A stretch of 64,000 nt of DNA from the NCBI RefSeq assembly GCF_014863545.1, contig NZ_CP062260.1, positions 4,729,501-4,793,500 on the forward strand, given 5' to 3'. The notes beneath the pieces were generated by a model, which was not told the origin of the DNA, ran no database searches, and was given only the letters and a program-made list of their open reading frames with translations. Positions 1-64,000 of this stretch are shown piece by piece. The DNA is from Paenibacillus sp. JNUCC32. Its GTDB lineage: Bacteria > Bacillota > Bacilli > Paenibacillales > Paenibacillaceae. Each line of letters starts with the position of its first letter. Within the stretch, counting starts at the first letter, position 1. The position numbers were made by a program, and so were the translations under genes.

Positions 1-16
1 TGGAGGATGCCAGCCC

Positions 17-301
17 GTGAACCATAATCAAAACGAAGCCACTGCAAACGGCAGCTCGGACGAGGTTATAACAAAGGCGAAAACCACGGCCGTTGAGTAT
101 TTTAAGGAAAAATACAATTTGGATGTAGAGATTACCAAAGAAGAGATGATGCCATCGATCGTAGCGGACAAGGTTAACCTCGAAGGGTATGTCGTGGATC
201 ATCCTGAACAAACCTTTAAAATATCCGTAGATTTCAACACAGGCGAAACGTCCAATTTCGTGATGAACCCGGAGCTTAGAAAAGCTATTAAGGGCGAGTG
301 A
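17..301 (+). CDS. Small conserved-looking protein of unknown function
   Basis: This 94-residue protein starts at GTG 17, with TGGAGG nine bases upstream. It has no signal peptide or membrane segment. The first 15 residues are polar and low-complexity. The rest reads as one small alpha/beta domain with a YFKEKYNLDVEIT stretch followed by strands. I do not recognise the family with certainty; the pattern faintly recalls the small DUF1433/DUF4467-type proteins found beside type VII lipase toxins. It lies 69 bases upstream of the lipase gene on the same strand, so an immunity or accessory role is possible. That role is inferred from position only. The gene sits at the window edge, so upstream operon members cannot be seen. 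Confidence 0.6.
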   Translation: MNHNQNEATANGSSDEVITKAKTTAVEYFKEKYNLDVEITKEEMMPSIVADKVNLEGYVVDHPEQTFKISVDFNTGETSNFVMNPELRKAIKGE

Positions 302-370
302 CGGACCTATGTTTCTCTTGCAGCAACCATAGGCTCTGAACCTGATAGATCACGTTAAGGAGGGAATATA

Positions 371-1645
371 TTGAGTTCACCGCAAGTGGATGACGAGACA
401 TACCGACTCATGTCGGAAGCGGCTTACCTCGATCTGAAAAAAGAAGATACCGTTGAGGACCTGCCGGGATGGGAGGTTCTTGAGGACTATAAGAGCAACA
501 GCATATCCGGTTTTGACGCGGTAACTTTCTACAACAAGGAAACGAACCAGGCCGTTATCGCATACCGCGGCACCGAAGCAGGCAGAGATTTATCCCATGC
601 GCTCCCCGATTATCTGGCCGACGCGGATATTGGCATTGAAGAGATCAAAAGGAAAATTCCGGAGTTCCGGGCTCCTTGGGCCGACCATGTAGACAAAGTC
701 AAAGAAGTGACGGGCATTAACGATGTCACGGATTGGTTCGGCGAACAATCGAGGAAAATCGATAAGAAAACGGATATCTTGGGCACCAATCAGATGTATC
801 AAGCCGAGGATTACGCGCTGGAAATGAAGGAGAAGTACAAGGGTGTTGATTTTTCCCTTACCGGTCATTCGCTGGGCGGAGCCAACGCGCAATATGCTGC
901 CGCTTATACCGGCATGTCGGCTGTCACCTTCAGCGCCCCGTCCGTCATCGGTAGCCTCTCCCCTGAAGCCAGAAGAAAAGCCGAGAATGGGGAATTCGAT
1001 TCCCAGATCATTAATTTCGCCCATCCCGGCGACATTATTGCCAGCGGTGCGCTCGGAGGTTACGACGGTCACGTAGGCTCAACCTATTACATAGACTCCA
1101 GTTACAAGGATGCCAATGACGGGCTCAGCATCAAAGAAAAAATCGATAATACGCTGGGAGGCCCCAACTATCACCAGCTGGACCGCTATCAATTCGAGAA
1201 TGGGTACATTTCGAACCGTCTGTATGACGGCGCTACCGGTAAATCCGTGGATTCGCCCAGAATCCCTTCCCACAGCGATCTCTTGTTTGGTCTTGGCGGG
1301 CCGTTGAGCAACTTGGGCTTAGGTTTGGGCGGCTCGCTGGGAGCCATGGCCGGATCGGCAGGAGGCTCCTCCGGTACCATCCAGGTTACCCCTGCCGAGC
1401 TGCGAAGCGTAGCCGAGAAATGGCGAGCGCATGCCCATCAGAGCGATGCCGAAATGCAGGGAATCCGGCAGCGTCTCTCCAAATACATGTTCTCCAGCCA
1501 CAGCCGGCGTCTCCAGCCGATCGTCCAGCAGCTGGATACATCCATCATGTCGATGAGTCAGTGGCATCTGCAGCATACAACCGACATCGTGCAGTACATT
1601 AAATTTAAGGCGGATCTGTTTGAACGTACAGATAACAGCGGGTAA
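371..1645 (+). CDS. Class 3 lipase-like protein with C-terminal WXG/LXG-like helical domain (putative T7SS effector)
   Basis: The 424-residue protein starts at TTG 371, with AAGGAGGG ending six bases before it. Residues 1-290 form an alpha/beta-hydrolase of the lipase-3 type. They include AVIAYRGTE near residue 62, the nucleophile motif GHSLGG near residue 165, and the segment NFAHPGDII holding a likely catalytic Asp. A Gly-rich linker (about 310-335) leads to a C-terminal helical domain (about 340-424) that starts TPAELRSVAEKW and looks like a WXG100/LXG-type targeting module. No Sec signal is present. A lipase at the N-terminus and a helical export domain at the C-terminus is the order described for the Staphylococcus aureus effector TslA. 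The lipase assignment is firm. Export by type VII secretion is inferred. Confidence 0.8.
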   Translation: MSSPQVDDETYRLMSEAAYLDLKKEDTVEDLPGWEVLEDYKSNSISGFDAVTFYNKETNQAVIAYRGTEAGRDLSHALPDYLADADIGIEEIKRKIPEFRAPWADHVDKVKEVTGINDVTDWFGEQSRKIDKKTDILGTNQMYQAEDYALEMKEKYKGVDFSLTGHSLGGANAQYAAAYTGMSAVTFSAPSVIGSLSPEARRKAENGEFDSQIINFAHPGDIIASGALGGYDGHVGSTYYIDSSYKDANDGLSIKEKIDNTLGGPNYHQLDRYQFENGYISNRLYDGATGKSVDSPRIPSHSDLLFGLGGPLSNLGLGLGGSLGAMAGSAGGSSGTIQVTPAELRSVAEKWRAHAHQSDAEMQGIRQRLSKYMFSSHSRRLQPIVQQLDTSIMSMSQWHLQHTTDIVQYIKFKADLFERTDNSG

Positions 1646-1677
1646 ACATCTATTAGCAACCACCGGGAGGAATGGGG

Positions 1678-1950
1678 ATGAGTCGAGAGATTCTGCTGGA
1701 GCTTGATGATTTGCTTCAAGCCGAACGCGAGCTGACGGGGCTGCTTGCAGCCCTTCGGTCCGACGAACAAGAAGCGCGGGTCATGTATGCCCGCCTTCAG
1801 GATTGGAAGGGACAATCGGCTAATGTGCTGAGGGATCAGATCGAAGTCTTTTTCATGGAGATGTCCCGTCGAATCCGGGAGATCGAGGAGCAAAAAAGCG
1901 CCCTCGTCCAGTATGTGCAATATATGAAACAAGTCGATGGCGCATCTTGA
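1678..1950 (+). CDS. Small helical WXG100-like partner protein
   Basis: This 90-residue all-helical protein has high coiled-coil character and a WKGQSA motif near the middle, at the position of the WXG turn in WXG100 proteins. ATG 1678 was chosen over ATG 1672 because the GGGAGG at 1665-1670 touches 1672 but lies seven bases before 1678. The gene begins 32 bases after the lipase gene and is probably cotranscribed. In type VII lipase systems small helical proteins bind the helical domain of the effector and accompany it to the secretion machinery, so a chaperone or co-export role is likely. The family is inferred from shape and context. The transcript ends at the terminator near 2025. Confidence 0.65.
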   Translation: MSREILLELDDLLQAERELTGLLAALRSDEQEARVMYARLQDWKGQSANVLRDQIEVFFMEMSRRIREIEEQKSALVQYVQYMKQVDGAS

Positions 1951-2004
1951 TCTTTCCTTGCTTGTCCTGGATGATCAGATGGCTTCATATCGTCACAGGG
2001 ATAA

Positions 2005-2041
2005 CAAAAAAAGGCTTCGCCTCCGTGGGCGAAGCCTTTTT
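2005..2041. terminator. Bidirectional rho-independent terminator
   Basis: A 12-bp stem, AAAGGCTTCGCC pairing with GGCGAAGCCTTT, closes a six-base loop. It is flanked by an A-run on the left and a T-run on the right. It lies between the convergent WXG-like gene and folE and can stop both transcripts. Confidence 0.9.
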
Positions 2042-2060
2042 GATATCATGAAGATCCAGC

Positions 2061-2654
2061 TTAGTCTTTAATCAAGGACAGAAACTCCGAGCGCTGCGCG
2101 GAATCGCTCTGGAACGTACCGCGTACAGCCGACGTTACCGTCTTGCTGCCCGGCTTCTTCACGCCGCGCGCGCACATGCACAGATGCTCGCCTTCCACCA
2201 CGACCATAACGCCGTTAGGCTGCAGCGCCTCCACCATGATATCGGCGATTTGCGAAGTGATGCGCTCCTGCACCTGAAGACGGCGCGTAACCGCCTCTAC
2301 CAAGCGTGCCAGCTTGCTCAAGCCGGCGATTTTGCCGCTCGGGACATATCCGATATGGACTTTGCCGAAGAACGGCGCCATATGGTGCTCGCACTGGCTG
2401 TAGTATACGATATCCTTCACGATGACCAGTTCCTCGTGATTCTCGTCGAAGGTAACCCCGAGAACGTCCTTGGGATCGACTTCATACCCCGCAAAGATCT
2501 CTTCGTACATCCGCGTCACGCGGGCCGGTGTCTCAAGCAGACCCTCACGCTTGGGATCTTCACCGATCAGCTTCAATATTTGCTCTACATGGTACTCGAT
2601 CTGCTCCCGGTTTTGGCCTACTTTATGGTTCACATAGTCCTTTACGCCCGCCAC
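2061..2654 (-). CDS. folE: GTP cyclohydrolase I
   Basis: This 197-residue cytosolic enzyme converts GTP to 7,8-dihydroneopterin triphosphate and formate. That is the first step of folate synthesis and also of queuosine synthesis. The zinc ligands Cys88 and His91 (in CEHHMAP) and Cys159 (in [11 protein letters not shown]) have the same spacing as Cys110, His113 and Cys181 of the E. coli enzyme. The C-terminal SxxRGTF region is present. Length and ends are normal for the family. A queG fusion gene lies about 500 bases upstream on the same strand, so two queuosine-linked genes are close together, although yneF separates them. Confidence 0.97.
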
Positions 2655-2732
2655 AGTACAATCCCCCTTTCCGTTCCAAAAAAAAGCAAACGGTTAACTT
2701 ATAGCCGCTGTTAGCGGTCTTTTTAAATAGAA

Positions 2733-2768
2733 ATGCCCCTCCGTCGTTCCATTTAGACGGGAGCGGGC
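2733..2768 (-). terminator. Probable terminator after yneF
   Basis: GCCCCTCCGTC and GACGGGAGCGGGC form an imperfect GC-rich stem. On the minus strand an A/T-rich tract follows. It lies just past the yneF stop and before folE, so folE probably has its own promoter between 2655 and 2730. Confidence 0.5.
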
Positions 2769-2777
2769 TTTCTTGCA

Positions 2778-3014
2778 TTATGATTTGCGTTTGCGGCCTT
2801 GCCCTTTGCCCGGCATAGGCTGATTTTTCATCATTTGCTGTGCTCGCTGCATCTGCTTGCTGTTCATGTTATACCCCATTTGTTTTGCCATCTTCTGCAG
2901 CATTTGCGGATCGTTCTGCATCTTCTCCAATTGCTTGCGCAGATAGAATACGCCGATGAAGAATCCGCCGACCAGACCCACGATCAATGTAATAATCGGA
3001 ATGACAATATCCAT
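2778..3014 (-). CDS. yneF: YneF family (UPF0154) small membrane protein
   Basis: The 78-residue protein has one N-terminal membrane helix (about residues 3-24, ending in the GGFFIGVFYLRK turn). A basic, Met- and Gln-rich cytosolic tail follows, with the NDPQMLQKMAKQMGYN block typical of UPF0154. The family is conserved in Firmicutes and its function is unknown. ATG 3014 is preferred to GTG 3017 because AAGGTGG lies seven bases before the ATG. The extreme C-terminus, GKGQGRKRKS, is strongly positive. Confidence 0.9.
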   Translation of the reverse strand: MDIVIPIITLIVGLVGGFFIGVFYLRKQLEKMQNDPQMLQKMAKQMGYNMNSKQMQRAQQMMKNQPMPGKGQGRKRKS

Positions 3015-3151
3015 CACTTGACCACCTTCTACTAATATCTGCCATTTAATGGCGTATACACGAACCTATCATAGCATGTCCTTTTCGTCACAGCAAATGA
3101 AAATAACGGATGTTCGGCAGCAGGCAGTTCCGATGATTACGCCTTGGTCAA

Positions 3152-4996
3152 CTACGACCCTTTACGGTCCGGCATGGCTCCTTCGATCGTCAACAAGGTG
3201 CGTTTGATTTCCGGGCCGCCGGCATAGCCGATCAACGCTCCGTCGGCCCCTACCACCCGATGGCACGGCACGATGATCGGAACGGGGTTCTTATTGTTCG
3301 CTCCGCCCACGGCTCGAACCGCTTTCGGACGCCCGATGGATTCGGCTACATCCTTATAGGAGCAAACCGTTCCATAGGGAATGGATTTCAGCGCTTCCCA
3401 TACCTGCAGTTGGAATGAGGTTCCGCGCATGTCCAGCTGTACGTCGAAGGCCTTCAGTTCTCCGGCAAAGTACTGCTTCAACTGCGTGATCGCAGGGGCT
3501 AGTCTGGCCTCGTCCCGTTGGTAGCCGCCGTTGCCGGCCCAAGTCCGCGACCACTGCTGGATGACCGCTTCCTTCACATAGAAGCTGCCGAATTCAATGA
3601 GACAAAGGCCCTTCTCCGTGGCGCAGACCGTCAACGGTCCGATCGGAGATTGAACTTCATCATAATACAGCAGTTCCGGTCCTCCTTCAGGGATGGCCAT
3701 CGGCTCGACCCCCTGAATGACAGGACCCTCCTGCTCCGGATTGCCCCCATTAGAGGAACCCGAACCCCCGGCGGATGAAACTTCGGCCGCGGCTTGCGCT
3801 TCGGCAGGTGCTTCATTTCCAGCCGGTTCAGGCTTTAGCTTATTCAAGGCTTGCTGCAGCATATCTCGTACTCGGGAATCCCCTTCTGATTTCATGCTTT
3901 TCTCTAAGTTGTTCAACGCTTCTTCGCCTCCAATACGGCCCAGAGCCCATGCAGCGGTTCCCCGCAGCTCCGGGCGCGGGTCCTTCAGCAGTACTTCGCT
4001 CAGCTTCGGTACGGCTGAAATATCTTTAAAATTGCCGAGCGCGATGACGGCATTGCGCTGAATCGGCTTACGGCCGCGCCAAGCGGCGGACGTATCTCCG
4101 AAGGCCTCCTTGAATTCCCGGTTGCTCATATCCAGAATGGGCAGGAGCAGCGGCTTGGCTTTTTCAGGATCGGGCTTGAAGTCCTCTTGATGAGTCCAGC
4201 TCTTGCCCCGGTTCTTCGGACAAACAATTTGACAGGTATCGCATCCATACAGCCGGTTGCCGATCTTGCGCATGGCCTCTTCGTCCAGAAATCCTTTGGT
4301 CTGGGTCAGAAAAGAAACGCAGCGCTGGGCATTCAGCTGCCCGGGACCGACAAGGGCGCCGGTTGGGCATGCATCGATGCATTTGGTGCACTCCCCGCAA
4401 TCCTCGGTTACCGGCGAATCCGGCGGAAACGGGATATTGGTTACCATTTCGCCAAGGAATATCCAGGAACCGAACTTCGGAGAGATGATGGAGCAGTTCT
4501 TGGCACTGAAACCGATGCCGGCCCGCTGCGAGACGGCCCGGTCGACAAGCGCGCCGGTATCCACCATGCTTTCAAGCTTTGCATCCGGCACGCGTTCCTT
4601 GATGTATGCCTCCAGGCGGCTCATCGCCTCACGGAGCACATGGTGATAATCCCTTCCCCAAGCGGATCGCGCCATGATGCCCCTGTACTTGCCAGGCTCC
4701 GATTTCGGCGGGTTCTCCATCTTGGAGTGGTACGTTATCGCGATGGCGATCAGGGACTTCGGCTCGGTGCCGGGGAGTGCGGGAGTCACCCGCTTATCCA
4801 GATCCGGCTCCTCGAACCCGGACTCATATCCCTTATCCCGATGGGATTGCAAAATCCCCTTCAGGGATTGGAACGGCTCCGCCGAGGCGAAGCCGATATC
4901 ATCAATGCCGAGCTCGGGTGCAACGGCTTTTAGCTCCTGCTTGAGCTCCTCCCATACCGAAGGCGGAGGAGCGTACGAGCCGAGTGTGTAGGTCAT
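3152..4996 (-). CDS. queG: Epoxyqueuosine reductase fused to methylated-DNA-protein cysteine methyltransferase
   Basis: This 614-residue two-domain protein is about 200 residues longer than a normal QueG. Residues 1-390 are QueG, the cobalamin- and iron-sulfur-dependent last step of queuosine synthesis in tRNA. They contain VDTG with Asp146, two [4Fe-4S] sets (Cys200/203/206/210 and Cys226/252/255/259) and C-terminal HEAT-like repeats. Residues 392-441 are an Ala/Gly/Ser-rich linker. Residues 442-614 are an Ogt/MGMT domain with the alkyl-acceptor Cys578 in PCHRV, which removes O6-methylguanine damage. Both active-site sets look intact. The frame is continuous with no frameshift, so the fusion is real in this sequence. 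Similar fusions may be common in related paenibacilli, which I cannot check here. Confidence 0.95.
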   Translation of the reverse strand: MTYTLGSYAPPPSVWEELKQELKAVAPELGIDDIGFASAEPFQSLKGILQSHRDKGYESGFEEPDLDKRVTPALPGTEPKSLIAIAITYHSKMENPPKSEPGKYRGIMARSAWGRDYHHVLREAMSRLEAYIKERVPDAKLESMVDTGALVDRAVSQRAGIGFSAKNCSIISPKFGSWIFLGEMVTNIPFPPDSPVTEDCGECTKCIDACPTGALVGPGQLNAQRCVSFLTQTKGFLDEEAMRKIGNRLYGCDTCQIVCPKNRGKSWTHQEDFKPDPEKAKPLLLPILDMSNREFKEAFGDTSAAWRGRKPIQRNAVIALGNFKDISAVPKLSEVLLKDPRPELRGTAAWALGRIGGEEALNNLEKSMKSEGDSRVRDMLQQALNKLKPEPAGNEAPAEAQAAAEVSSAGGSGSSNGGNPEQEGPVIQGVEPMAIPEGGPELLYYDEVQSPIGPLTVCATEKGLCLIEFGSFYVKEAVIQQWSRTWAGNGGYQRDEARLAPAITQLKQYFAGELKAFDVQLDMRGTSFQLQVWEALKSIPYGTVCSYKDVAESIGRPKAVRAVGGANNKNPVPIIVPCHRVVGADGALIGYAGGPEIKRTLLTIEGAMPDRKGS

Positions 4997-5037
4997 TCTC
5001 CAGCGCCTCCTTTTCTGGGATGATGTTCTGTCTTAAG

Positions 5038-5640
5038 CTACAGCTTTTTGATCTCGGACAACGGCCAGAAAATAAATTCGGCCCTGCCCACGATGTCGCT
5101 TTCCTTCACGCTGCCGAACATGCGACTGTCCTTGCTCTTTCCGAGGTGGCGGTTATCCCCCATAACAAAATACCTTCCCGCTTCCAGGGTAACGGGCTCA
5201 AAGCCAGGATCCTCGATCGGGACATCGGTATACCCTTCCTCTTGGGCCACGCCGTTCACGTACAGCTTCTGATCCTTTACCTCAATGGTATCCCCGGGTA
5301 CGCCGACGACGCGCTTAACAAGAAACTCCTTCTTGTCCGGTCCGTCGCTCGGATCCTTAAGCACAATGACGTCGCCGTGGCTCGGTTCCGAAAAGCGATA
5401 GACCACTTTATTAATAAAGAGCCGCTCCGATGCCACCAGCGTCGGCTGCATGGATTCGCCCTTAACCATAGACAGGTTAAACACAAACATATTTAGAAGC
5501 ACCATAATAACAAATGCAATCGCAATCGTCTTTACCCAATCCCACAGCTCGGCGGCCCAGCCGTTCTTCTTGGCCGGTTGATTCTGAGGCCCGTTGTTCT
5601 CGCCATGCTCAGTTGAATCCGGAGGAATCACTTGTCCCAT
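5038..5640 (-). CDS. lepB: Signal peptidase I
   Basis: This 200-residue, type I (Gram-positive sized) membrane serine peptidase cuts signal peptides from Sec and Tat substrates on the outer face of the membrane. A Pro/Asn-rich cytosolic N-terminus of about 27 residues leads to one transmembrane helix (about 36-56). The catalytic dyad is Ser63 in GESMQPT and Lys109 in FLVKRVVGVPGD. The conserved GDNR box starts at residue 161, with DSR following. All catalytic boxes are present. The gene lies about 40 bases upstream of the queG fusion on the same strand and could be cotranscribed with it. Confidence 0.96.
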   Translation of the reverse strand: MGQVIPPDSTEHGENNGPQNQPAKKNGWAAELWDWVKTIAIAFVIMVLLNMFVFNLSMVKGESMQPTLVASERLFINKVVYRFSEPSHGDVIVLKDPSDGPDKKEFLVKRVVGVPGDTIEVKDQKLYVNGVAQEEGYTDVPIEDPGFEPVTLEAGRYFVMGDNRHLGKSKDSRMFGSVKESDIVGRAEFIFWPLSEIKKL

Positions 5641-5711
5641 GCTACACCTACTTTACTTCGATTTCACCTTCGAGCATCGAGGGCGGCACCTTCAAAAACA
5701 GGTACATTAAT

Positions 5712-5758
5712 AGAAAAGCATATCTCCCACCCATTTGCAACGGCTGAAAGATATGCTT
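5712..5758 (-). terminator. Terminator of the GNAT gene
   Basis: A perfect 10-bp inverted repeat, AAGCATATCT (5716-5725) with AGATATGCTT (5749-5758), has a 23-base loop. On the minus strand it is followed by TTTTCTATTA. It lies about 90 bases past the acetyltransferase stop. Confidence 0.6.
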
Positions 5759-5846
5759 CATATCGAAAAAATGTCGTTTCTTATCTCTGTCGAAGCTTAA
5801 GGCCGCCGTTTTGCGCTGCTCGTATGTACCGCTGTAGTCGCTGCAA

Positions 5847-6269
5847 CTATTGACCAAGGATACTGAGCTTCTGGAACGACCGCAGGATTTGGCTGGCACC
5901 GTATCCCATGGCTTCATAAAATGGCATGGCTGCGGCGTTGTGCTCATCTCCGGCTACCATGATCCGACTGACTTTCCGTGATTGAAAACGCTGTTCCATC
6001 GCTGATATCAAGGCTTTGCCAATCCCTTTTCTGCGATAGTCGGGATGAATGGCGATGCGGTAATAACAACCATGATTGCGTTCGATCGTACCGATTAAGG
6101 CACCAACGATTTCACCGTTTTCTTCTGCCACCATAATCAGATCGGAGTCCCAAGCGAGCTGCCTGGAGAAAGGCTCCATCGTGTTTTCGTAGCATTCTTC
6201 CGACAAAGCAATCTGTAATAGCTCGGTTACGGGGTTACAGTCACTCAACTGAAAGGAACGAACATGCAT
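5847..6269 (-). CDS. GNAT family N-acetyltransferase
   Basis: A 140-residue, single-domain acetyltransferase of the Gcn5-related family. The acetyl-CoA binding motif A is clear: IAIHPDYRRKGIGKAL, about residues 72-87. It is followed by the motif B region with NAAAMPFYEAMGYG. The substrate cannot be told from sequence. The gene is monocistronic, with a terminator downstream and about 380 bases of non-coding sequence upstream. The start ATG 6269 lies shortly after the plus-strand sequence TCTCCCTTTT, that is, an AAAAGGGAGA ribosome-binding site. Confidence 0.88.
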   Translation of the reverse strand: MHVRSFQLSDCNPVTELLQIALSEECYENTMEPFSRQLAWDSDLIMVAEENGEIVGALIGTIERNHGCYYRIAIHPDYRRKGIGKALISAMEQRFQSRKVSRIMVAGDEHNAAAMPFYEAMGYGASQILRSFQKLSILGQ

Positions 6270-6652
6270 TTCAAAATCTCCCTTTTCGTTAGCATGATGC
6301 GGTTTACCCGGTTTACAAAGATCTAGTATTCCGTTAACGCAAACCTGACATTTAAGTTTACTACAAAAAACCCGAAAATCCTGTTTCCTTGTCCATTAAA
6401 CCACATCTTTCTCGTAAATTCACGAGTTTTCTTCTGAAAGCGCTTTATATGAAGCGTTTTCATTATTTTTGATGGATAAAATTCCATATTTTTGTTGAAT
6501 AAACGATTCGTTTCCTGCCGTTAAACCATTAGCTCATGGTAAAAATTGCTCCATTAATTACCAATGAGTTTACATCATTGTCTCCATGTATTTTTGAAAT
6601 CACCGGGCTACCTTTCCTGTGGCGATACATGCTGTAATGAAGGAACTTGATG
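6270..6652. other. Non-coding interval with an imperfect inverted repeat
   Basis: About 380 AT-rich bases with no convincing gene. The interval must hold the GNAT promoter on the minus strand. An imperfect inverted repeat, CTCATGGTAA (6533-6542) with TTACCAATGAG (6558-6568), lies in it without a T-run. TGAAAGCGCTTTAT at 6435-6448 partly resembles a CcpA cre site but fails at the last two positions. Confidence 0.5.
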
Positions 6653-6697
6653 AAAAAAAACAGCGCCCCCCGGCCATGTGCCTTTGGAGGAACGCTG
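6653..6697 (-). terminator. Terminator of the exporter operon
   Basis: On the minus strand CAGCGTTCC pairs, with G-U pairs, to GGGGCGCTG and is followed by eight T residues. It lies 18 bases beyond the stop of the adaptor gene and ends the secreted protein, ATPase, permease and adaptor transcript. Confidence 0.85.
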
Positions 6698-6714
6698 CTT
6701 TCGTACATCCATGT

Positions 6715-7803
6715 TTACTGGAGAACGACGGTATCTCCCGCTTTCAGCCCTGACAAAACCTCGATTTTATCAAGCGTCTGCATTCCCGTCTCAATATCCT
6801 GCCGCTCGATCTGGCCGCCTCCCTTGTCCACCATGACATAAGAGCTATCTCCCTCCGTCATGACGGCCAACTTGGGAACCACCACCGCCTTGTTCTTCCG
6901 TTTGGTCACGATCTCTCCGTTCAGCGTCAATCCGCCGATCAAGCGATCATTCTTCGGCAGCGAGATGATGACCTTGAACTGCGGCGTCTGGGACGTCTGT
7001 TTCTCCTGAGCCGTCGCCTCGGCGAATTTGCCCACTTCCAGCACCTTGCCCTTTAGCTTCAAATCCTTGATGGACGGCAGCTTGACCTCTACCGCCATGC
7101 CCGGCTGAATGCTGAAGATGTCGTTTTCCCCGACGTATGCCACTAACCGCAGGGAATCCAGGTCGACGATTTTGCCGATATACTGGTTGGCCGTCACCGA
7201 TTGCGGCCGCTGCTGGGTCGGGTCGAACAGGAACAGGCCTGCTGCCGGAGATACGTATGTCGATTGCCTCAGCCTGTCGTTCAAATCGGCAAGCGTCTGA
7301 CGTTCGATATCGTTGTTCACCTCGTCCAGCTGACTGCTCAGCCGCGCATTTTCCTGGTCTGCCAGCATTTTCAGGCGCTCCGCCTCCGTTGCGCCTACAG
7401 GCGCGTTGTCGAGATCCTGATTTAGCGTAAACTCCTTCAGCTCCTGCTCCAGCTTCCGCTTCTGCAGCTCGGCCTCCTTCTGCTGGAGCTGCTGGCGAAT
7501 CGCCTTTTGCTCCAACTTGAAAAGGGCGTCGCCTTTTTTGATCTGCTGGCCGTTCTCGACGTTCCAGGACTCCACCTTCGCTTCAAAAGGCGCGTATACG
7601 TTCGTTTCCTTTCCGTATTCGGACGTTCCCTTGACCTGCACGGTCGATAGGATCGTTTCCTCGGTTACGGGGAATGAGATGACCTGCGGCTCTTCCATCA
7701 TGGGAATCTCAGGTTCCTTGGGTTTCACCTGCCCATATCCCCAATATCCCACCAGACCCAGCACAGCAGCGATAACCGTCCATTTTATGATTTTTTTTAT
7801 CAT
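6715..7803 (-). CDS. HlyD/MacA-type efflux adaptor (YknX-like)
   Basis: The 362-residue membrane-anchored adaptor has an N-terminal transmembrane helix (about residues 5-24). A biotinyl-lipoyl-like half-motif follows (VESWNVENGQQIKKGDALFKLE, near 79-100). A coiled-coil hairpin rich in Gln, Lys and Glu spans about 100-190. Beta-barrel segments and a C-terminal membrane-proximal domain ending SGLKAGDTVVLQ complete it. Such adaptors link a MacB-type ATPase and permease to substrate capture outside the membrane. It is the last gene of a four-gene operon, 33 bases after the permease. The substrate is unknown. Confidence 0.9.
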   Translation of the reverse strand: MIKKIIKWTVIAAVLGLVGYWGYGQVKPKEPEIPMMEEPQVISFPVTEETILSTVQVKGTSEYGKETNVYAPFEAKVESWNVENGQQIKKGDALFKLEQKAIRQQLQQKEAELQKRKLEQELKEFTLNQDLDNAPVGATEAERLKMLADQENARLSSQLDEVNNDIERQTLADLNDRLRQSTYVSPAAGLFLFDPTQQRPQSVTANQYIGKIVDLDSLRLVAYVGENDIFSIQPGMAVEVKLPSIKDLKLKGKVLEVGKFAEATAQEKQTSQTPQFKVIISLPKNDRLIGGLTLNGEIVTKRKNKAVVVPKLAVMTEGDSSYVMVDKGGGQIERQDIETGMQTLDKIEVLSGLKAGDTVVLQ

Positions 7804-7836
7804 TCCGATTTAGCTTCCTTTCCGAAACTCATGATC

Positions 7837-9186
7837 CTAATCCCGCTTGATGGCCAGCAGCGCATTCGTTCTTGCTGCGCTGATCGCCGGGTAAATCCCC
7901 GAGAAGATGCCCGTCATTACGGCGAAGGCAATGCCGATCGGCAGCGTCTCCGCCGTCACGGCGATTTGCAGTCCCGACATGCCTGCCGAAGCCATGATGA
8001 ATGAATTCAGCCCTTTGATGATCAAATACGCGAATACGATGCCGAGCAAGCCGCCAAGCAAACCGAGCAGGCTGGCTTCCACGATGAACATGTTCCGGAT
8101 TTGCGGCATATTCGCTCCCAGAACCTTCATGATGCCGATTTGCCGGCGGCGCTGATGCGTCGACATCGTCATGGCGACGATGATCGAAATCGAGGCCAGC
8201 AACAGGATAAATACGCCTACGCCGAGAGCGATCGCCTTGAAGGTGTCCAATTGGGAAGCAACCTGATCCCGCATGGCCAGATTGTCGCTCGCATTCAGCG
8301 CAAGCTTGGAGATCAGGTCCTCGAGCGGTTTAATATATTGCAGATCCTCCACTTTGACCGTTAGATTATCGTAAACCCGCTGTTTCGAAGCTGGCCCTTT
8401 TTGCAGATTCAAGCTATCCGTCAGCCAATCTGCCGTGTCAAAGGATATGTAGGCCTGACGGTCATAGAATGCAAACTGGGCATCCCGCCCCTTGGGCACA
8501 TCCAGCACGCCCCCGACGTAGAGCTGCGGGCTGAGCAATTTCTTGTCGTTGTCCATCTGCTCCAGCTGAACGTTCTTTCCGATCATTTCCGAAACGGCGC
8601 TCTCATACTTCTGGAACTCTTCCCATAGCTGCGGATTGTTGGGATCGGAACTCATCATATTGTTCAATCTTTCGCTCGTCTCCGCGTCCTTCCATCCGGT
8701 TGTCGCTCCGTAATTCAGCACCACGGCACCGATCTGCTCCAGCGGGCCGCCTTCCTTGAACCGGTTTCCCTGCTCTTTAAGCTTGGACAGGTCCACGGCC
8801 ACGACGTTGATGCCTTCATGGATCAGGTTGTCGGACGAAATGGTCCGGAAATAACCGAGCTGCTTGGTGGCTACAACGGATTTGACGTGATTGAAGCCCT
8901 GAATGACCTGAACCTTATCATCCGTAAGCAATCCCCGTTCTCCTCCCGCCGATTGGCCGCCGCCTTCCCCGGGCCCGCCCGTGCTCTGCGGAGTCACCGT
9001 AATTTCGTCAAGTTTCATGCCGCCTATGATTTCCGTCTCCAAATAACTCTGGGCGCCGTTTCCGATGCTGATCGCTACGATGATAGCCGCACATCCGATC
9101 GAAATGCCGGTCATGCACAGGGCCGTTACCACTTTACGGCGTTTGATCTGTCCCCATGCCAGCCGTATGCTGTCTAAAAATCTCAG
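7837..9186 (-). CDS. MacB/FtsX-type ABC transporter permease (YknZ-like)
   Basis: This MacB-fold permease has one N-terminal helix (TALCMTGISIGCAAIIVAIS), a large extracytoplasmic domain, then three C-terminal helices near residues 300-440. The first conventional start is GTG 9132, but that removes most of the basic cytosolic segment seen in this family. In frame upstream lie 18 codons reading RFLDSIRLAWGQIKRRK. They begin at CTG 9186, which overlaps the ATPase stop codon and is preceded by a GAGG-rich sequence. I therefore place the start at CTG 9186, giving 449 residues; GTG 9132 (431 residues) is the fallback. It works with the upstream ATPase and the downstream adaptor. Confidence 0.85.
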   Translation of the reverse strand: MRFLDSIRLAWGQIKRRKVVTALCMTGISIGCAAIIVAISIGNGAQSYLETEIIGGMKLDEITVTPQSTGGPGEGGGQSAGGERGLLTDDKVQVIQGFNHVKSVVATKQLGYFRTISSDNLIHEGINVVAVDLSKLKEQGNRFKEGGPLEQIGAVVLNYGATTGWKDAETSERLNNMMSSDPNNPQLWEEFQKYESAVSEMIGKNVQLEQMDNDKKLLSPQLYVGGVLDVPKGRDAQFAFYDRQAYISFDTADWLTDSLNLQKGPASKQRVYDNLTVKVEDLQYIKPLEDLISKLALNASDNLAMRDQVASQLDTFKAIALGVGVFILLLASISIIVAMTMSTHQRRRQIGIMKVLGANMPQIRNMFIVEASLLGLLGGLLGIVFAYLIIKGLNSFIMASAGMSGLQIAVTAETLPIGIAFAVMTGIFSGIYPAISAARTNALLAIKRD

Positions 9187-9950
9187 CGGACCTCACCTGC
9201 CTCCTCCGAATGAACCGGGACCCCGGACAGGGGCGAAGGGGCGCTCGGCCCCCGCTGCCCTCCCGTGGAAGTCGCGTAGTTCTCCGGCTGAACCAAATAA
9301 CCGTCGCGGAGCATAATCGTTTTTTTCATTTGGGCGGCGACTTCCATCTCATGGGTAACGATGACAAACGTCGTCTTCATGGACTCGTTCAGCGACATCA
9401 TGATTCGGATAATTTCCTCTTCCGTTTTGGTGTCCAGGTTGCCCGTCGGCTCGTCCGCAAAAATGACGGAAGGCTCGGTAATCAACGAGCGGGCAATACT
9501 GACGCGCTGCTGCTGCCCGCCGGACAGCTGGGACGGGTACAGCGAAGCCTTATCGCCGATCCCCGTCATCTCCAGAAGCTCCATCGCTTTCTTGCGGCGC
9601 TTGGACGGAGAAACGGATTGAAAAACAAGCGGAAGCTCCACGTTCTCACGAACCGTGAGTGTCGGAATCAATTCGTAAGCCTGAAAAATAAATCCGATAT
9701 GCTTGCGCCGAAAAACGGCAAGCTTGTTTTCCCCGTATTTGACGATATCCTGATCCGCAATATAAATATGGCCTTCGGTCGGTTTCATCAGCCCGGCCAT
9801 CAAGTTGAGCAGCGTGGACTTGCCCGATCCGGAGCTGCCGAGCAGCGCAATCATCTCGCCCTTCTGGACTTCGAACTGGATGTTATGAAGCACCTTTAAC
9901 ACTTCGTTGCCGTTCTTAAAGCTGTGCGATACATTTTCCAAACGCAGCAT
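9183..9950 (-). CDS. MacB/LolD-type ABC transporter ATP-binding protein (YknY-like)
   Basis: This 255-residue ATPase has Walker A GSSGSGKST (about 39-47), the Q-loop in FIFQAYELIP, the signature LSGGQQQR, Walker B VIFADEPTGNLD and the switch His in VTHE. The LolD/MacB subfamily marks are clear. A Pro/Ser/Gly-rich C-terminal tail of about 30 residues beyond the usual end is unusual. Its stop overlaps the proposed CTG start of the permease, which suggests translational coupling. It powers the exporter formed with the next two genes. Confidence 0.95.
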   Translation of the reverse strand: MLRLENVSHSFKNGNEVLKVLHNIQFEVQKGEMIALLGSSGSGKSTLLNLMAGLMKPTEGHIYIADQDIVKYGENKLAVFRRKHIGFIFQAYELIPTLTVRENVELPLVFQSVSPSKRRKKAMELLEMTGIGDKASLYPSQLSGGQQQRVSIARSLITEPSVIFADEPTGNLDTKTEEEIIRIMMSLNESMKTTFVIVTHEMEVAAQMKKTIMLRDGYLVQPENYATSTGGQRGPSAPSPLSGVPVHSEEAGEVR

Positions 9951-9977
9951 GTTCGCTATTCCTTTCCGGTTCTTAGT

Positions 9978-12545
9978 CTATCTCTCCTCGTTCGGGTCCA
10001 GAAGGGGCTGGAACGTCAGGTTGTAGCTCTGGCTGCCCAGCGTGATCCGCTCGTTCTGGAATTCGTCCACAAGGGTCAAGTTAAACCAGCCGCCGCGGAG
10101 CTTTTTGTACTGCTCGTCCGTCAGCTCCATCGATATCGACCGGGTGCCCGGCACTTGGATATCGGTGCCTGGCGTAAGCGTCCGCTCCTGTGTTTGTCCG
10201 AGGCTATCCTTGATGATGAGTATCAGCTTGCGGCCGGAATCCGCGGCCGCAATGCTCTCGCTCCGTTTCACATCCAACGTGGCATTGAGCGATATGGTGG
10301 AACTGCCCTCCTGTAAATGCCCAGCAGCTTTCGTGACCGAAACGCTGTAAGGATACCAATCGAGCTGCGTCAGGCCGGAGCTTGCCGCAGGTCTGGCCGG
10401 ATTCAGCATCAATTTTTTCACGCCCAGCACACCCGTAGCGTCCTTGCCCGTTTCCGCAAGCTTGCCTCCGGACATCGCCGTGCCGAGGGCCAGGCCCAAT
10501 TCGCTGGCAGCCCCTTTCGGCACTCGGGCCCAAAAGACGATCGACTGCCTGGATCCCGGCTGAAGGGCCGCTTCCGGCTGAAGGGTCTCCGCTTCATAAA
10601 TCCTGCCGTCCGCGCTTTGGAAGTACCCTTTCAGCACTGCGGCTTGAACGCGGCGCTGTTCGTTGCTGGTCAGCACGAATTCCGAATAGACGATATCGGA
10701 GTCTGCTCCTTCATAGATGACCGTCCGCCGTTCTTGTGCCTCCGCACGTTTACCCGCAGCCGTGACCGTATACGGCTTCCCTTTCTCCAGAACGCCGATC
10801 GACTGCATCATCCCGGACGTGGTCATGGTCAGGAACGACGTTTTCGCCGCCTCCTGCTGCGTAAACAGCTCGAAACGGAGCGAACGTATATCCTTCGTAT
10901 ACGGGATCCGCGCCATGACGTACACCTCGGTTGATGCCCCCGGCGCAATCAGGGAGCCCTGCTCCTCGGCGATGACCTCCGGGCCGGCCAAGCTTGTTTT
11001 TTCATCCGCCGTGACGTTCGCTTTAAGCTCTGGCAGCGGCAGCGATTTGGATTCCTGGGTATTCCGCAGCCGCAGCTTCGCCACGATCAGGTCCTGGTCC
11101 TGCCACGGCAGGCGCTGGATGGATTCCAGCGTGTACGCAAATCCTTTGGCCGACTGCGCGCCGTATTCCACGCCGATGGATGACTTGCGTTCCGTTTGGT
11201 ACGGGATGGCAAAGTATGCAATCGGGAGGGTCAACGGCTCCTGAACCTCGGAGGTCGGCTCGCTGCCCGACTCACCCGGATTCGCGGGCGGTTTGGATGA
11301 GCCGGCCGTGCCTGATGCCCCGATCATTTGCAGCTTCAGCCGGTCCTGCTTGAGATCAAGCGGAAGCGCGATTTCCATCACCATCGTTTTCTCTTCCCCG
11401 GGGCGGAGCGTCAAGCCCGCTTTGGCGTCCGGTGCATAAGGATGGAAGGAGCCTTCGGACGCTTTAATCGCGAACTCGTAGGCCGGAACCTCCACCGATT
11501 TTTTTCCTTTGTTCTTGAAGGCCATCTCAATGGTCCATATGCCCTGTCCCCCTGAGGCACGCAGCGAAGACTGGCGGATTCTGGCATCGACCGGAATCCC
11601 CCGGATGGTCAACTTCTTGGCTTCGCCCGCCTTGACGTCCCACTTCGGAGCTGTTGCCGCCGGCAGCTTGAATGAGGCGACAGGCAAGGACAGCTTCAGC
11701 GTGTCATCGTTTTCGGTCCATAAGAAACGCAGGCCGGCCGTCTTCAGGTAAGAGGGAACTTCCGTTATGTAGTAAACCAGTTTCTTTTCTTTCGGCTGGA
11801 CAGGCACCCCTTCTGCCCCCGCCTCATGACGCAACGGGAACCAATTGCCGCTTGCCGTTACCAAATGCGCCTCGAATCCCCGATCGTTCCATACCTTGCC
11901 GCCATGATTGGTCATATACATCCCGACTTTGGCGATGACTTTGCCGTCGTACTTGATGATCTCCAGCGATTCCGCCTGTACGGTAACCGGCGTTCCGCCC
12001 AGCTTCAGCTTGGTGCTTGAGCCCGTTGGGACGGCAGCGGAATAATTGGCGGGCATTCTGTACGTTCCGACGCGCTGCAGGTAGCCTTTGACCTGCGGAT
12101 TCCATACGTCCATGACCAGCTTCATGCCGGCCAAAGAGCTGCTGTCGGTCTTCGCATAGTAGGTGACGCTCACGCTTTGCCCGGGCTCTACCTTCTTCTT
12201 GGCCAGGTCCTTGGAAATGGGATTGGCCGCGCTCACGGAACCGCCGGGAAGGACCACCTTGGGAAAATAAGATACCAGGCGCGCCGCGCTCTTGCCCCCA
12301 TTTTTATAGGTCAGGGTAAATACCGCCGCATGCGATCCGTTTTGCTGCCATACGTCGGCATGGTCGAGCTTCGCCGTGACGTTGCTGCCCAGCTTCACGC
12401 TCCAGGCCAGATTTGCATTTTTCTGCGCGGCCGACTTCGCGATTTGCGATGTCTCCGTCTTAGATGCAGCAGCTTCGACTTGCGGTGCCGCAGCCAGAAT
12501 CGCAGCCATCAAAATGGCCGTCACTCTGAACTTTGTACTATTCAT
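9978..12545 (-). CDS. Large secreted protein of unknown function, first gene of the exporter operon
   Basis: An 855-residue protein with a Sec signal peptide (basic MNSTKFRV start, hydrophobic core, AEA-like cleavage near residue 25). The mature part consists of repeated beta-rich modules of about 150-200 residues. Recurring themes are KNGGKSAARL, NKGKKSVEVP and RNTQESKSLPL, plus PGxxKxxVYY-like turns, which resemble Ig-like DUF4352-type domains. A Pro/Gly/Ser linker lies near residue 425. No sortase signal, SLH domain or catalytic motif was seen. Twenty-seven bases separate it from the ATPase gene, so it is almost certainly cotranscribed with the MacAB-type exporter. It may be an extracytoplasmic partner or sensor. 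Function is unknown. Confidence 0.85.
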   Translation of the reverse strand: MNSTKFRVTAILMAAILAAAPQVEAAASKTETSQIAKSAAQKNANLAWSVKLGSNVTAKLDHADVWQQNGSHAAVFTLTYKNGGKSAARLVSYFPKVVLPGGSVSAANPISKDLAKKKVEPGQSVSVTYYAKTDSSSLAGMKLVMDVWNPQVKGYLQRVGTYRMPANYSAAVPTGSSTKLKLGGTPVTVQAESLEIIKYDGKVIAKVGMYMTNHGGKVWNDRGFEAHLVTASGNWFPLRHEAGAEGVPVQPKEKKLVYYITEVPSYLKTAGLRFLWTENDDTLKLSLPVASFKLPAATAPKWDVKAGEAKKLTIRGIPVDARIRQSSLRASGGQGIWTIEMAFKNKGKKSVEVPAYEFAIKASEGSFHPYAPDAKAGLTLRPGEEKTMVMEIALPLDLKQDRLKLQMIGASGTAGSSKPPANPGESGSEPTSEVQEPLTLPIAYFAIPYQTERKSSIGVEYGAQSAKGFAYTLESIQRLPWQDQDLIVAKLRLRNTQESKSLPLPELKANVTADEKTSLAGPEVIAEEQGSLIAPGASTEVYVMARIPYTKDIRSLRFELFTQQEAAKTSFLTMTTSGMMQSIGVLEKGKPYTVTAAGKRAEAQERRTVIYEGADSDIVYSEFVLTSNEQRRVQAAVLKGYFQSADGRIYEAETLQPEAALQPGSRQSIVFWARVPKGAASELGLALGTAMSGGKLAETGKDATGVLGVKKLMLNPARPAASSGLTQLDWYPYSVSVTKAAGHLQEGSSTISLNATLDVKRSESIAAADSGRKLILIIKDSLGQTQERTLTPGTDIQVPGTRSISMELTDEQYKKLRGGWFNLTLVDEFQNERITLGSQSYNLTFQPLLDPNEER

Positions 12546-12629
12546 GTTACGACTCCTTTCTACCTCGATCTATCCCTTTCATGCTCCATCTATAAGTACA
12601 GATTTCTTCAAGGCTATATATATAACGAC

Positions 12630-12647
12630 AACTTTCTTAGGAAAGTT
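12630..12647. repeat. Perfect inverted repeat upstream of the secreted-protein operon
   Basis: AACTTTC and GAAAGTT flank a TTAG spacer, 85-102 bases upstream of the start of the 855-residue protein gene. It could be an operator for the exporter operon. On the plus strand it is followed by TTT, so a weak hairpin is the alternative reading. Confidence 0.45.
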
Positions 12648-12725
12648 TTTCATCATTTTCCATTGCGGCGAAACAACATTCTTTAGGCCTTAAATCGGCT
12701 CTCGCGGACTTTTCAAACATAAAAG

Positions 12726-12755
12726 TTGATTTAATCACCCAAAACGGTTTAATAT
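12726..12755 (+). promoter_or_regulatory. sodA promoter
   Basis: TTGATT (12726-12731) and TAATAT (12750-12755), separated by 18 bases, form a good sigma-A type promoter. Transcription would start near 12762, giving a leader of about 100 bases before sodA. Confidence 0.7.
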
Positions 12756-12793
12756 ATGTAGTGTAGCCGGATTACATATTCCATTGCTCCGGG

Positions 12794-12832
12794 ATGATAA
12801 AGGCTTCCTGATGAAGGAAGGCCTTTCATCAT
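12794..12832 (+). promoter_or_regulatory. Long hairpin in the sodA leader
   Basis: ATGAT-AAAGGC-TTCC pairs with GGAA-G-GCCTTT-CATCAT across a seven-base loop, with single-base bulges. No T-run follows, so it is not a plain terminator. It ends 33 bases before sodA and lies inside the predicted leader. A stabilising or regulatory RNA structure is likely; no known riboswitch family is recognised. Confidence 0.55.
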
Positions 12833-12865
12833 AACCAAAAACTAAATTTACAGGAGGTTTTTACT

Positions 12866-13474
12866 ATGGCATTTCAATTACCAGCACTTCCTTACGCAAA
12901 CGACGCGCTCGAGCCCCACATCGACGCACAAACGATGGAGATCCACCATGATCGCCACCATAATACCTACGTAACCAACTTGAACGCTGCTCTTGAGAAC
13001 GCTCCTGAGCTTCAAGGCAAATCCCTTGAGGATCTGATCGGCAACCTTGATGCTGTACCGGAAAGCATCCGCACAGCGGTTCGCAACAACGGCGGCGGCC
13101 ATGCTAACCACTCCCTGTTCTGGGAAGTGATCGGACCAAACGGCGGCGGGCAACCAACCGGCGCTTTGGCTGATGCCATCAACAGCGAGCTCGGCGGCTT
13201 CGATAAATTCAAGGAAGATTTCGCCAAAGCGGCTACAACTCGTTTCGGCAGCGGCTGGGCTTGGCTCGTTGTTAAAGACGGCAAACTGGCGGTAACCAGC
13301 ACTCCTAACCAAGACAGCCCGATCATGGAAGGTCAAACTCCTCTCCTCGGCCTGGACGTTTGGGAGCATGCTTACTACCTGAAATATCAAAACAAACGCC
13401 CGGACTACATCTCCGCATTCTGGAATGTTGTAAACTGGGAAGAAGTCGGCAAACGTTACGACAACGCGAAGTAA
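12866..13474 (+). CDS. sodA: Superoxide dismutase (Mn/Fe family)
   Basis: This 202-residue cytosolic enzyme converts superoxide to oxygen and hydrogen peroxide. The metal ligands are His27, His82, Asp164 and His168 (the last two in LDVWEHAYY), with the [10 protein letters not shown] and [11 protein letters not shown] boxes. Sequence style and Firmicute origin favour manganese, though cambialism cannot be excluded. A strong AGGAGG lies before ATG 12866. It is monocistronic with its own promoter, leader hairpin and terminator. Codon use is markedly biased toward preferred codons, as expected for an abundant protein. Confidence 0.97.
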
Positions 13475-13504
13475 TATCGCCTGACTACAACCGATCTCAT
13501 ATCA

Positions 13505-13556
13505 CAAAAAAGGCTGCTCTCCGCCGTAGACCCTGTCTACCGCGAAAGCAGCCTTT
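13505..13556. terminator. Bidirectional terminator between sodA and the MFS gene
   Basis: AAAGGCTGCT (13509-13518) pairs with AGCAGCCTTT (13547-13556), with A-rich and T-rich flanks. It serves sodA and the convergent transporter gene. Confidence 0.85.
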
Positions 13557-13575
13557 TCATTTTCATTGAATTCTC

Positions 13576-14820
13576 CTACGCATCGTTTGCCGCTGCCGCG
13601 GCGCCGGTCTCATAATAACGCGCTTTGGACGGCGAGTAGATGACCGCCAGCAGCATGGCCGAGGGCAGAACCGCTGCGCCTGCACCGATCAGGCATACGG
13701 CCTGCAGCGACCAGGCATCGGCGGCAAAACCGAGCAGGAGCGTGAAGAGAATCTGCAGCATCCCTTCCAGCAGTCGGGTCACGCTCGTAAAGCGTCCCAT
13801 GAGGTCGACGGGCACCTGGTTTTGGAAAAAAGTGGTATACCCCGCATTGGCATACGAAGAGAAGAATCCAAACACGATAAAACCGATCACGGCCGTCATA
13901 AGACCCGATGCCGCATAGAAGATCATATAACCGATGCTTGACAGGAGCATCCCTGCACCGATAAACATACGCAGCGACAGCCGTTTAACGGATAAAGACG
14001 CAGCCATCGAGCCTGCCAGATACCCTGCTCCCGCAACGCTGACAAGCAATCCGTAATCCTCGTCGCCGAGGAGCAGCACCTGCTTAATGAACGTGGCCTC
14101 CTGGGAATCAAGCGCAAAACCGAGCAGCGTGGCGGATTGAAACAGCACGTATACGAGCATAAAATACTTCGCGGCCTTTCCGAAATCGATCACCGCGGCC
14201 CAGTCCCGAAGCAGCATTCTCATCGTCATGGCCTCCCGCTTGCTGTCTGCCGCCTCCTCTTCATCCACATCGGGAAGGAAATAGATGACAAGCGCACAGA
14301 TCAGGAAGGATACCGCATTGATGACGATGCTGACCCGAATATCCGTGTAGGCGATCAACAGGCCGGATAAGGCGGGTCCAAGCAATACCGCGCCGGAAGT
14401 CGTAAAGCTGGACCATGCGTTGAACCGCTTTCGTACCTCTGCCGGAATCAGCTTCGTTACGTACGTCATGGACGTAGGCCCAAAGAAAGAGCCCGCCACG
14501 TTAATCAGAAACATGATGCCATAGATGCCCCACACCGAGGACATGAAGGGAATCAGGGCGATCAAGGCCCCCCGGATCACATCGGTGATCATCATAAGCC
14601 TGCGCTTGTTCGCCCTGTCGATGATGCTGCCCGCCCAGGAGTTGGTCAACAGGGTAGCGAGCGGCCGGATGATGAACAATCCGGCTACTGCCGCGGGAGA
14701 CCCCGTCATGTGGAGCACGAGCAAATTGATGGCAACCAGATAGATCCAGTTCCCGAGATTGGAGATCCCGATGCCAAAAATGTACAACAACGCATTCTTC
14801 CAACTATGCAAAAGCTTCAC
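13576..14820 (-). CDS. MFS transporter
   Basis: This 414-residue protein has about 12 membrane helices and belongs to the major facilitator superfamily (MFS_3/enterobactin-exporter-like group). The loop motif SWAGSIIDRANKRRLM between helices 2 and 3 is the MFS signature. A central cytosolic loop rich in Glu and Asp (VDEEEAADSKREA, about residue 205) separates the halves. The substrate is unknown; members include drug and siderophore exporters. It lies 55 bases downstream of mutY on the same strand. Confidence 0.88.
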   Translation of the reverse strand: MKLLHSWKNALLYIFGIGISNLGNWIYLVAINLLVLHMTGSPAAVAGLFIIRPLATLLTNSWAGSIIDRANKRRLMMITDVIRGALIALIPFMSSVWGIYGIMFLINVAGSFFGPTSMTYVTKLIPAEVRKRFNAWSSFTTSGAVLLGPALSGLLIAYTDIRVSIVINAVSFLICALVIYFLPDVDEEEAADSKREAMTMRMLLRDWAAVIDFGKAAKYFMLVYVLFQSATLLGFALDSQEATFIKQVLLLGDEDYGLLVSVAGAGYLAGSMAASLSVKRLSLRMFIGAGMLLSSIGYMIFYAASGLMTAVIGFIVFGFFSSYANAGYTTFFQNQVPVDLMGRFTSVTRLLEGMLQILFTLLLGFAADAWSLQAVCLIGAGAAVLPSAMLLAVIYSPSKARYYETGAAAAANDA

Positions 14821-14875
14821 GACTCCTTACAAACCTCTTCTGCATTACATCCTAATGAAAAAGGCAAAAGCGGCT

Positions 14876-16024
14876 TCAAGATGAGAAATAGGCATTCAGA
14901 ATCCGGATGAATACATTGGGAAATGCGTAACGCTCCATATCCTGAACGTGAATCCACCGGAAATTCTCTTCGCCCGTCTCATATGCAGCCGCGCTTTCCG
15001 CAGCCTGCAGGACTGCCGGCGGCACATCCTGCCACTTACAGCGGTATACGCCCATATTCCATTGAATATGGCTAAAGGTATGCTCCGCGTCCATCACATG
15101 GCCGATCGGCTGGACCGGGACCCCTTCCTCCAGCAAGGCATCGCGCAAGCGGACCATCGCCGTCTCCTCGGGCATTGCAGCCGGTACGCTGCTCCCATCG
15201 GCCGATACGATCACATGCGGCAGCTCCCACATCCCGGCCAATAAACCGGCGGCTGGACGCTTGCGGATCAGGATCTTGCCTTCGTGCACGCCGGTGCCCT
15301 CTACAATCGCGGTAAGACGGTATTCAGGACGCGGCGGCTTGGCCTTCGTTTTAATAGGAAGCGATTCCTCTTTGCCCTCCAGCCTGGCCGAACAATGCTC
15401 CATGACCGGACATACCAGGCATTTGGGCGACTTCGGCGTACAGATCAAGGCCCCCAGCTCCATCAGCGCCTGGGTGAAATCCGAGGCCCGTCCATCCGGA
15501 ACCAGCGTCAGCACCAGATCCTCCATCTTGGTACGGGTTTTCACTTTCATGATATCTTCCTCGATCAAAAAATAACGGGAAAGCACGCGCATCACGTTGC
15601 CGTCCATGGCCGCGGCCGGAATGTTGAACGCGATGCTGCGAATGGCGCCCGAGGTATAGGGCCCTATCCCTTTCAGACCCGACACTTCGTCTTTGCCGCT
15701 GGGCATCACGCCATCGTACTGCTCCGTCACTTGTCTAGCGGCAGCCTGAAGGTTGCGTGCGCGGGAATAATAGCCCAGACCCTCCCAGCATTTCAATACA
15801 TCGTCCTCCGGCGCGTCCGCAAGCGATTGGATCGTCGGAAACCGCTCGATAAACCGATGGAAATACGGGATCACCGTATCTACCCGGGTCTGCTGCAGCA
15901 TAATTTCAGATACCCATATATAATAAGGATCGCGATGCCTGCGCCATGGCAGATCCCGTTTATTGATTTCATACCAATCCAGCAGCTCTTGGCTGAAGTA
16001 TCGTTTGTGTTCCGTGTTATGCAT
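14876..16024 (-). CDS. mutY: A/G-specific adenine glycosylase
   Basis: This 382-residue DNA repair glycosylase removes adenine paired with 8-oxoguanine. The catalytic Glu40 lies in SEIMLQQT. The helix-hairpin-helix is LKGIGPYTSGA, followed by the conserved Asp in AAAMDGNVMR. The [4Fe-4S] ligands follow the C-x6-C-x2-C-x5-C pattern in CTPKSPKCLVCPVMEHC. The C-terminal NUDIX-like 8-oxoG recognition domain starts near residue 235. Length and domains are complete. acpS lies immediately upstream on the same strand. Confidence 0.96.
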   Translation of the reverse strand: MHNTEHKRYFSQELLDWYEINKRDLPWRRHRDPYYIWVSEIMLQQTRVDTVIPYFHRFIERFPTIQSLADAPEDDVLKCWEGLGYYSRARNLQAAARQVTEQYDGVMPSGKDEVSGLKGIGPYTSGAIRSIAFNIPAAAMDGNVMRVLSRYFLIEEDIMKVKTRTKMEDLVLTLVPDGRASDFTQALMELGALICTPKSPKCLVCPVMEHCSARLEGKEESLPIKTKAKPPRPEYRLTAIVEGTGVHEGKILIRKRPAAGLLAGMWELPHVIVSADGSSVPAAMPEETAMVRLRDALLEEGVPVQPIGHVMDAEHTFSHIQWNMGVYRCKWQDVPPAVLQAAESAAAYETGEENFRWIHVQDMERYAFPNVFIRILNAYFSS

Positions 16025-16049
16025 CTATTCGTAATCTCCTTCGTCTTCC

Positions 16050-16445
16050 TTACTTGATCTTCTCCACCACGGCGAAGGCGGAAGCCAGCGTGGCCTGATG
16101 GGAAATCGTCAAATGAATCGCATAATGGGCGGGGCCCCCCAAGCCCAGGCGGTCCCAGGCTTCCTTGGACAGACTGGCTTCCGGCCTGCCGAGAGCACCC
16201 GGCATTACTTCCATGTCATGGAATCCGATCAGGCGGCCGATTCCGCAGCCAAATGCCTTGGATATCGCCTCCTTGGCAGCAAAACGCCCGGCAATAAACT
16301 CCGTCCGTCTTGCCCCCTTCTTAGCGGCAACGGCCTGCTCTTGCTGCGTAAGCACGCGCTGAATGAACTTCTCTCCATGCGGGCCTGTCATCAACGTCTC
16401 CATTCGCTTCATGTCCAGCACATCATGCCCGATTCCGTAGATCAC
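16050..16445 (-). CDS. acpS: Holo-[acyl-carrier-protein] synthase
   Basis: AcpS transfers 4'-phosphopantetheine from CoA to the acyl carrier protein. The family marks are IYGIGHDVLDM at the N-terminus (Asp metal ligand) and GRFAAKEAISKAFGCGIG with the second acidic ligand. The C-terminus is LTISHQATLASAFAVVEK. GTG 16445 is chosen because family members begin at M-I-Y-G-I-G, giving 131 residues. An open extension of 18 codons reaches GTG 16499 and an AAGGAG lies nearby, so a longer N-terminus is the alternative. Confidence 0.93.
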   Translation of the reverse strand: MIYGIGHDVLDMKRMETLMTGPHGEKFIQRVLTQQEQAVAAKKGARRTEFIAGRFAAKEAISKAFGCGIGRLIGFHDMEVMPGALGRPEASLSKEAWDRLGLGGPAHYAIHLTISHQATLASAFAVVEKIK

Positions 16446-16641
16446 AATCGTCTGCTCCCCTTCGTTGATCCAGTCTTCCTGTTCCAAAAAAATAAACACT
16501 CCTTCTTATTGTAGCAGTCGATGTCCGCCAACGCGAGACTACGGTGTTACAACAGCATGAATTAAATACATTTGTTGTATTTCAAATTTTATCCATATAA
16601 ACTGAACAAAACAGCATATAAAACAAAGGAGGAATCATGTT

Positions 16642-17193
16642 TTGGGTACATTAATTTATCACGTTGCCGTTTCGCTTGACTATTTTATCGCAGATCAGGC
16701 CATGATGGAGGGAAGAATCGATCAGACCCTTTTTTTATTCGATGGGGAACATGTTCCGGACTTTCTAGCGGAAATCCAGGACTATGAGGCGGTCCTCATG
16801 GGCGGAAAAACGTATGCGTTTGGTTTTAAGATGGGGGCTAAGCCGGGGGAGCCAGGTTACAAAGGTCTTAAGCATTATATATTCTCACGTTCGTTAGAAT
16901 TCGAATCCAACGATGAGGTTGAATTGATCAAGGAGGACGCCATCCCCTTCATCCGTCATCTCAAAGAACAGGCAGACGGCAAGCTGTGGCTGTGCGGCGG
17001 CGGAGAATTGGCAGGAAGCCTGCTCCAGCATAAACTCATCGATCAGCTTGTTTTAAAAATTAATCCAGTGATGGTTGGTGACGGTGTTCCGTTATTCGGC
17101 AGTGTCAAACCCAGGTTGAAGTTCGATTTGATCGATATGAAGCAATATGCCAACGGCGTTCTCAAACCGACCTACAACATCATATATACCTAG
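16642..17193 (+). CDS. RibD C-terminal/dihydrofolate-reductase-like protein
   Basis: A 183-residue oxidoreductase of the RibD C-terminal family (YwjB/YyaP group). It has the DHFR-like fold with HVAVSLDYFIAD at the N-terminus, VLMGGKTYAFG in the middle and the NADPH-binding LWLCGGGELAGSLL near residue 115. The start is TTG 16642, nine bases after AAAGGAGG. An ATG at 16637 is out of frame and opens only a five-codon frame that overlaps this start. The physiological substrate is not known for these proteins. Confidence 0.87.
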   Translation: MGTLIYHVAVSLDYFIADQAMMEGRIDQTLFLFDGEHVPDFLAEIQDYEAVLMGGKTYAFGFKMGAKPGEPGYKGLKHYIFSRSLEFESNDEVELIKEDAIPFIRHLKEQADGKLWLCGGGELAGSLLQHKLIDQLVLKINPVMVGDGVPLFGSVKPRLKFDLIDMKQYANGVLKPTYNIIYT

Positions 17194-17202
17194 TCTCTAT
17201 AA

Positions 17203-17247
17203 AAAATATAAAGCCTTCCGGGGGATGGGATATCCTCCGAAAGGCTT
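17203..17247 (-). terminator. Terminator of nadE
   Basis: AAGCCTT (17211-17217) pairs with AAGGCTT (17241-17247), with inner GGAT/ATCC pairing. On the minus strand TATATTTTTTAT follows. It lies between the convergent RibD-like gene and nadE. Confidence 0.75.
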
Positions 17248-17270
17248 GTTGCGCTTGGGATATGGTTATG

Positions 17271-18080
17271 TTAGATGCCTGGAATCGTATTGCGCTTGTG
17301 CGCCGTTTTGACGTAATAGCTCTCAAGCTTCTGCTGAACCTCGGGATTGATCGTTTTGCCTTCCAGATAGTCGCTGTTATCATCATAGCTGATTCCGAGC
17401 TCTTTCTCGTCCGTCTGTCCTTCCCAAAGTCCGGCAGAAGGCGCTTTGTCCAGAATCGATTGCGGTACCCCCAAATAGGATGCAAGCATGCGAACCTGAC
17501 GCTTGTTCAGGGAACTCAGCGGCGTAATGTCCACTGCGCCGTCCCCCCACTTGGTATAGAAGCCGGTAATCGCCTCGGATGCATGGTCCGTGCCGACAAC
17601 GATCAAATTCTGCTCGAATGCCAGCGCATATTGTACCACCATACGCACTCTGGCCTTCACGTTGCCTTTGCCGGGGATACTCATATGTTGATGGACGCCG
17701 ATATTCTTCAGGCCATGCTCCACTTCCAAAGCAACCTCGTTCACCGCCTCCTCGATATTGGTCTCGACGGTATATTTCAAATCGAAGGCCTTCGCCGTTG
17801 CGTAGCTGTCGGAAATATCGGCCTGTTCGCCGTATGGCTGGAACACCCCGAGCGTCTTGTATTCCTTGCCGTTCTCCTCCGTGAGCTCGTCTGTAGCCCG
17901 CTTGCACAGGCCGGCGGCCACGGCCGAATCGATCCCGCCGCTAATGGCGATCAGCAGTCCGGAAGTGCCGGAGTTCTTCACGTAGTTTTTCAGGAAATCC
18001 ACGCGCTTGCGTACCTCTTCCTCCACGTTAATCGTAGGCTTGACACCCAGTTCAGCGATAATTTGTTCTTGCAGGCTCAT
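17271..18080 (-). CDS. nadE: Ammonia-dependent NAD synthetase
   Basis: This 269-residue ATP-pyrophosphatase amidates nicotinate adenine dinucleotide to NAD. The P-loop SGGIDSAV starts at Ser47. Later blocks VVGTDHASEAITGFYTKWGDGAVDI and LNKRQVR are characteristic. There is no glutaminase domain, so free ammonia is the nitrogen donor. Length is normal for the short form. The gene is monocistronic, with ATG 18080 after a GAAAGGAGT ribosome-binding site. Confidence 0.97.
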   Translation of the reverse strand: MSLQEQIIAELGVKPTINVEEEVRKRVDFLKNYVKNSGTSGLLIAISGGIDSAVAAGLCKRATDELTEENGKEYKTLGVFQPYGEQADISDSYATAKAFDLKYTVETNIEEAVNEVALEVEHGLKNIGVHQHMSIPGKGNVKARVRMVVQYALAFEQNLIVVGTDHASEAITGFYTKWGDGAVDITPLSSLNKRQVRMLASYLGVPQSILDKAPSAGLWEGQTDEKELGISYDDNSDYLEGKTINPEVQQKLESYYVKTAHKRNTIPGI

Positions 18081-18136
18081 GATAGATGACTCCTTTCAGT
18101 ATGTTCTCTCTAACTTAAGTACTTCATTCATACAAC

Positions 18137-18179
18137 AAAAGCCCCGCGGCTTCGGAATATGCCGAATGCTTCGGGGCCT
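18137..18179 (-). terminator. Terminator of the bacilliredoxin gene
   Basis: GCCCCG pairs with CGGGGC around an inner GCTTCGG/CCGAAGC-type stem. On the minus strand the structure is followed by TTTTGTTG. It lies 15 bases beyond the bacilliredoxin stop. Confidence 0.75.
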
Positions 18180-18193
18180 ATGTAACTGCCGAA

Positions 18194-18628
18194 TCACTGG
18201 CAGTAGCGATTGAATGCGTCGGTCAAATCTGCGGCGATTTCTTCGGCGGAACGGTTCTCCACTTGATGACGCTCAATAAAGTGTACCAATTCCCCGTCCT
18301 TCAGCAGCGCAATCGATGGGGAGGACGGAGGATACGGAGCAAAATACTCACGGGCTTTCGCCGTTGCTTCCTTATCCTGTCCGGCGAACACGGTATACAA
18401 ATGATCCGGCTTCACCTGGTTCTCAAGCGCAATGGCTACACCAGGACGTGCTTGCCCTGCTGCGCATCCGCATACGGAGTTTACAACGACCAGCGTTGTG
18501 CCTTTCGCCTCCGGAAGCACTTCTTCCACCTCTTCAGGTGTTGTGAGCTCCTTGATTCCCAAACTGGTCAGTTCATCCCGCATCGGTTGAACCATATCGC
18601 GCATATATCGGTCAAAAGACATACCCAT
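18194..18628 (-). CDS. BrxA/BrxB family bacilliredoxin
   Basis: The 144-residue thioredoxin-fold protein of the YphP/YqiW family removes bacillithiol from S-bacillithiolated proteins in the cytosol. The C-G-C redox motif lies in VNSVCGCAAG, about residue 55. The family blocks YTVFAGQDKEATAKARE and PPSSPS are present. ATG 18628 is chosen because AAGGAG lies ten bases upstream and family members begin MGMSFDxYM; an open extension of 17 codons upstream lacks a ribosome-binding site. Its presence implies that the organism makes bacillithiol. Confidence 0.93.
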   Translation of the reverse strand: MGMSFDRYMRDMVQPMRDELTSLGIKELTTPEEVEEVLPEAKGTTLVVVNSVCGCAAGQARPGVAIALENQVKPDHLYTVFAGQDKEATAKAREYFAPYPPSSPSIALLKDGELVHFIERHQVENRSAEEIAADLTDAFNRYCQ

Positions 18629-18782
18629 AACTGCTTCACTCCTTATATAAACAAGATTGTTCGAATTATAACAGCTCATCGATATCTATATTATACAATC
18701 CTAAAGAGTGAAAGCAAGAAAATACAAAACGAGCAGCATCACAAAATGGGATACCGCCCGTCTTCTTGCTTCAATCATCATA

Positions 18783-18896
18783 CTAGGTAGCAGGATAGTT
18801 TACCCCGTCCTTTTTCTTGTCAACGATGGGCTCGCCACGGCGATCTTTGTTTTCACGCTCCTGCTGCTCCTGTTGCTTGGAATCGTTCTTACTCAT
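18783..18896 (-). CDS. Small charged protein, 37 residues
   Basis: ATG 18896 follows an excellent AAAGGAGGG six bases upstream and opens a 37-codon frame ending at TAG 18783. The product is highly hydrophilic. It starts MSKNDSKQQEQQE, continues with a Lys/Arg/Glu/Asp-rich middle and ends GVNYPAT. No membrane segment, Cys or known motif is present; intrinsic disorder is likely. It lies between the bacilliredoxin gene and the sensor kinase gene on the same strand, 56 bases downstream of the kinase stop, so it may be the last cistron of that transcript. Function is unknown. The ribosome-binding site and amphipathic codon pattern make it more than a chance frame. Confidence 0.7.
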   Translation of the reverse strand: MSKNDSKQQEQQERENKDRRGEPIVDKKKDGVNYPAT

Positions 18897-18951
18897 CCGA
18901 ATCCCTCCTTTACCCTGAGCTCTGCCTTATGATGCGTAATTAACAGACCGT

Positions 18952-20676
18952 TTATTCGGAAGCGGCAGCGCTCTGGGATTCCGTCAGGCCGTGCGGGTAC
19001 GAGCGGACAGGAAAAGAAATGATGAACACCGTGCCCTCGCCTAGGTACGATTTTACGTCTATCGTTCCATGATGACGCTGTACAATGCTCATGCACAGGG
19101 CGAGTCCAAGCCCCGTCCCCTTGCTCTTCGTGGTAAAGAAAGGTTCAAACAAGCGCTCCAGCTCATTCTCCGGTATGCCGATTCCGGTATCCGCCACATA
19201 CAACTGGGCGAGGTCCCCTTCCAGCCGGGTTTCGATCGTCAACGTCCCCTTGTCATCCATGGCCTCCATCCCATTGCGGCACAAGTTCAGAATGAGCTGC
19301 TTCATTTCCTTGGCATTCAGATACAGTTCGGGAATGCCGGTTCCCAGTTTCAGCTCGATGTTCTGTCCGCGCAAATTGGCGTCCGCCCACAAGAGCGGGC
19401 TGAGCTCATGGATAATGTCATGTAGGTGGCACTCTTCTTTCTCGGCTGCCCGGTTCTGGGCCAGGGACAAAAAGTCGCTGATGATGCCATTGGCCCGATC
19501 GAGCTCTTCCATGACGATCCGGTAATAATGATCCAGCGTATCCGGACTCTTCTCTTTCATAAGCTGCAGAAATCCGCGCACGACAGCCATCGGGTTGCGA
19601 ATCTCGTGGGTGATGCTTGCCGCCATTTGGCCGACCAAGCTTAACCGTTCTACATTAATAAATTCCGTGCGGAGCTTCTCAAGCTCCGTAATGTCTTCCA
19701 TAATGCCTACCGCACCCATGATGTCGCCGTTCCCATTATGTATAAGCGGATAAATGCCGGTAGAATACACTCTAGTAGCGCTGCGCATAATTTCCCCGGT
19801 GCTTTCGACACCGTTTATGGCTCTCTGAAATCGGCTGCGCAAATGTTCCTTTTGAATCATGCCCTCCAACAAGTCGAACAACGGCCTGCCGATGACATCC
19901 TTGGTGGTCAGATTGGGAAACACGCTTCGAAAGCTGCGGATAAGCGGTTGATTAAAGGCGATGATATTGCCGCTGCGATCCACCGCAACCATCCCTAAAG
20001 GAATCATCTCCATCATTTTCGTTAATGAAGCAATCTCTCCGCCCTTCACGTCGTACTGGCCCGAAGCCAGACGCCCAGAGGTTAATTCGATCCAATACAC
20101 GATCACGCCCGAATAAAAAATGCCGATCAGCATATACAGAATGGTCACCAGAATCGTGTCCGGATTCAGATCGTCATTCCTAGCCTTTCCTTCCATCGCG
20201 TGGCAGGCTACAATAATCAGCATAGCCGGAACGAGCGCGCTCCAGAGCCAATAAATCTTTTCGGTCATGGAGCCTTGCTTGAAATTGGAGGATACCCTAG
20301 GTAATAGCGAGTATCCCAATACAAGCAAATTCAGAACGAGGCCGGTCGTTGACCAGCCGTTAATCAGCCCATGGCTTGTGGCATAAATTACTGCAAGACA
20401 TAGCCCTGAACTCCTGCTTCCATATAATATGCCTAAAAATAACGGGATCACGCCAAGATGGATCGGAACGTAATAATCGCTCATTGCAGAAATCAAGACG
20501 CACAATACGGTGCTGATTCCGCTGGCAATGACAATATGCTTGCGAAATCGAAGCAGATCATCCGGGTTCTTCTTGTTCAGGCACTTTAGATGTCTGTCGA
20601 GGAGAAGCGGCAGATGAAAGATGAGTGTACCAGACAGCAAAACTTGCAGCAAAATATCTTTCCATAGGCTCAGCAC
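18952..20676 (-). CDS. Orphan membrane sensor histidine kinase (sporulation-kinase type)
   Basis: The 574-residue kinase has six or so N-terminal membrane helices (residues 8-195, a 5TM-Lyt/KinB-like sensor), then a PAS domain (about 212-330). The HisKA domain carries phospho-acceptor His357 in SITHEIRNP. The HATPase domain has LILNLCRNGMEAM, VADTGIGIP and GTGLGLALC boxes. No response regulator is adjacent. With the short HEIRNP dimerisation domain this fits the group that feeds phosphate to Spo0F in sporulation, as KinB does. That pathway is inferred. The C-terminal tail is Ser/Ala-rich. Confidence 0.92.
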   Translation of the reverse strand: MLSLWKDILLQVLLSGTLIFHLPLLLDRHLKCLNKKNPDDLLRFRKHIVIASGISTVLCVLISAMSDYYVPIHLGVIPLFLGILYGSRSSGLCLAVIYATSHGLINGWSTTGLVLNLLVLGYSLLPRVSSNFKQGSMTEKIYWLWSALVPAMLIIVACHAMEGKARNDDLNPDTILVTILYMLIGIFYSGVIVYWIELTSGRLASGQYDVKGGEIASLTKMMEMIPLGMVAVDRSGNIIAFNQPLIRSFRSVFPNLTTKDVIGRPLFDLLEGMIQKEHLRSRFQRAINGVESTGEIMRSATRVYSTGIYPLIHNGNGDIMGAVGIMEDITELEKLRTEFINVERLSLVGQMAASITHEIRNPMAVVRGFLQLMKEKSPDTLDHYYRIVMEELDRANGIISDFLSLAQNRAAEKEECHLHDIIHELSPLLWADANLRGQNIELKLGTGIPELYLNAKEMKQLILNLCRNGMEAMDDKGTLTIETRLEGDLAQLYVADTGIGIPENELERLFEPFFTTKSKGTGLGLALCMSIVQRHHGTIDVKSYLGEGTVFIISFPVRSYPHGLTESQSAAASE

Positions 20677-20886
20677 AGTGATCCATCACCTCAATTGGAC
20701 AACGCATCTAATATTTCTGATTAAAGCACAGGCGACATCATATTACAATATCTTGTAAATTCCTGCAGCGGCGACGGAGTCCCACGTCTTATGTCCTATC
20801 CATGAGGTTTGGGATAATTCGTGAATATCCTATATAATAAGATCCATCTATTAATTGATATACCCCCAAAGGAGCTATGAGCAAAC

Positions 20887-22164
20887 ATGCTTGATTATGA
20901 TATTATCGTCGTCGGAGGCGGACCTTCCGGATTGATGTCCTGCGTGGCTGCAGGGGAAAGAGGAGCTTCTGTCCTCTTGATCGACAAAGGGGACAAGCTA
21001 GGCCGTAAGCTTGGCATCTCGGGCGGCGGAAGATGCAATGTCACGAATGCCAAAGAACAGGATGAATTGATTGCCAACATTCCGGGGAACGGACGCTTTT
21101 TGTACAGCGCTTTTCAGCATTGGAACAACAGGGACATCATGACCTTCTTCGAGGGTCTCGGCATTCGGCTGAAGGAGGAAGACAACGGGCGCATGTTCCC
21201 TGTTACGGACAAAGCCTCCAGCGTGGTGAATGCCCTGATCGGCAAAGTGAAGGAGCTCGGTACCGATATCCGGACGAATAGCCCGGTGAACCGCGTTCTC
21301 TATGAGAACGGCCGGACGGCCGGGGTCGAGCTGAAATCCGGGGAAGTGATCCACTCTTCCTGCGTGATCATTGCCACCGGCGGGCAATCCGTGCCCCAGA
21401 CCGGTTCGACGGGAGACGGTTATCCATGGGCTGAAGCCGCAGGCCATACGATAACGGAGCTGTATCCGACCGAGGTGCCTATCGTGTCTACCGAGCCTTT
21501 TATTGCCTCTAAAGAGCTGCAGGGCTTGTCACTGCGGGAGGTGGAGCTGTCCGTCTGGAATCCGAAAGGAAAAAAAGTGATTGCCCACCGGGGAGATATG
21601 CTGTTTACCCATTTCGGGGTGTCCGGACCGATCGCGCTTCGCTGCAGTCAGTTCATCCGCCAGGTGCAGCGGAAATTCGATGTCGTCAACGTGGACATGG
21701 CCATCGACATGTTCCCCGAGCGCTCTCAAACGGAGCTTGCGGCCGAGCTCAAAGGACGATTGGAGGATGAGCCGCGAAAGAGCATCAAGAACGTGCTTAA
21801 GGGCATGCTGCCGGAGCGGATGATCCCGCTGCTGTTATCCAAATCGTCCATCGATAGCGACATGATCTGCAGCGGCATATCCAAAGCCGCGCAGGAAAAC
21901 CTGGCCTCCGTTCTTAAAAAGTTTACGTTCCGCGCTTCAGGCACCCGTTCGCTGAAGGAGGCCTTCGTGACGGGCGGCGGCGTCAGCCTCAAGGAAATCC
22001 AGCCCAAAAGCATGGAATCGAAGCTGATGCCCGGCCTCTTCTTCTGCGGCGAGATTATGGATATACATGGATACACCGGCGGCTACAACATCACGGCCGC
22101 CTTTGCGACCGGATATACGGCAGGCAAGCATGCCGCCGAGTCCGTATCGCACATAGCCGATTAA
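20887..22164 (+). CDS. HI0933/BaiN-family NAD(P)/FAD-dependent oxidoreductase (YtfP-like)
   Basis: A 425-residue flavoprotein. The FAD-binding Rossmann motif [12 protein letters not shown] is at residues 5-16. Family blocks are [17 protein letters not shown] (about 40) and the C-terminal [20 protein letters not shown] (about 385). The enzyme class is clear but the in vivo substrate is not known. ATG 20887 lies 12 bases after GGAG. A closer ATG at 20877 opens a five-codon frame that overlaps this start, so translational coupling through a minicistron is possible. Monocistronic with a strong terminator. Confidence 0.93.
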
Positions 22165-22212
22165 AAAAGCGCGCCGGAATGCCCTGTAGACGGGAGCATT
22201 CCGGCGCGCTTT
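22163..22212. terminator. Strong bidirectional terminator
   Basis: AAAGCGCGCCGGAATGC pairs perfectly with GCATTCCGGCGCGCTTT around a short loop. A and T runs flank it. It separates the convergent flavoprotein gene and ecsB. Confidence 0.92.
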
Positions 22213-22214
22213 GA

Positions 22215-23498
22215 TTATTCCTGAGGTTGGCGTTTCTCCTCCTTGTATACCGGCCAAGACATGAGCGATGGCGCGACCATGAGAGCAAGCACGGTCAATG
22301 CAAGCACGGCGAGCCATCCCATTACGCCCTGAAAAAGCGTTAATCCTGCCACGAGCGAATAAAGAAATGCGGGAACGGCGAGCAAAGCTCGTACCGCAAC
22401 AATGCCGGCGGCTCGATGCTGCTGATTCGTAAACGGAAGCACATGCATGAATTCGGCTTTGGCAAACAATGCCCATCTTGTGTTCAGCCAATACGACATC
22501 ATCAAGACAAGGGCGGCATAAACGATGATTTTGATGATCAGCGGCGGCAGCCAGACGGCCGGGATGCCGACCAGCGTAATCTGAACGTACAATAACAAGC
22601 TCTCAGGTTGGCGCAAAATCGCTTTAAGCCCCGCGTCGGCGAGCCTTTTCTCCGCCGTGCCTTTGAACAATCGGCCGGACTTCCGCATAAACCAGGTTTT
22701 GCTTCGTATGCTGGGCGGTTTCCCGACGGCTTGAACCAGCAGCTTCTCCGTCAGCTGGACCCGAGTCTTTGCATCTTCGCGCGCATCGGCCAGGAAGGTC
22801 CCCTGCATGGCCAGACGCTTTCGGCTGAGAAAAAAAAGCAGCATGAGCAGAAACAAGACGGCCGCCCATATCACAACATAGGAATGAAGCCAAAACGTAA
22901 CAAGCAGCGTCAGCAGTCCGAATGATAGCCAGCGTACAACATACGTCATCAGATGCTTCCGCCAGCCTTTATAACGGGAACGAATCATGGCCGTCCATAG
23001 GTTGGCGCACCAGGCGCAAACGACTGTAACGGCCAGCAATGTCATCAGGGCAGTTCCGGTAATTTCATGTTCCCTGACGAGAATCGGCAGCGCCAGCACC
23101 GAAATGAACAAACCCTTGATCGTTGAAACCGCATGACTGTACGCCATGCCTCCGATCATTAACCCCTTCATCCATTCCCGCTGCTGGCGAAGAAACAATG
23201 TGTCGGCCTCTTCAAAGAATAACAGCACTCTGCCGGAAAACATGAAGAGCAGGATCGCTACCACCGCTTGCAGCGGCAGGAATTGTACCCATCCTGGAAG
23301 CGGGCTCGTCCATAACTCGCGGTATAACCCGCCTCCCAAGAGAAGGCCGGGGACAATAATGTAGAGCATCACGACCCAGTCGACCACGGTCGCCAGATTG
23401 TCGCGCTGATTCTTCCAATGAGCGGTCACCCTTCGCCATAAGAGGGAGCCCGGATGTCTGAAGTGATGTGATCGTTCCATATCCATCATCCCCCTCAT
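22215..23498 (-). CDS. ecsB: ABC transporter permease EcsB
   Basis: The 427-residue EcsB-family membrane protein has about ten helices in a loosely packed pattern. It starts with the family-like segment LLWRRVTAHWKNQRDNL, followed by VVMLYIIVPGLLLGGGLY. With EcsA it forms an exporter. In Bacillus subtilis, loss of this transporter impairs protein secretion, competence and intramembrane proteolysis by RasP. ATG 23498 overlaps the ecsA stop as ATGA. An internal ATG at 23480 has a better GAGGGGG spacing and may be the true start. Confidence 0.9.
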   Translation of the reverse strand: MRGMMDMERSHHFRHPGSLLWRRVTAHWKNQRDNLATVVDWVVMLYIIVPGLLLGGGLYRELWTSPLPGWVQFLPLQAVVAILLFMFSGRVLLFFEEADTLFLRQQREWMKGLMIGGMAYSHAVSTIKGLFISVLALPILVREHEITGTALMTLLAVTVVCAWCANLWTAMIRSRYKGWRKHLMTYVVRWLSFGLLTLLVTFWLHSYVVIWAAVLFLLMLLFFLSRKRLAMQGTFLADAREDAKTRVQLTEKLLVQAVGKPPSIRSKTWFMRKSGRLFKGTAEKRLADAGLKAILRQPESLLLYVQITLVGIPAVWLPPLIIKIIVYAALVLMMSYWLNTRWALFAKAEFMHVLPFTNQQHRAAGIVAVRALLAVPAFLYSLVAGLTLFQGVMGWLAVLALTVLALMVAPSLMSWPVYKEEKRQPQE

Positions 23499-24226
23499 GT
23501 CAGCGCATCGAAGCAGTCAAACAACGATGCGCCGGGAAGTTCAGCGGACTGCCGGATTTGGTCCAGCGTGCCCTCCGAGGCAATCCGTCCTGCGGAAATG
23601 AGCACAAATCGATCGCAAATTCTCTCCGCGGTATCCAGCACATGGGTAGACATCAATACACCGGCGCCGCGGCGCCTCTCCTCGAGCAGCAAATTCAGGA
23701 AATCGCGCGTTGCCCGGGGATCCAAACCGATAAACGGCTCGTCTACGATATAAACGTCGGGTTTGGAGAGAAAGCCGATCATCAGCATCATCTTCTGCTT
23801 CATTCCTTTGGAGAAGCCTCCCGGCAGTTCATGGCGTACCGACTCCATGCCGAACTGCCGAAGCAGCTGGGCGGCCTGCTCCTCGAAATGCTGATCGTCC
23901 ATTCCAAAAGCAGCGGCTGCCAGATCCAAATGCTCCCACAGCGTCAAGTCCTCGTAAAACACGGGCTGCTCGGGAACGTAAGCATATCGCGGAGGACTGC
24001 CCGCAATATAGACGTCGGCCTTGCTATCTTTAAGAAGCCCCAGCACCGTCTTAATGGTCGTGCTCTTCCCCGCTCCGTTCGGTCCGATCAAACCCAGAAG
24101 CTCGCCGGGCACCACTTGAAACGATATATCCCGTATGCGCGGGCGGCTTGGTTCGTATCCTGCCTCCTGAATATCCACCTTCAGCACCGGTTCAGGCCCA
24201 AGTCCATTCTCTTGAATCTTATGCAT
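23495..24226 (-). CDS. ecsA: ABC transporter ATP-binding protein EcsA
   Basis: A 243-residue ATPase with Walker A GPNGAGKST, the Ecs-like YVPEQPVFYEDLTLWEHL, the divergent signature FSKGMKQK, Walker B VYIVDEPFIGLD and the switch His in MSTHV. All of these match EcsA. ATG 24226 is chosen because GGGGTG lies five bases upstream; the frame stays open to 24289 but without a ribosome-binding site. Translationally coupled to ecsB. See also the possible small gene just upstream. Confidence 0.92.
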   Translation of the reverse strand: MHKIQENGLGPEPVLKVDIQEAGYEPSRPRIRDISFQVVPGELLGLIGPNGAGKSTTIKTVLGLLKDSKADVYIAGSPPRYAYVPEQPVFYEDLTLWEHLDLAAAAFGMDDQHFEEQAAQLLRQFGMESVRHELPGGFSKGMKQKMMLMIGFLSKPDVYIVDEPFIGLDPRATRDFLNLLLEERRRGAGVLMSTHVLDTAERICDRFVLISAGRIASEGTLDQIRQSAELPGASLFDCFDALT

Positions 24227-24308
24227 CCTAACACCCCATCCGTTGTCTCTATTCCCAGTATTACGCATCAGGGCAAGGATTAGTTGCATTTAGCGAAACA
24301 TTCTTGCA

Positions 24309-24443
24309 TTATATCGTAGTCGTTTCAGGGACCATATGGACACCTTTCCCTGCTGCAGCGGCAACATCTTTCCTGTCGATTCTGCCTTTGCACAGCAGCA
24401 GCGGTTTGAGCCCCGCGGATTCTGCGGTTTGTGCTTGCTTCAT
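24309..24443 (-). CDS. Possible 44-residue protein upstream of ecsA
   Basis: ATG 24443 is preceded by GGGTGGGGGAC and opens 44 codons to TAA 24309, 83 bases before the ecsA start. The product is mildly basic, with an Ala/Gly-rich second half (DVAAAAGKGVHMVPE) and a single Cys in LLLCKG. No motif is recognised. The ribosome-binding site is good and the frame fills an otherwise empty gap, but there is no homology evidence. The call is tentative. Confidence 0.4.
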   Translation of the reverse strand: MKQAQTAESAGLKPLLLCKGRIDRKDVAAAAGKGVHMVPETTTI

Positions 24444-24655
24444 GTCCCCCACCCTTTTCTTCCCATTTGAATTTCATTATAGGATCGGCGCGCGGAGGGC
24501 GTATCGGGCTGGAGGCATCGTGGCTGCCGGAGCCGGAGGATGAAAAATGTTTCGTCCGCATTGTGACAAATCACATGTTGCATTTGTACATTTCAGCGTA
24601 ATCTTAGATTTGAAGTAATTCAGGACATGAGTCCATACCAAAGGCGGGAGAATGT
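24444..24655. other. Divergent promoter region, small ORF/ecsA versus marR
   Basis: About 210 bases holding the upstream signals of two divergent transcripts. The last 80 bases before the MarR gene are AT-rich (TTGTGACAAATCACATG, TTTAGCGTAATC). I see no further gene. Confidence 0.4.
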
Positions 24656-25126
24656 ATGAAGGTGTCACATGAACGCGATACACAGCTTGCGATGCACCTG
24701 TATCGGGTGTTTGCCAAGTCATTCAAGAGCGTCAACGAACATGTCGTGAATGGCAGTAAAATCGAAGGCTTTAATCCAACCTCTTTTGCCGTAATGGAAG
24801 TACTGTTCTATAAAGGCCGCCAGCCCATCCAGCAGATCGGGGCACAGCTGCTCCTGCAGAGCGGAAACGTAACTTACGTGGTCGATAAGCTGGTTGAAAA
24901 AGGCTACGTGCGCCGCAGACCCTGCCCCGAGGACAGACGAGTGATCTATGCCGAGCTGACTCCGTCCGGAGAGCAATTGATGCAGAAGCTGTACCCGCTG
25001 CATGAACAACACATCCAGCATGCCTTGGGAGGATTGGACGAGGAAGAGAAGCGCCAGCTGATCGGGCTGCTGGGCAAAATGGGAAAACATGCGGAACAGG
25101 TGCAGATCGTGCGCCAGCAGGGCTGA
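24656..25126 (+). CDS. MarR-family transcriptional regulator
   Basis: A 156-residue winged-helix regulator. The DNA-binding region runs from FNPTSFAVMEVLFYKG through QQIGAQLLLQSGNVTYVVDKLVEKGYVRR to RPCPEDRRVIYAELTPSGEQLM, the MarR wing. The dimerisation helices at the N-terminus (LAMHLYRVFAKSFKSVNEHV) and C-terminus are complete. The only Cys (in RRPCPED) is in the wing, so an OhrR-type N-terminal redox Cys is absent. ATG 24656 has GGCGGGAG five bases upstream. No obvious target operon is adjacent. Confidence 0.9.
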   Translation: MKVSHERDTQLAMHLYRVFAKSFKSVNEHVVNGSKIEGFNPTSFAVMEVLFYKGRQPIQQIGAQLLLQSGNVTYVVDKLVEKGYVRRRPCPEDRRVIYAELTPSGEQLMQKLYPLHEQHIQHALGGLDEEEKRQLIGLLGKMGKHAEQVQIVRQQG

Positions 25127-25130
25127 AAAA

Positions 25131-25178
25131 ACAAAGAGAAGAACCCTTCCTCCTTCTCGGAAACAGGGTTCTTCTTGC
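25131..25178. terminator. Bidirectional terminator
   Basis: GAAGAACCC (25138-25146) pairs with GGGTTCTTC (25166-25174), with A-rich left and T-rich right flanks. It lies between the MarR gene and the galactanase gene. Confidence 0.8.
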
Positions 25179-25200
25179 TCAATATACCGGTTAGAAACGC

Positions 25201-26253
25201 TCAGTCTTTAAAGCCTTCCAAGGCAATGGTCGGCTTCCCGTCCGCCTGCCAGGCTCCCTTGTTGTATCCCGCATTGTATCCCGGCGTAGCTTCAGGCTCC
25301 CAGTAGAACACGCCCAGCCCGGTACCTCCCGCTAAGCCTCTCACCTTGGTCTTGATGCTCTGGATAAAGCTCTTGGCTGCCGCCGGCTGATTGTAATCCA
25401 TGCCGATTTCGCTGATCATGATGCTTTTTCCATATCTGGCAGTCATGTCTTTGGCATTGGCTATCGTCTGATCGACCTTCGATGACCAATCGCCCGCTTC
25501 CGGGTACAGCGACATGCCGATAATATCGAAGTTCGCGCCGTTGCTGATCAAGCCGCCAATATTCCACTTGAACAATTCATTGTCGTAGCCATTCGATAAA
25601 TGAACGATCGTCTTGGCCTGGCCGCTGACGGACTTCACCGCGTTATGCCCCGTATTGACGAGCCATGCGTAATTCTTCATGTTCGCTGAGGCCTTGCCGT
25701 CCTCCCACAGCATTCCGTTGTTGGTTTCGTTGCCGACCTGTACCCAATCCGGAGTCACGCCTTTGTTCTTCATGGTGTTCATCACAAAGACGGTATGGGA
25801 ATAGACCGCATCCATCAGCTGCTGAAAAGTAAAATTACGCCAAGCATAGGGCTTGTTCTGCTGTCCCGGATCCGCCCAGGAATCGCTGTAATGCAGCGTA
25901 AGCATAATGCTCATGCCCTTATTCTTGGCACGCTGGGCCAGCTCGGCGGCTTTTTCCGCATTCAGATAACCGTTCATGTAATCATTCATGTTGGGATTGA
26001 CCCAGACACGGATCCTTGCCGAATTGATCTGGTAATCGTTCTTCAGAATGTCCAGAATATCGCGCTGAACCCCTGTCTTGTCTTTCCACTTATACCCTTG
26101 AGCTTCCATACCTGGAACCCAGCTGATGTCCGCACCTTTTGCAAAGGCAGGTGCCGCCTCGGCGGCGTCGTTACCCGAAAAGCCGAACGTTAATGCAAGC
26201 ATTGACATGCAAAGAAACATTCTGAACCAAACTCCTTTCGCGACTCCAGTCAT
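25201..26253 (-). CDS. Secreted arabinogalactan endo-beta-1,4-galactanase (GH53)
   Basis: A 350-residue secreted glycosidase with a Sec signal peptide ending near residue 34 (AEAAPAFA). GH53 marks are complete: GADISWVPGMEAQG, ARIRVWVNPN, HYSDSWADPGQQ, acid/base Glu176 in VGNETNNG, and nucleophile Glu282 in ISEIGMDYN. It cuts beta-1,4-galactan side chains of pectin outside the cell into galacto-oligosaccharides. AAGGAGG precedes ATG 26253. A cre-like site about 50-60 bases upstream suggests CcpA repression. The downstream processing enzyme (GH42) and transporter are encoded upstream. It corresponds to GanB/GalA of Bacillus. Confidence 0.96.
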   Translation of the reverse strand: MTGVAKGVWFRMFLCMSMLALTFGFSGNDAAEAAPAFAKGADISWVPGMEAQGYKWKDKTGVQRDILDILKNDYQINSARIRVWVNPNMNDYMNGYLNAEKAAELAQRAKNKGMSIMLTLHYSDSWADPGQQNKPYAWRNFTFQQLMDAVYSHTVFVMNTMKNKGVTPDWVQVGNETNNGMLWEDGKASANMKNYAWLVNTGHNAVKSVSGQAKTIVHLSNGYDNELFKWNIGGLISNGANFDIIGMSLYPEAGDWSSKVDQTIANAKDMTARYGKSIMISEIGMDYNQPAAAKSFIQSIKTKVRGLAGGTGLGVFYWEPEATPGYNAGYNKGAWQADGKPTIALEGFKD

Positions 26254-26301
26254 TACGATACCTCCTTGGTTTTTCGTTCACTGCGCAAGTGACACCCTAA
26301 T

Positions 26302-26315
26302 TGTAAGCGTTTTCC
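26302..26315. promoter_or_regulatory. CcpA cre-like site upstream of the galactanase
   Basis: TGTAAGCGTTTTCC matches the catabolite-responsive consensus TGWAANCGNTNWCA at all positions except the last. It lies 49-62 bases upstream of the GH53 start, where a promoter would be. It implies glucose repression of galactanase. Confidence 0.6.
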
Positions 26316-26459
26316 ATATGAATCCACAGGGCATAATGCCAACATTTCCGGTCCTTTTCCAAGCAAAATGAACCCGGCGCAAGGGGGCGAAATGTCGGAT
26401 CCAGTGCGGAAAGGACGATCACATGGAATAGGCAAATGAGCGGCGCAGTGCATGATGAA

Positions 26460-26490
26460 GGGACAGGCATCGCACGAAGGCACCTGTCCC
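26460..26490 (-). terminator. Hairpin after the GH42 gene
   Basis: GGGACAGG (26460-26467) pairs with CCTGTCCC (26483-26490), with extra GC pairing inside. On the minus strand only TTCATCATG follows, so it may be a weak terminator or an mRNA-end stabiliser between the GH42 and GH53 genes. Confidence 0.5.
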
Positions 26491-26541
26491 TGGAAGAGGC
26501 ATGTTTTGAAACGAATCGGAACATTGGAAGGCTGAGCCGGC

Positions 26542-28614
26542 TTACGCTCTCGTCCCTTTTTTGATCACCTTCACTCCGTAAGGCGCCAACTCTATCTCTG
26601 CCCCTAGGGCTTCGCACGAGATAAAATCACGGTAATCGGCTCCGTCCAGCGTGACCCGCTTCGCTTCGCCAGAGAAGTTCATCACAAAAATGTAATCCGA
26701 CTCTCCATCCGTACGAATGGATGAGCTTACGCCCGAAGGCAGCTCCACCGGCAGCGCCCGGCGGACGCCTGTCTGTTCAACGAGCTTCCTGTAAAAATCG
26801 GAATGAAAAGGCTCCTTGTTCCGGGAGGCGATATAATAGGCCCGGCCCTTCCCAAGCTGATTGACCGTCAATGCTGGCCGTCCCGCATAGAAATCGGACC
26901 GGTAAACGGCCAGCGCCTCCGCCGTCTCCAGATGAATGAGGTCGCACAGCTCAACGGCTTCATAGGCCTCGGCCAAGCTAAGCCCCCCTCCGTCATTCGT
27001 TACGATCCCATTGACATCGTGATCATGGAGAGCATCGATTTCCTCCGACCATATGCCGAGCGTCTTACGAAGGGGACCCGGAAATCCGCAAAGGAAGCAA
27101 AGGTCAAACTCGTCGACGATTCCCGACCAATACGTCGCAACAAATGTGCCGCCCGCTTCCACAAATTGTTGAATCCGTTCGCCCACGCCTGGGCGCACCA
27201 TGTACAGCATGGGGGCGACCACCAGTTTATATCCGGAGAAATCCTGCTCCATATCGATGACATCCATCGGGACTCCCTGCTTCCATAAAGCCCGGTAATG
27301 CTCTTGCACGGTCTCCTCATACTTGACTCCCTTATTCCGCGGACCTTGCGCATCGTTGATGGCCCAGCGGTTCTCCCAGTCAAAAATGACCGCCGCTTCC
27401 GCCGGAATGCCCGTTCCTACAACGGCATCCATCTTGTTGAGATAGTCCCCGACCTCAGCCACGTCGCCGAACACCCGCGTGTGTTCATGACCGACATGAT
27501 CGACGACGGCGCCGTGCAGCTTCTCGCTCGATCCCCTGCTCTTGCGCCATTGAAAATATTGCACCGTATCCGAACCATGGGCAACGGCTTGCATGGAAGA
27601 CAGCAAATGCATACCCGGACGCTTCAGCTTGCTCACCGGCTGCCAGTTCGTCAAACTTGGGGTGCTCTCCATCAGCATCCACGGCTGCCCGCCTTTGATC
27701 GAGCGGACGATATCGTGCATCATGGCAACGCGGGCTGCCTGCGCGGCCTCATCCCCGCCCTGATCATGCCAGGTCGGATAGCTGTCCCAGGATACCACGT
27801 CCAGCAAATCGGCAAACTTCCAGTAATTCAGTCCTTCAAAATATTCCATCAGGTTGGTCGTCACCGGAAGGGATGGATTGACCCTGCGGAGGGGTTCCGT
27901 TTCGTGCCGGATGAAATCCGCCGTCTGATCGGTTACGAACCGTCTCCAATCCAGGTTCATTCCATGTACCTGCGTCTCCCCGTGCGGCGACGGAGATTCA
28001 ACCTGGCTCCAATCCGTAATCGTATGGCTCCAGAATGCGGTCCACCAGGCATGGTTGAGGTCATCCAGCGTGGCGTACTTCGCCTGCAGCCAAGACCGGA
28101 ATGCGTCCTGACAGTAGTCGCAGTGGCAATCGCCGCCAAACTCATTCGAGATATGCCAGCCGATCACGGCCGGATGGTTGCCGTACCGCTCCGCAAGCTT
28201 CCTGTTGATCGTATGGACCTTCTCCCGATAGACCGGCGAAGTATAACAGTGATTATGACGGAAGCCGTGCAGGTTACGAACGCGCCTCTCGCTTACGCGC
28301 AGCACCTCGGGATACTTCTCCGACATCCAGGCCGGTCTTGCGCCGCTTGGCGTTGCCAGAAAAGCATAAATTCCATTGGCGGCAAAGCGGTCCAATACGC
28401 CGTCAAGCCAATCAAACGTGAATACCCCTTCCTCGGGCTCCAATGAAACCCATGAAAATATGCCGACGGACATCACGTTGCAATTCGCCAGCTTCATCAG
28501 CCGGATATCCTCTTCGAGCACTTCGGGATAACGGAGCCATTGCTCCGGATTATAATCGGCGCCATGCAGCATGTGCGGAACCCGCGAGCTAATCGGATTA
28601 AACGTTCGTTTCAT
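26542..28614 (-). CDS. Beta-galactosidase GH42
   Basis: The 690-residue enzyme has no signal peptide, so it is intracellular. GH42 marks are MLHGADYNPEQW at the N-terminus, acid/base Glu158 in WHISNEFGG, nucleophile Glu316 in WMLMESTPS, and the four-Cys zinc site Cys123, Cys163, Cys165 and Cys168. The beta-galactosidase trimerisation domain follows from about residue 400, then a short C-terminal beta domain. It would hydrolyse imported galacto-oligosaccharides released by the GH53 enzyme. Last gene of the transporter operon, 40 bases after the second permease. It corresponds to GanA of Bacillus. Confidence 0.96.
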   Translation of the reverse strand: MKRTFNPISSRVPHMLHGADYNPEQWLRYPEVLEEDIRLMKLANCNVMSVGIFSWVSLEPEEGVFTFDWLDGVLDRFAANGIYAFLATPSGARPAWMSEKYPEVLRVSERRVRNLHGFRHNHCYTSPVYREKVHTINRKLAERYGNHPAVIGWHISNEFGGDCHCDYCQDAFRSWLQAKYATLDDLNHAWWTAFWSHTITDWSQVESPSPHGETQVHGMNLDWRRFVTDQTADFIRHETEPLRRVNPSLPVTTNLMEYFEGLNYWKFADLLDVVSWDSYPTWHDQGGDEAAQAARVAMMHDIVRSIKGGQPWMLMESTPSLTNWQPVSKLKRPGMHLLSSMQAVAHGSDTVQYFQWRKSRGSSEKLHGAVVDHVGHEHTRVFGDVAEVGDYLNKMDAVVGTGIPAEAAVIFDWENRWAINDAQGPRNKGVKYEETVQEHYRALWKQGVPMDVIDMEQDFSGYKLVVAPMLYMVRPGVGERIQQFVEAGGTFVATYWSGIVDEFDLCFLCGFPGPLRKTLGIWSEEIDALHDHDVNGIVTNDGGGLSLAEAYEAVELCDLIHLETAEALAVYRSDFYAGRPALTVNQLGKGRAYYIASRNKEPFHSDFYRKLVEQTGVRRALPVELPSGVSSSIRTDGESDYIFVMNFSGEAKRVTLDGADYRDFISCEALGAEIELAPYGVKVIKKGTRA

Positions 28615-28654
28615 AGTAAGTTAAACCTCCTGTTTCCTGATAGGATCGCATCTC

Positions 28655-29533
28655 TTATTCTTTGACAGAACCCAGCGTCATCCCTTTAACGAAAAAACGC
28701 TGCAAAAAAGGATAAACCAGCAGGATGGGCGCCGCGCCGATAAAGATCTGTGCGGCATTCACCGTCGTCTGGGACAACAGCTCCATCTCCTTCGGGCTCA
28801 TGCTCATCGAGCTCATGTCCCGCTGGATAATGACCGTCTGCAGGAAGGTCGCCAGCGGGAAATCCTTGGCATTGTTCAGATACAGCAGCCCGTCAAACCA
28901 CGAGTTCCAATGGAACACCATGCTGAACAGCGCAATCGTGGCAATCGAGGGCAGCGAGATCGGCAAATAAATCTTAAACAGCGTTTTGAAATGGCCGGCT
29001 CCATCGATGAAAGCCGCTTCCTCCAGTTCTTTCGGAATTCCCCTGAAGAAGTTCAGCATCAGGATCACCAAAAAGGTGTTCACGGTGCCGGGGATCACCA
29101 GCACCCAGAAGGAGTTGATCAGGCCCAGCTTCTGAATCACGATATAGAACGGCACCAGGCCTCCATTGAACACCATGCTGAACACAAACAGCCAGGAATA
29201 AACACTGCGGCTGCGGAAGACGCGGTTCTCTTTGGACAGCGGATATGCGGCCAGAAACGTCACGGCAAGCGTCAAAGCCGTTCCCAGTACGGTACGTGCA
29301 ATCGAGATCCAGATCGAGTGTAGAAATGCCGGGTTATTGATCGTTTTCTTGTAAGCTTCCAGCGAAAAATCGACCGGCCATAATCCCACCAGACTGGCGT
29401 CGGCAGCGGCTTTGGAGCTGAACGAAATCGCCAGCACATGAAGCAGCGGAATGATGCAGAGAATGGCCAGCGCGACAAGCAAGCAGGTATTAAACACGTT
29501 AAATATGCGGTATTCCATCGTTTTATGGTACAT
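28655..29533 (-). CDS. Carbohydrate ABC transporter permease (LplC/YtcP-like)
   Basis: A 292-residue permease with six helices. The EAA loop that contacts the ATPase is IPKELEEAAFIDGAGHFKTLFKIYLPISLP, near residue 175. The pattern VYPFLQRFFVKGMTLGSVKE at the C-terminus is typical of LplC/YtcP proteins. It forms the channel with the preceding permease. No ATPase is encoded here; in Bacillus a shared ATPase of the MsmX type serves such systems. Likely substrate is galacto-oligosaccharide, from neighbours. Confidence 0.94.
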   Translation of the reverse strand: MYHKTMEYRIFNVFNTCLLVALAILCIIPLLHVLAISFSSKAAADASLVGLWPVDFSLEAYKKTINNPAFLHSIWISIARTVLGTALTLAVTFLAAYPLSKENRVFRSRSVYSWLFVFSMVFNGGLVPFYIVIQKLGLINSFWVLVIPGTVNTFLVILMLNFFRGIPKELEEAAFIDGAGHFKTLFKIYLPISLPSIATIALFSMVFHWNSWFDGLLYLNNAKDFPLATFLQTVIIQRDMSSMSMSPKEMELLSQTTVNAAQIFIGAAPILLVYPFLQRFFVKGMTLGSVKE

Positions 29534-29554
29534 GGCTCTCCCTCTTTCGCTCTG

Positions 29555-30445
29555 CTAGAATATACGGTAGCCCGCCCACTTGTAGGCCAGCCGATAGGAT
29601 ACGAGAATAAGGACCATGCTGATCACGGATTTGAACAAGCCGATAGCCGTTCCGAACCCCATCTCGCCATTCAGGATCGCTGTCCGGTATACAAAGGTAT
29701 CGATGATATCGCCTTTCTCGTATACCAGCGGATTGTACAGGTTGAAGATTTGGTCAAACCCGGCATTCAGGATGTTGCCGAGCGCCAAGGTCCCGACAAC
29801 GATCGTGATGGGAATCATGGAAGGGATCGTGATATGAAGCGTTTGTTTCAGGCGTCCCGCTCCATCGATTTCCGCGGCTTCGTACAGGGTCGGGCTAACG
29901 CCGGCCAGCGCAGCCAGGAATACAATCGTATTGTAGCCAAACTCCTTCCAAACGTCGGATACGATCACCGTGAACCGGAACCAGTTATTGTCTCCGAGAA
30001 AAAAGATCGGATCGATGCCGACAGCGGCCAGAATTCGATTAACAAAGCCGTCGACGGCGAGCATTTCGATCAAAATTCCGCCCAGGATGACCCAGGACAA
30101 AAAGTGGGGCAAATACACCATCGTTTGGATGCTCCGCTGAAGCGCCGTTTTTCGGATTTCATTCAGCAGAATGGCAAACACGAACGGAATCAGCAGATTG
30201 AACACGATTTTCATCACCGCGATGACAAAGGTGTTCCATATGACCTGCATGCTGTCCTGCCTTTCAAACAAGTATCGGAAATTGTCCAAGCCCACCCATG
30301 CGGAGCCGCCAACGCCCTCCCACGGCTTATAGTCCTGAAAAGCCATAATGATGCCGCCCATCGGCAAATAACTGAACAAGAACAGACAGATAAGGGCCGG
30401 CAGCAGCATGACGTGGAAAGGCCACGTTTTTTTCATCCTCTTCAT
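29555..30445 (-). CDS. Sugar ABC transporter permease (LplB-like)
   Basis: A 296-residue permease with six helices and the EAA loop SPTLYEAAEIDGAGRLKQTLHITIPSM near residue 205. The N-terminus carries the LplB-type segment YLPMGGIIMAFQDYKPW. It pairs with the next gene, 21 bases downstream. Expression follows the binding-protein gene through a strong hairpin at 30570-30595, so it should be made at a lower level than the binding protein. Confidence 0.94.
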   Translation of the reverse strand: MKRMKKTWPFHVMLLPALICLFLFSYLPMGGIIMAFQDYKPWEGVGGSAWVGLDNFRYLFERQDSMQVIWNTFVIAVMKIVFNLLIPFVFAILLNEIRKTALQRSIQTMVYLPHFLSWVILGGILIEMLAVDGFVNRILAAVGIDPIFFLGDNNWFRFTVIVSDVWKEFGYNTIVFLAALAGVSPTLYEAAEIDGAGRLKQTLHITIPSMIPITIVVGTLALGNILNAGFDQIFNLYNPLVYEKGDIIDTFVYRTAILNGEMGFGTAIGLFKSVISMVLILVSYRLAYKWAGYRIF

Positions 30446-30569
30446 CCAAGATCCTCCCGTTAAATCAATCTACCTCTTGATTATAGGACCCGTCCCACGG
30501 GGCGCAGTAGCCCACAAAACCAATATTCATGGCACGATAGCAATCAATTTGCAGCGTCTCTCATGGAAC

Positions 30570-30595
30570 AAAAAAGACGGCCTAGGCAGGCCGCC
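30570..30595 (-). terminator. Intra-operon terminator after the binding-protein gene
   Basis: On the minus strand GGCGGCCT pairs with AGGCCGTC around a four-base loop, then TTTTTTG follows. It sits 22 bases past the solute-binding protein stop and 125 bases before the permease start. It would let most transcripts end after the binding protein. Confidence 0.8.
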
Positions 30596-30617
30596 CTTCA
30601 TTACTCGGTAACCACAA

Positions 30618-32303
30618 CTACTTCACGCTTTGATACCATTCGTTAACCTCTTTGGTGATCTGTTCCCCGCCTCCGGCTTTCCACGTTTCCACAAACGTAT
30701 CAAACGATTCAACGGGCTGTTTGCCGTAAATGATCTCGTTCAGGGTTTGGTTCTCGATCTTCAGGAGATAATCCCACTTCGATTTCATGGTGGCGGTTAC
30801 CGGTCCCGTAAACATGTTCTTCTTGGAGATCTCCTCTTGGGAGAGCAGCACTTCCGCAGCGGCAGGGGTATCCTTGCCATAGTTGACCGCAACGTCCTTT
30901 TCGAGGCGGCTCTCCGGCTTCCCGCCTTTCGCCAGCTTCAGCAGCGCTTTCATCTGCTCGTCCGGAATGCGGGCACCGTCGCGGACCAGTAAGTAACGGA
31001 CGACATTCACGTAACCGCCTTGGATCTGATCGTTGGGCACCATTTCGCCATTGGCATCGAGCTCGAAGTCGTAGCCCTCGAACAGCCCGTTGGCAAATTC
31101 GCCGCCTTCCTTGGATACGGCAAAGTTATCGAACAAGTAGTTTTGATACGTGAAGAAGGCCTCAGGATGCTCCATATCTATATGGATCAGGGTAACGCCG
31201 TTCGTATACTGCGTTCCATGGCGCATCGCAATGCCGCCAGGGCCAGCCGGAATCTGGACAGGCTTCCAGACGGCTTCCGGCGCATTCTTCACGGTATCGA
31301 TCAGCGGCCAGCCGCTCATCCAGTAAGGCCCCGGAATGATGCCGGCCGTTCCGGCTACAGCCGGCTCCGCCGTTTTGTTCTCATCCCACAATGCGGCTTC
31401 CTTCGGAATGTATCCTTTATTCATCCACTCGTTCAGCTTCACCAAGCCTTGCTTCATGCCCGCATGGACCGAGCCGTATTCCAGGCTTCCGTCCTCAGCC
31501 ACGTTCCACTGCTGCGGCAGCGTTCCGTAAGCGCCGAATATCCATGACGGATCGCCCATCCAGGTGCTCATGGACGTTTTGAAGCCGATGCTCAGCGGCG
31601 TGACTTTATCCGGAGCAAGACCGGACGGGTTCTGATTCTTGAAAGCATCCATCACCTGCTCAAGCTCATCCATCGTTTTCGGTGCGCTCATCCCCAGCTT
31701 GTCCAGCCAATCCTGCCGGATCCATAATACATAGTCGTGATTATAGGCAAAATCCAGAACCGGAAGCCCCATTCGCTTACCGTCCCGGCTGTACTGATTC
31801 CACACGTTGGGATCCAGATTCATCGCGTTCTTCCACGTTTCCGATGCATACTGGTCAAACAGCGTGCCGACCTCGGCAAACATGCCGGAATCGATCAAAT
31901 CCTGGGCCAGCTGCTGATTTTCGGTGCCGAGCGTGACGATATCCGGCATTTCCTGTCCGGAGGACATGGCCAGCCGCAGCTTGGTTGCAAAAGCGCCGTT
32001 GGTATCCGTAATGGACCACAACGATTTGATGTTGATGCCAAACTTCTCCTTGGCCCACTTCGTAGCCACGTTGTTCTCGATCGTTTCCCCATTCTTGAAT
32101 TGAAGCGTCGGATCGACGCCCCACACCGTCGTAATCGTAACTTCCGGATCGTATTTCTCTTTGTAGACGTTTTCAGTTTTGGATTCGGCCGGCTGCTGCG
32201 CCGCTTCCGGTTTCGGCTCGCCGCCGGAGCATCCGGCCAAGGATCCGGCCAGGAGCAAGGACGCGGCCAGGATCGGGAACCATTTCTTTCTTCTAGCGGT
32301 CAT
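30618..32303 (-). CDS. Extracellular sugar-binding lipoprotein (LplA-like)
   Basis: The 561-residue lipoprotein has a signal peptide with lipobox LAGC, the lipidated Cys being residue 25, followed by an acidic, Ala-rich tether. The mature part is a large family 1 extracellular binding protein of the LplA type. It shows the FAYNHDYVLWIRQDWLDKLG and PYWMSGWPLIDTVK blocks seen in Paenibacillus oligosaccharide-binding proteins. It delivers substrate, probably galacto-oligosaccharides, to the two permeases. A TATAAT -10 box lies about 45 bases upstream, without a good -35 box. This fits activation by the adjacent YesN-type regulator. Confidence 0.93.
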   Translation of the reverse strand: MTARRKKWFPILAASLLLAGSLAGCSGGEPKPEAAQQPAESKTENVYKEKYDPEVTITTVWGVDPTLQFKNGETIENNVATKWAKEKFGINIKSLWSITDTNGAFATKLRLAMSSGQEMPDIVTLGTENQQLAQDLIDSGMFAEVGTLFDQYASETWKNAMNLDPNVWNQYSRDGKRMGLPVLDFAYNHDYVLWIRQDWLDKLGMSAPKTMDELEQVMDAFKNQNPSGLAPDKVTPLSIGFKTSMSTWMGDPSWIFGAYGTLPQQWNVAEDGSLEYGSVHAGMKQGLVKLNEWMNKGYIPKEAALWDENKTAEPAVAGTAGIIPGPYWMSGWPLIDTVKNAPEAVWKPVQIPAGPGGIAMRHGTQYTNGVTLIHIDMEHPEAFFTYQNYLFDNFAVSKEGGEFANGLFEGYDFELDANGEMVPNDQIQGGYVNVVRYLLVRDGARIPDEQMKALLKLAKGGKPESRLEKDVAVNYGKDTPAAAEVLLSQEEISKKNMFTGPVTATMKSKWDYLLKIENQTLNEIIYGKQPVESFDTFVETWKAGGGEQITKEVNEWYQSVK

Positions 32304-32344
32304 CGTTAAATCCCCCTTCTACCACCTTATGGATTACATGTTTA

Positions 32345-32350
32345 ATTATA
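32345..32350 (-). promoter_or_regulatory. -10 box of the sugar transporter operon
   Basis: TATAAT on the minus strand, within CTCTATAATTAAAC, lies 42-47 bases upstream of the binding-protein start. The region 17 bases upstream is GC-rich and lacks a TTGACA-like box, which suggests an activator-dependent promoter. Confidence 0.5.
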
Positions 32351-32400
32351 GAGGGGCCGGCAGCCGCATCCTATGTCACGAATCGAAGATTTCTGCACCT

Positions 32401-34038
32401 TTAGCAACATCCTTGGTCTCTGTATTCGTTCGGGGTCATTCCGTAGTGCTTCCGGAACATCTTGCTGAAATACTGCGGATTCTGGTATCCGAGCTCAGCG
32501 GTAATTTCATAAATCTTCTTGTTCGTATGCTTCAGCAGATATAACGCCCGCTCCATTCGCTTGCGGATGATATAATCGCCGAGTCCCTCTCCGGTTTCGC
32601 TCTTATAAATCTTGGATAAATATACCGGATGCAGAAATACCCGGTCCGCAATCGTCTTGACGGACAGGTCGTGACCCGAATCGGCAGTCACCATCTCCTG
32701 GACCTGCTTGATGATATGGCTCTTGCTCGTTGTCTCCTGTTCGGACGAGATATCATGAAGTTTATTCAGCATATCAATCGACCAGGAGCGCAGCTTGGCA
32801 GCCGACTGAACCACCTGCTGAATATATAAGGGGTCCCAGCCGGCCTGGTCCAGCTGATGAATGTAATGCCCCTGCTTGTGAGCAAGATACATGTAGGCAT
32901 TCGCAACCGATAAAAATATTTCATACAACGCCGTCTGCCCGATGAATGCGGTTTCAACTTCTGCAAAAACTTGTTCTATTTTGTCCCGGGCGGCATCCCA
33001 CTGCCTTGTTTCCAGCAGATGCAGCAGGCTGGGCGGCTTTGCAAACGCCTGGGTAACGTCCCATACAGGCTCATGCAGCCGGTCATCATGGTCTTCCGCG
33101 AATCGGATAGCTTCATGATCTCCGTTTCCCCAGAGGTAAAGCGAGCTTAGTCCCGACCGATAAACGGATCCCAGTTCCCCCGGAAAATCAAAGGAGTCTG
33201 ACACGAAAACCGAAATGCTTCCCTTTAAATAGCTGCCCACATCCTGTTGAAACTGGGTTATATACCGTTTCAATTCGCGGGAATCCGCGAATGTTTCCAT
33301 ATCTCCAGCGTTCGGCACTCTCTTGGGCTGAGCCAATAGAATCAAACCATGATGCGGCGTTTTACAGGACCACACATGGAGCAGCTCGGCAAATACCTCC
33401 TCGGCAATGTTGCCGATGGCATATTCCATCAGTCCCACCGAATAGTCGTCCATTCCCGTAAACCTCTGCCCTAGCTGGATCAGCAGCATGATCGTCCGCT
33501 GGTCTGTTCGGAGCGGAATTTCATATTCATGAAGCTTGTGATCAAGCGAATGACGCGGCATCTCGCGTCCCAGCAAGAGATCATGCATGAGGCTGTTTCG
33601 CAGAATGCCGAGATCCGATTTGCGGCTGTACATCAGCTGATGGTAGTGCCCAAGCTCCTTTCGCTCCTCCTGGATCGACGCCAAGGCGGAGCTCACGCTC
33701 CGCATGAATTCACCATCGTCCACCGGCTTCAAAATGTAATCGGATGCCTGCAGCCGAATCGCCTGCTTGGCATATTCAAAATCCGAATAACCCGTAAGTA
33801 AAATGCAGCGGATATGCGTCCAACGCTCGGTTATGGTCTCCATCAGCTCCAGGCCGGTCATCACCGGCATCCGAACATCCGTAACCACCACATCGATGTC
33901 CTGCTCCTCCAGCAGGTCGATCGCCTCCAGGGCGGAAGAAGCCTGATACACTTCTTCAATATCCAGCTCACGCCATGGTATCGTCTGATATAAGCTTTCC
34001 GTAACATAACTCTCGTCATCAACCAATAAGATATTCAT
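32401..34038 (-). CDS. YesN-type response regulator (REC + AraC HTH)
   Basis: A 545-residue regulator. The receiver domain has the acidic pocket DDE at 7-9 and phospho-acceptor Asp54 in VVTDVRMP. A long middle region of unknown fold follows. The C-terminal AraC/XylS DNA-binding domain (about 445-545) ends ITAELGYQNPQYFSKMFRKHYGMTPNEYR. ATG 34038 is chosen because receiver domains of this group begin M-N-I-L-L-V-D-D-E. The start lies within the last codons of the kinase gene and is coupled to it. It presumably activates the sugar transporter operon next door. Confidence 0.93.
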   Translation of the reverse strand: MNILLVDDESYVTESLYQTIPWRELDIEEVYQASSALEAIDLLEEQDIDVVVTDVRMPVMTGLELMETITERWTHIRCILLTGYSDFEYAKQAIRLQASDYILKPVDDGEFMRSVSSALASIQEERKELGHYHQLMYSRKSDLGILRNSLMHDLLLGREMPRHSLDHKLHEYEIPLRTDQRTIMLLIQLGQRFTGMDDYSVGLMEYAIGNIAEEVFAELLHVWSCKTPHHGLILLAQPKRVPNAGDMETFADSRELKRYITQFQQDVGSYLKGSISVFVSDSFDFPGELGSVYRSGLSSLYLWGNGDHEAIRFAEDHDDRLHEPVWDVTQAFAKPPSLLHLLETRQWDAARDKIEQVFAEVETAFIGQTALYEIFLSVANAYMYLAHKQGHYIHQLDQAGWDPLYIQQVVQSAAKLRSWSIDMLNKLHDISSEQETTSKSHIIKQVQEMVTADSGHDLSVKTIADRVFLHPVYLSKIYKSETGEGLGDYIIRKRMERALYLLKHTNKKIYEITAELGYQNPQYFSKMFRKHYGMTPNEYRDQGCC

Positions 34039-35809
34039 CGACTCTTTGCCCCCTGCCCTGACTTTGATTGATTCTTCCCAAGCGTTCCGGCAATGGCCAG
34101 TAGAGTACAGCCCGTACGCCGCCTTGCGGAGATGCCGCAAACCGCAGGCCGGCTTCTTCGCCATAACGCAGCCGCATGCGCTGGTGAACATTCCAGACGC
34201 CGCAGCCCATCTCCTGATCCATCGGCCTGTTCAGCCGGGCCTCCAGCTCGGCCAGCTTCTCCCCGTTCATGCCGATTCCGTTATCATCCACTTGAATGCA
34301 GGCCAGACCGTTCACAATCCGGAAGGTTACCCTGATTTCACCGTCGCCCGAGTGAGGCTCAATGCCATGCAGCACGGCATTCTCCACCAAGGGCTGAATG
34401 ACCAGCGGCGGGATCTCCATGCCTTCAGCTTCCTCCGTCAAATCAAGATGATATTGGAGACGCCTCATCCGCATCTGCTGGATTTCCAGATAATGCGTAA
34501 CGAACTCCACTTCGTCCGACAAGGGAACCAGTTCCCGTTCCTGACGCGTGGTATAGCGGAAATACCGGGACAAGCTGTGCGACATCGCCACGACGGCTTC
34601 GTATTTCCGAAGCTTCGCCATGCTGGTAATAAACGAAAAGCAATTATAGAAGAAATGGGGATTGATCTGGGACTGCAGCTGCTTCAGCTTCGCTTCCCTG
34701 ACATGGATCTTCTCCATGTATACATGCTCGAACAGCTCCTGAATCTGCTCCACCATCGAGTTGAATCTCGTGGCCAGAAAACTGAACTCGTTACGGCCCG
34801 CTACCTTCATCCTCACCCCGTAATCCCCGGCTTGGAGCCTTCGGAACACATAAACCAGCTGCTTGATCGGAACCTGAACCTGGGAGTACAGCAGATATGC
34901 GGCGAGGCAGCTCATCAGGAGCAATGCTGCGATCGAAATATAAAAGAGCCTGTTCGACGTATGGATCGGCTTCATAATGTCCGATAGCGGAATATAGTCT
35001 ATCAAATACCATCCGGTCGTTTCCGATAACACGATGCTGACCGAATAGGTTTTGCCGTCCACTTCCTTCACGCGATTCTCCACGTCTTTGAGCGGCTCCC
35101 GATCCAGCTCCGCCATCATATGGTTAATCAGTTCCTGGTCCGCGGTACGATTGTAGATAACGCCCGAATCGGGTTTATAGTAGAACGGATCGCTCCTTCC
35201 GTCGCTCTTAAAGCGGTCCAGCATATCCTGGATGTTGGTGCTGTCGAATTCAACCTTGATCACGGTATTCGACTTGCCCGTATGATGCTGGGTGGAATAC
35301 GGTGCCACCGAATACCAGACAAACAGGAAACGCCGGTCGCTCCCCTCGTAATAAGGAGTGACCTGCCACCCCGGCTTCACGTCCTCCGCGAGCTCCTCGG
35401 GCGAATAAAACCCGGCATCGCTTTCGGTGACCACCCGCCCGAGGGATGGGGAATAAATGGCCAGATGGCTCCGCCAGTTCGAAGAGCTCTCCTGTATGCT
35501 CAGCTTCGTCTGAATTTGCTTCACCAGATTAATCGCGTCCAGGTTCAGATACTTATCCTCCAAATATATATCCCGAAAGCTTGAGATGTCCGGGTCATGC
35601 AGGAGCAAATTCGGCCATGATGCCAAAATATCGATATTGGTATTCACCTGATTCTGAAAAAAAACAAGCTGGTTCGTATTCGATTGGCTGAGCTCCTTGC
35701 TGAGCACGTTCGTCGTGGTTTGGTTCGAATAGAAATAGAGGCCGACAATCGGAATCAACATCAGAAAAATGAACAGGACGATTTTTCGGAACAGATTAAA
35801 TTTGGACAT
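34019..35809 (-). CDS. YesM-type sensor histidine kinase
   Basis: The 596-residue membrane kinase has helix 1 at about 8-28, an extracellular dCache-like sensor at 30-285, helix 2 at about 288-308, then HAMP. The His_kinase domain carries His385 in SQINPHFFYNC, and HATPase has the DNGIGMN box. This is the LytS/YesM class that partners YesN regulators. The kinase-regulator pair precedes the sugar transporter operon on the same strand and probably senses galactan fragments or the loaded binding protein. That ligand is inferred from neighbours. Confidence 0.93.
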   Translation of the reverse strand: MSKFNLFRKIVLFIFLMLIPIVGLYFYSNQTTTNVLSKELSQSNTNQLVFFQNQVNTNIDILASWPNLLLHDPDISSFRDIYLEDKYLNLDAINLVKQIQTKLSIQESSSNWRSHLAIYSPSLGRVVTESDAGFYSPEELAEDVKPGWQVTPYYEGSDRRFLFVWYSVAPYSTQHHTGKSNTVIKVEFDSTNIQDMLDRFKSDGRSDPFYYKPDSGVIYNRTADQELINHMMAELDREPLKDVENRVKEVDGKTYSVSIVLSETTGWYLIDYIPLSDIMKPIHTSNRLFYISIAALLLMSCLAAYLLYSQVQVPIKQLVYVFRRLQAGDYGVRMKVAGRNEFSFLATRFNSMVEQIQELFEHVYMEKIHVREAKLKQLQSQINPHFFYNCFSFITSMAKLRKYEAVVAMSHSLSRYFRYTTRQERELVPLSDEVEFVTHYLEIQQMRMRRLQYHLDLTEEAEGMEIPPLVIQPLVENAVLHGIEPHSGDGEIRVTFRIVNGLACIQVDDNGIGMNGEKLAELEARLNRPMDQEMGCGVWNVHQRMRLRYGEEAGLRFAASPQGGVRAVLYWPLPERLGRINQSQGRGQRVDEYLIG

Positions 35810-35982
35810 ACATCGGCAGCCCCTTGGTTTATGTAGTGTGGGAAGTCATTTATAGCGAAATATGTTTATTATATCGGAGTTCGCCCTGTGCCGTGTAGGG
35901 CATAAAAGCAAGATTTCGGGCACTTTCGAAGGGATTGTTACGACATGGACGTTTGCGCAGCCCCCAAAGAGCGCATCCAACA

Positions 35983-36023
35983 AAAAAACAGGATCACGGC
36001 CTCAAAGAGACCGGGGTCCTGTT
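35983..36023 (-). terminator. Terminator of the DHA2 exporter gene
   Basis: AACAGGA pairs with TCCTGTT at the base, with a nested GC-rich stem. On the minus strand a run of seven T follows. It lies 43 bases beyond the exporter stop. Confidence 0.85.
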
Positions 36024-36065
36024 ACATTTTTATTATGAAATATATGCCTTACATGCGTCCATCGA

Positions 36066-37580
36066 TCAATGGCCTGACGGTTGTTCCTCTCCCGCCTCCG
36101 GTTCAGGGGGCGCATTGCGGAAGGCGGCCACGATCAACATACAGATCACCGCCATCACGGCCATCACCACGAACAGGGAATTAAGGCTTCCCTCCAGTAT
36201 TCCGCTCAACAGGCTGCCTGACCCTTCCGGCAGTTCGGCCATTCCATGCGGGGAGAGCAATTTGTTAATGTCGTCGCTCGTAATGCCGGCCGCATCCGGC
36301 TCAGCGGCAAGCCTGCCCGCGATTCCCGCATTGACCCATAATCCGAACACCGCTACGCCCACGGTCTGACCGAACGTCCGGATGAAGGAGTTCAGCGCCG
36401 TGGAAGCTCCGCGAACCTCATAGCCGACCGAGGATTGCGCAATGATCTGAAACAAGGTGGAGATATAACCGAAGCCGACGCCATAAATGAACGTAAAGAC
36501 CAGCAGCACGCCCAGCGCCGTATCCTTATGCATGAACGCCAATCCCACCGCTCCGATGATTAGAAGCACGACGCCGATCAGCGCCGTTTTCCGGGAGCCG
36601 GATTTAACGATCAGTCGACCGCTGATGATCGAGCCGATCAGCCATCCGATCGACATCGGGGCCAGCGTCAGACCCGACAAGGTGGCGTTGCCGCCACGAA
36701 CGCCTTGAATCCACAGCGGCAAATACGTGGTCAACCCGATGATAAGCGCACTTACCAGAATATTGGCTATCGTCGATACCGTAATATCCCGGATCTTGAA
36801 CAGATGGAGCGGCAGCATCGGCTCCTTCACCCTGTTCTCCACCACCAGGAACGCAGCGAGCAGCACCACGGAACCGATCATCAGACCGAGCATGAACGGA
36901 GAATTCCAGGAATAGCTCTCCCCGCCGCCGACCGCGAGCGCAAACAGCAGCGCGGTCATTCCCACGGTAAACAGGGCCGCCCCCCCGTAATCGATCGATA
37001 CTTCCCGGGCGTTCCGCTCCTCTTTGAAATAACGGAAAATCAGCCCTATCGATAACAGCCCGAACGGAACATTAAAAACAAAGATCCAGTGCCAGGACAA
37101 GTAATCCACGAAATACCCGCCAAGCAGCGGTCCGATCAGCGATGAAATTCCCCAAACGGAGCTGATCATCCCTTGAATCTTCCCTCGTTCCTCCAGATTG
37201 TAAATGTCTCCGACAATCGTGAAGGTCACCGGTATAACCGCACCGGCTCCGATCCCTTGGATTGCCCTGAAAATGATCAGCTGCGTCATGTTCTGCGACA
37301 GCCCGCACAGCAATGAGCCTACGAGAAAGATCAGCGAGCCGTATAAAAATACGGGCTTGCGTCCATATAAATCGCTTATTTTACCGAAAATCGGCGTCGT
37401 AACGGCCATCGTCAGCAGATAGGCCGTAAAAATCCAGCTCATCAGGCTTACGCTGCCGAAGCTGCTGATAATGGCCGGACCCGCCGGACCGACAACCGTT
37501 CCTTCGATCGCAGCCATAAAGGTGGATAACAGAATACCGACCAGGATATAACTGCGTTTGTCTTGTCTTAATACACCCAC
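36066..37580 (-). CDS. DHA2-family MFS drug exporter (14 helices)
   Basis: A 504-residue transporter of the EmrB/QacA group. Helix 1 has STFMAAIEGTVVGPAGP. The loop after helix 2 is GKISDLYGRKPVF, motif A of the superfamily. Motif C in helix 5 reads GISSLIGPLLGGYFVD. The start GTG 37580 is two bases after GAAGGAAC, so spacing is tight. No TetR or MarR regulator is adjacent. The substrate is unknown; proton-driven export of toxic compounds is the family role. Confidence 0.92.
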   Translation of the reverse strand: MGVLRQDKRSYILVGILLSTFMAAIEGTVVGPAGPAIISSFGSVSLMSWIFTAYLLTMAVTTPIFGKISDLYGRKPVFLYGSLIFLVGSLLCGLSQNMTQLIIFRAIQGIGAGAVIPVTFTIVGDIYNLEERGKIQGMISSVWGISSLIGPLLGGYFVDYLSWHWIFVFNVPFGLLSIGLIFRYFKEERNAREVSIDYGGAALFTVGMTALLFALAVGGGESYSWNSPFMLGLMIGSVVLLAAFLVVENRVKEPMLPLHLFKIRDITVSTIANILVSALIIGLTTYLPLWIQGVRGGNATLSGLTLAPMSIGWLIGSIISGRLIVKSGSRKTALIGVVLLIIGAVGLAFMHKDTALGVLLVFTFIYGVGFGYISTLFQIIAQSSVGYEVRGASTALNSFIRTFGQTVGVAVFGLWVNAGIAGRLAAEPDAAGITSDDINKLLSPHGMAELPEGSGSLLSGILEGSLNSLFVVMAVMAVICMLIVAAFRNAPPEPEAGEEQPSGH

Positions 37581-37726
37581 GTTCCTTCGTCCCCTTTACT
37601 CTAGACGGCCCCGGCATGACTCCTGTCCCTGCCGATCCTATTAGGACAAAACCGGGGCCAACAGCATAAAAGCGCCTCCCGATACCAGGAGCGCTTTCAC
37701 ATCATGTAACATTTCTATTATAAAGG

Positions 37727-39358
37727 TTACCGCGAAGGTTGCACAGACATTTTCCCGTTCCGCAGATGAATAAAGGAAGTGGCATGCCGCTTCATGAGTT
37801 CGGGATCGTGCGTGATCATCAGGACGGCCGAGCCTTCCCCGATGACATAACGGCAGAGCTCGGTTACTTTATCGATGGCGGCATAGTCCATTCCCGAGGT
37901 CGGCTCGTCCAGGATATACAGCGGTCTTTCCAGCATCAATTGGCTGATGATGCTTAAGAGACGCTTCTCGCCCTGACTAAGCAAATAAGGAGACATTTGA
38001 AGACGATCCGTAAGTCCCGCCATCTCTAACAGAAACCTCGCCCGCTGCTGCTGGCCGGCCGTCAGCTCCGGACGCTTCTTCACGGACATCCCGCCATGGA
38101 GGCTGTAGATCAGCTCCTCCCAAACATTCGGGGCCGTAAACATATATTCCGGCTGCTGGAACACGTAGCCGATCAACTCGGCCCTGCGGTAGACGGCCAT
38201 TCCCTTCGTATCTTCCCCTTGCCAGCGTATGCTGCCTGCCGGAGACGGCAGCAGGCCCATGATCAGGCGGCTGAGCGTCGTTTTGCCCGATCCGTTCTCC
38301 CCCGTCAGCAGCACCCAGTCGCCGGGATCAATCTTCGCATCGATGTCGCGCAGCGCCTCCCGGCCGCCGGGATACGCAAACGTCAGCGAATCGATCTGGA
38401 GCAGCGGGGAGACGGCAGACAGCCTGGCGCCTTCTGCACGGGATTCCGCCGCAGGTAAGGAGCCTGCAGGAACTGGCTTGCCCGCATGGGATACCGCCGC
38501 AGGCGCGGAACCTGCGGGGACCGGCAATTCCGCATGGCGCACTGCCGGATGCTGGGGAGTTGTTGCCGGGACAGGCTTGTCCCCGGCGGCGGCACTCGCT
38601 GCCTCGCCTGCGGGCCGAGGCAGCAAGCCCAGCTGCACCAGCTGCTCCCCGCAGCGGTGCAGCAGCTCCTCCGGCGGCCCGTCCTGCACGACGGTGCCGC
38701 CGTCCAAGACGATGACGCGCCCCGCGGCGCGCGCGACATCGTCAAAGCGGCCGGACGCGGTGATCAGCGTCCGGCCCTCCACCTGCAGCTTATGGCACAG
38801 CTGCAGGAAATTCGCCTGCGCCGCGGCATCCAGGCTGGCGCAGGCGTCGTCGAAGACGAAGAGCCGCGGGCGCAGTGCCAGCACCGCGGCCAAGGCCGTG
38901 CGCTGCCGCTGTCCCCCGGACAGGCTGCGCACCGGATCGGTCCGCCGGTGAAGCAGCCCGACCGCCGCAAGGGACTGCACCACCCGCTCCTCGATTTCCG
39001 CGGGCGGAACCCGCATATTTTCAGGGCCGAAGGCTGCTTCGTCCTCTACGATCCCCTGAACGAGCTGGGCATCCGGATCCTGAAACAGCACCCCGACCGC
39101 ATCCGCTACGTCGGCTATCGGCGCCGCTGCAGGATCCATGCCGTCCAGCAGCACTTCCCCCGTTCTTGCGCCTCCGCCGCTCCGCGGAAGAAGGCCGCAT
39201 AACAGCTGGCACAGCGTCGACTTCCCGCTGCCGCTGGCACCAAGAATCGCGACCCAATCGTTCTCCGCTATGTCCAGATTCATATCGTGGATAACCGGAC
39301 GTTCCTCTCCGTCATAGAGGAATCCCAGTCCCCGGCATGACACCCTTGTTCCCGACAT
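37727..39358 (-). CDS. Duplicated ECF transporter ATPase (YkoD-like)
   Basis: A 543-residue protein with two ATPase domains in one chain. Domain 1 (about 5-240) has Walker A GASGSGKST, signature LSGGQRQR and an atypical Walker B VFDDACASLD in place of DEP. Domain 2 (about 320-540) has GENGSGKTT, the changed signature LSQGEKR, and YILDEPTSGMD. The linker carries three tandem copies of a 16-17 residue unit of the form PVPAGSxPAAxSxA. With the S and T proteins upstream it makes an energy-coupling-factor importer, by homology to YkoEDC for hydroxymethylpyrimidine or thiamine. The substrate is not proven. Confidence 0.92.
   Translation of the reverse strand: MSGTRVSCRGLGFLYDGEERPVIHDMNLDIAENDWVAILGASGSGKSTLCQLLCGLLPRSGGGARTGEVLLDGMDPAAAPIADVADAVGVLFQDPDAQLVQGIVEDEAAFGPENMRVPPAEIEERVVQSLAAVGLLHRRTDPVRSLSGGQRQRTALAAVLALRPRLFVFDDACASLDAAAQANFLQLCHKLQVEGRTLITASGRFDDVARAAGRVIVLDGGTVVQDGPPEELLHRCGEQLVQLGLLPRPAGEAASAAAGDKPVPATTPQHPAVRHAELPVPAGSAPAAVSHAGKPVPAGSLPAAESRAEGARLSAVSPLLQIDSLTFAYPGGREALRDIDAKIDPGDWVLLTGENGSGKTTLSRLIMGLLPSPAGSIRWQGEDTKGMAVYRRAELIGYVFQQPEYMFTAPNVWEELIYSLHGGMSVKKRPELTAGQQQRARFLLEMAGLTDRLQMSPYLLSQGEKRLLSIISQLMLERPLYILDEPTSGMDYAAIDKVTELCRYVIGEGSAVLMITHDPELMKRHATSFIHLRNGKMSVQPSR
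38436..38582. repeat. 48/48/51-bp tandem repeat in the ATPase linker
   Basis: Three diverged direct repeats (38436-38483, 38484-38531, 38532-38582) lie in frame and encode the Pro/Ala-rich linker between the two ATPase domains. Unit lengths are multiples of three, so copy-number change would alter linker length without breaking the frame. Confidence 0.75.
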
Positions 39359-39362
39359 CGGG

Positions 39363-39950
39363 CTATCCCTTAACGGAGACGGCGAAACGGCGAAGCAGGC
39401 CCGTCTTCACTAACGCCTCTCCCAAAACCTTGGTTAACAGGCCGCAGAGGAGTACGCCGCTCAGAATACGCACCGCCAGCGCAATGCCAAGCACTTCGAT
39501 CGGCCAGGACGTATACCCGAACATGTTGGCCGCGAACAGGAACCAGAGCGGTACCATCGCCCCGCCAACCAGCATTAGAGCGCTTGCGCTCCACTTTTTG
39601 TATCGGTAGATCGCGAAAATCGTCTCCGCCACGATCATGTAGCAGCCCGCGGCCACAAAACACGAAGCAATGCCGTATACCGTACCGGTCAGAGCCTGAA
39701 TCGTGCCGCCGATCGCAAACGTGACAACCGCCGTTCCCGGTTTACGTATGATGTAGTAAGCCAAGAGTCCATAAACCATGTAGATTCCCGTCGTCGTCGA
39801 AGTGGCGATGGGTCCGCCCAGACTGTTCAACAGCTTGTTAACCGGCCCTATGTATACGGTGAGAACGGCATTAACGGCAGCAAGCATCGCCATCAGGATA
39901 ATCTCCTGCGTCGTAAAAGCAAACCATTTTTTCTGTGATGATGAATTCAA
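39363..39950 (-). CDS. ECF transporter S component, YkoE family
   Basis: A 195-residue membrane protein with about six helices. Blocks YYIIRKPGTAVVTFAIGG and RILSGVLLCGLLTKVLGEAL match YkoE, the predicted substrate-binding subunit for hydroxymethylpyrimidine/thiamine. TTG 39950 is chosen because AAGGAGG lies eight bases upstream; the open frame runs 18 codons further to 40004 through a hairpin-forming leader. Its stop is four bases from the ATPase start. A promoter and two hairpins precede it. No TPP riboswitch was recognised, so the vitamin identity is uncertain. Confidence 0.88.
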   Translation of the reverse strand: MNSSSQKKWFAFTTQEIILMAMLAAVNAVLTVYIGPVNKLLNSLGGPIATSTTTGIYMVYGLLAYYIIRKPGTAVVTFAIGGTIQALTGTVYGIASCFVAAGCYMIVAETIFAIYRYKKWSASALMLVGGAMVPLWFLFAANMFGYTSWPIEVLGIALAVRILSGVLLCGLLTKVLGEALVKTGLLRRFAVSVKG

Positions 39951-39969
39951 AGGTAGTCCTCCTTCATAC

Positions 39970-40008
39970 CAGCCGCCGTCGGCGGCTGTGCTAGCGTTCG
40001 TCAACGCT
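39970..40008 (-). promoter_or_regulatory. Two adjacent hairpins in the ECF S-component leader
   Basis: AGCGTT and AACGCT form hairpin 1 (39993-40008). CAGCCGCC and GGCGGCTG form hairpin 2 (39970-39988), ending five bases before the ribosome-binding site. Both lie at the very 5' end of the predicted transcript. They may control translation of the S component. I cannot match them to a known riboswitch class. Confidence 0.5.
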
Positions 40009-40017
40009 TCTTTTCAT

Positions 40018-40046
40018 ATTTTGCACACTTCCGCTCTTAACGTCAA
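40018..40046 (-). promoter_or_regulatory. Internal promoter of the ECF S component and ATPase genes
   Basis: On the minus strand TTGACG (40046-40041) and CAAAAT (40023-40018) have a 17-base spacer. It lies between the T-component stop and the S-component start, so these genes can be transcribed apart from the T component. Confidence 0.65.
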
Positions 40047-40075
40047 CCCATTTTTTGTTGATTCAGGTTAACAAT

Positions 40076-40834
40076 TCAGGCAATCCACCAGACGAAAACC
40101 GTTGCCAGTACATACATAACTGCCGATGCGACCGCCCATGAAGGAATGTTAACCTCCGTGCGATAGGTTCGGTCCGGGTATGCGCCAAATCCTTTGGATT
40201 CCATTGCGCCCGCCGTTTGCTGAACACGACGCAGCGCATTAAGCAGGACAGCCGAAACAAACTTCAATCCGTAGCCGATGCGGCTTCCGAGTCCCTTGGG
40301 CGGTCGATGGCCCCTTACCTGCTGGGCAGCCAGAATATGGGCACCCTCCTCCTCCAACAGCGGAATGAAGGTCAGCGCAGCGGATACGCCAAACGCAAAC
40401 CGGTAAGGGATTCGAAGACGCCTGGTCAGCTCGGCAACCAGTTCTCTTGGATCCGTCGTCAAGATATACGCCATCGAGGTCAGAAACAACGTAAACATCC
40501 GGAGCGACATGGCACCCGCGGCGTTCAGAGCCTCAACCGTCAGGGCGATGGGCCCCCACTGCAGCCATACGGTGTCCCCTTGGACCGTCAAGCTGGTCAG
40601 AATGAAGTAGGGTACTGCAACGATTGCAATGAGCCGGATCCCTCCCAGCAGACGCTTGCAAGACACCCGGCCGGCGAATCGGGCTTGGCCGATGCATAAC
40701 AGGAGAAACAACGCCTGCTGCCAGGCTTGGTCGAGCAGCATGGCGATTACCGCTGTACAGAACAGGATCACCAGCTTGCTTAAAGGATCATATCGATGAA
40801 GAAGCGTGCCGCCCTTCTCATATTGAATCAGCAT
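40076..40834 (-). CDS. ECF transporter T component (YkoC/EcfT)
   Basis: A 252-residue membrane protein of the CbiQ/EcfT family. It starts with the typical LHRYDPLSKLVILF and carries an ARG-like coupling motif as QQVRGHRPP near residue 173, where it contacts the ATPases. About five helices. GGTGG precedes ATG 40834. It scaffolds the S component and the duplicated ATPase encoded downstream. The gene lies 19 bases after the GNAT gene and may share its promoter. Confidence 0.9.
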   Translation of the reverse strand: MLIQYEKGGTLLHRYDPLSKLVILFCTAVIAMLLDQAWQQALFLLLCIGQARFAGRVSCKRLLGGIRLIAIVAVPYFILTSLTVQGDTVWLQWGPIALTVEALNAAGAMSLRMFTLFLTSMAYILTTDPRELVAELTRRLRIPYRFAFGVSAALTFIPLLEEEGAHILAAQQVRGHRPPKGLGSRIGYGLKFVSAVLLNALRRVQQTAGAMESKGFGAYPDRTYRTEVNIPSWAVASAVMYVLATVFVWWIA

Positions 40835-40853
40835 ATTCCACCAACTGCCTCTC

Positions 40854-41417
40854 TTATAGCGTGTTCCAATCTTTTCTCAATCGCGAAAAAACGACGGCAT
40901 CGACATAACCGCCGGACGTATGGCGATAATCGCGAAGCACTCCTTCGCGCATATAACCGTGCTTCGCGAACCATCGGCATGCACGCTCATTTCTTGAATC
41001 GACGAAAGCCTCGATTCGGTTTAGTCCCATGGACGCGTACCCGAAAGCCGCAACCAGCTCGGCCGCCTCGGTCATATAGCCCTTCCCCCAATAACGGCTT
41101 GCCAGCTCACACCCAAACTCGCCCTTGAACGCGCCCTCCAGCTGCCAAATATTAAATCCGCAGCTACCGATCAATTGGCCTGTTTCGGTGATCTCGATGC
41201 CCCAGCGAATGGCTTCGTCCTGCTCGGCAAGCCGTTGCAGCCACTCAATCAGCGCCTTTGCGTCCTCGGCTGAATCCATTACGGGCATATCCAGAAAGGC
41301 CGTTACGGCGGGATCGGACCAGCAGCCCAGCATCGCTTCCGCATCCTCCCTCTCCATCCTTCGCAGCCGGATCCGCCGACCCTTCATTTCCGGAACGATC
41401 CCTTCGCATCTGTACAT
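40854..41417 (-). CDS. RimJ/RimL-type GNAT acetyltransferase
   Basis: A 187-residue acetyltransferase with the RimJ/RimL pattern: RIRLRRMEREDAEAML at the N-terminus, GCELASRYWGKGYMTEA for acetyl-CoA binding (about 109-125), and the family segment NRIEAFVDSRNERACRWFAKHGYMREGVLRDY. Substrate unknown; relatives acetylate ribosomal protein N-termini, small amines or antibiotics. First gene of the minus-strand group leading into the ECF genes. Divergent from the hydrolase gene. Confidence 0.9.
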   Translation of the reverse strand: MYRCEGIVPEMKGRRIRLRRMEREDAEAMLGCWSDPAVTAFLDMPVMDSAEDAKALIEWLQRLAEQDEAIRWGIEITETGQLIGSCGFNIWQLEGAFKGEFGCELASRYWGKGYMTEAAELVAAFGYASMGLNRIEAFVDSRNERACRWFAKHGYMREGVLRDYRHTSGGYVDAVVFSRLRKDWNTL

Positions 41418-41630
41418 GGTATTCCACCCTCTCGCAAAAAACTGACTTGCATCGGCTGTTTCCGGTGATACTATGTGCGTGTATAAAAGAGTATAGCGAA
41501 AATCAATCCGTATCCTGGTCCCCCATCAACATCTTAGAGCTGGATGTATATATATTGATGGATTCGGGAGGCTTCCGTCAATATGCTTGTCACGGCTCCC
41601 TTGTACAGTGCGGAATAAGGAGGAAGTCAT

Positions 41631-42653
41631 CTGAGTATGTATATCGCGATTGTCTTGCTGTTCACCGTCGTTGTCATTGCCGCTGCCATTACGCAAATCG
41701 GATATCTGCAGATTACGCGGATGCGCGTAAAGAATGACCTCAAGCTGTTCACGGTGCTGGAAAAAGCCGGACTGTACAGCAGAGAGAAATATGAATCGCT
41801 TCAAAAGAACGAAGTGGCGATCAAGAGCTTTGACGGGTTGAAGCTGTGCGGCGCAGCCATTCTAAACAATCCCGGCTCCAAGCACTGGATGCTTCTTGCC
41901 CACGGCTATACCGGTTCGCGAGCCGTATCCACCCAATTCATTGATTTGTTTACGGAAGAGGGGTACAACGTGCTCCTGATCGATCAGCGCCGGCATGGAC
42001 GAAGCGAAGGACGCTATACCACCTACGGTTATTATGAGAAACACGACGTGCAAGCGTGGGTGCGCTGGATTACCCGCAAATACGGCGAGGATGTGGCGAT
42101 CGGGCTTCATGGACAATCGCTGGGAGGCGGAACCGTGCTGGAGTATTTATCCATCGCTGATCCGCAGGTCAAGCTTGTCATCGCGGATTGCCCGTATTCC
42201 GATTTGACGGATTTAATGCGGCATCAGCTCACGCGCATCAACAAAATCCCTTCCGTGCCGTTCCTGTCCTGGGTGAACGCCAGAATTCGGCGTAAAGCCG
42301 GGTTCAGCCTCGATCAGGTCAGCCCGATCCGTGCTGTTCGGAACAGCACGCTTCCGGTTATGTTCATCCATGGCACCAAGGATAATTACGTGCCTACCCG
42401 AATGAGCATCGAGATGTACGAAGCCAAACCAGACCCGAAAAAACTTCTTCTTATCGAAGGCGCTATCCATGCGAACGCTTATCATGTGGATCCCGAGCAA
42501 TATCGGGAAGGCGTGCACTCTTTCCTTCGTGAACATATAGATCAACCCGTCCAGGCACCGCTGCCGGAAGCTGCCCGTGCAGCGCAGCCGGAAGCAGCGC
42601 CAGCCCAAAGCACCTTCCAACTGGAGCTGGACGGATCCCTTGAGACAGTATAG
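41631..42653 (+). CDS. Membrane-anchored alpha/beta hydrolase (YqkD-like, S33 type)
   Basis: The protein has one N-terminal membrane helix (IVLLFTVVVIAAAITQIGY) followed by an alpha/beta-hydrolase domain. The oxyanion region is LLAHGYTGSR. The nucleophile elbow is GLHGQSLGGG. The acid is in FIHGTKDNYVP and the catalytic His is probably in EGAIHANAY. Gln before Ser in the elbow is typical of this group. The nearest ATG, 41637, is 13 bases after AAGGAGG; the in-frame CTG at 41631 is seven bases after it and is proposed as the start (340 residues against 338). A Pro/Ala/Gln-rich tail of about 35 residues ends the protein. Substrate unknown. Confidence 0.85.
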   Translation: MSMYIAIVLLFTVVVIAAAITQIGYLQITRMRVKNDLKLFTVLEKAGLYSREKYESLQKNEVAIKSFDGLKLCGAAILNNPGSKHWMLLAHGYTGSRAVSTQFIDLFTEEGYNVLLIDQRRHGRSEGRYTTYGYYEKHDVQAWVRWITRKYGEDVAIGLHGQSLGGGTVLEYLSIADPQVKLVIADCPYSDLTDLMRHQLTRINKIPSVPFLSWVNARIRRKAGFSLDQVSPIRAVRNSTLPVMFIHGTKDNYVPTRMSIEMYEAKPDPKKLLLIEGAIHANAYHVDPEQYREGVHSFLREHIDQPVQAPLPEAARAAQPEAAPAQSTFQLELDGSLETV

Positions 42654-42664
42654 GACGGCGGCTC

Positions 42665-42714
42665 AAAAAGCCCCCGCACTGCACGCTGGATCTGCGTGAG
42701 TCGGGGGCTTTTTT
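42665..42714. terminator. Bidirectional terminator
   Basis: AAAAAGCCCCCG pairs with CGGGGGCTTTTT, with a further imperfect hairpin in the loop. It separates the hydrolase gene from the convergent wHTH gene. Confidence 0.88.
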
Positions 42715-42737
42715 CAATTGTTATGCTGTTATCTGCC

Positions 42738-43043
42738 CTACGCCATGGAATCGGCCTTTTTCGGGTTCACCGGTTTAAGCACTTCATCGCAAAGCTCCTT
42801 AAGCCTGATCTGGATTTCCTTGAACTCCTCGATCCCGGCTCCCGTGAGGCTGTACCCCTCACCGTGCGCCGTTAGGAAGTTCTCCTCGGTCAAGCGTTCG
42901 AGTTCATGCTTAACCTCCCGGTCGCCGACCTTATATCCATGACGCTCCAGCTCGGGCTGCATCTCGCTGATCGTAAGGTCCCGCTCATGGGCGTGATAGA
43001 GCATATGAATACCGATAAACAAATTTTGAACGTCTGCGCGCAT
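42738..43043 (-). CDS. Winged-helix-like protein of unknown function
   Basis: A 101-residue protein with an alpha/beta pattern like a winged helix. Helices cover FIGIHMLYHAHERD and MQPELERHGY, a recognition-like helix is DREVKHELERLTEENF, and a short wing is LTAHGEGYSLTGAG. A helical tail follows. It resembles the PadR or MarR fold in outline but no family is certain. GGAGGGAGAG lies upstream of ATG 43043. Monocistronic. Confidence 0.75.
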   Translation of the reverse strand: MRADVQNLFIGIHMLYHAHERDLTISEMQPELERHGYKVGDREVKHELERLTEENFLTAHGEGYSLTGAGIEEFKEIQIRLKELCDEVLKPVNPKKADSMA

Positions 43044-43229
43044 TCGATCTTCTCTCCCTCCACCTGATTGAATTGATACCTGGTCATGTCATACATTACC
43101 CCTGCGACATGGTCAGGAATCAGCCGGATTCGCCGGAGCCTTTCTTCCCATGGCTTGTCCCTTGACGAATATCATATACTTATACTAAGGTGAATGAATC
43201 AACGCAAATGAAGGAAGGGCGGATATCCA

Positions 43230-43715
43230 ATGTTTCAAAACACACCCTATGAAGGCACTAGGAGCGAGCAATACGCCCAGGTCCTGAATCAGTTGAAAGC
43301 ACTTATCCACGACGAGCCGAATGCCATTGCCAACTTGTCCAATGCATCTGCGCTGCTCAATCAGTTCCTGTCCGATACGAATTGGGTCGGCTTCTATCTT
43401 TATGATGGCAAAGAGCTGGTGCTCGGGCCATTCCAAGGACTGCCCGCTTGCATCCGGATTCCGATGAATCGCGGAGTTTGCGGAACCGCTGCGGCTAAAC
43501 AGCAGACACTGCTTGTAGCCGATGTACATGAGTTCCCGGGGCACATTGCCTGCGATGCGGCTTCGAACAGCGAGATTGTGGTGCCCATGATGGTGGATGG
43601 CGCATTATATGGCGTTCTGGATATCGACAGTCCGCTCAAGAACCGTTTCGATCAAGAGGATCAAGCCTTTTTGGAGGAATTCGTCCATATATTGGAAGGC
43701 CAGCTCACATTATAA
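43230..43715 (+). CDS. msrC: Free methionine-(R)-sulfoxide reductase (GAF, YtsP-like)
   Basis: A 161-residue single GAF-domain enzyme that reduces free methionine-R-sulfoxide. The three Cys of the family are present: Cys74 (GLPACIRI), Cys84 (NRGVCGTAA) and Cys108 (HIACDAASNSEIV), which correspond to Cys84, Cys94 and Cys118 of the E. coli enzyme. Length is normal. It adds to the oxidative-repair set in this window (sodA, mutY, bacilliredoxin), though these genes are not linked in one operon. Confidence 0.93.
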   Translation: MFQNTPYEGTRSEQYAQVLNQLKALIHDEPNAIANLSNASALLNQFLSDTNWVGFYLYDGKELVLGPFQGLPACIRIPMNRGVCGTAAAKQQTLLVADVHEFPGHIACDAASNSEIVVPMMVDGALYGVLDIDSPLKNRFDQEDQAFLEEFVHILEGQLTL

Positions 43716-43791
43716 TTCAGGATGATTTGACGTATTCTTCCGTACACTAACCAAGGATTGAAACCACAATTCTTAGGAGGAATACACAACC

Positions 43792-44154
43792 ATGTATCCA
43801 ATGAATAACAACAACTCGCAAATTTCGCAGCAAATTCGTCAGTGCGAGCAAATTCTTCAGCAGCTGACCCAGCAAACGCAGCAGGGCTCGGCTATGTACC
43901 AGCAGCTGATGCAGCAAGAGCAGCAAAATGCGGCCCGACTCGAGGAACTCGCTCAGCGTGAGCGTCAAGCGGCGCAGATGATCCAAACGGCCCTTCAAGG
44001 CCATCAACAGGCGATGCAGCAGTATCAGCAAATCTCCCAGATCGTTAAACAAGTGGAGTATTCCGTACAAGCCCACAACCAAACACAGCATATTCAGCCT
44101 TCATACGGCCAACAAGGTTTTCCTAACACACATCAGGGCCAAGGCTTCCAATAA
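43792..44154 (+). CDS. Gln-rich coiled-coil protein of unknown function
   Basis: A 120-residue protein. About a quarter or more of the residues are Gln, arranged in heptad-like helices between residues 8 and 95. A Gly/Gln/Pro-rich tail (SYGQQGFPNTHQGQGF) follows. There is no signal peptide, only one Cys (residue 18) and no catalytic motif. Preceded by TTAGGAGG and followed by a strong terminator, so it is expressed alone. The composition recalls small spore-associated or coat-like proteins, but that is a guess. Confidence 0.8.
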   Translation: MYPMNNNNSQISQQIRQCEQILQQLTQQTQQGSAMYQQLMQQEQQNAARLEELAQRERQAAQMIQTALQGHQQAMQQYQQISQIVKQVEYSVQAHNQTQHIQPSYGQQGFPNTHQGQGFQ

Positions 44155-44162
44155 GCATGCTA

Positions 44163-44205
44163 AAAGGGGTAACCCGCAGGTTCCTAGAATCTGCGGGTTA
44201 CCCCC
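44163..44205. terminator. Strong terminator
   Basis: GGGGTAACCCGCAG (44166-44179) pairs perfectly with CTGCGGGTTACCCC (44191-44204). It lies between the Gln-rich gene and the convergent lipoprotein gene. Confidence 0.88.
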
Positions 44206-44214
44206 TCTATTGCT

Positions 44215-44820
44215 TTATTCCTTCTCTTCGTTTACGCTGAATTCGATCTCGGCTTGTATCTTATAGCGCTTTGGCTCTTCCCCGTTCGAACCGCTCTGAC
44301 TCGCGCCCTGCGACATGGAATCAATCACGAAATCCGCGGATCCGTAGACGACGTAGCGCCCGCCCGGAAAACCATCCTTCAGCGAGCGGATGAAATCTTT
44401 GAATGTCTTGTCGTCCCTGCTGTCGTATCCACCGCCGATTTTGTAATATTCGCGCAGCGGCTCGCCCTTTTTCAGCTTGGTTGTAATATAGGGCTCGTTC
44501 ATGGCATAACTGATGTTGTAGTCTCTTGTGAGCTCTTTCATCGGGAAATAAAAAGCGGAGGCCGCATGGCCGATCGTAATCTCATCCTCTTCGCCGATAT
44601 ACTCCAGCTCCCCGTATACTTGAACTTGATCTCCCTGTTCATACTCTTCTTTCTCGCTAACGAGTCGATACACGAAGTCCCCGTCGGTAATTTCCGCCTG
44701 ATTTCCCCTGGCAGCTTTATTCAATGAAGGTCCAGTCGGATCTGCCCCCTGCATCTCCTGCTTCGCGCAGCCCGTTAACATCAACATCAAGATAAACCCC
44801 ATATAAAGGTATCTTCTCAT
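44215..44820 (-). CDS. Lipoprotein of unknown function
   Basis: A 201-residue lipoprotein with lipobox MLTGC, the lipidated Cys being residue 18, followed by a polar tether. The mature domain is beta-rich and contains VQVYGELEYIGEEDEITIGHAASAFYFP-like strands, as in small Ig-like BsuPI/DUF4352-type domains. No enzyme motif. The Ser/Gly-rich insert SQGASQSGSNGEEP lies near the C-terminus. Monocistronic. Function not known. Confidence 0.8.
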   Translation of the reverse strand: MRRYLYMGFILMLMLTGCAKQEMQGADPTGPSLNKAARGNQAEITDGDFVYRLVSEKEEYEQGDQVQVYGELEYIGEEDEITIGHAASAFYFPMKELTRDYNISYAMNEPYITTKLKKGEPLREYYKIGGGYDSRDDKTFKDFIRSLKDGFPGGRYVVYGSADFVIDSMSQGASQSGSNGEEPKRYKIQAEIEFSVNEEKE

Positions 44821-44882
44821 CTTTTTTGTTCACCTCAACCTCCAGACGGATGGATTGGGAGCAATGTTGCATAGAAATGCAA

Positions 44883-44934
44883 AAAAGCCGCATCCAAAAC
44901 TCCTCAGATTTGCGAAGTTTTGGATGCGGCTTTT
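44883..44934. terminator. Strong terminator after ywbE
   Basis: A perfect 18-bp stem, AAAAGCCGCATCCAAAAC with GTTTTGGATGCGGCTTTT, lies 52 bases past the ywbE stop. Confidence 0.9.
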
Positions 44935-44985
44935 GGTTTGCTATATCCCGCAGCCTATGGCCGCAGTCTCGGACTGCATCGAATG

Positions 44986-45183
44986 TTATGTCTCGTAAAT
45001 GTTCTTTACCCGTCCCACTTGGCCGTCCTGAAGACGTACTTTAATGCCGTGCGGATGGTTGGGCGAATTGGTCAAAATATCTTTGACCACGCCGCGGGTT
45101 AATTTGCCCGTTCTCTGGTCCTGCTTCAGTACGATATCAACCTCAAGCCCCGGTTTGATATTGGAACGCTGTCCACCGTTCAT
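44986..45183 (-). CDS. ywbE: YwbE family protein (DUF2196)
   Basis: A 65-residue protein. The core LEVDIVLKQDQRTGKLTRG and NSPNHPHGIKVRLQDGQVGRV is the DUF2196 signature; it has an S1/SH3-like beta-barrel look. Function unknown. ATG 45183 is chosen over an upstream ATG 45186 and a longer frame from 45210 because CAGGAGG lies seven bases before it. Confidence 0.92.
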   Translation of the reverse strand: MNGGQRSNIKPGLEVDIVLKQDQRTGKLTRGVVKDILTNSPNHPHGIKVRLQDGQVGRVKNIYET

Positions 45184-45276
45184 CATCGTCCCTCCTGTTC
45201 CTATCTTCATGCTGTTGTCCCGTTCCTACTGTCCACCTTACTGAAATCGAGAGCGAAATGCAAATCGCATAACACA

Positions 45277-45325
45277 AAGGACTGCCCGTCAAAGATCGTT
45301 CAGATCTCCCAACCGGACAGTCCTT
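45277..45325. terminator. Probable terminator of the NlpC/P60 gene
   Basis: AAGGACTG (45277-45284) pairs with CAGTCCTT (45318-45325), with extra pairing inside. The T-run is better on the plus strand, but the only gene ending here is on the minus strand, 48 bases away. Confidence 0.6.
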
Positions 45326-45372
45326 CTGTTTTTATTCTAACCATGGATGAATCTTATCCATGGAACGATGTT

Positions 45373-46179
45373 TTATAGTACGCTTCCGCCGTGCATGAAG
45401 CGGTGTTTCCAAGAATCGCCGAAGTTACCTACGAGGACGCCGCCCGATTGTTTCGAGTACGTATGCAGCAGCTTGTTGTCTCCCAGATAGATCGCTACGT
45501 GCGTAATCCGCTGTTTGGACTTGTCCAATCCGGCATAAGCGGATGCCGATGAACCTCGGTAACTCATGAAGAATACCAGATCCCCGCGCTTTAATTGATT
45601 GACGTTGTATACAGCCGTTCCTTTATCTTTGACGTACTGCCCTTGCTTCCGGGAATCGCTTGGCAGCGTAATGTTAGCACCGTCCATGAATGCGCGGCGG
45701 ACAAATGCCGAGCAGTCAAAGGTGCTCGTTGAATTGCGGTTAGAACCGAATTCGTACGGCGTGCCCAGATACTTCATGCCTGCACTGATTACTTTTTCAA
45801 CGCTTGCGCTCGCAGAAGGCGCCGTGCTTCCCGAATTGCCGGAAGTGTTAGAAGATCCGCTGCTTTGGTTAATATATTTAGACGAAGCATATCCTTGCTT
45901 GCCGTCCGAAGTCTTGATCTTATACCAGCTTGAGCTCTTGCCCAGAATTTGAACGCGCTCACCCTTATGCACGCGGTCAACGACTTTACCCGAAGTCGAA
46001 GGCTTATTGCGCATGTACACATTCGAGCTTGCTACACCTTTGGTTACAGACTGCACGCTGGCAGCAGACACTTCATTCACAGACCCATATCCGTAAGAAC
46101 CAAGAACCGCTGCTGATAACAGCGCTCCGGCCATCAATTGTTTAAATCTTTTTTTCGAGAAAATAACGATCTCCCCCAT
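45373..46179 (-). CDS. Secreted SH3 + NlpC/P60 cell-wall hydrolase
   Basis: A secreted D,L-endopeptidase type peptidoglycan hydrolase. A Lys-rich start and hydrophobic signal peptide are followed by a bacterial SH3 domain (SNVYMRNKPSTSGKVVDRVHKGERV and GKQGYASSKYIN). A Ser/Gly-rich linker follows, then the C40 peptidase with catalytic Cys in STFDCSAFVRR, His in ITHVAIYLG, and a final polar residue near LLHTY. ATG 46179 is the first start after the predicted transcription start; the frame extends to 46227 but would begin upstream of the transcript. A weak ATT at 46164 after GGGGGAG is a further option. A palindrome lies in the leader. Confidence 0.92.
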   Translation of the reverse strand: MGEIVIFSKKRFKQLMAGALLSAAVLGSYGYGSVNEVSAASVQSVTKGVASSNVYMRNKPSTSGKVVDRVHKGERVQILGKSSSWYKIKTSDGKQGYASSKYINQSSGSSNTSGNSGSTAPSASASVEKVISAGMKYLGTPYEFGSNRNSTSTFDCSAFVRRAFMDGANITLPSDSRKQGQYVKDKGTAVYNVNQLKRGDLVFFMSYRGSSASAYAGLDKSKQRITHVAIYLGDNKLLHTYSKQSGGVLVGNFGDSWKHRFMHGGSVL

Positions 46180-46198
46180 CTCGTTTGATTGTGGAATG

Positions 46199-46217
46199 AC
46201 GAAAATGTCATTTTCGT
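46199..46217. promoter_or_regulatory. 19-bp perfect palindrome in the NlpC/P60 leader
   Basis: ACGAAAATG and CATTTTCGT flank a single base. It lies immediately downstream of the -10 box (46230-46235) and 20 bases upstream of ATG 46179, the place of a blocking operator or an early RNA hairpin. Confidence 0.6.
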
Positions 46218-46229
46218 GATCCCGCAATC

Positions 46230-46235
46230 ATTATA
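46230..46235 (-). promoter_or_regulatory. -10 box of the NlpC/P60 gene
   Basis: TATAAT on the minus strand in GTCTATAATGA. No good -35 box lies 17 bases upstream. Transcription would begin near 46223. Confidence 0.5.
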
Positions 46236-46375
46236 GACAGGCTGTGTCTCGGGACGCATGCTACCATCCTCACAAAAACACATGCCAACTATTGGTAAAG
46301 AGGAGGACTTTAGTCTCTTATTATACTTGAATTTAGTATAAATAGATTATTATAGAAAAAAAACATACCAAAATA
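46236..46375. other. Non-coding AT-rich interval with an inverted repeat
   Basis: Upstream region of the NlpC/P60 gene. TTATACT (46321-46327) and AGTATAA (46335-46341) form a perfect inverted repeat with a seven-base spacer. An A-tract lies near 46355-46363. No gene seen. A c-di-AMP riboswitch, common before such hydrolases, was looked for and not recognised. Confidence 0.45.
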
Positions 46376-46420
46376 ACCCAATCGGTCCGGCCTAAAGAAG
46401 TCCGGATTTCTTTGTTGGGT
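46376..46420 (-). terminator. Possible terminator region after the pirin gene
   Basis: ACCCAA (46376-46381) pairs with TTGGGT (46415-46420), enclosing TCCGG/CCGGA and AAAGAA/TTCTTT pairings. On the minus strand TATTTTGG follows. It lies about 180 bases past the pirin stop with no gene between. Confidence 0.45.
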
Positions 46421-46596
46421 CTTTCTGCTTACCATATATATGTATTTTTCCTTGCAATTGCTGCATGAAAGATGACCTTTGGTTCCCTGCCACGCTTTTT
46501 AAAAAAAGCCTGTACAGACGGATACCCCATCTGACAGACTCTAGTTTATCGTACCTTCTAAATTTCATTCCACTACAATATTGTAAACTTTTGACC

Positions 46597-47361
46597 CTAT
46601 GGCCGCTTGGAATAGAGCGGATATCCAGGGTTTTCCGGTACGTCAATCAGGATGACCCTGACATTCTCTTGCGCCTTAAGGCTTATCGTCTCACCGAGCA
46701 CCGTATCGATTACCATAAAGTCCCGATGTTGAAACAGGAGGCTATCCTCTTCCGTGCTAAAGCTGCCGGCTCCCCTTACGGCAAGCGCAGCCGCACGCCT
46801 GCCGGTTTTCAGTTCATATCGTGCTTCGTGCCCGGCCAGAATTTGAATATCCAGCATCCTCACGTCCACGGACAGATCGGTTGGCGCGGAACCGCCGATC
46901 ATCGTTTTGACCAATCCCCCCTGGATACGGGTTACCGGATAGGAGTCCGGACGATACTGACGACAGGCAGGGTTTTGCTTCAATGAATCGCGAAGATACG
47001 GCTCAAACCAAATTTGGAATCCTTCTGCATCCGGCCCGGTCAGAAGTTCCTCATGCGTAAGTCCGGAACCGGCCCTCATCAATTGCAGGCCTCCTGGCCC
47101 TATTATGCTGTGCGTACCATGCGAATCCTCATGGTCGCACTTTCCCTGAATCATATAAGTCACGATTTCAAAACCCTGATGGGGATGAGACGCAATATAG
47201 CCTTCGACGGGCGAACGAAACCAGGACCAATAGAAAAGCGGCCCTACCCGGGTCACGGCTGACCCTTCTCCGGAGAAACCGATCGGCTTCAACTCCGTTA
47301 TCCTTCCTCCATCGAGTGAGCCCTTGCCCTGATTCTCGGGTGGATATACATTTCCTATCAT
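46597..47361 (-). CDS. Pirin family protein
   Basis: A 254-residue bicupin of the pirin/YhhW group. The metal-binding segment is SHPHQGFEIVTYMIQGKCDHEDSHG followed by RAGSGLTHEE, giving the usual three His and one Glu. Some members act as quercetin 2,3-dioxygenases; others have unknown roles. ATG 47361 is chosen because AGGAGG lies ten bases upstream; the longer frame from 47385 starts before the ribosome-binding site. Monocistronic. Confidence 0.9.
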   Translation of the reverse strand: MIGNVYPPENQGKGSLDGGRITELKPIGFSGEGSAVTRVGPLFYWSWFRSPVEGYIASHPHQGFEIVTYMIQGKCDHEDSHGTHSIIGPGGLQLMRAGSGLTHEELLTGPDAEGFQIWFEPYLRDSLKQNPACRQYRPDSYPVTRIQGGLVKTMIGGSAPTDLSVDVRMLDIQILAGHEARYELKTGRRAAALAVRGAGSFSTEEDSLLFQHRDFMVIDTVLGETISLKAQENVRVILIDVPENPGYPLYSKRP

Positions 47362-47510
47362 GTCCAGTCTCCTCCTTTCACCCATCCATGATGGATCTTG
47401 AACAGGTGCTGCATTGATTATCTTGGCTTTAAGATAGTATCAACGATAACCGAACAGATATCAACATCCTTTAATTCCCTGATTTGAGAATGCATATTTG
47501 CGAATCATTT

Positions 47511-47564
47511 TTCAGTTTATTTTCAGTTCGCGTTCAGATTTCATTCAGCTACGGCACGTATGAT
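47511..47564 (+). promoter_or_regulatory. Four 11-bp-spaced TTCAG repeats and -10 box (response-regulator site)
   Basis: TTCAG occurs at 47511, 47522, 47533 and 47544, exactly 11 bases apart, in the contexts TTTTCAG, TTTTCAG, CGTTCAG and CATTCAG. A -10 box TATGAT lies at 47559-47564, so the last two repeats cover the -35 position. Tandem direct repeats with a helical-turn period are the usual binding pattern of OmpR-family dimers, so the downstream regulator probably binds here. Confidence 0.75.
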
Positions 47565-47600
47565 AAAGTTGAAGGAATGAAAGAAGAGGAGTTTTGTGTC

Positions 47601-48287
47601 ATGGGATCCATGCATCGTATTCGCGTTTTGCTTGTGGATGACGAGCCGCACATACTGCAATTTCTGGAGCTTGGTCTCCAAAATGAAGGGTTTGAGGTGC
47701 GCACGGCCTCCGATGGGGAATGTGCGTTAAGGGAAGCAGCCAGCTTCGAGCCGCATGTCATCGTTCTGGATGTGATGATGCCGGGAATGGACGGTCTTGC
47801 GGTGTGCAGACGCTTGAAGGAGGAAGGCAGGGATGTTGCGGTCATTATGCTTACCGCGAAGGATGAGATCGATGACCGTGTAACGGGCCTTATGACCGGA
47901 GCGGACGACTACATGGCCAAACCCTTCAGTTTCGAAGAGCTGCTGGCCCGCATTCAAGCTCGGCTCCGCAATCAGTTCCCGAGCCTGCTGGGCGAAATCC
48001 GGCTCGGGCCATTCACCATCGATGACCGCAAGAAAGAAATTTCATACCTGGGGGAAGCCTTGGAGCTTTCCCCTACGGAATATAAATTGCTCAAACTGCT
48101 TGTGACCAAACACGGCAGCGTTCTGAGCAAATCGAACATATTGAATATTGTGTGGGATTATGATTTTGGGGGAGAGGATAACATCGTGGAGGTCTATATC
48201 CGATCCCTGCGAGAGAAGCTCGGAGACAAGGAGCATCGGGTCATTCGCACGCTTCGCGGAGCCGGCTACCGGGTGGATTTGCCATGA
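47601..48287 (+). CDS. OmpR-family response regulator
   Basis: A 228-residue regulator. The receiver has DDE at 13-15 and phospho-acceptor Asp57 in VLDVMMPGMDG. The C-terminal winged helix has LELSPTEYKLLKLLVTKHG and VEVYIRSLREKLGD...IRTLRGAGYRV. ATG 47601 is preceded by AAGAGGAG; the frame extends to 47484 through the repeat promoter and cannot be coding there. The stop overlaps the kinase start as ATGA. Probably autoregulated by the upstream TTCAG repeats. Confidence 0.94.
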   Translation: MGSMHRIRVLLVDDEPHILQFLELGLQNEGFEVRTASDGECALREAASFEPHVIVLDVMMPGMDGLAVCRRLKEEGRDVAVIMLTAKDEIDDRVTGLMTGADDYMAKPFSFEELLARIQARLRNQFPSLLGEIRLGPFTIDDRKKEISYLGEALELSPTEYKLLKLLVTKHGSVLSKSNILNIVWDYDFGGEDNIVEVYIRSLREKLGDKEHRVIRTLRGAGYRVDLP

Positions 48288-49777
48288 GTTTCCGAAACCG
48301 CATACGCGCATCTCGGCCAACGTCTCTGCGCACGCAGCTCCTGTCGCGTTCCCTTCTCGTCTTGGCGCTTCTGCTCGTGCTGATCGGGGCGCTGCAATAT
48401 GTATTGATGAAAAACGCCCTGTTCCGCAATCAGGCCGAGGCGCTTTCGCTTCAGGTCCGCTCTATCCCCGTGGAGATGTGGGAGCCTGATCGCGTGCAAC
48501 ATAACCGGCCTTCTGTTCCGAATAACGACGCCCATGCGGGCATGCCCCGCCAGGAGAATAGACCTTTGCTCTTTCTGCCGAATATGTCGCTTGCCAAGAT
48601 CGCAACGAACGGAAGCTACACCGACCTGGCCAGTGACAACGGTCTGTCCGCTCCGCAGCTGGCAGCAGAGGCTTATACCTCGATTCTGGAGCAATTCAAA
48701 GAGCGTATGCCCGTTCCGTACGAAGTGACTGACGATGCCCAAGGCACCGAGCAGATCGTTGTCTTTCGCCCTTACGGCAGCCCTAACAGCCCTTCCGGTA
48801 TACTGCAGCTTGGAATGGATACGCAGCCGCTCCATGCCGTTCTGCTGCGGCAGCTGCTGATATTTGCCGTGCTGGCTTTGCTTGCCATGGCTGGCGGGAT
48901 CGCATTGTACCTGCCATTGCTGCGCAGGACGCTTAACCCGCTGAGCCGAATGGTCGAAACAGTGGAACGAACGGATGCCGGAAACTTGGCGGAGCGATTT
49001 CCGGCCATGCAGGGTCAGCAGGAGATTGACCGTTTGGCCCAATCGTTTAACGGCATGCTGAAAAGGCTTGAGGGAGCGTTTGAAGCGGAACGCGAGGCGA
49101 AAGAGCAGATGCGGAGGTTTATTGCCGATGCTTCCCATGAGCTGCGCACGCCGCTTACTTCGATTCACGGCTTTCTGGAGGTGCTCGGCCGCGGCGCCGC
49201 CGACAACAAGGAGCAGCTCCATGCAGCACTGTCCAGCATGCACGGCGAATCGAAGCGCATGAAGAAATTGGTCGAGGATTTGCTTCTGTTGGCCAAACTT
49301 GACCGTAAGCCGGAGCTTCATCTGCAGGATACCCGGCTGGATCGGCTGCTGCTTGAGATGGAGCCTCATCTCAGGATGCTCGCTCAAGGCAGAAACGTAA
49401 CGATTCAAGCGGCAGCCGTGCTGTGCCGGTGTGACTCCGACAAGATCAAGCAGGTCATCTACAACCTGTTTCATAATGCGGTACAGCATACTGATTCCGA
49501 CACAGGGCGGATTACCGTTGCGGTGGATAAAACCAAGGACCATGCCGTACTGCTGGTCAGCGACAATGGAGCCGGGATTTCGAAGGAGCATCTGCCCCAT
49601 CTGTTCGAGCGGTTCTACCGCATCGATGAATCCCGGACCCGGCAGCACGGCGGTGCAGGTCTTGGACTGTCCATCACCCAGTCCATCATGAACGCGCATG
49701 GCGGCCAAATGAGCGTGGACAGCACGGTTAACCAAGGAACGGTTTTTCGTGCAGAGTGGCCGGGCATCATTCCTTAG
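48284..49777 (+). CDS. Sensor histidine kinase, HAMP type
   Basis: The 497-residue kinase has helix 1 at about 19-42, an extracellular domain at 43-185, helix 2 at about 187-212, HAMP, then HisKA with His285 in ADASHELRTPLTSI. HATPase boxes are NLFHNAVQHT, DNGAGIS and HGGAGLGLSI. This is the standard EnvZ-like class. It is translationally coupled to the regulator gene. The signal is unknown. Its 3' end overlaps the convergent nitroreductase gene by 11 bases. Confidence 0.94.
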   Translation: MSFRNRIRASRPTSLRTQLLSRSLLVLALLLVLIGALQYVLMKNALFRNQAEALSLQVRSIPVEMWEPDRVQHNRPSVPNNDAHAGMPRQENRPLLFLPNMSLAKIATNGSYTDLASDNGLSAPQLAAEAYTSILEQFKERMPVPYEVTDDAQGTEQIVVFRPYGSPNSPSGILQLGMDTQPLHAVLLRQLLIFAVLALLAMAGGIALYLPLLRRTLNPLSRMVETVERTDAGNLAERFPAMQGQQEIDRLAQSFNGMLKRLEGAFEAEREAKEQMRRFIADASHELRTPLTSIHGFLEVLGRGAADNKEQLHAALSSMHGESKRMKKLVEDLLLLAKLDRKPELHLQDTRLDRLLLEMEPHLRMLAQGRNVTIQAAAVLCRCDSDKIKQVIYNLFHNAVQHTDSDTGRITVAVDKTKDHAVLLVSDNGAGISKEHLPHLFERFYRIDESRTRQHGGAGLGLSITQSIMNAHGGQMSVDSTVNQGTVFRAEWPGIIP

Positions 49778-50399
49778 CCTGAAATACTCCTTCATGCACC
49801 AGTTCATTCAAGGATCGTCGGTCCGTAGGGACCTCCCGTTCCTGCAGCGTCTCCGGCAGCGCCGATTTATCCCCGTGGTATCCAAGCGTTATGACCGCAT
49901 GCAGATCATATTCTTCCGGAATATGCAGGGCTTCGCGGGCAAGCTCATGGTCGAAGCCGCCAATCGCGCGGGTATTCAGCCCAAGCAAAGCAGCCTGCGA
50001 AGCGATTGTTCCCCAAGCAGCCCCCGCATCAAACGCGTGGCTGCCGCTCGGTTCCCCATTGGCATTCAGCGTGTAGGAAACGAGGAGGACAAGCGCCGGC
50101 GCACGATCGCTCCACACGCGGTTTCCGGGACGGATAAAAGACCGGAATCGCTCCCGCTCCTCCTCTGTTCGGGCAACGATAAACCGCCACGGCTGCCCGT
50201 TGCCCGAGGAGGGTGCCCACCGGGCCGCCTCCAAGACAGTATACAGCACATCCGCTTCGACCGGACGGGAGTCAAAGGCCCTCGAAGACCATCGATTCAC
50301 AAAGTGGGCATGCACCGGATATTCGGGACGGCGCGTTTGTTCCGCCACCGTCTTCTTCGACAGGGCTGATACGATTACGGTTGGATCAGGTCTGGTCAT
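49767..50399 (-). CDS. Nitroreductase family protein
   Basis: A 210-residue FMN-dependent oxidoreductase. Family marks are NRWSSRAFDSRPV at the N-terminus, EAARWAPSSGNGQPWRF for FMN binding, and GAAWGTIASQAALLGLNTRAIGGFD in the core helix. Substrates of these enzymes include nitroaromatics, quinones and flavins; the natural one here is not known. Upstream lies the 12-bp minisatellite, then the SsuA-type gene on the same strand, so it may be the distal gene of that transcript. Confidence 0.9.
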   Translation of the reverse strand: MTRPDPTVIVSALSKKTVAEQTRRPEYPVHAHFVNRWSSRAFDSRPVEADVLYTVLEAARWAPSSGNGQPWRFIVARTEEERERFRSFIRPGNRVWSDRAPALVLLVSYTLNANGEPSGSHAFDAGAAWGTIASQAALLGLNTRAIGGFDHELAREALHIPEEYDLHAVITLGYHGDKSALPETLQEREVPTDRRSLNELVHEGVFQAKE

Positions 50400-50438
50400 A
50401 CGATCATCTCTCCTTACCCTTTGCGGGTTATTGTAATA

Positions 50439-50510
50439 CGGCTTGGTCTAAGGCTTGGTTTAAGGCTTGGTCTAAGGCTTGGTTTAAGGCTTGGTTTAAG
50501 GCTTGATCAG
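50439..50510. repeat. Six-copy 12-bp tandem repeat (minisatellite)
   Basis: The unit AGGCTTGGTTTA or AGGCTTGGTCTA is repeated in register from 50439 to 50510. There are six copies; the first has C at position 1 and the last is diverged. It covers the stop codon of the SsuA-type gene. In the reading frame of that gene each unit supplies a stop codon (TAA or TAG), so five stops follow one another. Confidence 0.9.
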
Positions 50511-51509
50511 CCAATCGTCCAATGCAAAATCGGTTTCCGCCAGCTTCTCTTCGATCAGAAAGGCCTTCGTTCCTTCCAGCAGCTGCAGCCCTTGTTCGGT
50601 AAAAGGAACCTCTTTGATCAGCTCGATCGGGCTAACCTTCTTCACGTACTCCACCTTCGTGCTCTGCAATTCGGCCAGAAACGCATAGTACTCTTCCTCA
50701 TGCTGCTTTAAATCCTCTAGCGCCTTGGAACGGGCGTCATTCCACGCCTTGGCGAAATCCGGATATTTCGCCAGATAATCCTCCGACACTACGGTTACGC
50801 TGGTCCCATACAGCTCGGGATGCTTGGTGGCATCGTCCAGCAGCGTATAGCCTTCATCGATTTGTTTGAGCGTATAGACGCCGGTATTGGTCATCGCGTC
50901 GATTTCCCCGCGGGCCAGGGCAGCCTCCGCATCCACGCGAAGCAGGTGGATGACCTTCACATCCTCAGCCAGCCCCTCTTTCTTCAAAAGACCGGCCAAG
51001 TATCGGTGGTGGAAGGAACCTTTTTGAGTGGCTACCGTTTTTCCCTTTAACTCTTCCAGGGAAGCCGGGCCACCCTTCTTCGCCACGAGGTACCCGATGC
51101 TGTCGGTCGAGCCTTGGGTAATCACCTTGGTCTTCGCTCCCGTTGAGCGTGACAGGATGGCCGGCGTATCGCCCAAACTGCCAAAGTCCAGGCGACCGCT
51201 GATCAGCGATTCGCTCAAATCCGGACCGTTCGGAAAGGCGGTCAGGTTTACCGTTTCAATCCCGTGCTTCTTGAGCTCTTCCTGAATAATGCCCTTATGG
51301 AACCCCCAGCCCTCGGCGCCTCCAGGCACATTCAGGGCATTGGTTCCTATATATCCGTAATTGAGCGTCTTCGGCACGCCGGAGCTTGATGCTTCCGTTA
51401 TTTGATCTTTGGTCCCGCAGCCCTGTGAAAAAGCAAGCGCCGCCGCCACCAGCGTCAATAAAATCGCGTATCGCTTTCGCTTGTGTTTTTTAACGTTTCG
51501 ATTCTCCAT
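50496..51509 (-). CDS. SsuA/TauA-type sulfonate-binding lipoprotein
   Basis: A 337-residue lipoprotein with a basic start, hydrophobic segment and lipobox SQGC, the lipidated Cys being about residue 31. The mature domain is of the NMT1/SsuA type: LNYGYIGTNALNVPGGAEG, then GRLDFGSLGDTPAI, TQGSTDSIGYLVAKKGG, and LKGKTVATQKGSFHHRYL. Such proteins bind aliphatic sulfonates, sulfate esters or related anions for uptake. It should serve the two SsuC-type permeases upstream. The last codons run into the 12-bp repeat. Confidence 0.92.
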   Translation of the reverse strand: MENRNVKKHKRKRYAILLTLVAAALAFSQGCGTKDQITEASSSGVPKTLNYGYIGTNALNVPGGAEGWGFHKGIIQEELKKHGIETVNLTAFPNGPDLSESLISGRLDFGSLGDTPAILSRSTGAKTKVITQGSTDSIGYLVAKKGGPASLEELKGKTVATQKGSFHHRYLAGLLKKEGLAEDVKVIHLLRVDAEAALARGEIDAMTNTGVYTLKQIDEGYTLLDDATKHPELYGTSVTVVSEDYLAKYPDFAKAWNDARSKALEDLKQHEEEYYAFLAELQSTKVEYVKKVSPIELIKEVPFTEQGLQLLEGTKAFLIEEKLAETDFALDDWLIKP

Positions 51510-51696
51510 TCGATTTCTCTCCCCTCACAGATCCCATCTCGATATGACATTGCCTCGCTTTCGCTTCTTACGCCTCTTGCTTCTTACGGGGCTTCATGGA
51601 ATCCCCGGCAAACCCTGGCATCAATGAGCCCGCAGATCGTGCTTCCCATGCAGACGGGAAGAGTGGAGCTGCCTGAAAAAGGGGGGAGACTGACGA

Positions 51697-52029
51697 TCAA
51701 GGAACAGAACGCTTCGCGAGCTGAGCCAGAAACGCATGGCTGGATATGGACGTTCGGCCGGGTCCCCATCCCACCTTCTCGCGGTAGCCCCCCAACAGCT
51801 CGGCCTGCTCCAGCTCCGCCTCGCTTAGCCCTCTGAGCCGGTCCGGATGAGGCGCGACGTACATCGCGTCCGCCGGACAATAGAGCTCGCACATAAAACA
51901 GGTTTGGCAATCGTTCTGGCGCGCAATGACAGGCACATCGTTATCGACTTTATCAAATACGTTGGTCGGACATACGGAGACGCACAGATTGCACTGCACG
52001 CATCTGGCATCGCTGATCAGCTCAATCAA
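51697..52029 (-). CDS. Dicluster ferredoxin-like subunit, copy 1 (AprB-like)
   Basis: A 110-residue protein with two [4Fe-4S] motifs, Cys10/13/16/20 and Cys41/44/47/51, then a C-terminal tail with the GWGPGRT motif that copy 2 shares. It starts at TTG 52029, overlapping the flavoprotein stop as TTGA, with AGGAGG seven or more bases upstream. The small subunit of adenylylsulfate reductase is built this way, so electron transfer to or from the flavoprotein is the likely role. The exact reaction is unknown. Confidence 0.9.
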   Translation of the reverse strand: MIELISDARCVQCNLCVSVCPTNVFDKVDNDVPVIARQNDCQTCFMCELYCPADAMYVAPHPDRLRGLSEAELEQAELLGGYREKVGWGPGRTSISSHAFLAQLAKRSVP

Positions 52030-53645
52030 AGGGAAACCGCCTCCTCGCTCACGCGCTGCGCCCGGACGCTGATTTCATCCAACCCGGATGTAATCAGGCG
52101 GTAATGCTGCGTCTCGTCCAGTTCCGGATAATCAACCCGTTTATGCATTCCCCGCGTTTCCGTCCTGGCCTGCGCCGAGCGGTACATCCAGCGGGCCGTT
52201 GCAGCCATGGCCGCTGCCTCGCGTTTCTTCACCGCCTGATAATCAAGATGGATGGGTTCCTGCCGGATCGATTTCCATACGCCGTCGAGCCGTTGCAACG
52301 AATCCCGAAGTCCCTCATCCGTACGGAACAGGTTCCGGTCATAAGGCATGACCTCTTCCTGCACCGCCCGAATGTATTCCTCCGCGGCAATCGGCGGCTT
52401 TTCCTGCAGCGATCCGTAGGTACCGGATGACACGAGCGGAGCCGAAGACAATCCGTGCACCTCGCGTCTAGCGGCATGCCGTCCCAGCGATTTGGCATAG
52501 TCCGCCGCGCCTTCGCCCGCAAAGCTGCCGGAAGACATCGCCCAGGCGGCATTGTGGCTGCCGCCTCCGGTGAATCCGCCGCAGATCAGCTCCCGCGTTG
52601 CGGCGTCTCCGGCGGCATACAAGCCGGGGACCTTCGTGGCGCACGTTTCGTCCACGATATGAATGCCACCGGTCCCGCGCACCGTCCCTTCGAGCCGAAG
52701 CGTGACCGGGAACATATCCTTGAACGGGTCGATGCCCATGCGGTCAAACGGCAGGAAAAAATTCGTCTGCCCCACCCGGAGCAGCGGCTGCAGATCGGCG
52801 GGCGCCTGATCCAATCGGGCATATACCTGTCGGTTCTCCAGCAGTTTTTTGGCAATGACGGAACGTCCTTTGGTCGAGCCCGCTCCCTCTACCACCGTGC
52901 CGTCCTCGTAGTAAAAGCTTGCATAACGGTAATACGCCGTTTTGGTCACCGAGGAGAACGTTGGCGATATGGCGTAGGCGTTGGAGAACTCCATGCCCGA
53001 CATTTCGGCCCCGGCCTCGGCCGCCATCAGATAGCCGTCACCGGTCAACACGTTGCATCCCAGCGCTTTGCTCAGAAAGGCGCAGCCGCCGGTTGCGATG
53101 ACTACGGCACCCGCCGTGACTCTCCAGGGATCGCCGCCCTGCGTGCTTACGCCAGCGGCGCCCCCCACTCCGTGTTCATCCGCCAGAAGTTCCAGCGCAG
53201 GGCTGTGGTCGAGTATTTTGACGCCGGCTCTTTTCACCAGCTTGCGCATGAGACGCATATACTCCGGTCCCTGCAAGCCGCGCCGGAATATGCCGCCATC
53301 CGGATCGACCGGGAACGAATACCCCCAGCCGCCAAGGCGGTTCATATTCTCGTAGGTTTGATCCAGGACCCGATCCATCCACTCATTCTCGGCTAAGCGT
53401 CCGCCCATAAAATACCGGCTCATCTTCGCTTCCTGGCGCTGCCGCCCTTCAGGCTCCACGTACCATACGCCCGTGCCCGACGGCGCCGTTGCCCCGCTTG
53501 ATCCACAGAAGCCCTTATCCGCCAGCACGACATTGCTGCCTTTCGCCGCGGCCGTTAAAGCCGCCCAGGCTCCGGCCGGGCCACCGCCAATGACCAGCAC
53601 ATCCGTTTCCAACTGAAGCGTGCTGCCTTGAATACGTGAACTCAT
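52026..53645 (-). CDS. FAD-dependent oxidoreductase, copy 1 (AprA/fumarate-reductase-like)
   Basis: The flavoprotein has the N-terminal Rossmann motif DVLVIGGGPAGAWAA, the FAD segment KGFCGSSGATAPSGT, the mid-domain VVIATGGCAFLSKALGCN, the RGTGGIHI region and the C-terminal FAD signature PGLYAAGDAATRE. Fold and order match fumarate-reductase/APS-reductase alpha subunits. ATG 53645 is chosen because AGGAGGGG lies about seven bases upstream; the longer frame starts at 53669. It is coupled to ferredoxin copy 1 and is a close paralogue of copy 2. Oxidation or reduction of a sulfur compound is inferred from the transporter genes only. Confidence 0.9.
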   Translation of the reverse strand: MSSRIQGSTLQLETDVLVIGGGPAGAWAALTAAAKGSNVVLADKGFCGSSGATAPSGTGVWYVEPEGRQRQEAKMSRYFMGGRLAENEWMDRVLDQTYENMNRLGGWGYSFPVDPDGGIFRRGLQGPEYMRLMRKLVKRAGVKILDHSPALELLADEHGVGGAAGVSTQGGDPWRVTAGAVVIATGGCAFLSKALGCNVLTGDGYLMAAEAGAEMSGMEFSNAYAISPTFSSVTKTAYYRYASFYYEDGTVVEGAGSTKGRSVIAKKLLENRQVYARLDQAPADLQPLLRVGQTNFFLPFDRMGIDPFKDMFPVTLRLEGTVRGTGGIHIVDETCATKVPGLYAAGDAATRELICGGFTGGGSHNAAWAMSSGSFAGEGAADYAKSLGRHAARREVHGLSSAPLVSSGTYGSLQEKPPIAAEEYIRAVQEEVMPYDRNLFRTDEGLRDSLQRLDGVWKSIRQEPIHLDYQAVKKREAAAMAATARWMYRSAQARTETRGMHKRVDYPELDETQHYRLITSGLDEISVRAQRVSEEAVSL

Positions 53646-53701
53646 GCATGTTCCCCTCCTAATCATCATTGTCCCTCTGTTCTCTCATTCACGAAGCCGG
53701 A

Positions 53702-54565
53702 TCATCCCTTGTAGCTATCCCGCCACTTCAGCAAGCGGCGTTCCAGAGAACGGACGAACAGATCCACCATCATGCCGACGACGGCAAAAACCAATACACC
53801 CACAAAAATTTGCTCCGTTAACGAGGATTGCTTGGCAAGATTGATGAGAAACCCGACCCCCGACTGCGAACCGATCAGCTCCGCAACGACGAGCCCGAGC
53901 CAGGATACCGCCAACGATAAGCGGAGTCCCATTAACAGGTTAGGCAGCGAAGACGGGATGATCAGCTTGATGATCTGCTGAACCCGGCTGTACTGCAGCA
54001 CCCTCGATACCTCGAACAGCTTTTTGTCGACGCTCCGGATGCCGAGAAACGTATTGACGTACAGCGGAAAAAAAGCTCCCTTCGCAATGATCAGCACCTT
54101 CGACGTTTCTCCGAATCCGAACCACAAAATAATAAGCGGGGCGATCGCCAAATGCGGGATCATCCGCAGCATCTGCACCGTCGGATCCAGGAATATTTCC
54201 GACTTGCGCGAGAAGCCCGTCAGCAGGCCGAATATCAAGCCCAGGCTGCCTCCCAGGGCGAAGCCCGCAGCGGCGCGGCCGATGCTTATGCCCAGATGGG
54301 TCGCCATCTTGCCCGAGGCGATCAGATTCCAGAGGGATTCGAAAATCGCCGCCGGCGTCGGCAGGAAGAACGCATCGATCCAGCCAAGATTGCCTGCCAG
54401 CTGCCATATGGCCAGCACCAGAACCGGAAGGGCCGATCCGAGCGCAATGGCCCGTAGTAAGGATGCACGCCGGCGATTGGAACGCGCGGCAGCAGGATTG
54501 GGCGGCTGCGATACAGCGGGTGGCTGCCCCGCCGCAGGCAGCGCAAGTTCGTTCGCGTTATTCAT
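53702..54565 (-). CDS. SsuC-type ABC transporter permease, copy 1
   Basis: A 287-residue permease with six helices and a Pro/Ala-rich N-terminus. The coupling loop reads SRVLQYSRVQQIIKLIIPSSLPNLLMGLRLSL, near residue 185. The motif LSLAVSWLGLVVAELIGSQSGVGFLI is typical of SsuC/TauC. GGAGGAGAC precedes ATG 54565. It lies between permease copy 2 and flavoprotein copy 1, so transport and redox genes share one transcript. Confidence 0.93.
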   Translation of the reverse strand: MNNANELALPAAGQPPAVSQPPNPAAARSNRRRASLLRAIALGSALPVLVLAIWQLAGNLGWIDAFFLPTPAAIFESLWNLIASGKMATHLGISIGRAAAGFALGGSLGLIFGLLTGFSRKSEIFLDPTVQMLRMIPHLAIAPLIILWFGFGETSKVLIIAKGAFFPLYVNTFLGIRSVDKKLFEVSRVLQYSRVQQIIKLIIPSSLPNLLMGLRLSLAVSWLGLVVAELIGSQSGVGFLINLAKQSSLTEQIFVGVLVFAVVGMMVDLFVRSLERRLLKWRDSYKG

Positions 54566-54603
54566 CGTGTCTCCTCCTCTCTCTTGGAATCAGAAGCCGT
54601 GCT

Positions 54604-55500
54604 TTAGCCCTCATAGCTGTCGTTCCATTTCAGCAGCCTGCGCTCCATCAGCCTAACCGCGGCGTCTGCTGCTTTGCCGATGACGGCAAACAGGACGATG
54701 CACACGAACACGGTTGCGGTTTTGCTGAACTGTCTGGCATCCGTCATCAAATAGCCGATGCCGGACGTGGAGCCCATGATCTCGGCAACGACCAGCCCGA
54801 GCCAGGCCAGCCCGAGGGACAGCCGGATCCCGAGGAAGATATGCGGCAGGGAGGACGGAATGACCAGCTTGAAGATTTGCTGGATACGCGTGAAACCCAG
54901 AACCCTTGTTACTTCGAACCATTTGTTATCCACGCCGCGGATGCCCAGATAGGTTTGGATATAGAGCGGAAAGAAAGCCCCTTTGGCGATCAGCAGTATT
55001 TTGGACGACTCCCCGATTCCGAACCAAAGCACGAACAGCGGCGCAACCGCTAAATGCGGAATCATGCGGACCATCTGAATGGATGGATCGAGCACCCGCT
55101 CGGATATGCGGAATACCCCGACCAGAATACCGAAGGCTAGGCCTAGAGCCCCTCCAAGGGCGAAACCCGCCGCGGCACGAACCAAACTGATCCGCACATG
55201 ACCGCCAAGGTCACCCGAGCCCGCCAAGTGGACAAAAGCCTCCGCAATGCGAAGCGGCGTCGGGAAGAGCAGCTCCGAGATGTAACCAAGGTCGCCGAGC
55301 ACCTGCCATAAAACCAGCAGCGACACGGGAAGAACCGCGCCCGCAGCCAAGGTGCCCAGCGACTTCCTCCATATCCCGGCACCTGCTTCGCCCGGGGAGA
55401 GCCTCTGCCGCTGCCCGGCGGCGGGCTCCGGTACCAGCGACTCGCTGCCGTGGACCGGAGCCGGAGGGTCGTGCCGGTACAATCGTGCATGGTCACTCAT
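54604..55500 (-). CDS. SsuC-type ABC transporter permease, copy 2
   Basis: A permease paralogous to copy 1, with the same coupling-loop pattern (RVLGFTRIQQIFKLVIPSSLPHI) and LGLAWLGLVVAEIMGSTSGIGYLM. ATG 55500 is preceded by GGAG ten bases upstream and overlaps the end of a short upstream frame; ATG 55542 with AGGTTAG is the alternative, giving 312 residues. The two permeases could form a heterodimer, or each could serve its own binding protein, of which only one is encoded here. No ATPase gene is present in the island. Confidence 0.92.
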   Translation of the reverse strand: MSDHARLYRHDPPAPVHGSESLVPEPAAGQRQRLSPGEAGAGIWRKSLGTLAAGAVLPVSLLVLWQVLGDLGYISELLFPTPLRIAEAFVHLAGSGDLGGHVRISLVRAAAGFALGGALGLAFGILVGVFRISERVLDPSIQMVRMIPHLAVAPLFVLWFGIGESSKILLIAKGAFFPLYIQTYLGIRGVDNKWFEVTRVLGFTRIQQIFKLVIPSSLPHIFLGIRLSLGLAWLGLVVAEIMGSTSGIGYLMTDARQFSKTATVFVCIVLFAVIGKAADAAVRLMERRLLKWNDSYEG

Positions 55501-55573
55501 TGCGATCACGCTCCGGCTCGGGAAACGCAAATCTTTCATCATCTAACCTGAACATCAGCCAAACCCGTTTCAT
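55493..55573 (-). CDS. Possible 26-residue upstream peptide
   Basis: ATG 55573 is preceded by GAGGAGAGAGGTG and opens 26 codons that end at TGA 55493, overlapping the start of permease copy 2 in the sequence ATGAGTGA. The peptide starts MKRVWLMFRLDDERF and is charged at its C-terminus. It may be a leader peptide that couples translation to the permease. There is no homology evidence. Confidence 0.35.
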   Translation of the reverse strand: MKRVWLMFRLDDERFAFPEPERDRNE

Positions 55574-55597
55574 AAGCGCACCTCTCTCCTCGAATAC

Positions 55598-55636
55598 AAA
55601 AGGAGACATTCTTCGAAATACCGAAGGAATGTCTCC
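55598..55636 (-). terminator. Intra-island terminator-like hairpin
   Basis: GGAGACATTC (55602-55611) and GAATGTCTCC (55627-55636) form a perfect 10-bp stem, extended by TTC/GAA. On the minus strand TTTTGTATT follows. It lies between ferredoxin copy 2 and permease copy 2 and would reduce or regulate expression of the downstream genes. Confidence 0.75.
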
Positions 55637-55681
55637 ATTAGAATGGTTGACAGTATGAATGCTATTGGTTTAGTTCCTGCT

Positions 55682-56020
55682 TTAACTTCGCCGGGGGAGA
55701 ATCCGATCGATGAACGGGGTCTCGTCGATCTCGGCCAGCCGGGTCCGCCCGCGTCCCCAGCCGACCGTCTCCCTCCAGCTTCCGATGATCCCTACCGCGA
55801 TCAGTTCTTCTTCCGTCACCTTCTGCTCCATATCCGCAAAGGGAGAAACATACAGAGCATCGGCAGGACAATAAGCCTCGCATATAAAGCAGGTCTGGCA
55901 ATCCTCCTGACGGGCAATGACCGGAAGCCCCGTCTCCGTCCGGTCGAATACATTGGTCGGACAGACCTTGACGCACAGGCCGCACTCGATGCACCGCTGC
56001 TGACTGACAACCTCGATCAT
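55682..56020 (-). CDS. Dicluster ferredoxin-like subunit, copy 2 (AprB-like)
   Basis: A 112-residue paralogue of copy 1 with identical cluster spacing (Cys10/13/16/20 and Cys41/44/47/51), shared VCPTNVFD and PVIARQ blocks, and a GWGRGRT tail. ATG 56020 overlaps the flavoprotein copy 2 stop as ATGA. It should carry electrons for flavoprotein copy 2. Confidence 0.9.
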   Translation of the reverse strand: MIEVVSQQRCIECGLCVKVCPTNVFDRTETGLPVIARQEDCQTCFICEAYCPADALYVSPFADMEQKVTEEELIAVGIIGSWRETVGWGRGRTRLAEIDETPFIDRILPRRS

Positions 56021-57723
56021 GAGCCTTCCACCTCCCCGGCCGCTGCCGCGATCCAGGCAGCAGCCCCCACGGCTTCACTGCTCCTATTTCTTGAACCACC
56101 ATAGTGTCGGCAAGCGTCCATCGTACCTCGGCTTGCCTGCCGGGGCGGCCGCCCCTCAGGATATACCTGGATATGATCGATCCCCCTTACGGTCAGACGA
56201 TGCTGCTGGTCCGGATTCGGATCCGGGTATTCCAGAAGGGTATGCATCCCTCTGGTTTCCCGCCGGGTCAGCGCAGCCGCATACATCCATCTTGCCGTTG
56301 CCGCCATGGCCGCCGCTTCCCTTGCCTTGATCCGCTCGCGCGAACCCCCGGTTACCTTAGCGTACACTTCCGGCCATAGCCCGTTCAGCCGTTCGAGCGA
56401 TTGCTGCAGGACCGGTTCGCTGCGAAAATAATTGATATCCAGCGGAAACACCTCCCGCTGTACCGATTGAATCAGGCCGGATGCATCCATTCCCTGCCCA
56501 TGTGCTGCGGATGGATGGGACATTCCGGCCCGCCCCGCACCTTGCAGGCGACGGCCGTCCGCAGAAGAACGCGTACTCAGCGCATGCTTCGCCGCCGATT
56601 CGCCAGCCCACGTTCCCGAGCAAATCGCCCAAGAGGCATTAAAAGCCCCTCCGCCCGACTTGGCACCGGTCACCCGCTCCCGGGTTGCGGCATCGCCGGC
56701 GGCGTACAGACCCGGTACCGTCGTCGCGCAATCTTCGCCGGTGATCCGGATGCCTCCGGTTCCGCGGACCGTCCCTTCATAGCGGAGGGTCAAGGGAAAA
56801 CGCTCCTTAAAGGGATCGATTCCCGCCCGATCATACGGAACAAAGAAGATGGCGTGCGATTGCCTTAAAATGCGCCGTTTCTCTTCCGTGTCGGCATGAT
56901 TCAGCATGGCATATACCGGTCCTTTGCGGAGCATCGTCGGCAGAAAATCATGCGGCCTGGGCCCTCCGGGGCTGTACAGCGTATTCCCGTCTTCGTCATA
57001 ATACGTCGCCCAGTTGAGAAGCCGCCCCCGGGTCACCGTGCCAAACGCCGCGCTCGGCGCATATTGGCGGCTGAATTCCATACCGGATAGCTCGGCGCCA
57101 AGCTCCGCCGCCATGAGCAGTCCTTCGCCTGTGAGCACGTTGCAGCCAAGGCCCTTGCTCAGAAAGGCGCAGCCGCCGGTAGCTATGACAACCGACTGTG
57201 CCCGTACCTCCCAATTCTTGTTCTTCTGCCTGCATATGCCTCGTGCTCCTCCGACCCCATGCTCGTCGGCAAGCAGCTCGAGCGCCGGGGACTGATCCAT
57301 GATCCGTACACCCGCCCGGTTGACCGCGCTTCGCATCAGCTTCATATATTCCGGGCCCTGCAAATGGTCTCGCATGGGGACCCCGTTCTCATCGCGGCGA
57401 AACGGGTATCCCCATGCCTCCACGCGTTCCAGGTTGATGTATACCTGATCCAGCACGCGATGGATCCAATCCGGTTCCGATAAATAACCGCCCTCCTTCA
57501 TCCGCTGGGCCACGGCTTCATCGCGCAGCTTATGGTCAGGGGGCAAATATAGCAGATTGGTTCCTCCGGGTGCCGTTGCCCCGCTGGAGCCCAGAAACCC
57601 TTTATCGGCCAATATGACTTTGGCACCTTGGGACGCCGCGCTCCAGGCTGCCCAAGCCCCTGCTGGACCGCCGCCAATGACGAGGACATCCGCCGTCAGT
57701 TTCAATTCATCCTGTGCACGCAA
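56017..57723 (-). CDS. FAD-dependent oxidoreductase, copy 2 (AprA/fumarate-reductase-like)
   Basis: A 568-residue paralogue of copy 1. It shares DVLVIGGGPAGAWAA, KGFLGSSGATAPGGT, VVIATGGCAFLSKGLGCN, RGTGGIRI and PGLYAAGDAATRE, and long conserved stretches such as LQGPEYMKLMRS and ALELLADEHGVGGA. The C-terminal 45 residues (after about 520) are extra and Ala/Gly/Ser-rich. It starts at TTG 57723, eight bases after a GGGGGG-type site. It is the first gene of the island, behind a strong promoter and a leader hairpin. The reaction is unknown. Confidence 0.9.
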   Translation of the reverse strand: MRAQDELKLTADVLVIGGGPAGAWAAWSAASQGAKVILADKGFLGSSGATAPGGTNLLYLPPDHKLRDEAVAQRMKEGGYLSEPDWIHRVLDQVYINLERVEAWGYPFRRDENGVPMRDHLQGPEYMKLMRSAVNRAGVRIMDQSPALELLADEHGVGGARGICRQKNKNWEVRAQSVVIATGGCAFLSKGLGCNVLTGEGLLMAAELGAELSGMEFSRQYAPSAAFGTVTRGRLLNWATYYDEDGNTLYSPGGPRPHDFLPTMLRKGPVYAMLNHADTEEKRRILRQSHAIFFVPYDRAGIDPFKERFPLTLRYEGTVRGTGGIRITGEDCATTVPGLYAAGDAATRERVTGAKSGGGAFNASWAICSGTWAGESAAKHALSTRSSADGRRLQGAGRAGMSHPSAAHGQGMDASGLIQSVQREVFPLDINYFRSEPVLQQSLERLNGLWPEVYAKVTGGSRERIKAREAAAMAATARWMYAAALTRRETRGMHTLLEYPDPNPDQQHRLTVRGIDHIQVYPEGRPPRQASRGTMDACRHYGGSRNRSSEAVGAAAWIAAAAGEVEGS

Positions 57724-57773
57724 TCGTTGATCCCCCCGCTCCTTGGTTGATAGTAAATCGAGGTCCGTACGAC

Positions 57774-57807
57774 AAAAAGGAGATCATGAAGGATGCTCAT
57801 GATCTCC
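57774..57807 (-). promoter_or_regulatory. Leader terminator/attenuator hairpin upstream of the island
   Basis: On the minus strand GGAGATCATGA pairs perfectly with TCATGATCTCC around a seven-base loop and is followed by TTTTTG. It lies about 50 bases after the predicted transcript start and about 50 bases before the first flavoprotein gene, the position of an attenuator. The left arm holds GGAG-ATC-ATG, the start of a short frame. Confidence 0.75.
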
Positions 57808-58041
57808 AGCAGACTGGTCGATTCAAATTTATTTATCATAGTTATTCGATTGGAATTATCAAGTATATTATCAGCTGATGGCACAAGCGTCAAGATTATT
57901 TTTCGGAGGGATCGCTTAACAAAGCGAGACATTCGCTCCCGAGCTTTCCTAAGCCCCGCTGTCTTCGCTCACGCAATTTTTCCTTATATCCTGACAATTT
58001 GGTACAATACAGACGGTACGAGAATGTCAAATGAAGGGACT
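57808..58041. other. Divergent regulatory region between the flavoprotein island and bceRS
   Basis: Non-coding interval holding the island promoter on the minus strand and the bceRS promoter on the plus strand. A TACAAT -10 box for the latter is at 58003-58008, with no clear -35 box. No S-box or T-box elements were recognised. Confidence 0.5.
57865..57893 (-). promoter_or_regulatory. Promoter of the flavoprotein/transport island
   Basis: On the minus strand TTGACG (57893-57888) and TAATAT (57870-57865) with a 17-base spacer make a near-consensus sigma-A promoter. Transcription would begin near 57858 and run through the leader hairpin. Confidence 0.8.
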
Positions 58042-58752
58042 ATGATCGATATGTTCAAAATTTTCATTGTCGAAGACGATGCCGGGCTGGTCGGCCTGCT
58101 GAAAGAATATCTTCATAAATTCGGTTATGCGACGCAGTCCGTTCATGATTTCGAGACGGTGCGCGATCAATTTGAATCGTATGACCCTCATCTTGTGCTT
58201 CTGGATATCAATCTGCCTAAATTCGACGGCTATTATTGGTGCCGGCAGTTCCGCAGCCTCTCCACCTGCCCGATCATCTTCATCTCGGCCCGCGACGGGA
58301 AAATGGATCAGGTGATGGCGCTGGAGAACGGTGCCGATGATTATATAACCAAACCCTTTGACTACGAGATCGTCATGGCCAAAATCAAGAGCCAGCTCCG
58401 GCGGGCCTACGGGTCCTATGCTGCCGGTCAGAATGAGCGGGTCCTCAGCATCGCCGGACTCACGCTTGACGTTGAGCGTCTCTCCGTTTCGCTCGGACCG
58501 ACCCAAGCGGAGCTCAGCCATACCGAAGCCAAAATATTGGACGAGTTAATGAAGAAGCCCAAGCAGATCGTCAGCAGGGACCGGCTTCTGGAGAAAATAT
58601 GGGATGATCAGGCCTTTGTGGACGATAATACGCTGAATGTGTACATCACCCGCGTCCGTAAGAAACTCGCCGCCCTCGGAATCGAGGATGGCCTTCAAAC
58701 CGTGCGCGGGCGCGGCTACCGACTGGTACCGAGCTGGAGGGACGAAGCATGA
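58042..58752 (+). CDS. BceR-like response regulator
   Basis: A 236-residue OmpR-class regulator. Phospho-acceptor Asp55 is in LLDINLPKFDGYYWCRQ, a block typical of BceR regulators. The winged helix has LSHTEAKILDELMKKPKQIVSRDRLLEKIW and VYITRVRKKLAALG. ATG 58042 or ATG 58051 (M-F-K-I-F) may be the start; AAGGG lies just upstream of the first. The frame extends to 57793 through the promoter region. The stop overlaps the kinase start as ATGA. A matching operator lies before the ABC genes. Confidence 0.93.
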   Translation: MIDMFKIFIVEDDAGLVGLLKEYLHKFGYATQSVHDFETVRDQFESYDPHLVLLDINLPKFDGYYWCRQFRSLSTCPIIFISARDGKMDQVMALENGADDYITKPFDYEIVMAKIKSQLRRAYGSYAAGQNERVLSIAGLTLDVERLSVSLGPTQAELSHTEAKILDELMKKPKQIVSRDRLLEKIWDDQAFVDDNTLNVYITRVRKKLAALGIEDGLQTVRGRGYRLVPSWRDEA

Positions 58753-59756
58753 GACTATTTTTGCAAGAACAGCGTCCCTTAATGATTGTCTACATCGCCC
58801 AGCTTCTTGTCGTTACCCTGATCTATAGGCTGGACGGTTATCGCAATTTGACGGTCAGCCTGTACGCGGGCATCATCAGCTTGCTGCTGCTCGTCGGCTA
58901 TCTCGCCTTCCGTTTCATTGCCAACCGTTCCTTCTATAAACGGTTGGAGCAGCCGCTTCCGGGAGAATCCCTCACCGGCGAATCCTCGGCAGAATCCTCC
59001 CACACCCCGCTCGCCGAAGCGCTTCATCAGCTGCTGAAAACCCAGTTCCGGCATTACACCACGGATCTGCATAACTATAAGCATAAAATTGAAGGCCATC
59101 TGCAGTTCATCAACCAATGGGCCCACCAGATGAAAACGCCGATTTCGGTCATTCACCTGATTCTCCAGGATGATGACGACCCCCGTTTTGCCGCGATCGG
59201 CGACGAGCTGGACCGCCTCAAAAAAGGGCTCGATCTCGTGCTGTATACCGCCAGGCTCGATACGTTCGAGCGCGATTTCCATGTGGAAAACCTGCCGCTT
59301 CAACGAATCGTCCGAAATGTCACGTCCGAGCAAAAGCGGCTGTTTATCCGGCGTAGAATGTACCCGTCCATCCGGATCGATTCCGGATTAACGGTGGCCA
59401 CGGACGAGAAATGGCTCTCTTTTGTGCTGACGCAGCTGCTGACCAACGCGGTTCGATATACGCTGAAGGAACAAGGCACCCTCTTTTTCAACGGCTACAC
59501 CCGGGAGAATCAAGTCGTGCTTGAGATAAGGGACGAAGGCATCGGCATTCCCCAAAGCGATCTCCCGCGGGTGTTCGATCCTTATTTCACCGGAGAGAAC
59601 GGGCGCCGATTCCAGGAATCGACAGGCATGGGCCTGTTTCTGGTCAAACAAATATGCGACAAGCTTGGACATGCCTTCGAAATCGAATCCAAGGTCGATG
59701 AAGGAACGACGGTCCGCATCATTTTTGCGGATGCTGCGGGCCATATCGCACAATGA
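58749..59756 (+). CDS. BceS-like intramembrane-sensing histidine kinase
   Basis: The 335-residue kinase has two close membrane helices (about 10-28 and 36-58) and almost no extracellular loop, the mark of the intramembrane-sensing class. The phospho-acceptor is His126 in INQWAHQMKTPISV. HATPase boxes are QLLTNAVRYT, DEGIGIP and GMGLFLVKQICDKLGH. BceS-type kinases do not bind the antibiotic themselves; they respond to transport activity of their BceAB partner, encoded just downstream. Confidence 0.94.
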   Translation: MRLFLQEQRPLMIVYIAQLLVVTLIYRLDGYRNLTVSLYAGIISLLLLVGYLAFRFIANRSFYKRLEQPLPGESLTGESSAESSHTPLAEALHQLLKTQFRHYTTDLHNYKHKIEGHLQFINQWAHQMKTPISVIHLILQDDDDPRFAAIGDELDRLKKGLDLVLYTARLDTFERDFHVENLPLQRIVRNVTSEQKRLFIRRRMYPSIRIDSGLTVATDEKWLSFVLTQLLTNAVRYTLKEQGTLFFNGYTRENQVVLEIRDEGIGIPQSDLPRVFDPYFTGENGRRFQESTGMGLFLVKQICDKLGHAFEIESKVDEGTTVRIIFADAAGHIAQ

Positions 59757-59850
59757 ATTCCACCGGCAGATGGCAGGGTTCGGCAGTGCAAGCTATTTAA
59801 TTAAGTCCGCTGCGGCTTATTCCCGATCTGCTTACGCGGGCAAAAGAAAC

Positions 59851-59881
59851 CTTACAAGGTTGTAAGGTAACTGTAAGTTAC
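59851..59881 (+). promoter_or_regulatory. BceR-type operator upstream of the ABC genes
   Basis: CTTACAAGGTTGTAAG (59851-59866) is a perfect palindrome containing TTACA-AGGT-TGTAA, which fits the TNACA-N4-TGTAA pattern described for BceR-type regulators. A second palindrome, GTAACTGTAAGTTAC (59867-59881), follows directly. A -10 box TACAAT at 59911-59916 lies about 45 bases downstream with a poor -35 box, as expected for an activated promoter. Confidence 0.8.
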
Positions 59882-59944
59882 GAATATGGCATGGACGCAA
59901 ACGAATCTTTTACAATGATAACATCGTTATAGAGGAGTGAAGAT

Positions 59945-60715
59945 ATGCCCATCCTGAGCGTCAAGCATCTATCCAAAATCTATGAGGGCAAAGTGGCGTT
60001 CCAAGCGCTGAACAATATTCACTTCAACGTCTCCAAAGGCGAATTCGTCGGTATTATGGGACCTTCCGGCAGCGGAAAAACGACGCTCCTCAATCTGATT
60101 GCGACCATTGATCAGCCCACGGCCGGGGAAGTGATCATAGGCGGACGCAATCCCCATCTGCTCGGTAGGAGCGATACGGCTCTGTTTCGGCGCAGGGAGC
60201 TGGGCTTCGTCTTCCAGCATTTCAATCTGCTGGATACGCTGACCGTTGAGGAAAACATCGTCCTGCCGCTGACGCTGGAGGGCATGCCGCTGGACGAAAT
60301 GGGCATCCGGCTGAACCGGATCGCAGACCGGCTCGGGATCGGGTCCATTCTGCACAAGCACACCTATGAGATTTCCGGCGGGCAGATGCAGCGCACCGCC
60401 ATCGCGAGGGCGCTCATTCAGGAGCCCTCCCTGATTTTGGCTGACGAGCCGACGGGGAACCTGGACTCCAGAGCCTCCAAAGAAGTGATGCAGACGCTTT
60501 CCGCTTCGAGCAAAGAAGCTTCCGCAACGATTCTCATGGTCACTCACGATCCGGTGGCAGCCAGCTACTGTGACCGCGTCTTGTTCATCAAGGACGGTCA
60601 ACTATATAATGAAATGTATTGCGGTGACAACCGCCAAGCCTTTTTCCAGAAAATCATCGACATGCTGGCGCTGCTGGGAGGAGGAAGTCATGACCTTTCG
60701 ACAATTCGCTTTTAG
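59945..60715 (+). CDS. BceA-like ABC transporter ATP-binding protein
   Basis: A 256-residue ATPase of the BceA/LolD group. Walker A is GPSGSGKTT, the Q-loop is in FVFQHFNLLDTLTV, the signature ISGGQMQR, Walker B LILADEPTGNLD and the switch His in VTHDP. It energises BceB for defence against cell-wall-active peptides such as bacitracin. The start follows AGAGGAGTGA. The 3' end overlaps the permease gene by 26 bases. Confidence 0.95.
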   Translation: MPILSVKHLSKIYEGKVAFQALNNIHFNVSKGEFVGIMGPSGSGKTTLLNLIATIDQPTAGEVIIGGRNPHLLGRSDTALFRRRELGFVFQHFNLLDTLTVEENIVLPLTLEGMPLDEMGIRLNRIADRLGIGSILHKHTYEISGGQMQRTAIARALIQEPSLILADEPTGNLDSRASKEVMQTLSASSKEASATILMVTHDPVAASYCDRVLFIKDGQLYNEMYCGDNRQAFFQKIIDMLALLGGGSHDLSTIRF

Positions 60716-62639
60716 GAATGTCCTGAGGAACAAGCGGACCTACGCGGCCTATTTCTTAAGCAGCGCTTTCTCCGTCATGATTTTCTTTGTGTGCGCGCTG
60801 TTCCTGTTTCACCCTTCCATCACGGACGAGGTGTTCTATCCGGTCGTGATCCAGGCGATGGTTGGCGCTGAGCTGATTATGTACGTATTCTCGTTTTTCT
60901 TCGTGCTGTATTCCGTCGGGGCTTTCTTGAAGACCCGCAAGCGCGAGTTCGGCATTCTGTTCATGCACGGCATGACGGACCGCCAGTTTAACAAGATGGT
61001 GTTTCTTGAAAATATGATCATCGGCGTAAGCGCGATCGCCACGGGCATCCTGTTCGGCATCATTACAGGCAAGCTGTTCCTGATGGCAGGCTCGGCCTTT
61101 CTCGGAGTCCCGCCCCTGCCGTTCCGGCTGAGTCTGCGAGCGCTCGGGCTGACGATCGCCAGTTACGCGCTGCTGTTCCTCATCATCTCGCTGTGCACGT
61201 CCTGGCTGCTGCGGCCCAAAGCGCTCATCGACTTATTCCAGTCCGGACAGCGGCCGAAAACCGCGCCCAGAACATCGCCGTGGTTATCCATATTGGCGGC
61301 TGTCCTGCTGCTTGTCAGCTACGGCCTGGCAGCCACGACAAGCGCATCGACCCTCGCGCTGCGCATGTTCCCGGTTACCTTGATGACGATGATCGGCACT
61401 TATCTGATTTATTCGCAGTTAGGGGTTGCTCTCGTCCGCAGGCTGAAAGAAAGCCGCCGGTTCACCTGGAGAAGAACCAAGCTGATCTCGCTATCCAGCC
61501 TGCAGTACCGGTTGAAGGATCATGCCCAGATGTTTTCGATGGTGACGATCGTGCTGGCCGTGTCTTTTTGCTCGGTAGGCGTATTCGCCTCCATTCCGGT
61601 GCTCACGAAGCAGTTCAACGAGGACTTCCCGGCCGCCATCGGTTATCTCGCCAAAACGGGAGATACCTCCGAAGAGCAGCATTTGAACGAAATCCGGCAG
61701 GAGCTGGAGTCGAGGAAAATACCGTTTGAAACGCTATCGTTTCGCGTTAAATATACGGATGCTGAACCGGCATCCGCACAGGCCGGTCCATCGGAGATTC
61801 CGTTGACGCTGATCGCGTTCTCCGACTATAAGGCGGCCGTCGTGATGGCGGGACTGCCGTTTGACGAACAGCCGCCGAGCGGTGAGGAGGCCCTTGTCCT
61901 CATTGCTTCGCAAAACGACAGAGCTTATACCCGCAACCGGGATTACGCTTCTTACCGGCTTCGGGATTCCGGCATCCGGCTGCGTGAAATCGGTTATTCA
62001 GATCATGTCGGCGTGCCGGAATACTTGCTGCCGGAGATGGATGACGATTCCCGTTTCGGCGGTCTTGTCGTCAGCGACGACATCTTTGCCGCCGTCACGG
62101 ATCCGGTCCGTCAGGAACGGTACACCGGCTTCTACGTGGACGATTTTACGGAGACGGAGGGGATCGTTCCCCATTTGGCTCCGGGCGGTGCCGTGCGCTA
62201 TGAGATGGACCGGACCTTTGCGCTGGCGGTCAGCGGTACGCTGTTCGCCCTTCGGGACAGCCTGTACAACATGCTGCTCTTCGCGGCATTGCTTGTGGGC
62301 ACGGTGTTTTTTATCGCGGCTGGAAGTTTCCTGTACTTCCGCCTCTATGCCGATCTGGATTTTGACCGCAGGCATTATGCCACGATATCCCGGCTCGGCA
62401 TGACGGACAGGGAGTTCAGGCGGATCGTTACCGGACAGCTCGCGCTGCTGTTTTTTGTACCGATCGGACTTGCGATCGTGCACAGCATCTTTGCCTTCAT
62501 CGCGCTGCAAAGCTATTTCTATTTATCCATTGCGGCTGAAATGGGCATCGTGCTGATCAGCTTCCTGATGATGCAGGTCCTGTACTTTTTCTTCATCCGC
62601 AGCCAATATCTGCGCAAGCTGAAGCAGACCCTTATATAA
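60690..62639 (+). CDS. BceB-like ABC transporter permease
   Basis: A 649-residue permease with ten helices. The N-terminus FRQFAFRNVLRNKRTYAAYFLSS is typical of BceB, and a large extracellular domain (about residues 315-520) between helices 7 and 8 is the ligand-recognition domain of the family. ATG 60690 is chosen because GGGAGGAGG lies a few bases upstream; the longer frame from 60570 runs through bceA. It forms the sensory and detoxifying complex with BceA and BceS, acting on antibiotic bound to undecaprenyl (pyro)phosphate-linked intermediates. Confidence 0.94.
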   Translation: MTFRQFAFRNVLRNKRTYAAYFLSSAFSVMIFFVCALFLFHPSITDEVFYPVVIQAMVGAELIMYVFSFFFVLYSVGAFLKTRKREFGILFMHGMTDRQFNKMVFLENMIIGVSAIATGILFGIITGKLFLMAGSAFLGVPPLPFRLSLRALGLTIASYALLFLIISLCTSWLLRPKALIDLFQSGQRPKTAPRTSPWLSILAAVLLLVSYGLAATTSASTLALRMFPVTLMTMIGTYLIYSQLGVALVRRLKESRRFTWRRTKLISLSSLQYRLKDHAQMFSMVTIVLAVSFCSVGVFASIPVLTKQFNEDFPAAIGYLAKTGDTSEEQHLNEIRQELESRKIPFETLSFRVKYTDAEPASAQAGPSEIPLTLIAFSDYKAAVVMAGLPFDEQPPSGEEALVLIASQNDRAYTRNRDYASYRLRDSGIRLREIGYSDHVGVPEYLLPEMDDDSRFGGLVVSDDIFAAVTDPVRQERYTGFYVDDFTETEGIVPHLAPGGAVRYEMDRTFALAVSGTLFALRDSLYNMLLFAALLVGTVFFIAAGSFLYFRLYADLDFDRRHYATISRLGMTDREFRRIVTGQLALLFFVPIGLAIVHSIFAFIALQSYFYLSIAAEMGIVLISFLMMQVLYFFFIRSQYLRKLKQTLI

Positions 62640-62682
62640 AGGATGGCAAAGGCCTCCTTATCTTTTGAAAGAGGTGTAACTT

Positions 62683-63294
62683 TTGGAAAACTGGATTACG
62701 GACATTATGGAGAAGTTCGGCTATGTCGGCATCCTGCTGATGATTGCCCTGGAAAACGTGTTCCCGCCGATTCCCTCCGAGGTCATTCTGACCTTCGGCG
62801 GATTCATGACAACCTACACGAAACTGACGGTGCCCGGCGTCATTATCGCAGCTACCATCGGCTCCGTGGTCGGTGCCGTCATCCTGTACGGGATCGGACG
62901 CCTGCTCGATGTCGAACGGCTGGAGAAAATCGTGGACCGTTGGGGGCATATCCTCCGCGTCAAAAAAGAAGACATCCGCAAGGCGGATGCCTGGTTCGAT
63001 AAATACGGCTACTGGACCGTGCTGTTCTGCCGCATGATTCCGCTGATCCGGAGCCTGATCTCCATCCCGGCGGGGATGTCCAACATGAAGTTCGGCATGT
63101 TCCTGCTCTTTACGACCATCGGTACCTTGATCTGGAACGTCATTCTGGTATCCGTCGGAGCCGCCGTCGGCGATTCATGGGAAAATATCGTCGCCTTCAT
63201 GGACGTCTATTCCAATATCGCTTATGCTGTAATAGCCGTGGCCGTGATCGCATTCCTGTTCTTCTTCTTCCGCAAGCGGAGAAAATCGGCTTAA
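62683..63294 (+). CDS. DedA family membrane protein
   Basis: A 203-residue DedA (SNARE-associated) protein with about five helices. The family blocks are ENVFPPIPSEVILTFGGF at the N-terminus and FCRMIPLIRSLISIPAGMSNMKF in the middle. Some DedA proteins are undecaprenyl-phosphate flippases that return the lipid carrier to the inner leaflet. The start is TTG 62683 after AGAGGTG. Position 43 bases after BceB and 80 before uppP argues for a role in lipid-carrier recycling. Exact substrate is inferred. Confidence 0.92.
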   Translation: MENWITDIMEKFGYVGILLMIALENVFPPIPSEVILTFGGFMTTYTKLTVPGVIIAATIGSVVGAVILYGIGRLLDVERLEKIVDRWGHILRVKKEDIRKADAWFDKYGYWTVLFCRMIPLIRSLISIPAGMSNMKFGMFLLFTTIGTLIWNVILVSVGAAVGDSWENIVAFMDVYSNIAYAVIAVAVIAFLFFFFRKRRKSA

Positions 63295-63374
63295 GCTGGA
63301 ACCACGCATTTCATGCCATGCATCATTCATATCATTACATTTTACATTTTTAAGTAAGGGAGAGACCGCAGGTC

Positions 63375-64000
63375 ATGGATTTTTTAACCATCCTCAAAGC
63401 AATTATTCTGGGAATCGTCGAGGGACTGACCGAGTTCGCTCCTGTATCCTCTACCGGCCATATGATCATCGTGGATGACATGTGGCTGAAATCCGAGGAG
63501 TTTCTGACGAAATACGTAGCCAACACGTTCAAGGTCGTGATTCAGCTCGGCTCCATTCTCGCCGTCATCGTGGTGTTCAAGGACCGCTTCCTGGATCTCT
63601 TGGGACTCAAGCGCAAAAAGCCCGAAGCCGGCGTACCGGCCGGTACGGGCAGACTGAGACTCAGCCAGGTTATCGTCGGTTTGATTCCGGCCGGCGTTCT
63701 GGGCGTCTTGTTCGAGGACCTCATTGACGAGCATTTATTTTCTACCGAAACGGTGCTGATCGGTCTTGTGATCGGAGCCATCTTCATGATCGTTGCCGAC
63801 AAGGTCAGCTCGAAAAAAGAGCCGAAAGTGGTGTCTGTCGATCAAATTACGTACAGGCAGGCATTCAGCGTCGGGCTGATTCAGTGTCTGTCGCTCTGGC
63901 CAGGCTTCTCCCGCTCCGGCTCCACCATCTCCGGAGGCGTTATGCTGGGCATGAGCCACCGCGCGGCGGCGGACTTTACGTTCATCATGGCCGTGCCGAT
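63375..64000 (+). CDS. uppP: Undecaprenyl-diphosphatase (partial, cut by window end)
   Basis: Starts at ATG 63375 after GGGAGAG and runs off the window after about 208 codons. The N-terminal active-site block EGLTEFAPVSSTGHM and the second block PGFSRSGST are complete and place it in the BacA/UppP family. The enzyme removes a phosphate from undecaprenyl pyrophosphate outside the membrane, regenerating the carrier and reducing bacitracin targets. It follows BceAB and DedA on the same strand. Confidence 0.95.
   Translation, partial: MDFLTILKAIILGIVEGLTEFAPVSSTGHMIIVDDMWLKSEEFLTKYVANTFKVVIQLGSILAVIVVFKDRFLDLLGLKRKKPEAGVPAGTGRLRLSQVIVGLIPAGVLGVLFEDLIDEHLFSTETVLIGLVIGAIFMIVADKVSSKKEPKVVSVDQITYRQAFSVGLIQCLSLWPGFSRSGSTISGGVMLGMSHRAAADFTFIMAVP

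Follow-up and report, generated by a model that had tools for sequence, protein, structure and literature searches.

Two AsfAB-type redox pairs of different clades in a Paenibacillus sulfonate-type importer cluster with a recurring leader hairpin-terminator element

A seven-gene cluster of the soil bacterium Paenibacillus sp. JNUCC32, located in the window (the whole stretch of 64,000 nucleotides that was analysed), encodes two flavoprotein-ferredoxin pairs. Judged from their sequences, both are homologues of AsfAB, and the two flavoproteins, AsfA1 and AsfA2, represent two deep AsfA clades. The pairs are interleaved with genes of a sulfonate-type importer and accompanied by two copies of a leader RNA element that recurs at other loci. 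As a whole, we consider it likely that the cluster constitutes a Paenibacillus asf system with two AsfAB enzymes, an ATPase and a monooxygenase encoded elsewhere, and an RNA-gated operon.

All seven genes were found in the list of open reading frames of the window at the positions and in the order given by the initial annotation, on the minus strand. The operon starts with asfA1 (56017-57723), coding for an AsfA-like flavoprotein of the second clade with 568 aa from a TTG start, which is provisional, and asfB1 (55682-56020), followed by the SsuC-like permeases 1 (54604-55542) and 2 (53702-54565), asfA2 (52026-53669), asfB2 (51697-52029) and the gene for an SsuA/NMT1-like substrate-binding lipoprotein (50496-51509). 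In both pairs, the flavoprotein and ferredoxin genes overlap by 4 bases, and the paralogy claimed earlier was confirmed, with 53% identity between the flavoproteins and 57% between the ferredoxins; the latter both carry two 4Fe-4S motifs, a common eight-cysteine spacing and the GWGxGRT tail. The permeases are 56% identical to each other. A nitroreductase-like gene (49767-50399, minus strand; 64.7 bits to the best model, cut-off 152), absent from the initial list, is situated 96 bases downstream of the cluster; it has the same place in two other genomes (G004 and G019) and also follows the second cluster of G094. Together with two two-component systems, it makes up the neighbours among the reading frames at 46000-62000. 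No LysR-type regulator (AsfR) was detected among the frames read there and, as no LysR gene is adjacent, the genes were filed as AsfAB homologues rather than as an asfRABC operon.

The redox pairs had been proposed to be undescribed, which does not hold, since AsfAB are already on record in the available text of three publications (PMC2864759, PMC4267179, PMC9694294). The accessible part of the Cupriavidus metallidurans CH34 genome paper places asfRAB on CHR2 and names the reductase-ferredoxin AsfA/AsfB (PMC2864759). Searched against the CHR2 record, AsfA2 gave a single match at E<=1e-10, with 62% identity over residues 16-536 (E 4.3e-193), which is followed by an overlapping ferredoxin gene, as in both Paenibacillus pairs; this comparison with a published AsfA covers the CH34 record only and does not include the AsfA of P. 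putida S-313. In the tree, AsfA2 belongs to the large clade containing the Cupriavidus AsfA, and AsfA1 and AsfA2 are placed in separate starred clades, ruling out a recent duplication of the pairs. The flavoprotein fold is of the AprA/FrdA type, common to AprA and PAPS reductase; nevertheless, the pairs differ from AprAB (APS reductase) and the two-subunit PAPS reductase, as AsfA2 and AsfA1 scored 67.2 and 59.3 bits to the AprA model, respectively, with a cut-off of 557. In E. coli FrdA, we take His44 to be the covalent-FAD residue and His355 to be catalytic. These positions are occupied by Gly and Glu in 44/44 alignment rows, which makes fumarate or aspartate chemistry of the FrdA/NadB type unlikely; the comparison rests on these two positions, with H232, E245, R287 and R390 falling in alignment gaps.

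With the asf genes of P. putida S-313 and C. metallidurans CH34, the Paenibacillus cluster shares the overlapping flavoprotein-ferredoxin genes and the nearby binding protein and ABC genes. It differs from them in having two AsfAB pairs of different clades, in lacking an adjacent LysR gene and an importer ATPase, and in its Bacillota host and leader RNA element. The binding lipoprotein may be a counterpart of AsfC, the periplasmic binding protein of P. putida asfRABC. The flavoprotein is carried by 15 of the 40 genomes searched as relatives and by 51 of 98 Paenibacillus genomes (E<=1e-100), the own genome included in both sets, and the cluster is therefore not a chance arrangement. Scanning viral contigs with AsfA1 revealed no relative. 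In the available text of two papers, the taxa listed for asfA are Proteobacteria and Actinobacteria (PMC4267179, PMC9694294). Our literature search returned no report of AsfAB in Bacillota, of such sulfur leaders or of sulfur regulation in Paenibacillus, which is weak evidence, subscription journals being largely outside its reach.

The importer resembles the SsuABCD alkanesulfonate system in its SsuA-like binding protein and SsuC-like permeases, but all three proteins missed the curated cut-offs (130.4 of 163.5 bits to TIGR01728 for the lipoprotein; 245 and 232.4 of 347 bits for permeases 1 and 2, the former to NF008470), and SsuB, SsuD and SsuE are missing from the cluster. As noted initially, neither an importer-type ATPase nor a monooxygenase is encoded inside the cluster; the sole ABC ATPase nearby (59945-60715, opposite strand) is BceA-like and 36% identical to an asf ATPase. 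A genuine lack of the ATPase is not supported, since an ATPase of the matching clade is encoded elsewhere in the genome: the closest counterpart belongs to a sibling operon at 1.42 Mb, at a distance of 3.4 Mb from the cluster, and the ATPases of Paenibacillus asf and sibling operons form one clade (99/98). Four importer clusters without ATPase were encountered (those of G000, G004 and G019, and the second cluster of G094), and each genome has an ATPase of that clade elsewhere, which the cluster may share. Import and redox conversion of an organosulfur, sulfonate-type compound, as proposed at the outset, are supported, the flavoprotein having the AprA/FrdA fold. Across 79 AsfA loci of named genomes (from the best 80 of at least 169 confirmed relatives), the AsfB family was present in 74, and neighbours of the same families as the binding protein, ATPase and permease in 54, 50 and 44, respectively; as these loci were retrieved with AsfA, such a context describes the family and not Paenibacillus sp. 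itself.

Two leader RNA elements, which had not been listed initially, were identified on the minus strand. Element 1 (57774..57821), before asfA1, consists of CGA, a 4-pair hairpin (CCAG TCTG CTGG) and an intrinsic terminator; element 2 (55598..55650), between asfB1 and permease 1, has the hairpin CCAT TCTA ATGG followed by a terminator. In a whole-genome model search both scored E 9.0e-12, being themselves in the training set, and both have counterparts in G004 and G019. Upstream lies a candidate promoter region (57835..57893, minus strand) with TTGACG-17-TAATAT at 57893-57865 and TTGATA-16-TATGAT at 57862-57835; the promoter evidence is weak, because a consensus scan gave 6 promoter-like sites versus 3.9 expected in shuffles. 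The stretch ATTCCAATCGAATAACTATGAT is located just past this region and occurs in similar form upstream of several other asf operons. The 7.0-Mb genome has five strong element matches (next best E 4.9e-4), all in or beside organosulfur-type loci; four of the five are in the training set, with the copy of the sibling operon outside it. Across the genus, the element was detected in 75 of 98 genomes (49/51 AsfA-bearing and 26/47 others). Apart from asf, it precedes ssu-like genes, cysK accompanied by nitrogenase-like genes, and arylsulfatase-like and TauD-like genes; a genome each of Neobacillus and Armatimonadota has it upstream of asfA. No clear sulfur gene follows 8/20 genus matches (L225, L226, L230, L237-L241) and 4/20 order-level matches (L268, L271, L273, L274). 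Most of the leaders used to train the RNA model were those of asf operons, picked in a scan in which pairing was obligatory, and the matches of the model consequently lean to asf.

Pair counts on the training elements are biased, since these had been chosen for pairing. With a sequence-only model, all 24 distinct hairpins were 4/4 paired (G-U counted; 3/45 rows dropped, two partial and one with an insertion leaving a 3-pair stem), including 15 that do not belong to the training set (0/5000 shuffles for these); the stem covaries, with six stem types, and the loop varies freely. Folding of four leaders placed the terminator in all minimum-energy folds and three hairpin pairs in L223 only, and a plain terminator scan of the region was near chance (12 found, 8.3 expected). 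None of 4227 Rfam families matched at E<=1 in the interval 49600-58700 of the window, and 13 other element loci yielded only the unrelated BsrG at gathering scores. Like the NMT1 motif (xanthine) riboswitch, SAM and T-box leaders, the element lies upstream of transporter or sulfur genes; unlike these and other known leaders, it has no Rfam match. The NMT1/xanthine riboswitch was set aside on this ground and because the descriptions differ, NMT1 RNAs being characterised, in the published text available, as exclusive to Proteobacteria and almost devoid of terminators. We find it reasonably probable that mini-hairpin and intrinsic terminator represent a class of cis-regulatory RNA in the host's order that is as yet undescribed and that gates a sulfur-scavenging regulon via a putative sulfur-status antiterminator. 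This regulon may comprise AsfAB of both clades, sulfonate importers, SsuD-like and NtaA-type monooxygenases, and cysK/nitrogenase-like, arylsulfatase-like and TauD-like genes.

In the mechanism we propose, the operon would be kept off by the intrinsic terminators behind the conserved small hairpin. Under sulfur limitation, a putative factor would stabilise this hairpin and, as the hairpin shares GG with the terminator base, its stabilisation would permit read-through. The lipoprotein and two permeases would then import a sulfonate-type compound, powered by the ATPase encoded elsewhere, and the two AsfAB enzymes, each probably with its own substrate range, would supply or perform the redox step releasing sulfite, most likely in partnership with a flavin monooxygenase also encoded elsewhere.

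The nature of this redox step is where the main competing explanation arises, namely that the AsfAB pairs themselves desulfonate without oxygen, by reductive cleavage with ferredoxin electrons. We regard it as possible but rather unlikely. It agrees with the lack of an oxygenase in the cluster and with a fold common to two enzymes, AprA and PAPS reductase, that both act on sulfur compounds. An SsuD match of at least 300 bits is missing in 36/51 AsfA-bearing Paenibacillus genomes, so that the genus data do not support a general requirement for SsuD, and five of the 51 also lack an NtaA-type monooxygenase (E<=1e-90), which counts against the monooxygenase-partner step. In the own genome, an SsuD-like protein reaches 414 bits to TIGR03565, below the 518.2-bit cut-off, and three NtaA-type monooxygenase matches are present, one of them named; possession of either type was uninformative with respect to AsfA (46/51 AsfA-bearing versus 37/47 other genomes). 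Against a reductive cleavage stand the monooxygenase families that often adjoin AsfA: among the same 79 loci, FMN monooxygenases of the NtaA type occurred at 27, and TauD-like and DszC/SfnB-like families at 13 each, one representative of each family having been named. Moreover, no recognised strict anaerobe was present among the organisms named for these loci, and the oxygen-independent route suggested initially gained no positive support. A review, in its available text, also assigns AsfAB to an oxygenase system and reports that P. putida with a transposon in asfA could no longer use aromatic sulfonates but still used aliphatic ones (PMC4267179).

Three other readings appear less probable still. 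That the element belongs to a strong-terminator family or is a DNA operator, with no regulatory RNA involved, is improbable: predicted folds are indeed dominated by the terminator, and operons are often preceded by intrinsic terminators, but here a small hairpin precedes the terminator, its stem covaries around a free loop also in the 15 non-training hairpins, and the element is repeated inside the operon besides its start. One obligate heteromeric A1B1-A2B2 enzyme, raised initially, would fit the proximity of the two AsfA copies on one contig in 34/36 two-copy Paenibacillus genomes (exceptions G073 and G105); it is nonetheless very improbable, since in other species either pair is found without the other, next to a comparable importer (A2B2 in G015, G011 and G013; A1B1 in G036 and G008). 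Proteins of the SsuA-like binding fold bind many ligands, and the binding protein scored below the SsuA cut-off, so the cluster might serve a non-sulfur ligand, with merely superfamily-level resemblance to Ssu/Asf. The extent of identity to CH34 AsfA and a leader element common to ssu-like, cysK, arylsulfatase-like and TauD-like genes speak against this, and we hold it to be the most improbable of all.

AsfA serves as a marker for soil bacteria mobilising sulfonate sulfur, and its presence in more than half of the sampled Paenibacillus genomes, in two clades, contrasts with the available text of the two papers, which lists it for Proteobacteria and Actinobacteria only. If the proposed RNA class is real, the shared leader would allow the sulfur-scavenging regulon of the order to be traced by sequence and would join asf, ssu-like, nitrogenase-like and sulfatase-like genes in a common response, and the leader element makes the question of RNA-level sulfur sensing testable by reporter.

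The cluster is encoded on the minus strand and comprises, in transcription order, a flavoprotein (AsfA1, 56017-57723), a ferredoxin (AsfB1, 55682-56020), permease 1 (54604-55542), permease 2 (53702-54565), a second flavoprotein (AsfA2, 52026-53669) with its ferredoxin (AsfB2, 51697-52029) and a binding lipoprotein (50496-51509), after which a nitroreductase-like gene follows (49767-50399, same strand). Identity between the copies was 53% for flavoproteins, 57% for ferredoxins and 56% for permeases. The initial annotation had proposed an undescribed system; this was abandoned, as both pairs are members of the AsfAB family. The assignment is based on the CHR2 replicon of Cupriavidus metallidurans CH34, reported to carry asfRAB, where a single match to AsfA2 at E ≤ 1e-10 (62% identity, residues 16-536) is followed by an overlapping ferredoxin gene, and on the requirement of asfRABC for the use of aromatic sulfonates in P. 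putida S-313, as stated in excerpts of a review (PMC4267179). Excerpts of that review and of PMC9694294 list asfA in Betaproteobacteria, Gammaproteobacteria and Actinobacteria. The top database match of AsfA2 (98% identity) is named Paenibacillus lautus, and at least 5191 flavoprotein relatives were present in the protein database at E ≤ 0.001, among the 7999 candidates listed.

Between the binding-protein and nitroreductase-like genes, a roughly 12-base tandem repeat (AACCAAGCCTTA-like) was seen (50430-50506). For permease 1 two starts are conceivable: the ribosome-binding-like GAGGAGAGAGGTG precedes an ATG out of frame with the frame listed from 55542 (55542-55590), and in the sampled genome G004 the listed frame starts at the corresponding ATG. 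Two two-component systems flank the cluster (47484-49777 and 57793-62639), the second being followed by a BceAB-like ABC transporter; both flanks are kept in genome G019 and only the first in G004.

In an AsfA tree of 74 rows calculated with a quick method, AsfA2 grouped with Paenibacillaceae within a large starred clade that includes CH34 AsfA, and AsfA1 fell into a separate starred clade of Paenibacillaceae, two cyanobacteria and one Armatimonadota sequence; the origin of the pairs by one duplication was rejected on the basis of these two distinct clades. The common order in relatives is ATPase, two permeases, AsfA2, AsfB2 and binding protein, in some followed by AsfA1 and AsfB1. Omitting G018 and G038 (contig end) and G012 (degraded cluster), A2B2 occurred without A1B1 in G015, G011 and G013, and A1B1 without A2B2 in G036 and G008. 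AsfA was found at E ≤ 1e-100 in 51 of 98 genus genomes, own genome (G000, 7.0 Mb) included, with two copies in 36, three in one and one in 14; the two copies were near each other on one contig in 34 of 36 genomes, G073 and G105 being the exceptions. The window order, with A1B1 first and no ATPase, was found in G000, G004 and G019, and was absent from the P. cellulositrophicus plasmid and from five other annotated two-copy genus clusters (G001, G005, G017, G022, G066). It should be added that G012 (L051, 8310-9459) has ATPase and AsfA pieces beside open AsfB and binding-protein genes, that G105 has a lone AsfA1B1 pair distant from its AsfA2 cluster, and that the second asf cluster of G094, which is more divergent, contains both pairs and a nitroreductase-like gene and lacks an ATPase (loci L170 and L169 cover G105 and G094).

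The own-genome protein closest to the P. cellulositrophicus asf ATPase is encoded at 1424023-1424787 (69% identity; the next, 47%), 3.4 Mb from the cluster, and opens a sibling operon continued by a binding protein, two permeases and an NtaA/DmoA-family FMN monooxygenase. The asf ATPases of Paenibacillus and those of the sibling operons fall into a single clade (99/98, in a tree carrying warnings of long outside branches). The sibling operon also occurs in G004 and G019, and G094, home of an ATPase-less second cluster, has a complete asf cluster as well. We infer that the window importer shares an ATPase encoded elsewhere. The sibling operon is not tied to ATPase-less clusters, because it is also present in G001 and G008, which have an asf ATPase of their own, and in G056 and G090, which lack AsfA. 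Downstream of the sibling sulfonate operon lies a gene for a protein of 624 aa whose N-terminal region is ECF-sigma-like (L074, 14063-15937); it is kept beside the operon in G004, G019 (two split frames), G056 and G090.

Comparison of upstream regions revealed a leader element of the form YCRA, four-pair hairpin with variable tetraloop, and AGRY opening an intrinsic terminator. It precedes asfA1 (57774-57821), permease 1 (55598-55650), the sibling operon, the own ssu-like operon and, in several further asf clusters, the ATPase gene, and was not seen before the asf operons of P. cellulositrophicus, G005, G036 and the second G094 cluster. A pairing-requiring scan of 4.6 Mb (fetched loci, both strands) gave 122 raw matches, many plainly chance, from which 32 were chosen by eye, aligned and converted to a search model; 89.2% of cells were paired versus 69.9% in shuffled alignments, a comparison biased because the elements came from that scan. 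A sequence-only model gave 45 matches in 53 loci, with 42 usable rows; all 24 distinct hairpins among them (15 outside the training set) were paired at 4/4 positions, G-U allowed, in six stem types, and none of 5000 shuffles matched this pairing.

The whole own genome contained five strong copies (E 9.0e-12 to 5.3e-10; next 4.9e-4), four from the training set and the sibling-operon copy outside it. Besides the copies before asfA1, permease 1, the sibling operon and the ssu-like operon, one precedes a gene of uncertain type at 179 kb, after a dioxygenase-like gene and adjoining a monooxygenase/ABC locus, inside which a weaker copy (E 0.006) precedes an aldo-keto-reductase-like gene. Weak matches in L182, L183 and L185-L187 resemble ordinary terminators. 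At E ≤ 1e-4 the element was present in 75 of 98 genus genomes: 49 of 51 with AsfA (absent from G054, G088) versus 26 of 47 without, counts affected by the non-independence of the species and by the bias of the model towards asf leaders. At order level, the element was present at E ≤ 1e-6 in 113 of 247 sampled genomes, representing 25 of 45 genera.

Twenty genus matches were fetched at other loci, eight being unclear (L225, L226, L230, L237-L241) and 12 preceding recognisable genes: cysK and nitrogenase-like (L223, L228, L231, L234), SsuA-like and NifH-like (L224, L229), NifB or NifH-like with nitroreductase-like (L232, L233), nitroreductase-like (L222, L227), arylsulfatase-like (L235) and TauD-like (L236), with one representative scanned per type and cysK, nifH and nifB above cut-offs, the others below. 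The eight loci with cysK, nitrogenase-like, NifH-like or NifB genes may be organosulfur systems of the methylthio-alkane reductase type rather than N2-fixing ones. Twenty order-level matches outside the genus were taken from among the higher-ranking ones: 15 lie ahead of genes of the asf, ssu-like, monooxygenase or sulfatase-like types, an ABC ATPase fragment follows one, and four are unclear. Outside Paenibacillaceae, the element precedes asfA in Neobacillus (L086, E 2.2e-9, outside the training set) and Capsulimonas (L130, in it), and in no other of the 79 loci at E 1e-6, among the matches listed. Leaders closely resembling asf leaders occur in AsfA-less genomes G074, G089 and G111 (L238, L240, L237), possibly as remnants of lost asf operons. 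P. agaridevorans carries five elements in about 7.4 kb around asfA (L137, 1672-9028), the most of any locus searched, and L230 also has a BsrG RNA match (380-619; Rfam, 71.8 bits).

As to oxygen, no recognised strict anaerobe was among the named organisms of the 79 loci listed, and within up to 9 kb the NtaA-type monooxygenase family occurred in 27, TauD-like in 13 and DszC/SfnB-like genes in 13, all among the matches listed and named from one representative each, those of the latter two families being under cut-offs. The SsuD model cut-off was passed in 6 of 98 genus genomes; 36 of 51 AsfA-bearing ones lacked an SsuD match of ≥ 300 bits, which counts against a need for SsuD, and five of 51 lacked both this and an NtaA-type monooxygenase at E ≤ 1e-90.

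When four leaders were folded, every prediction contained the terminator, and a single one also showed part of the hairpin; the GG of the hairpin 3' strand also belongs to the terminator base. If a factor stabilised the hairpin, the terminator would be shortened adjacent to its U-run, which would favour read-through; we infer both this direction of the switch and the existence of the factor. The element had no Rfam match, and the excerpts of RNA-discovery literature contain no sulfonate or Paenibacillus motif of comparable kind. As a gene cluster, this is a known system in a new arrangement, and what may be new is the leader RNA.
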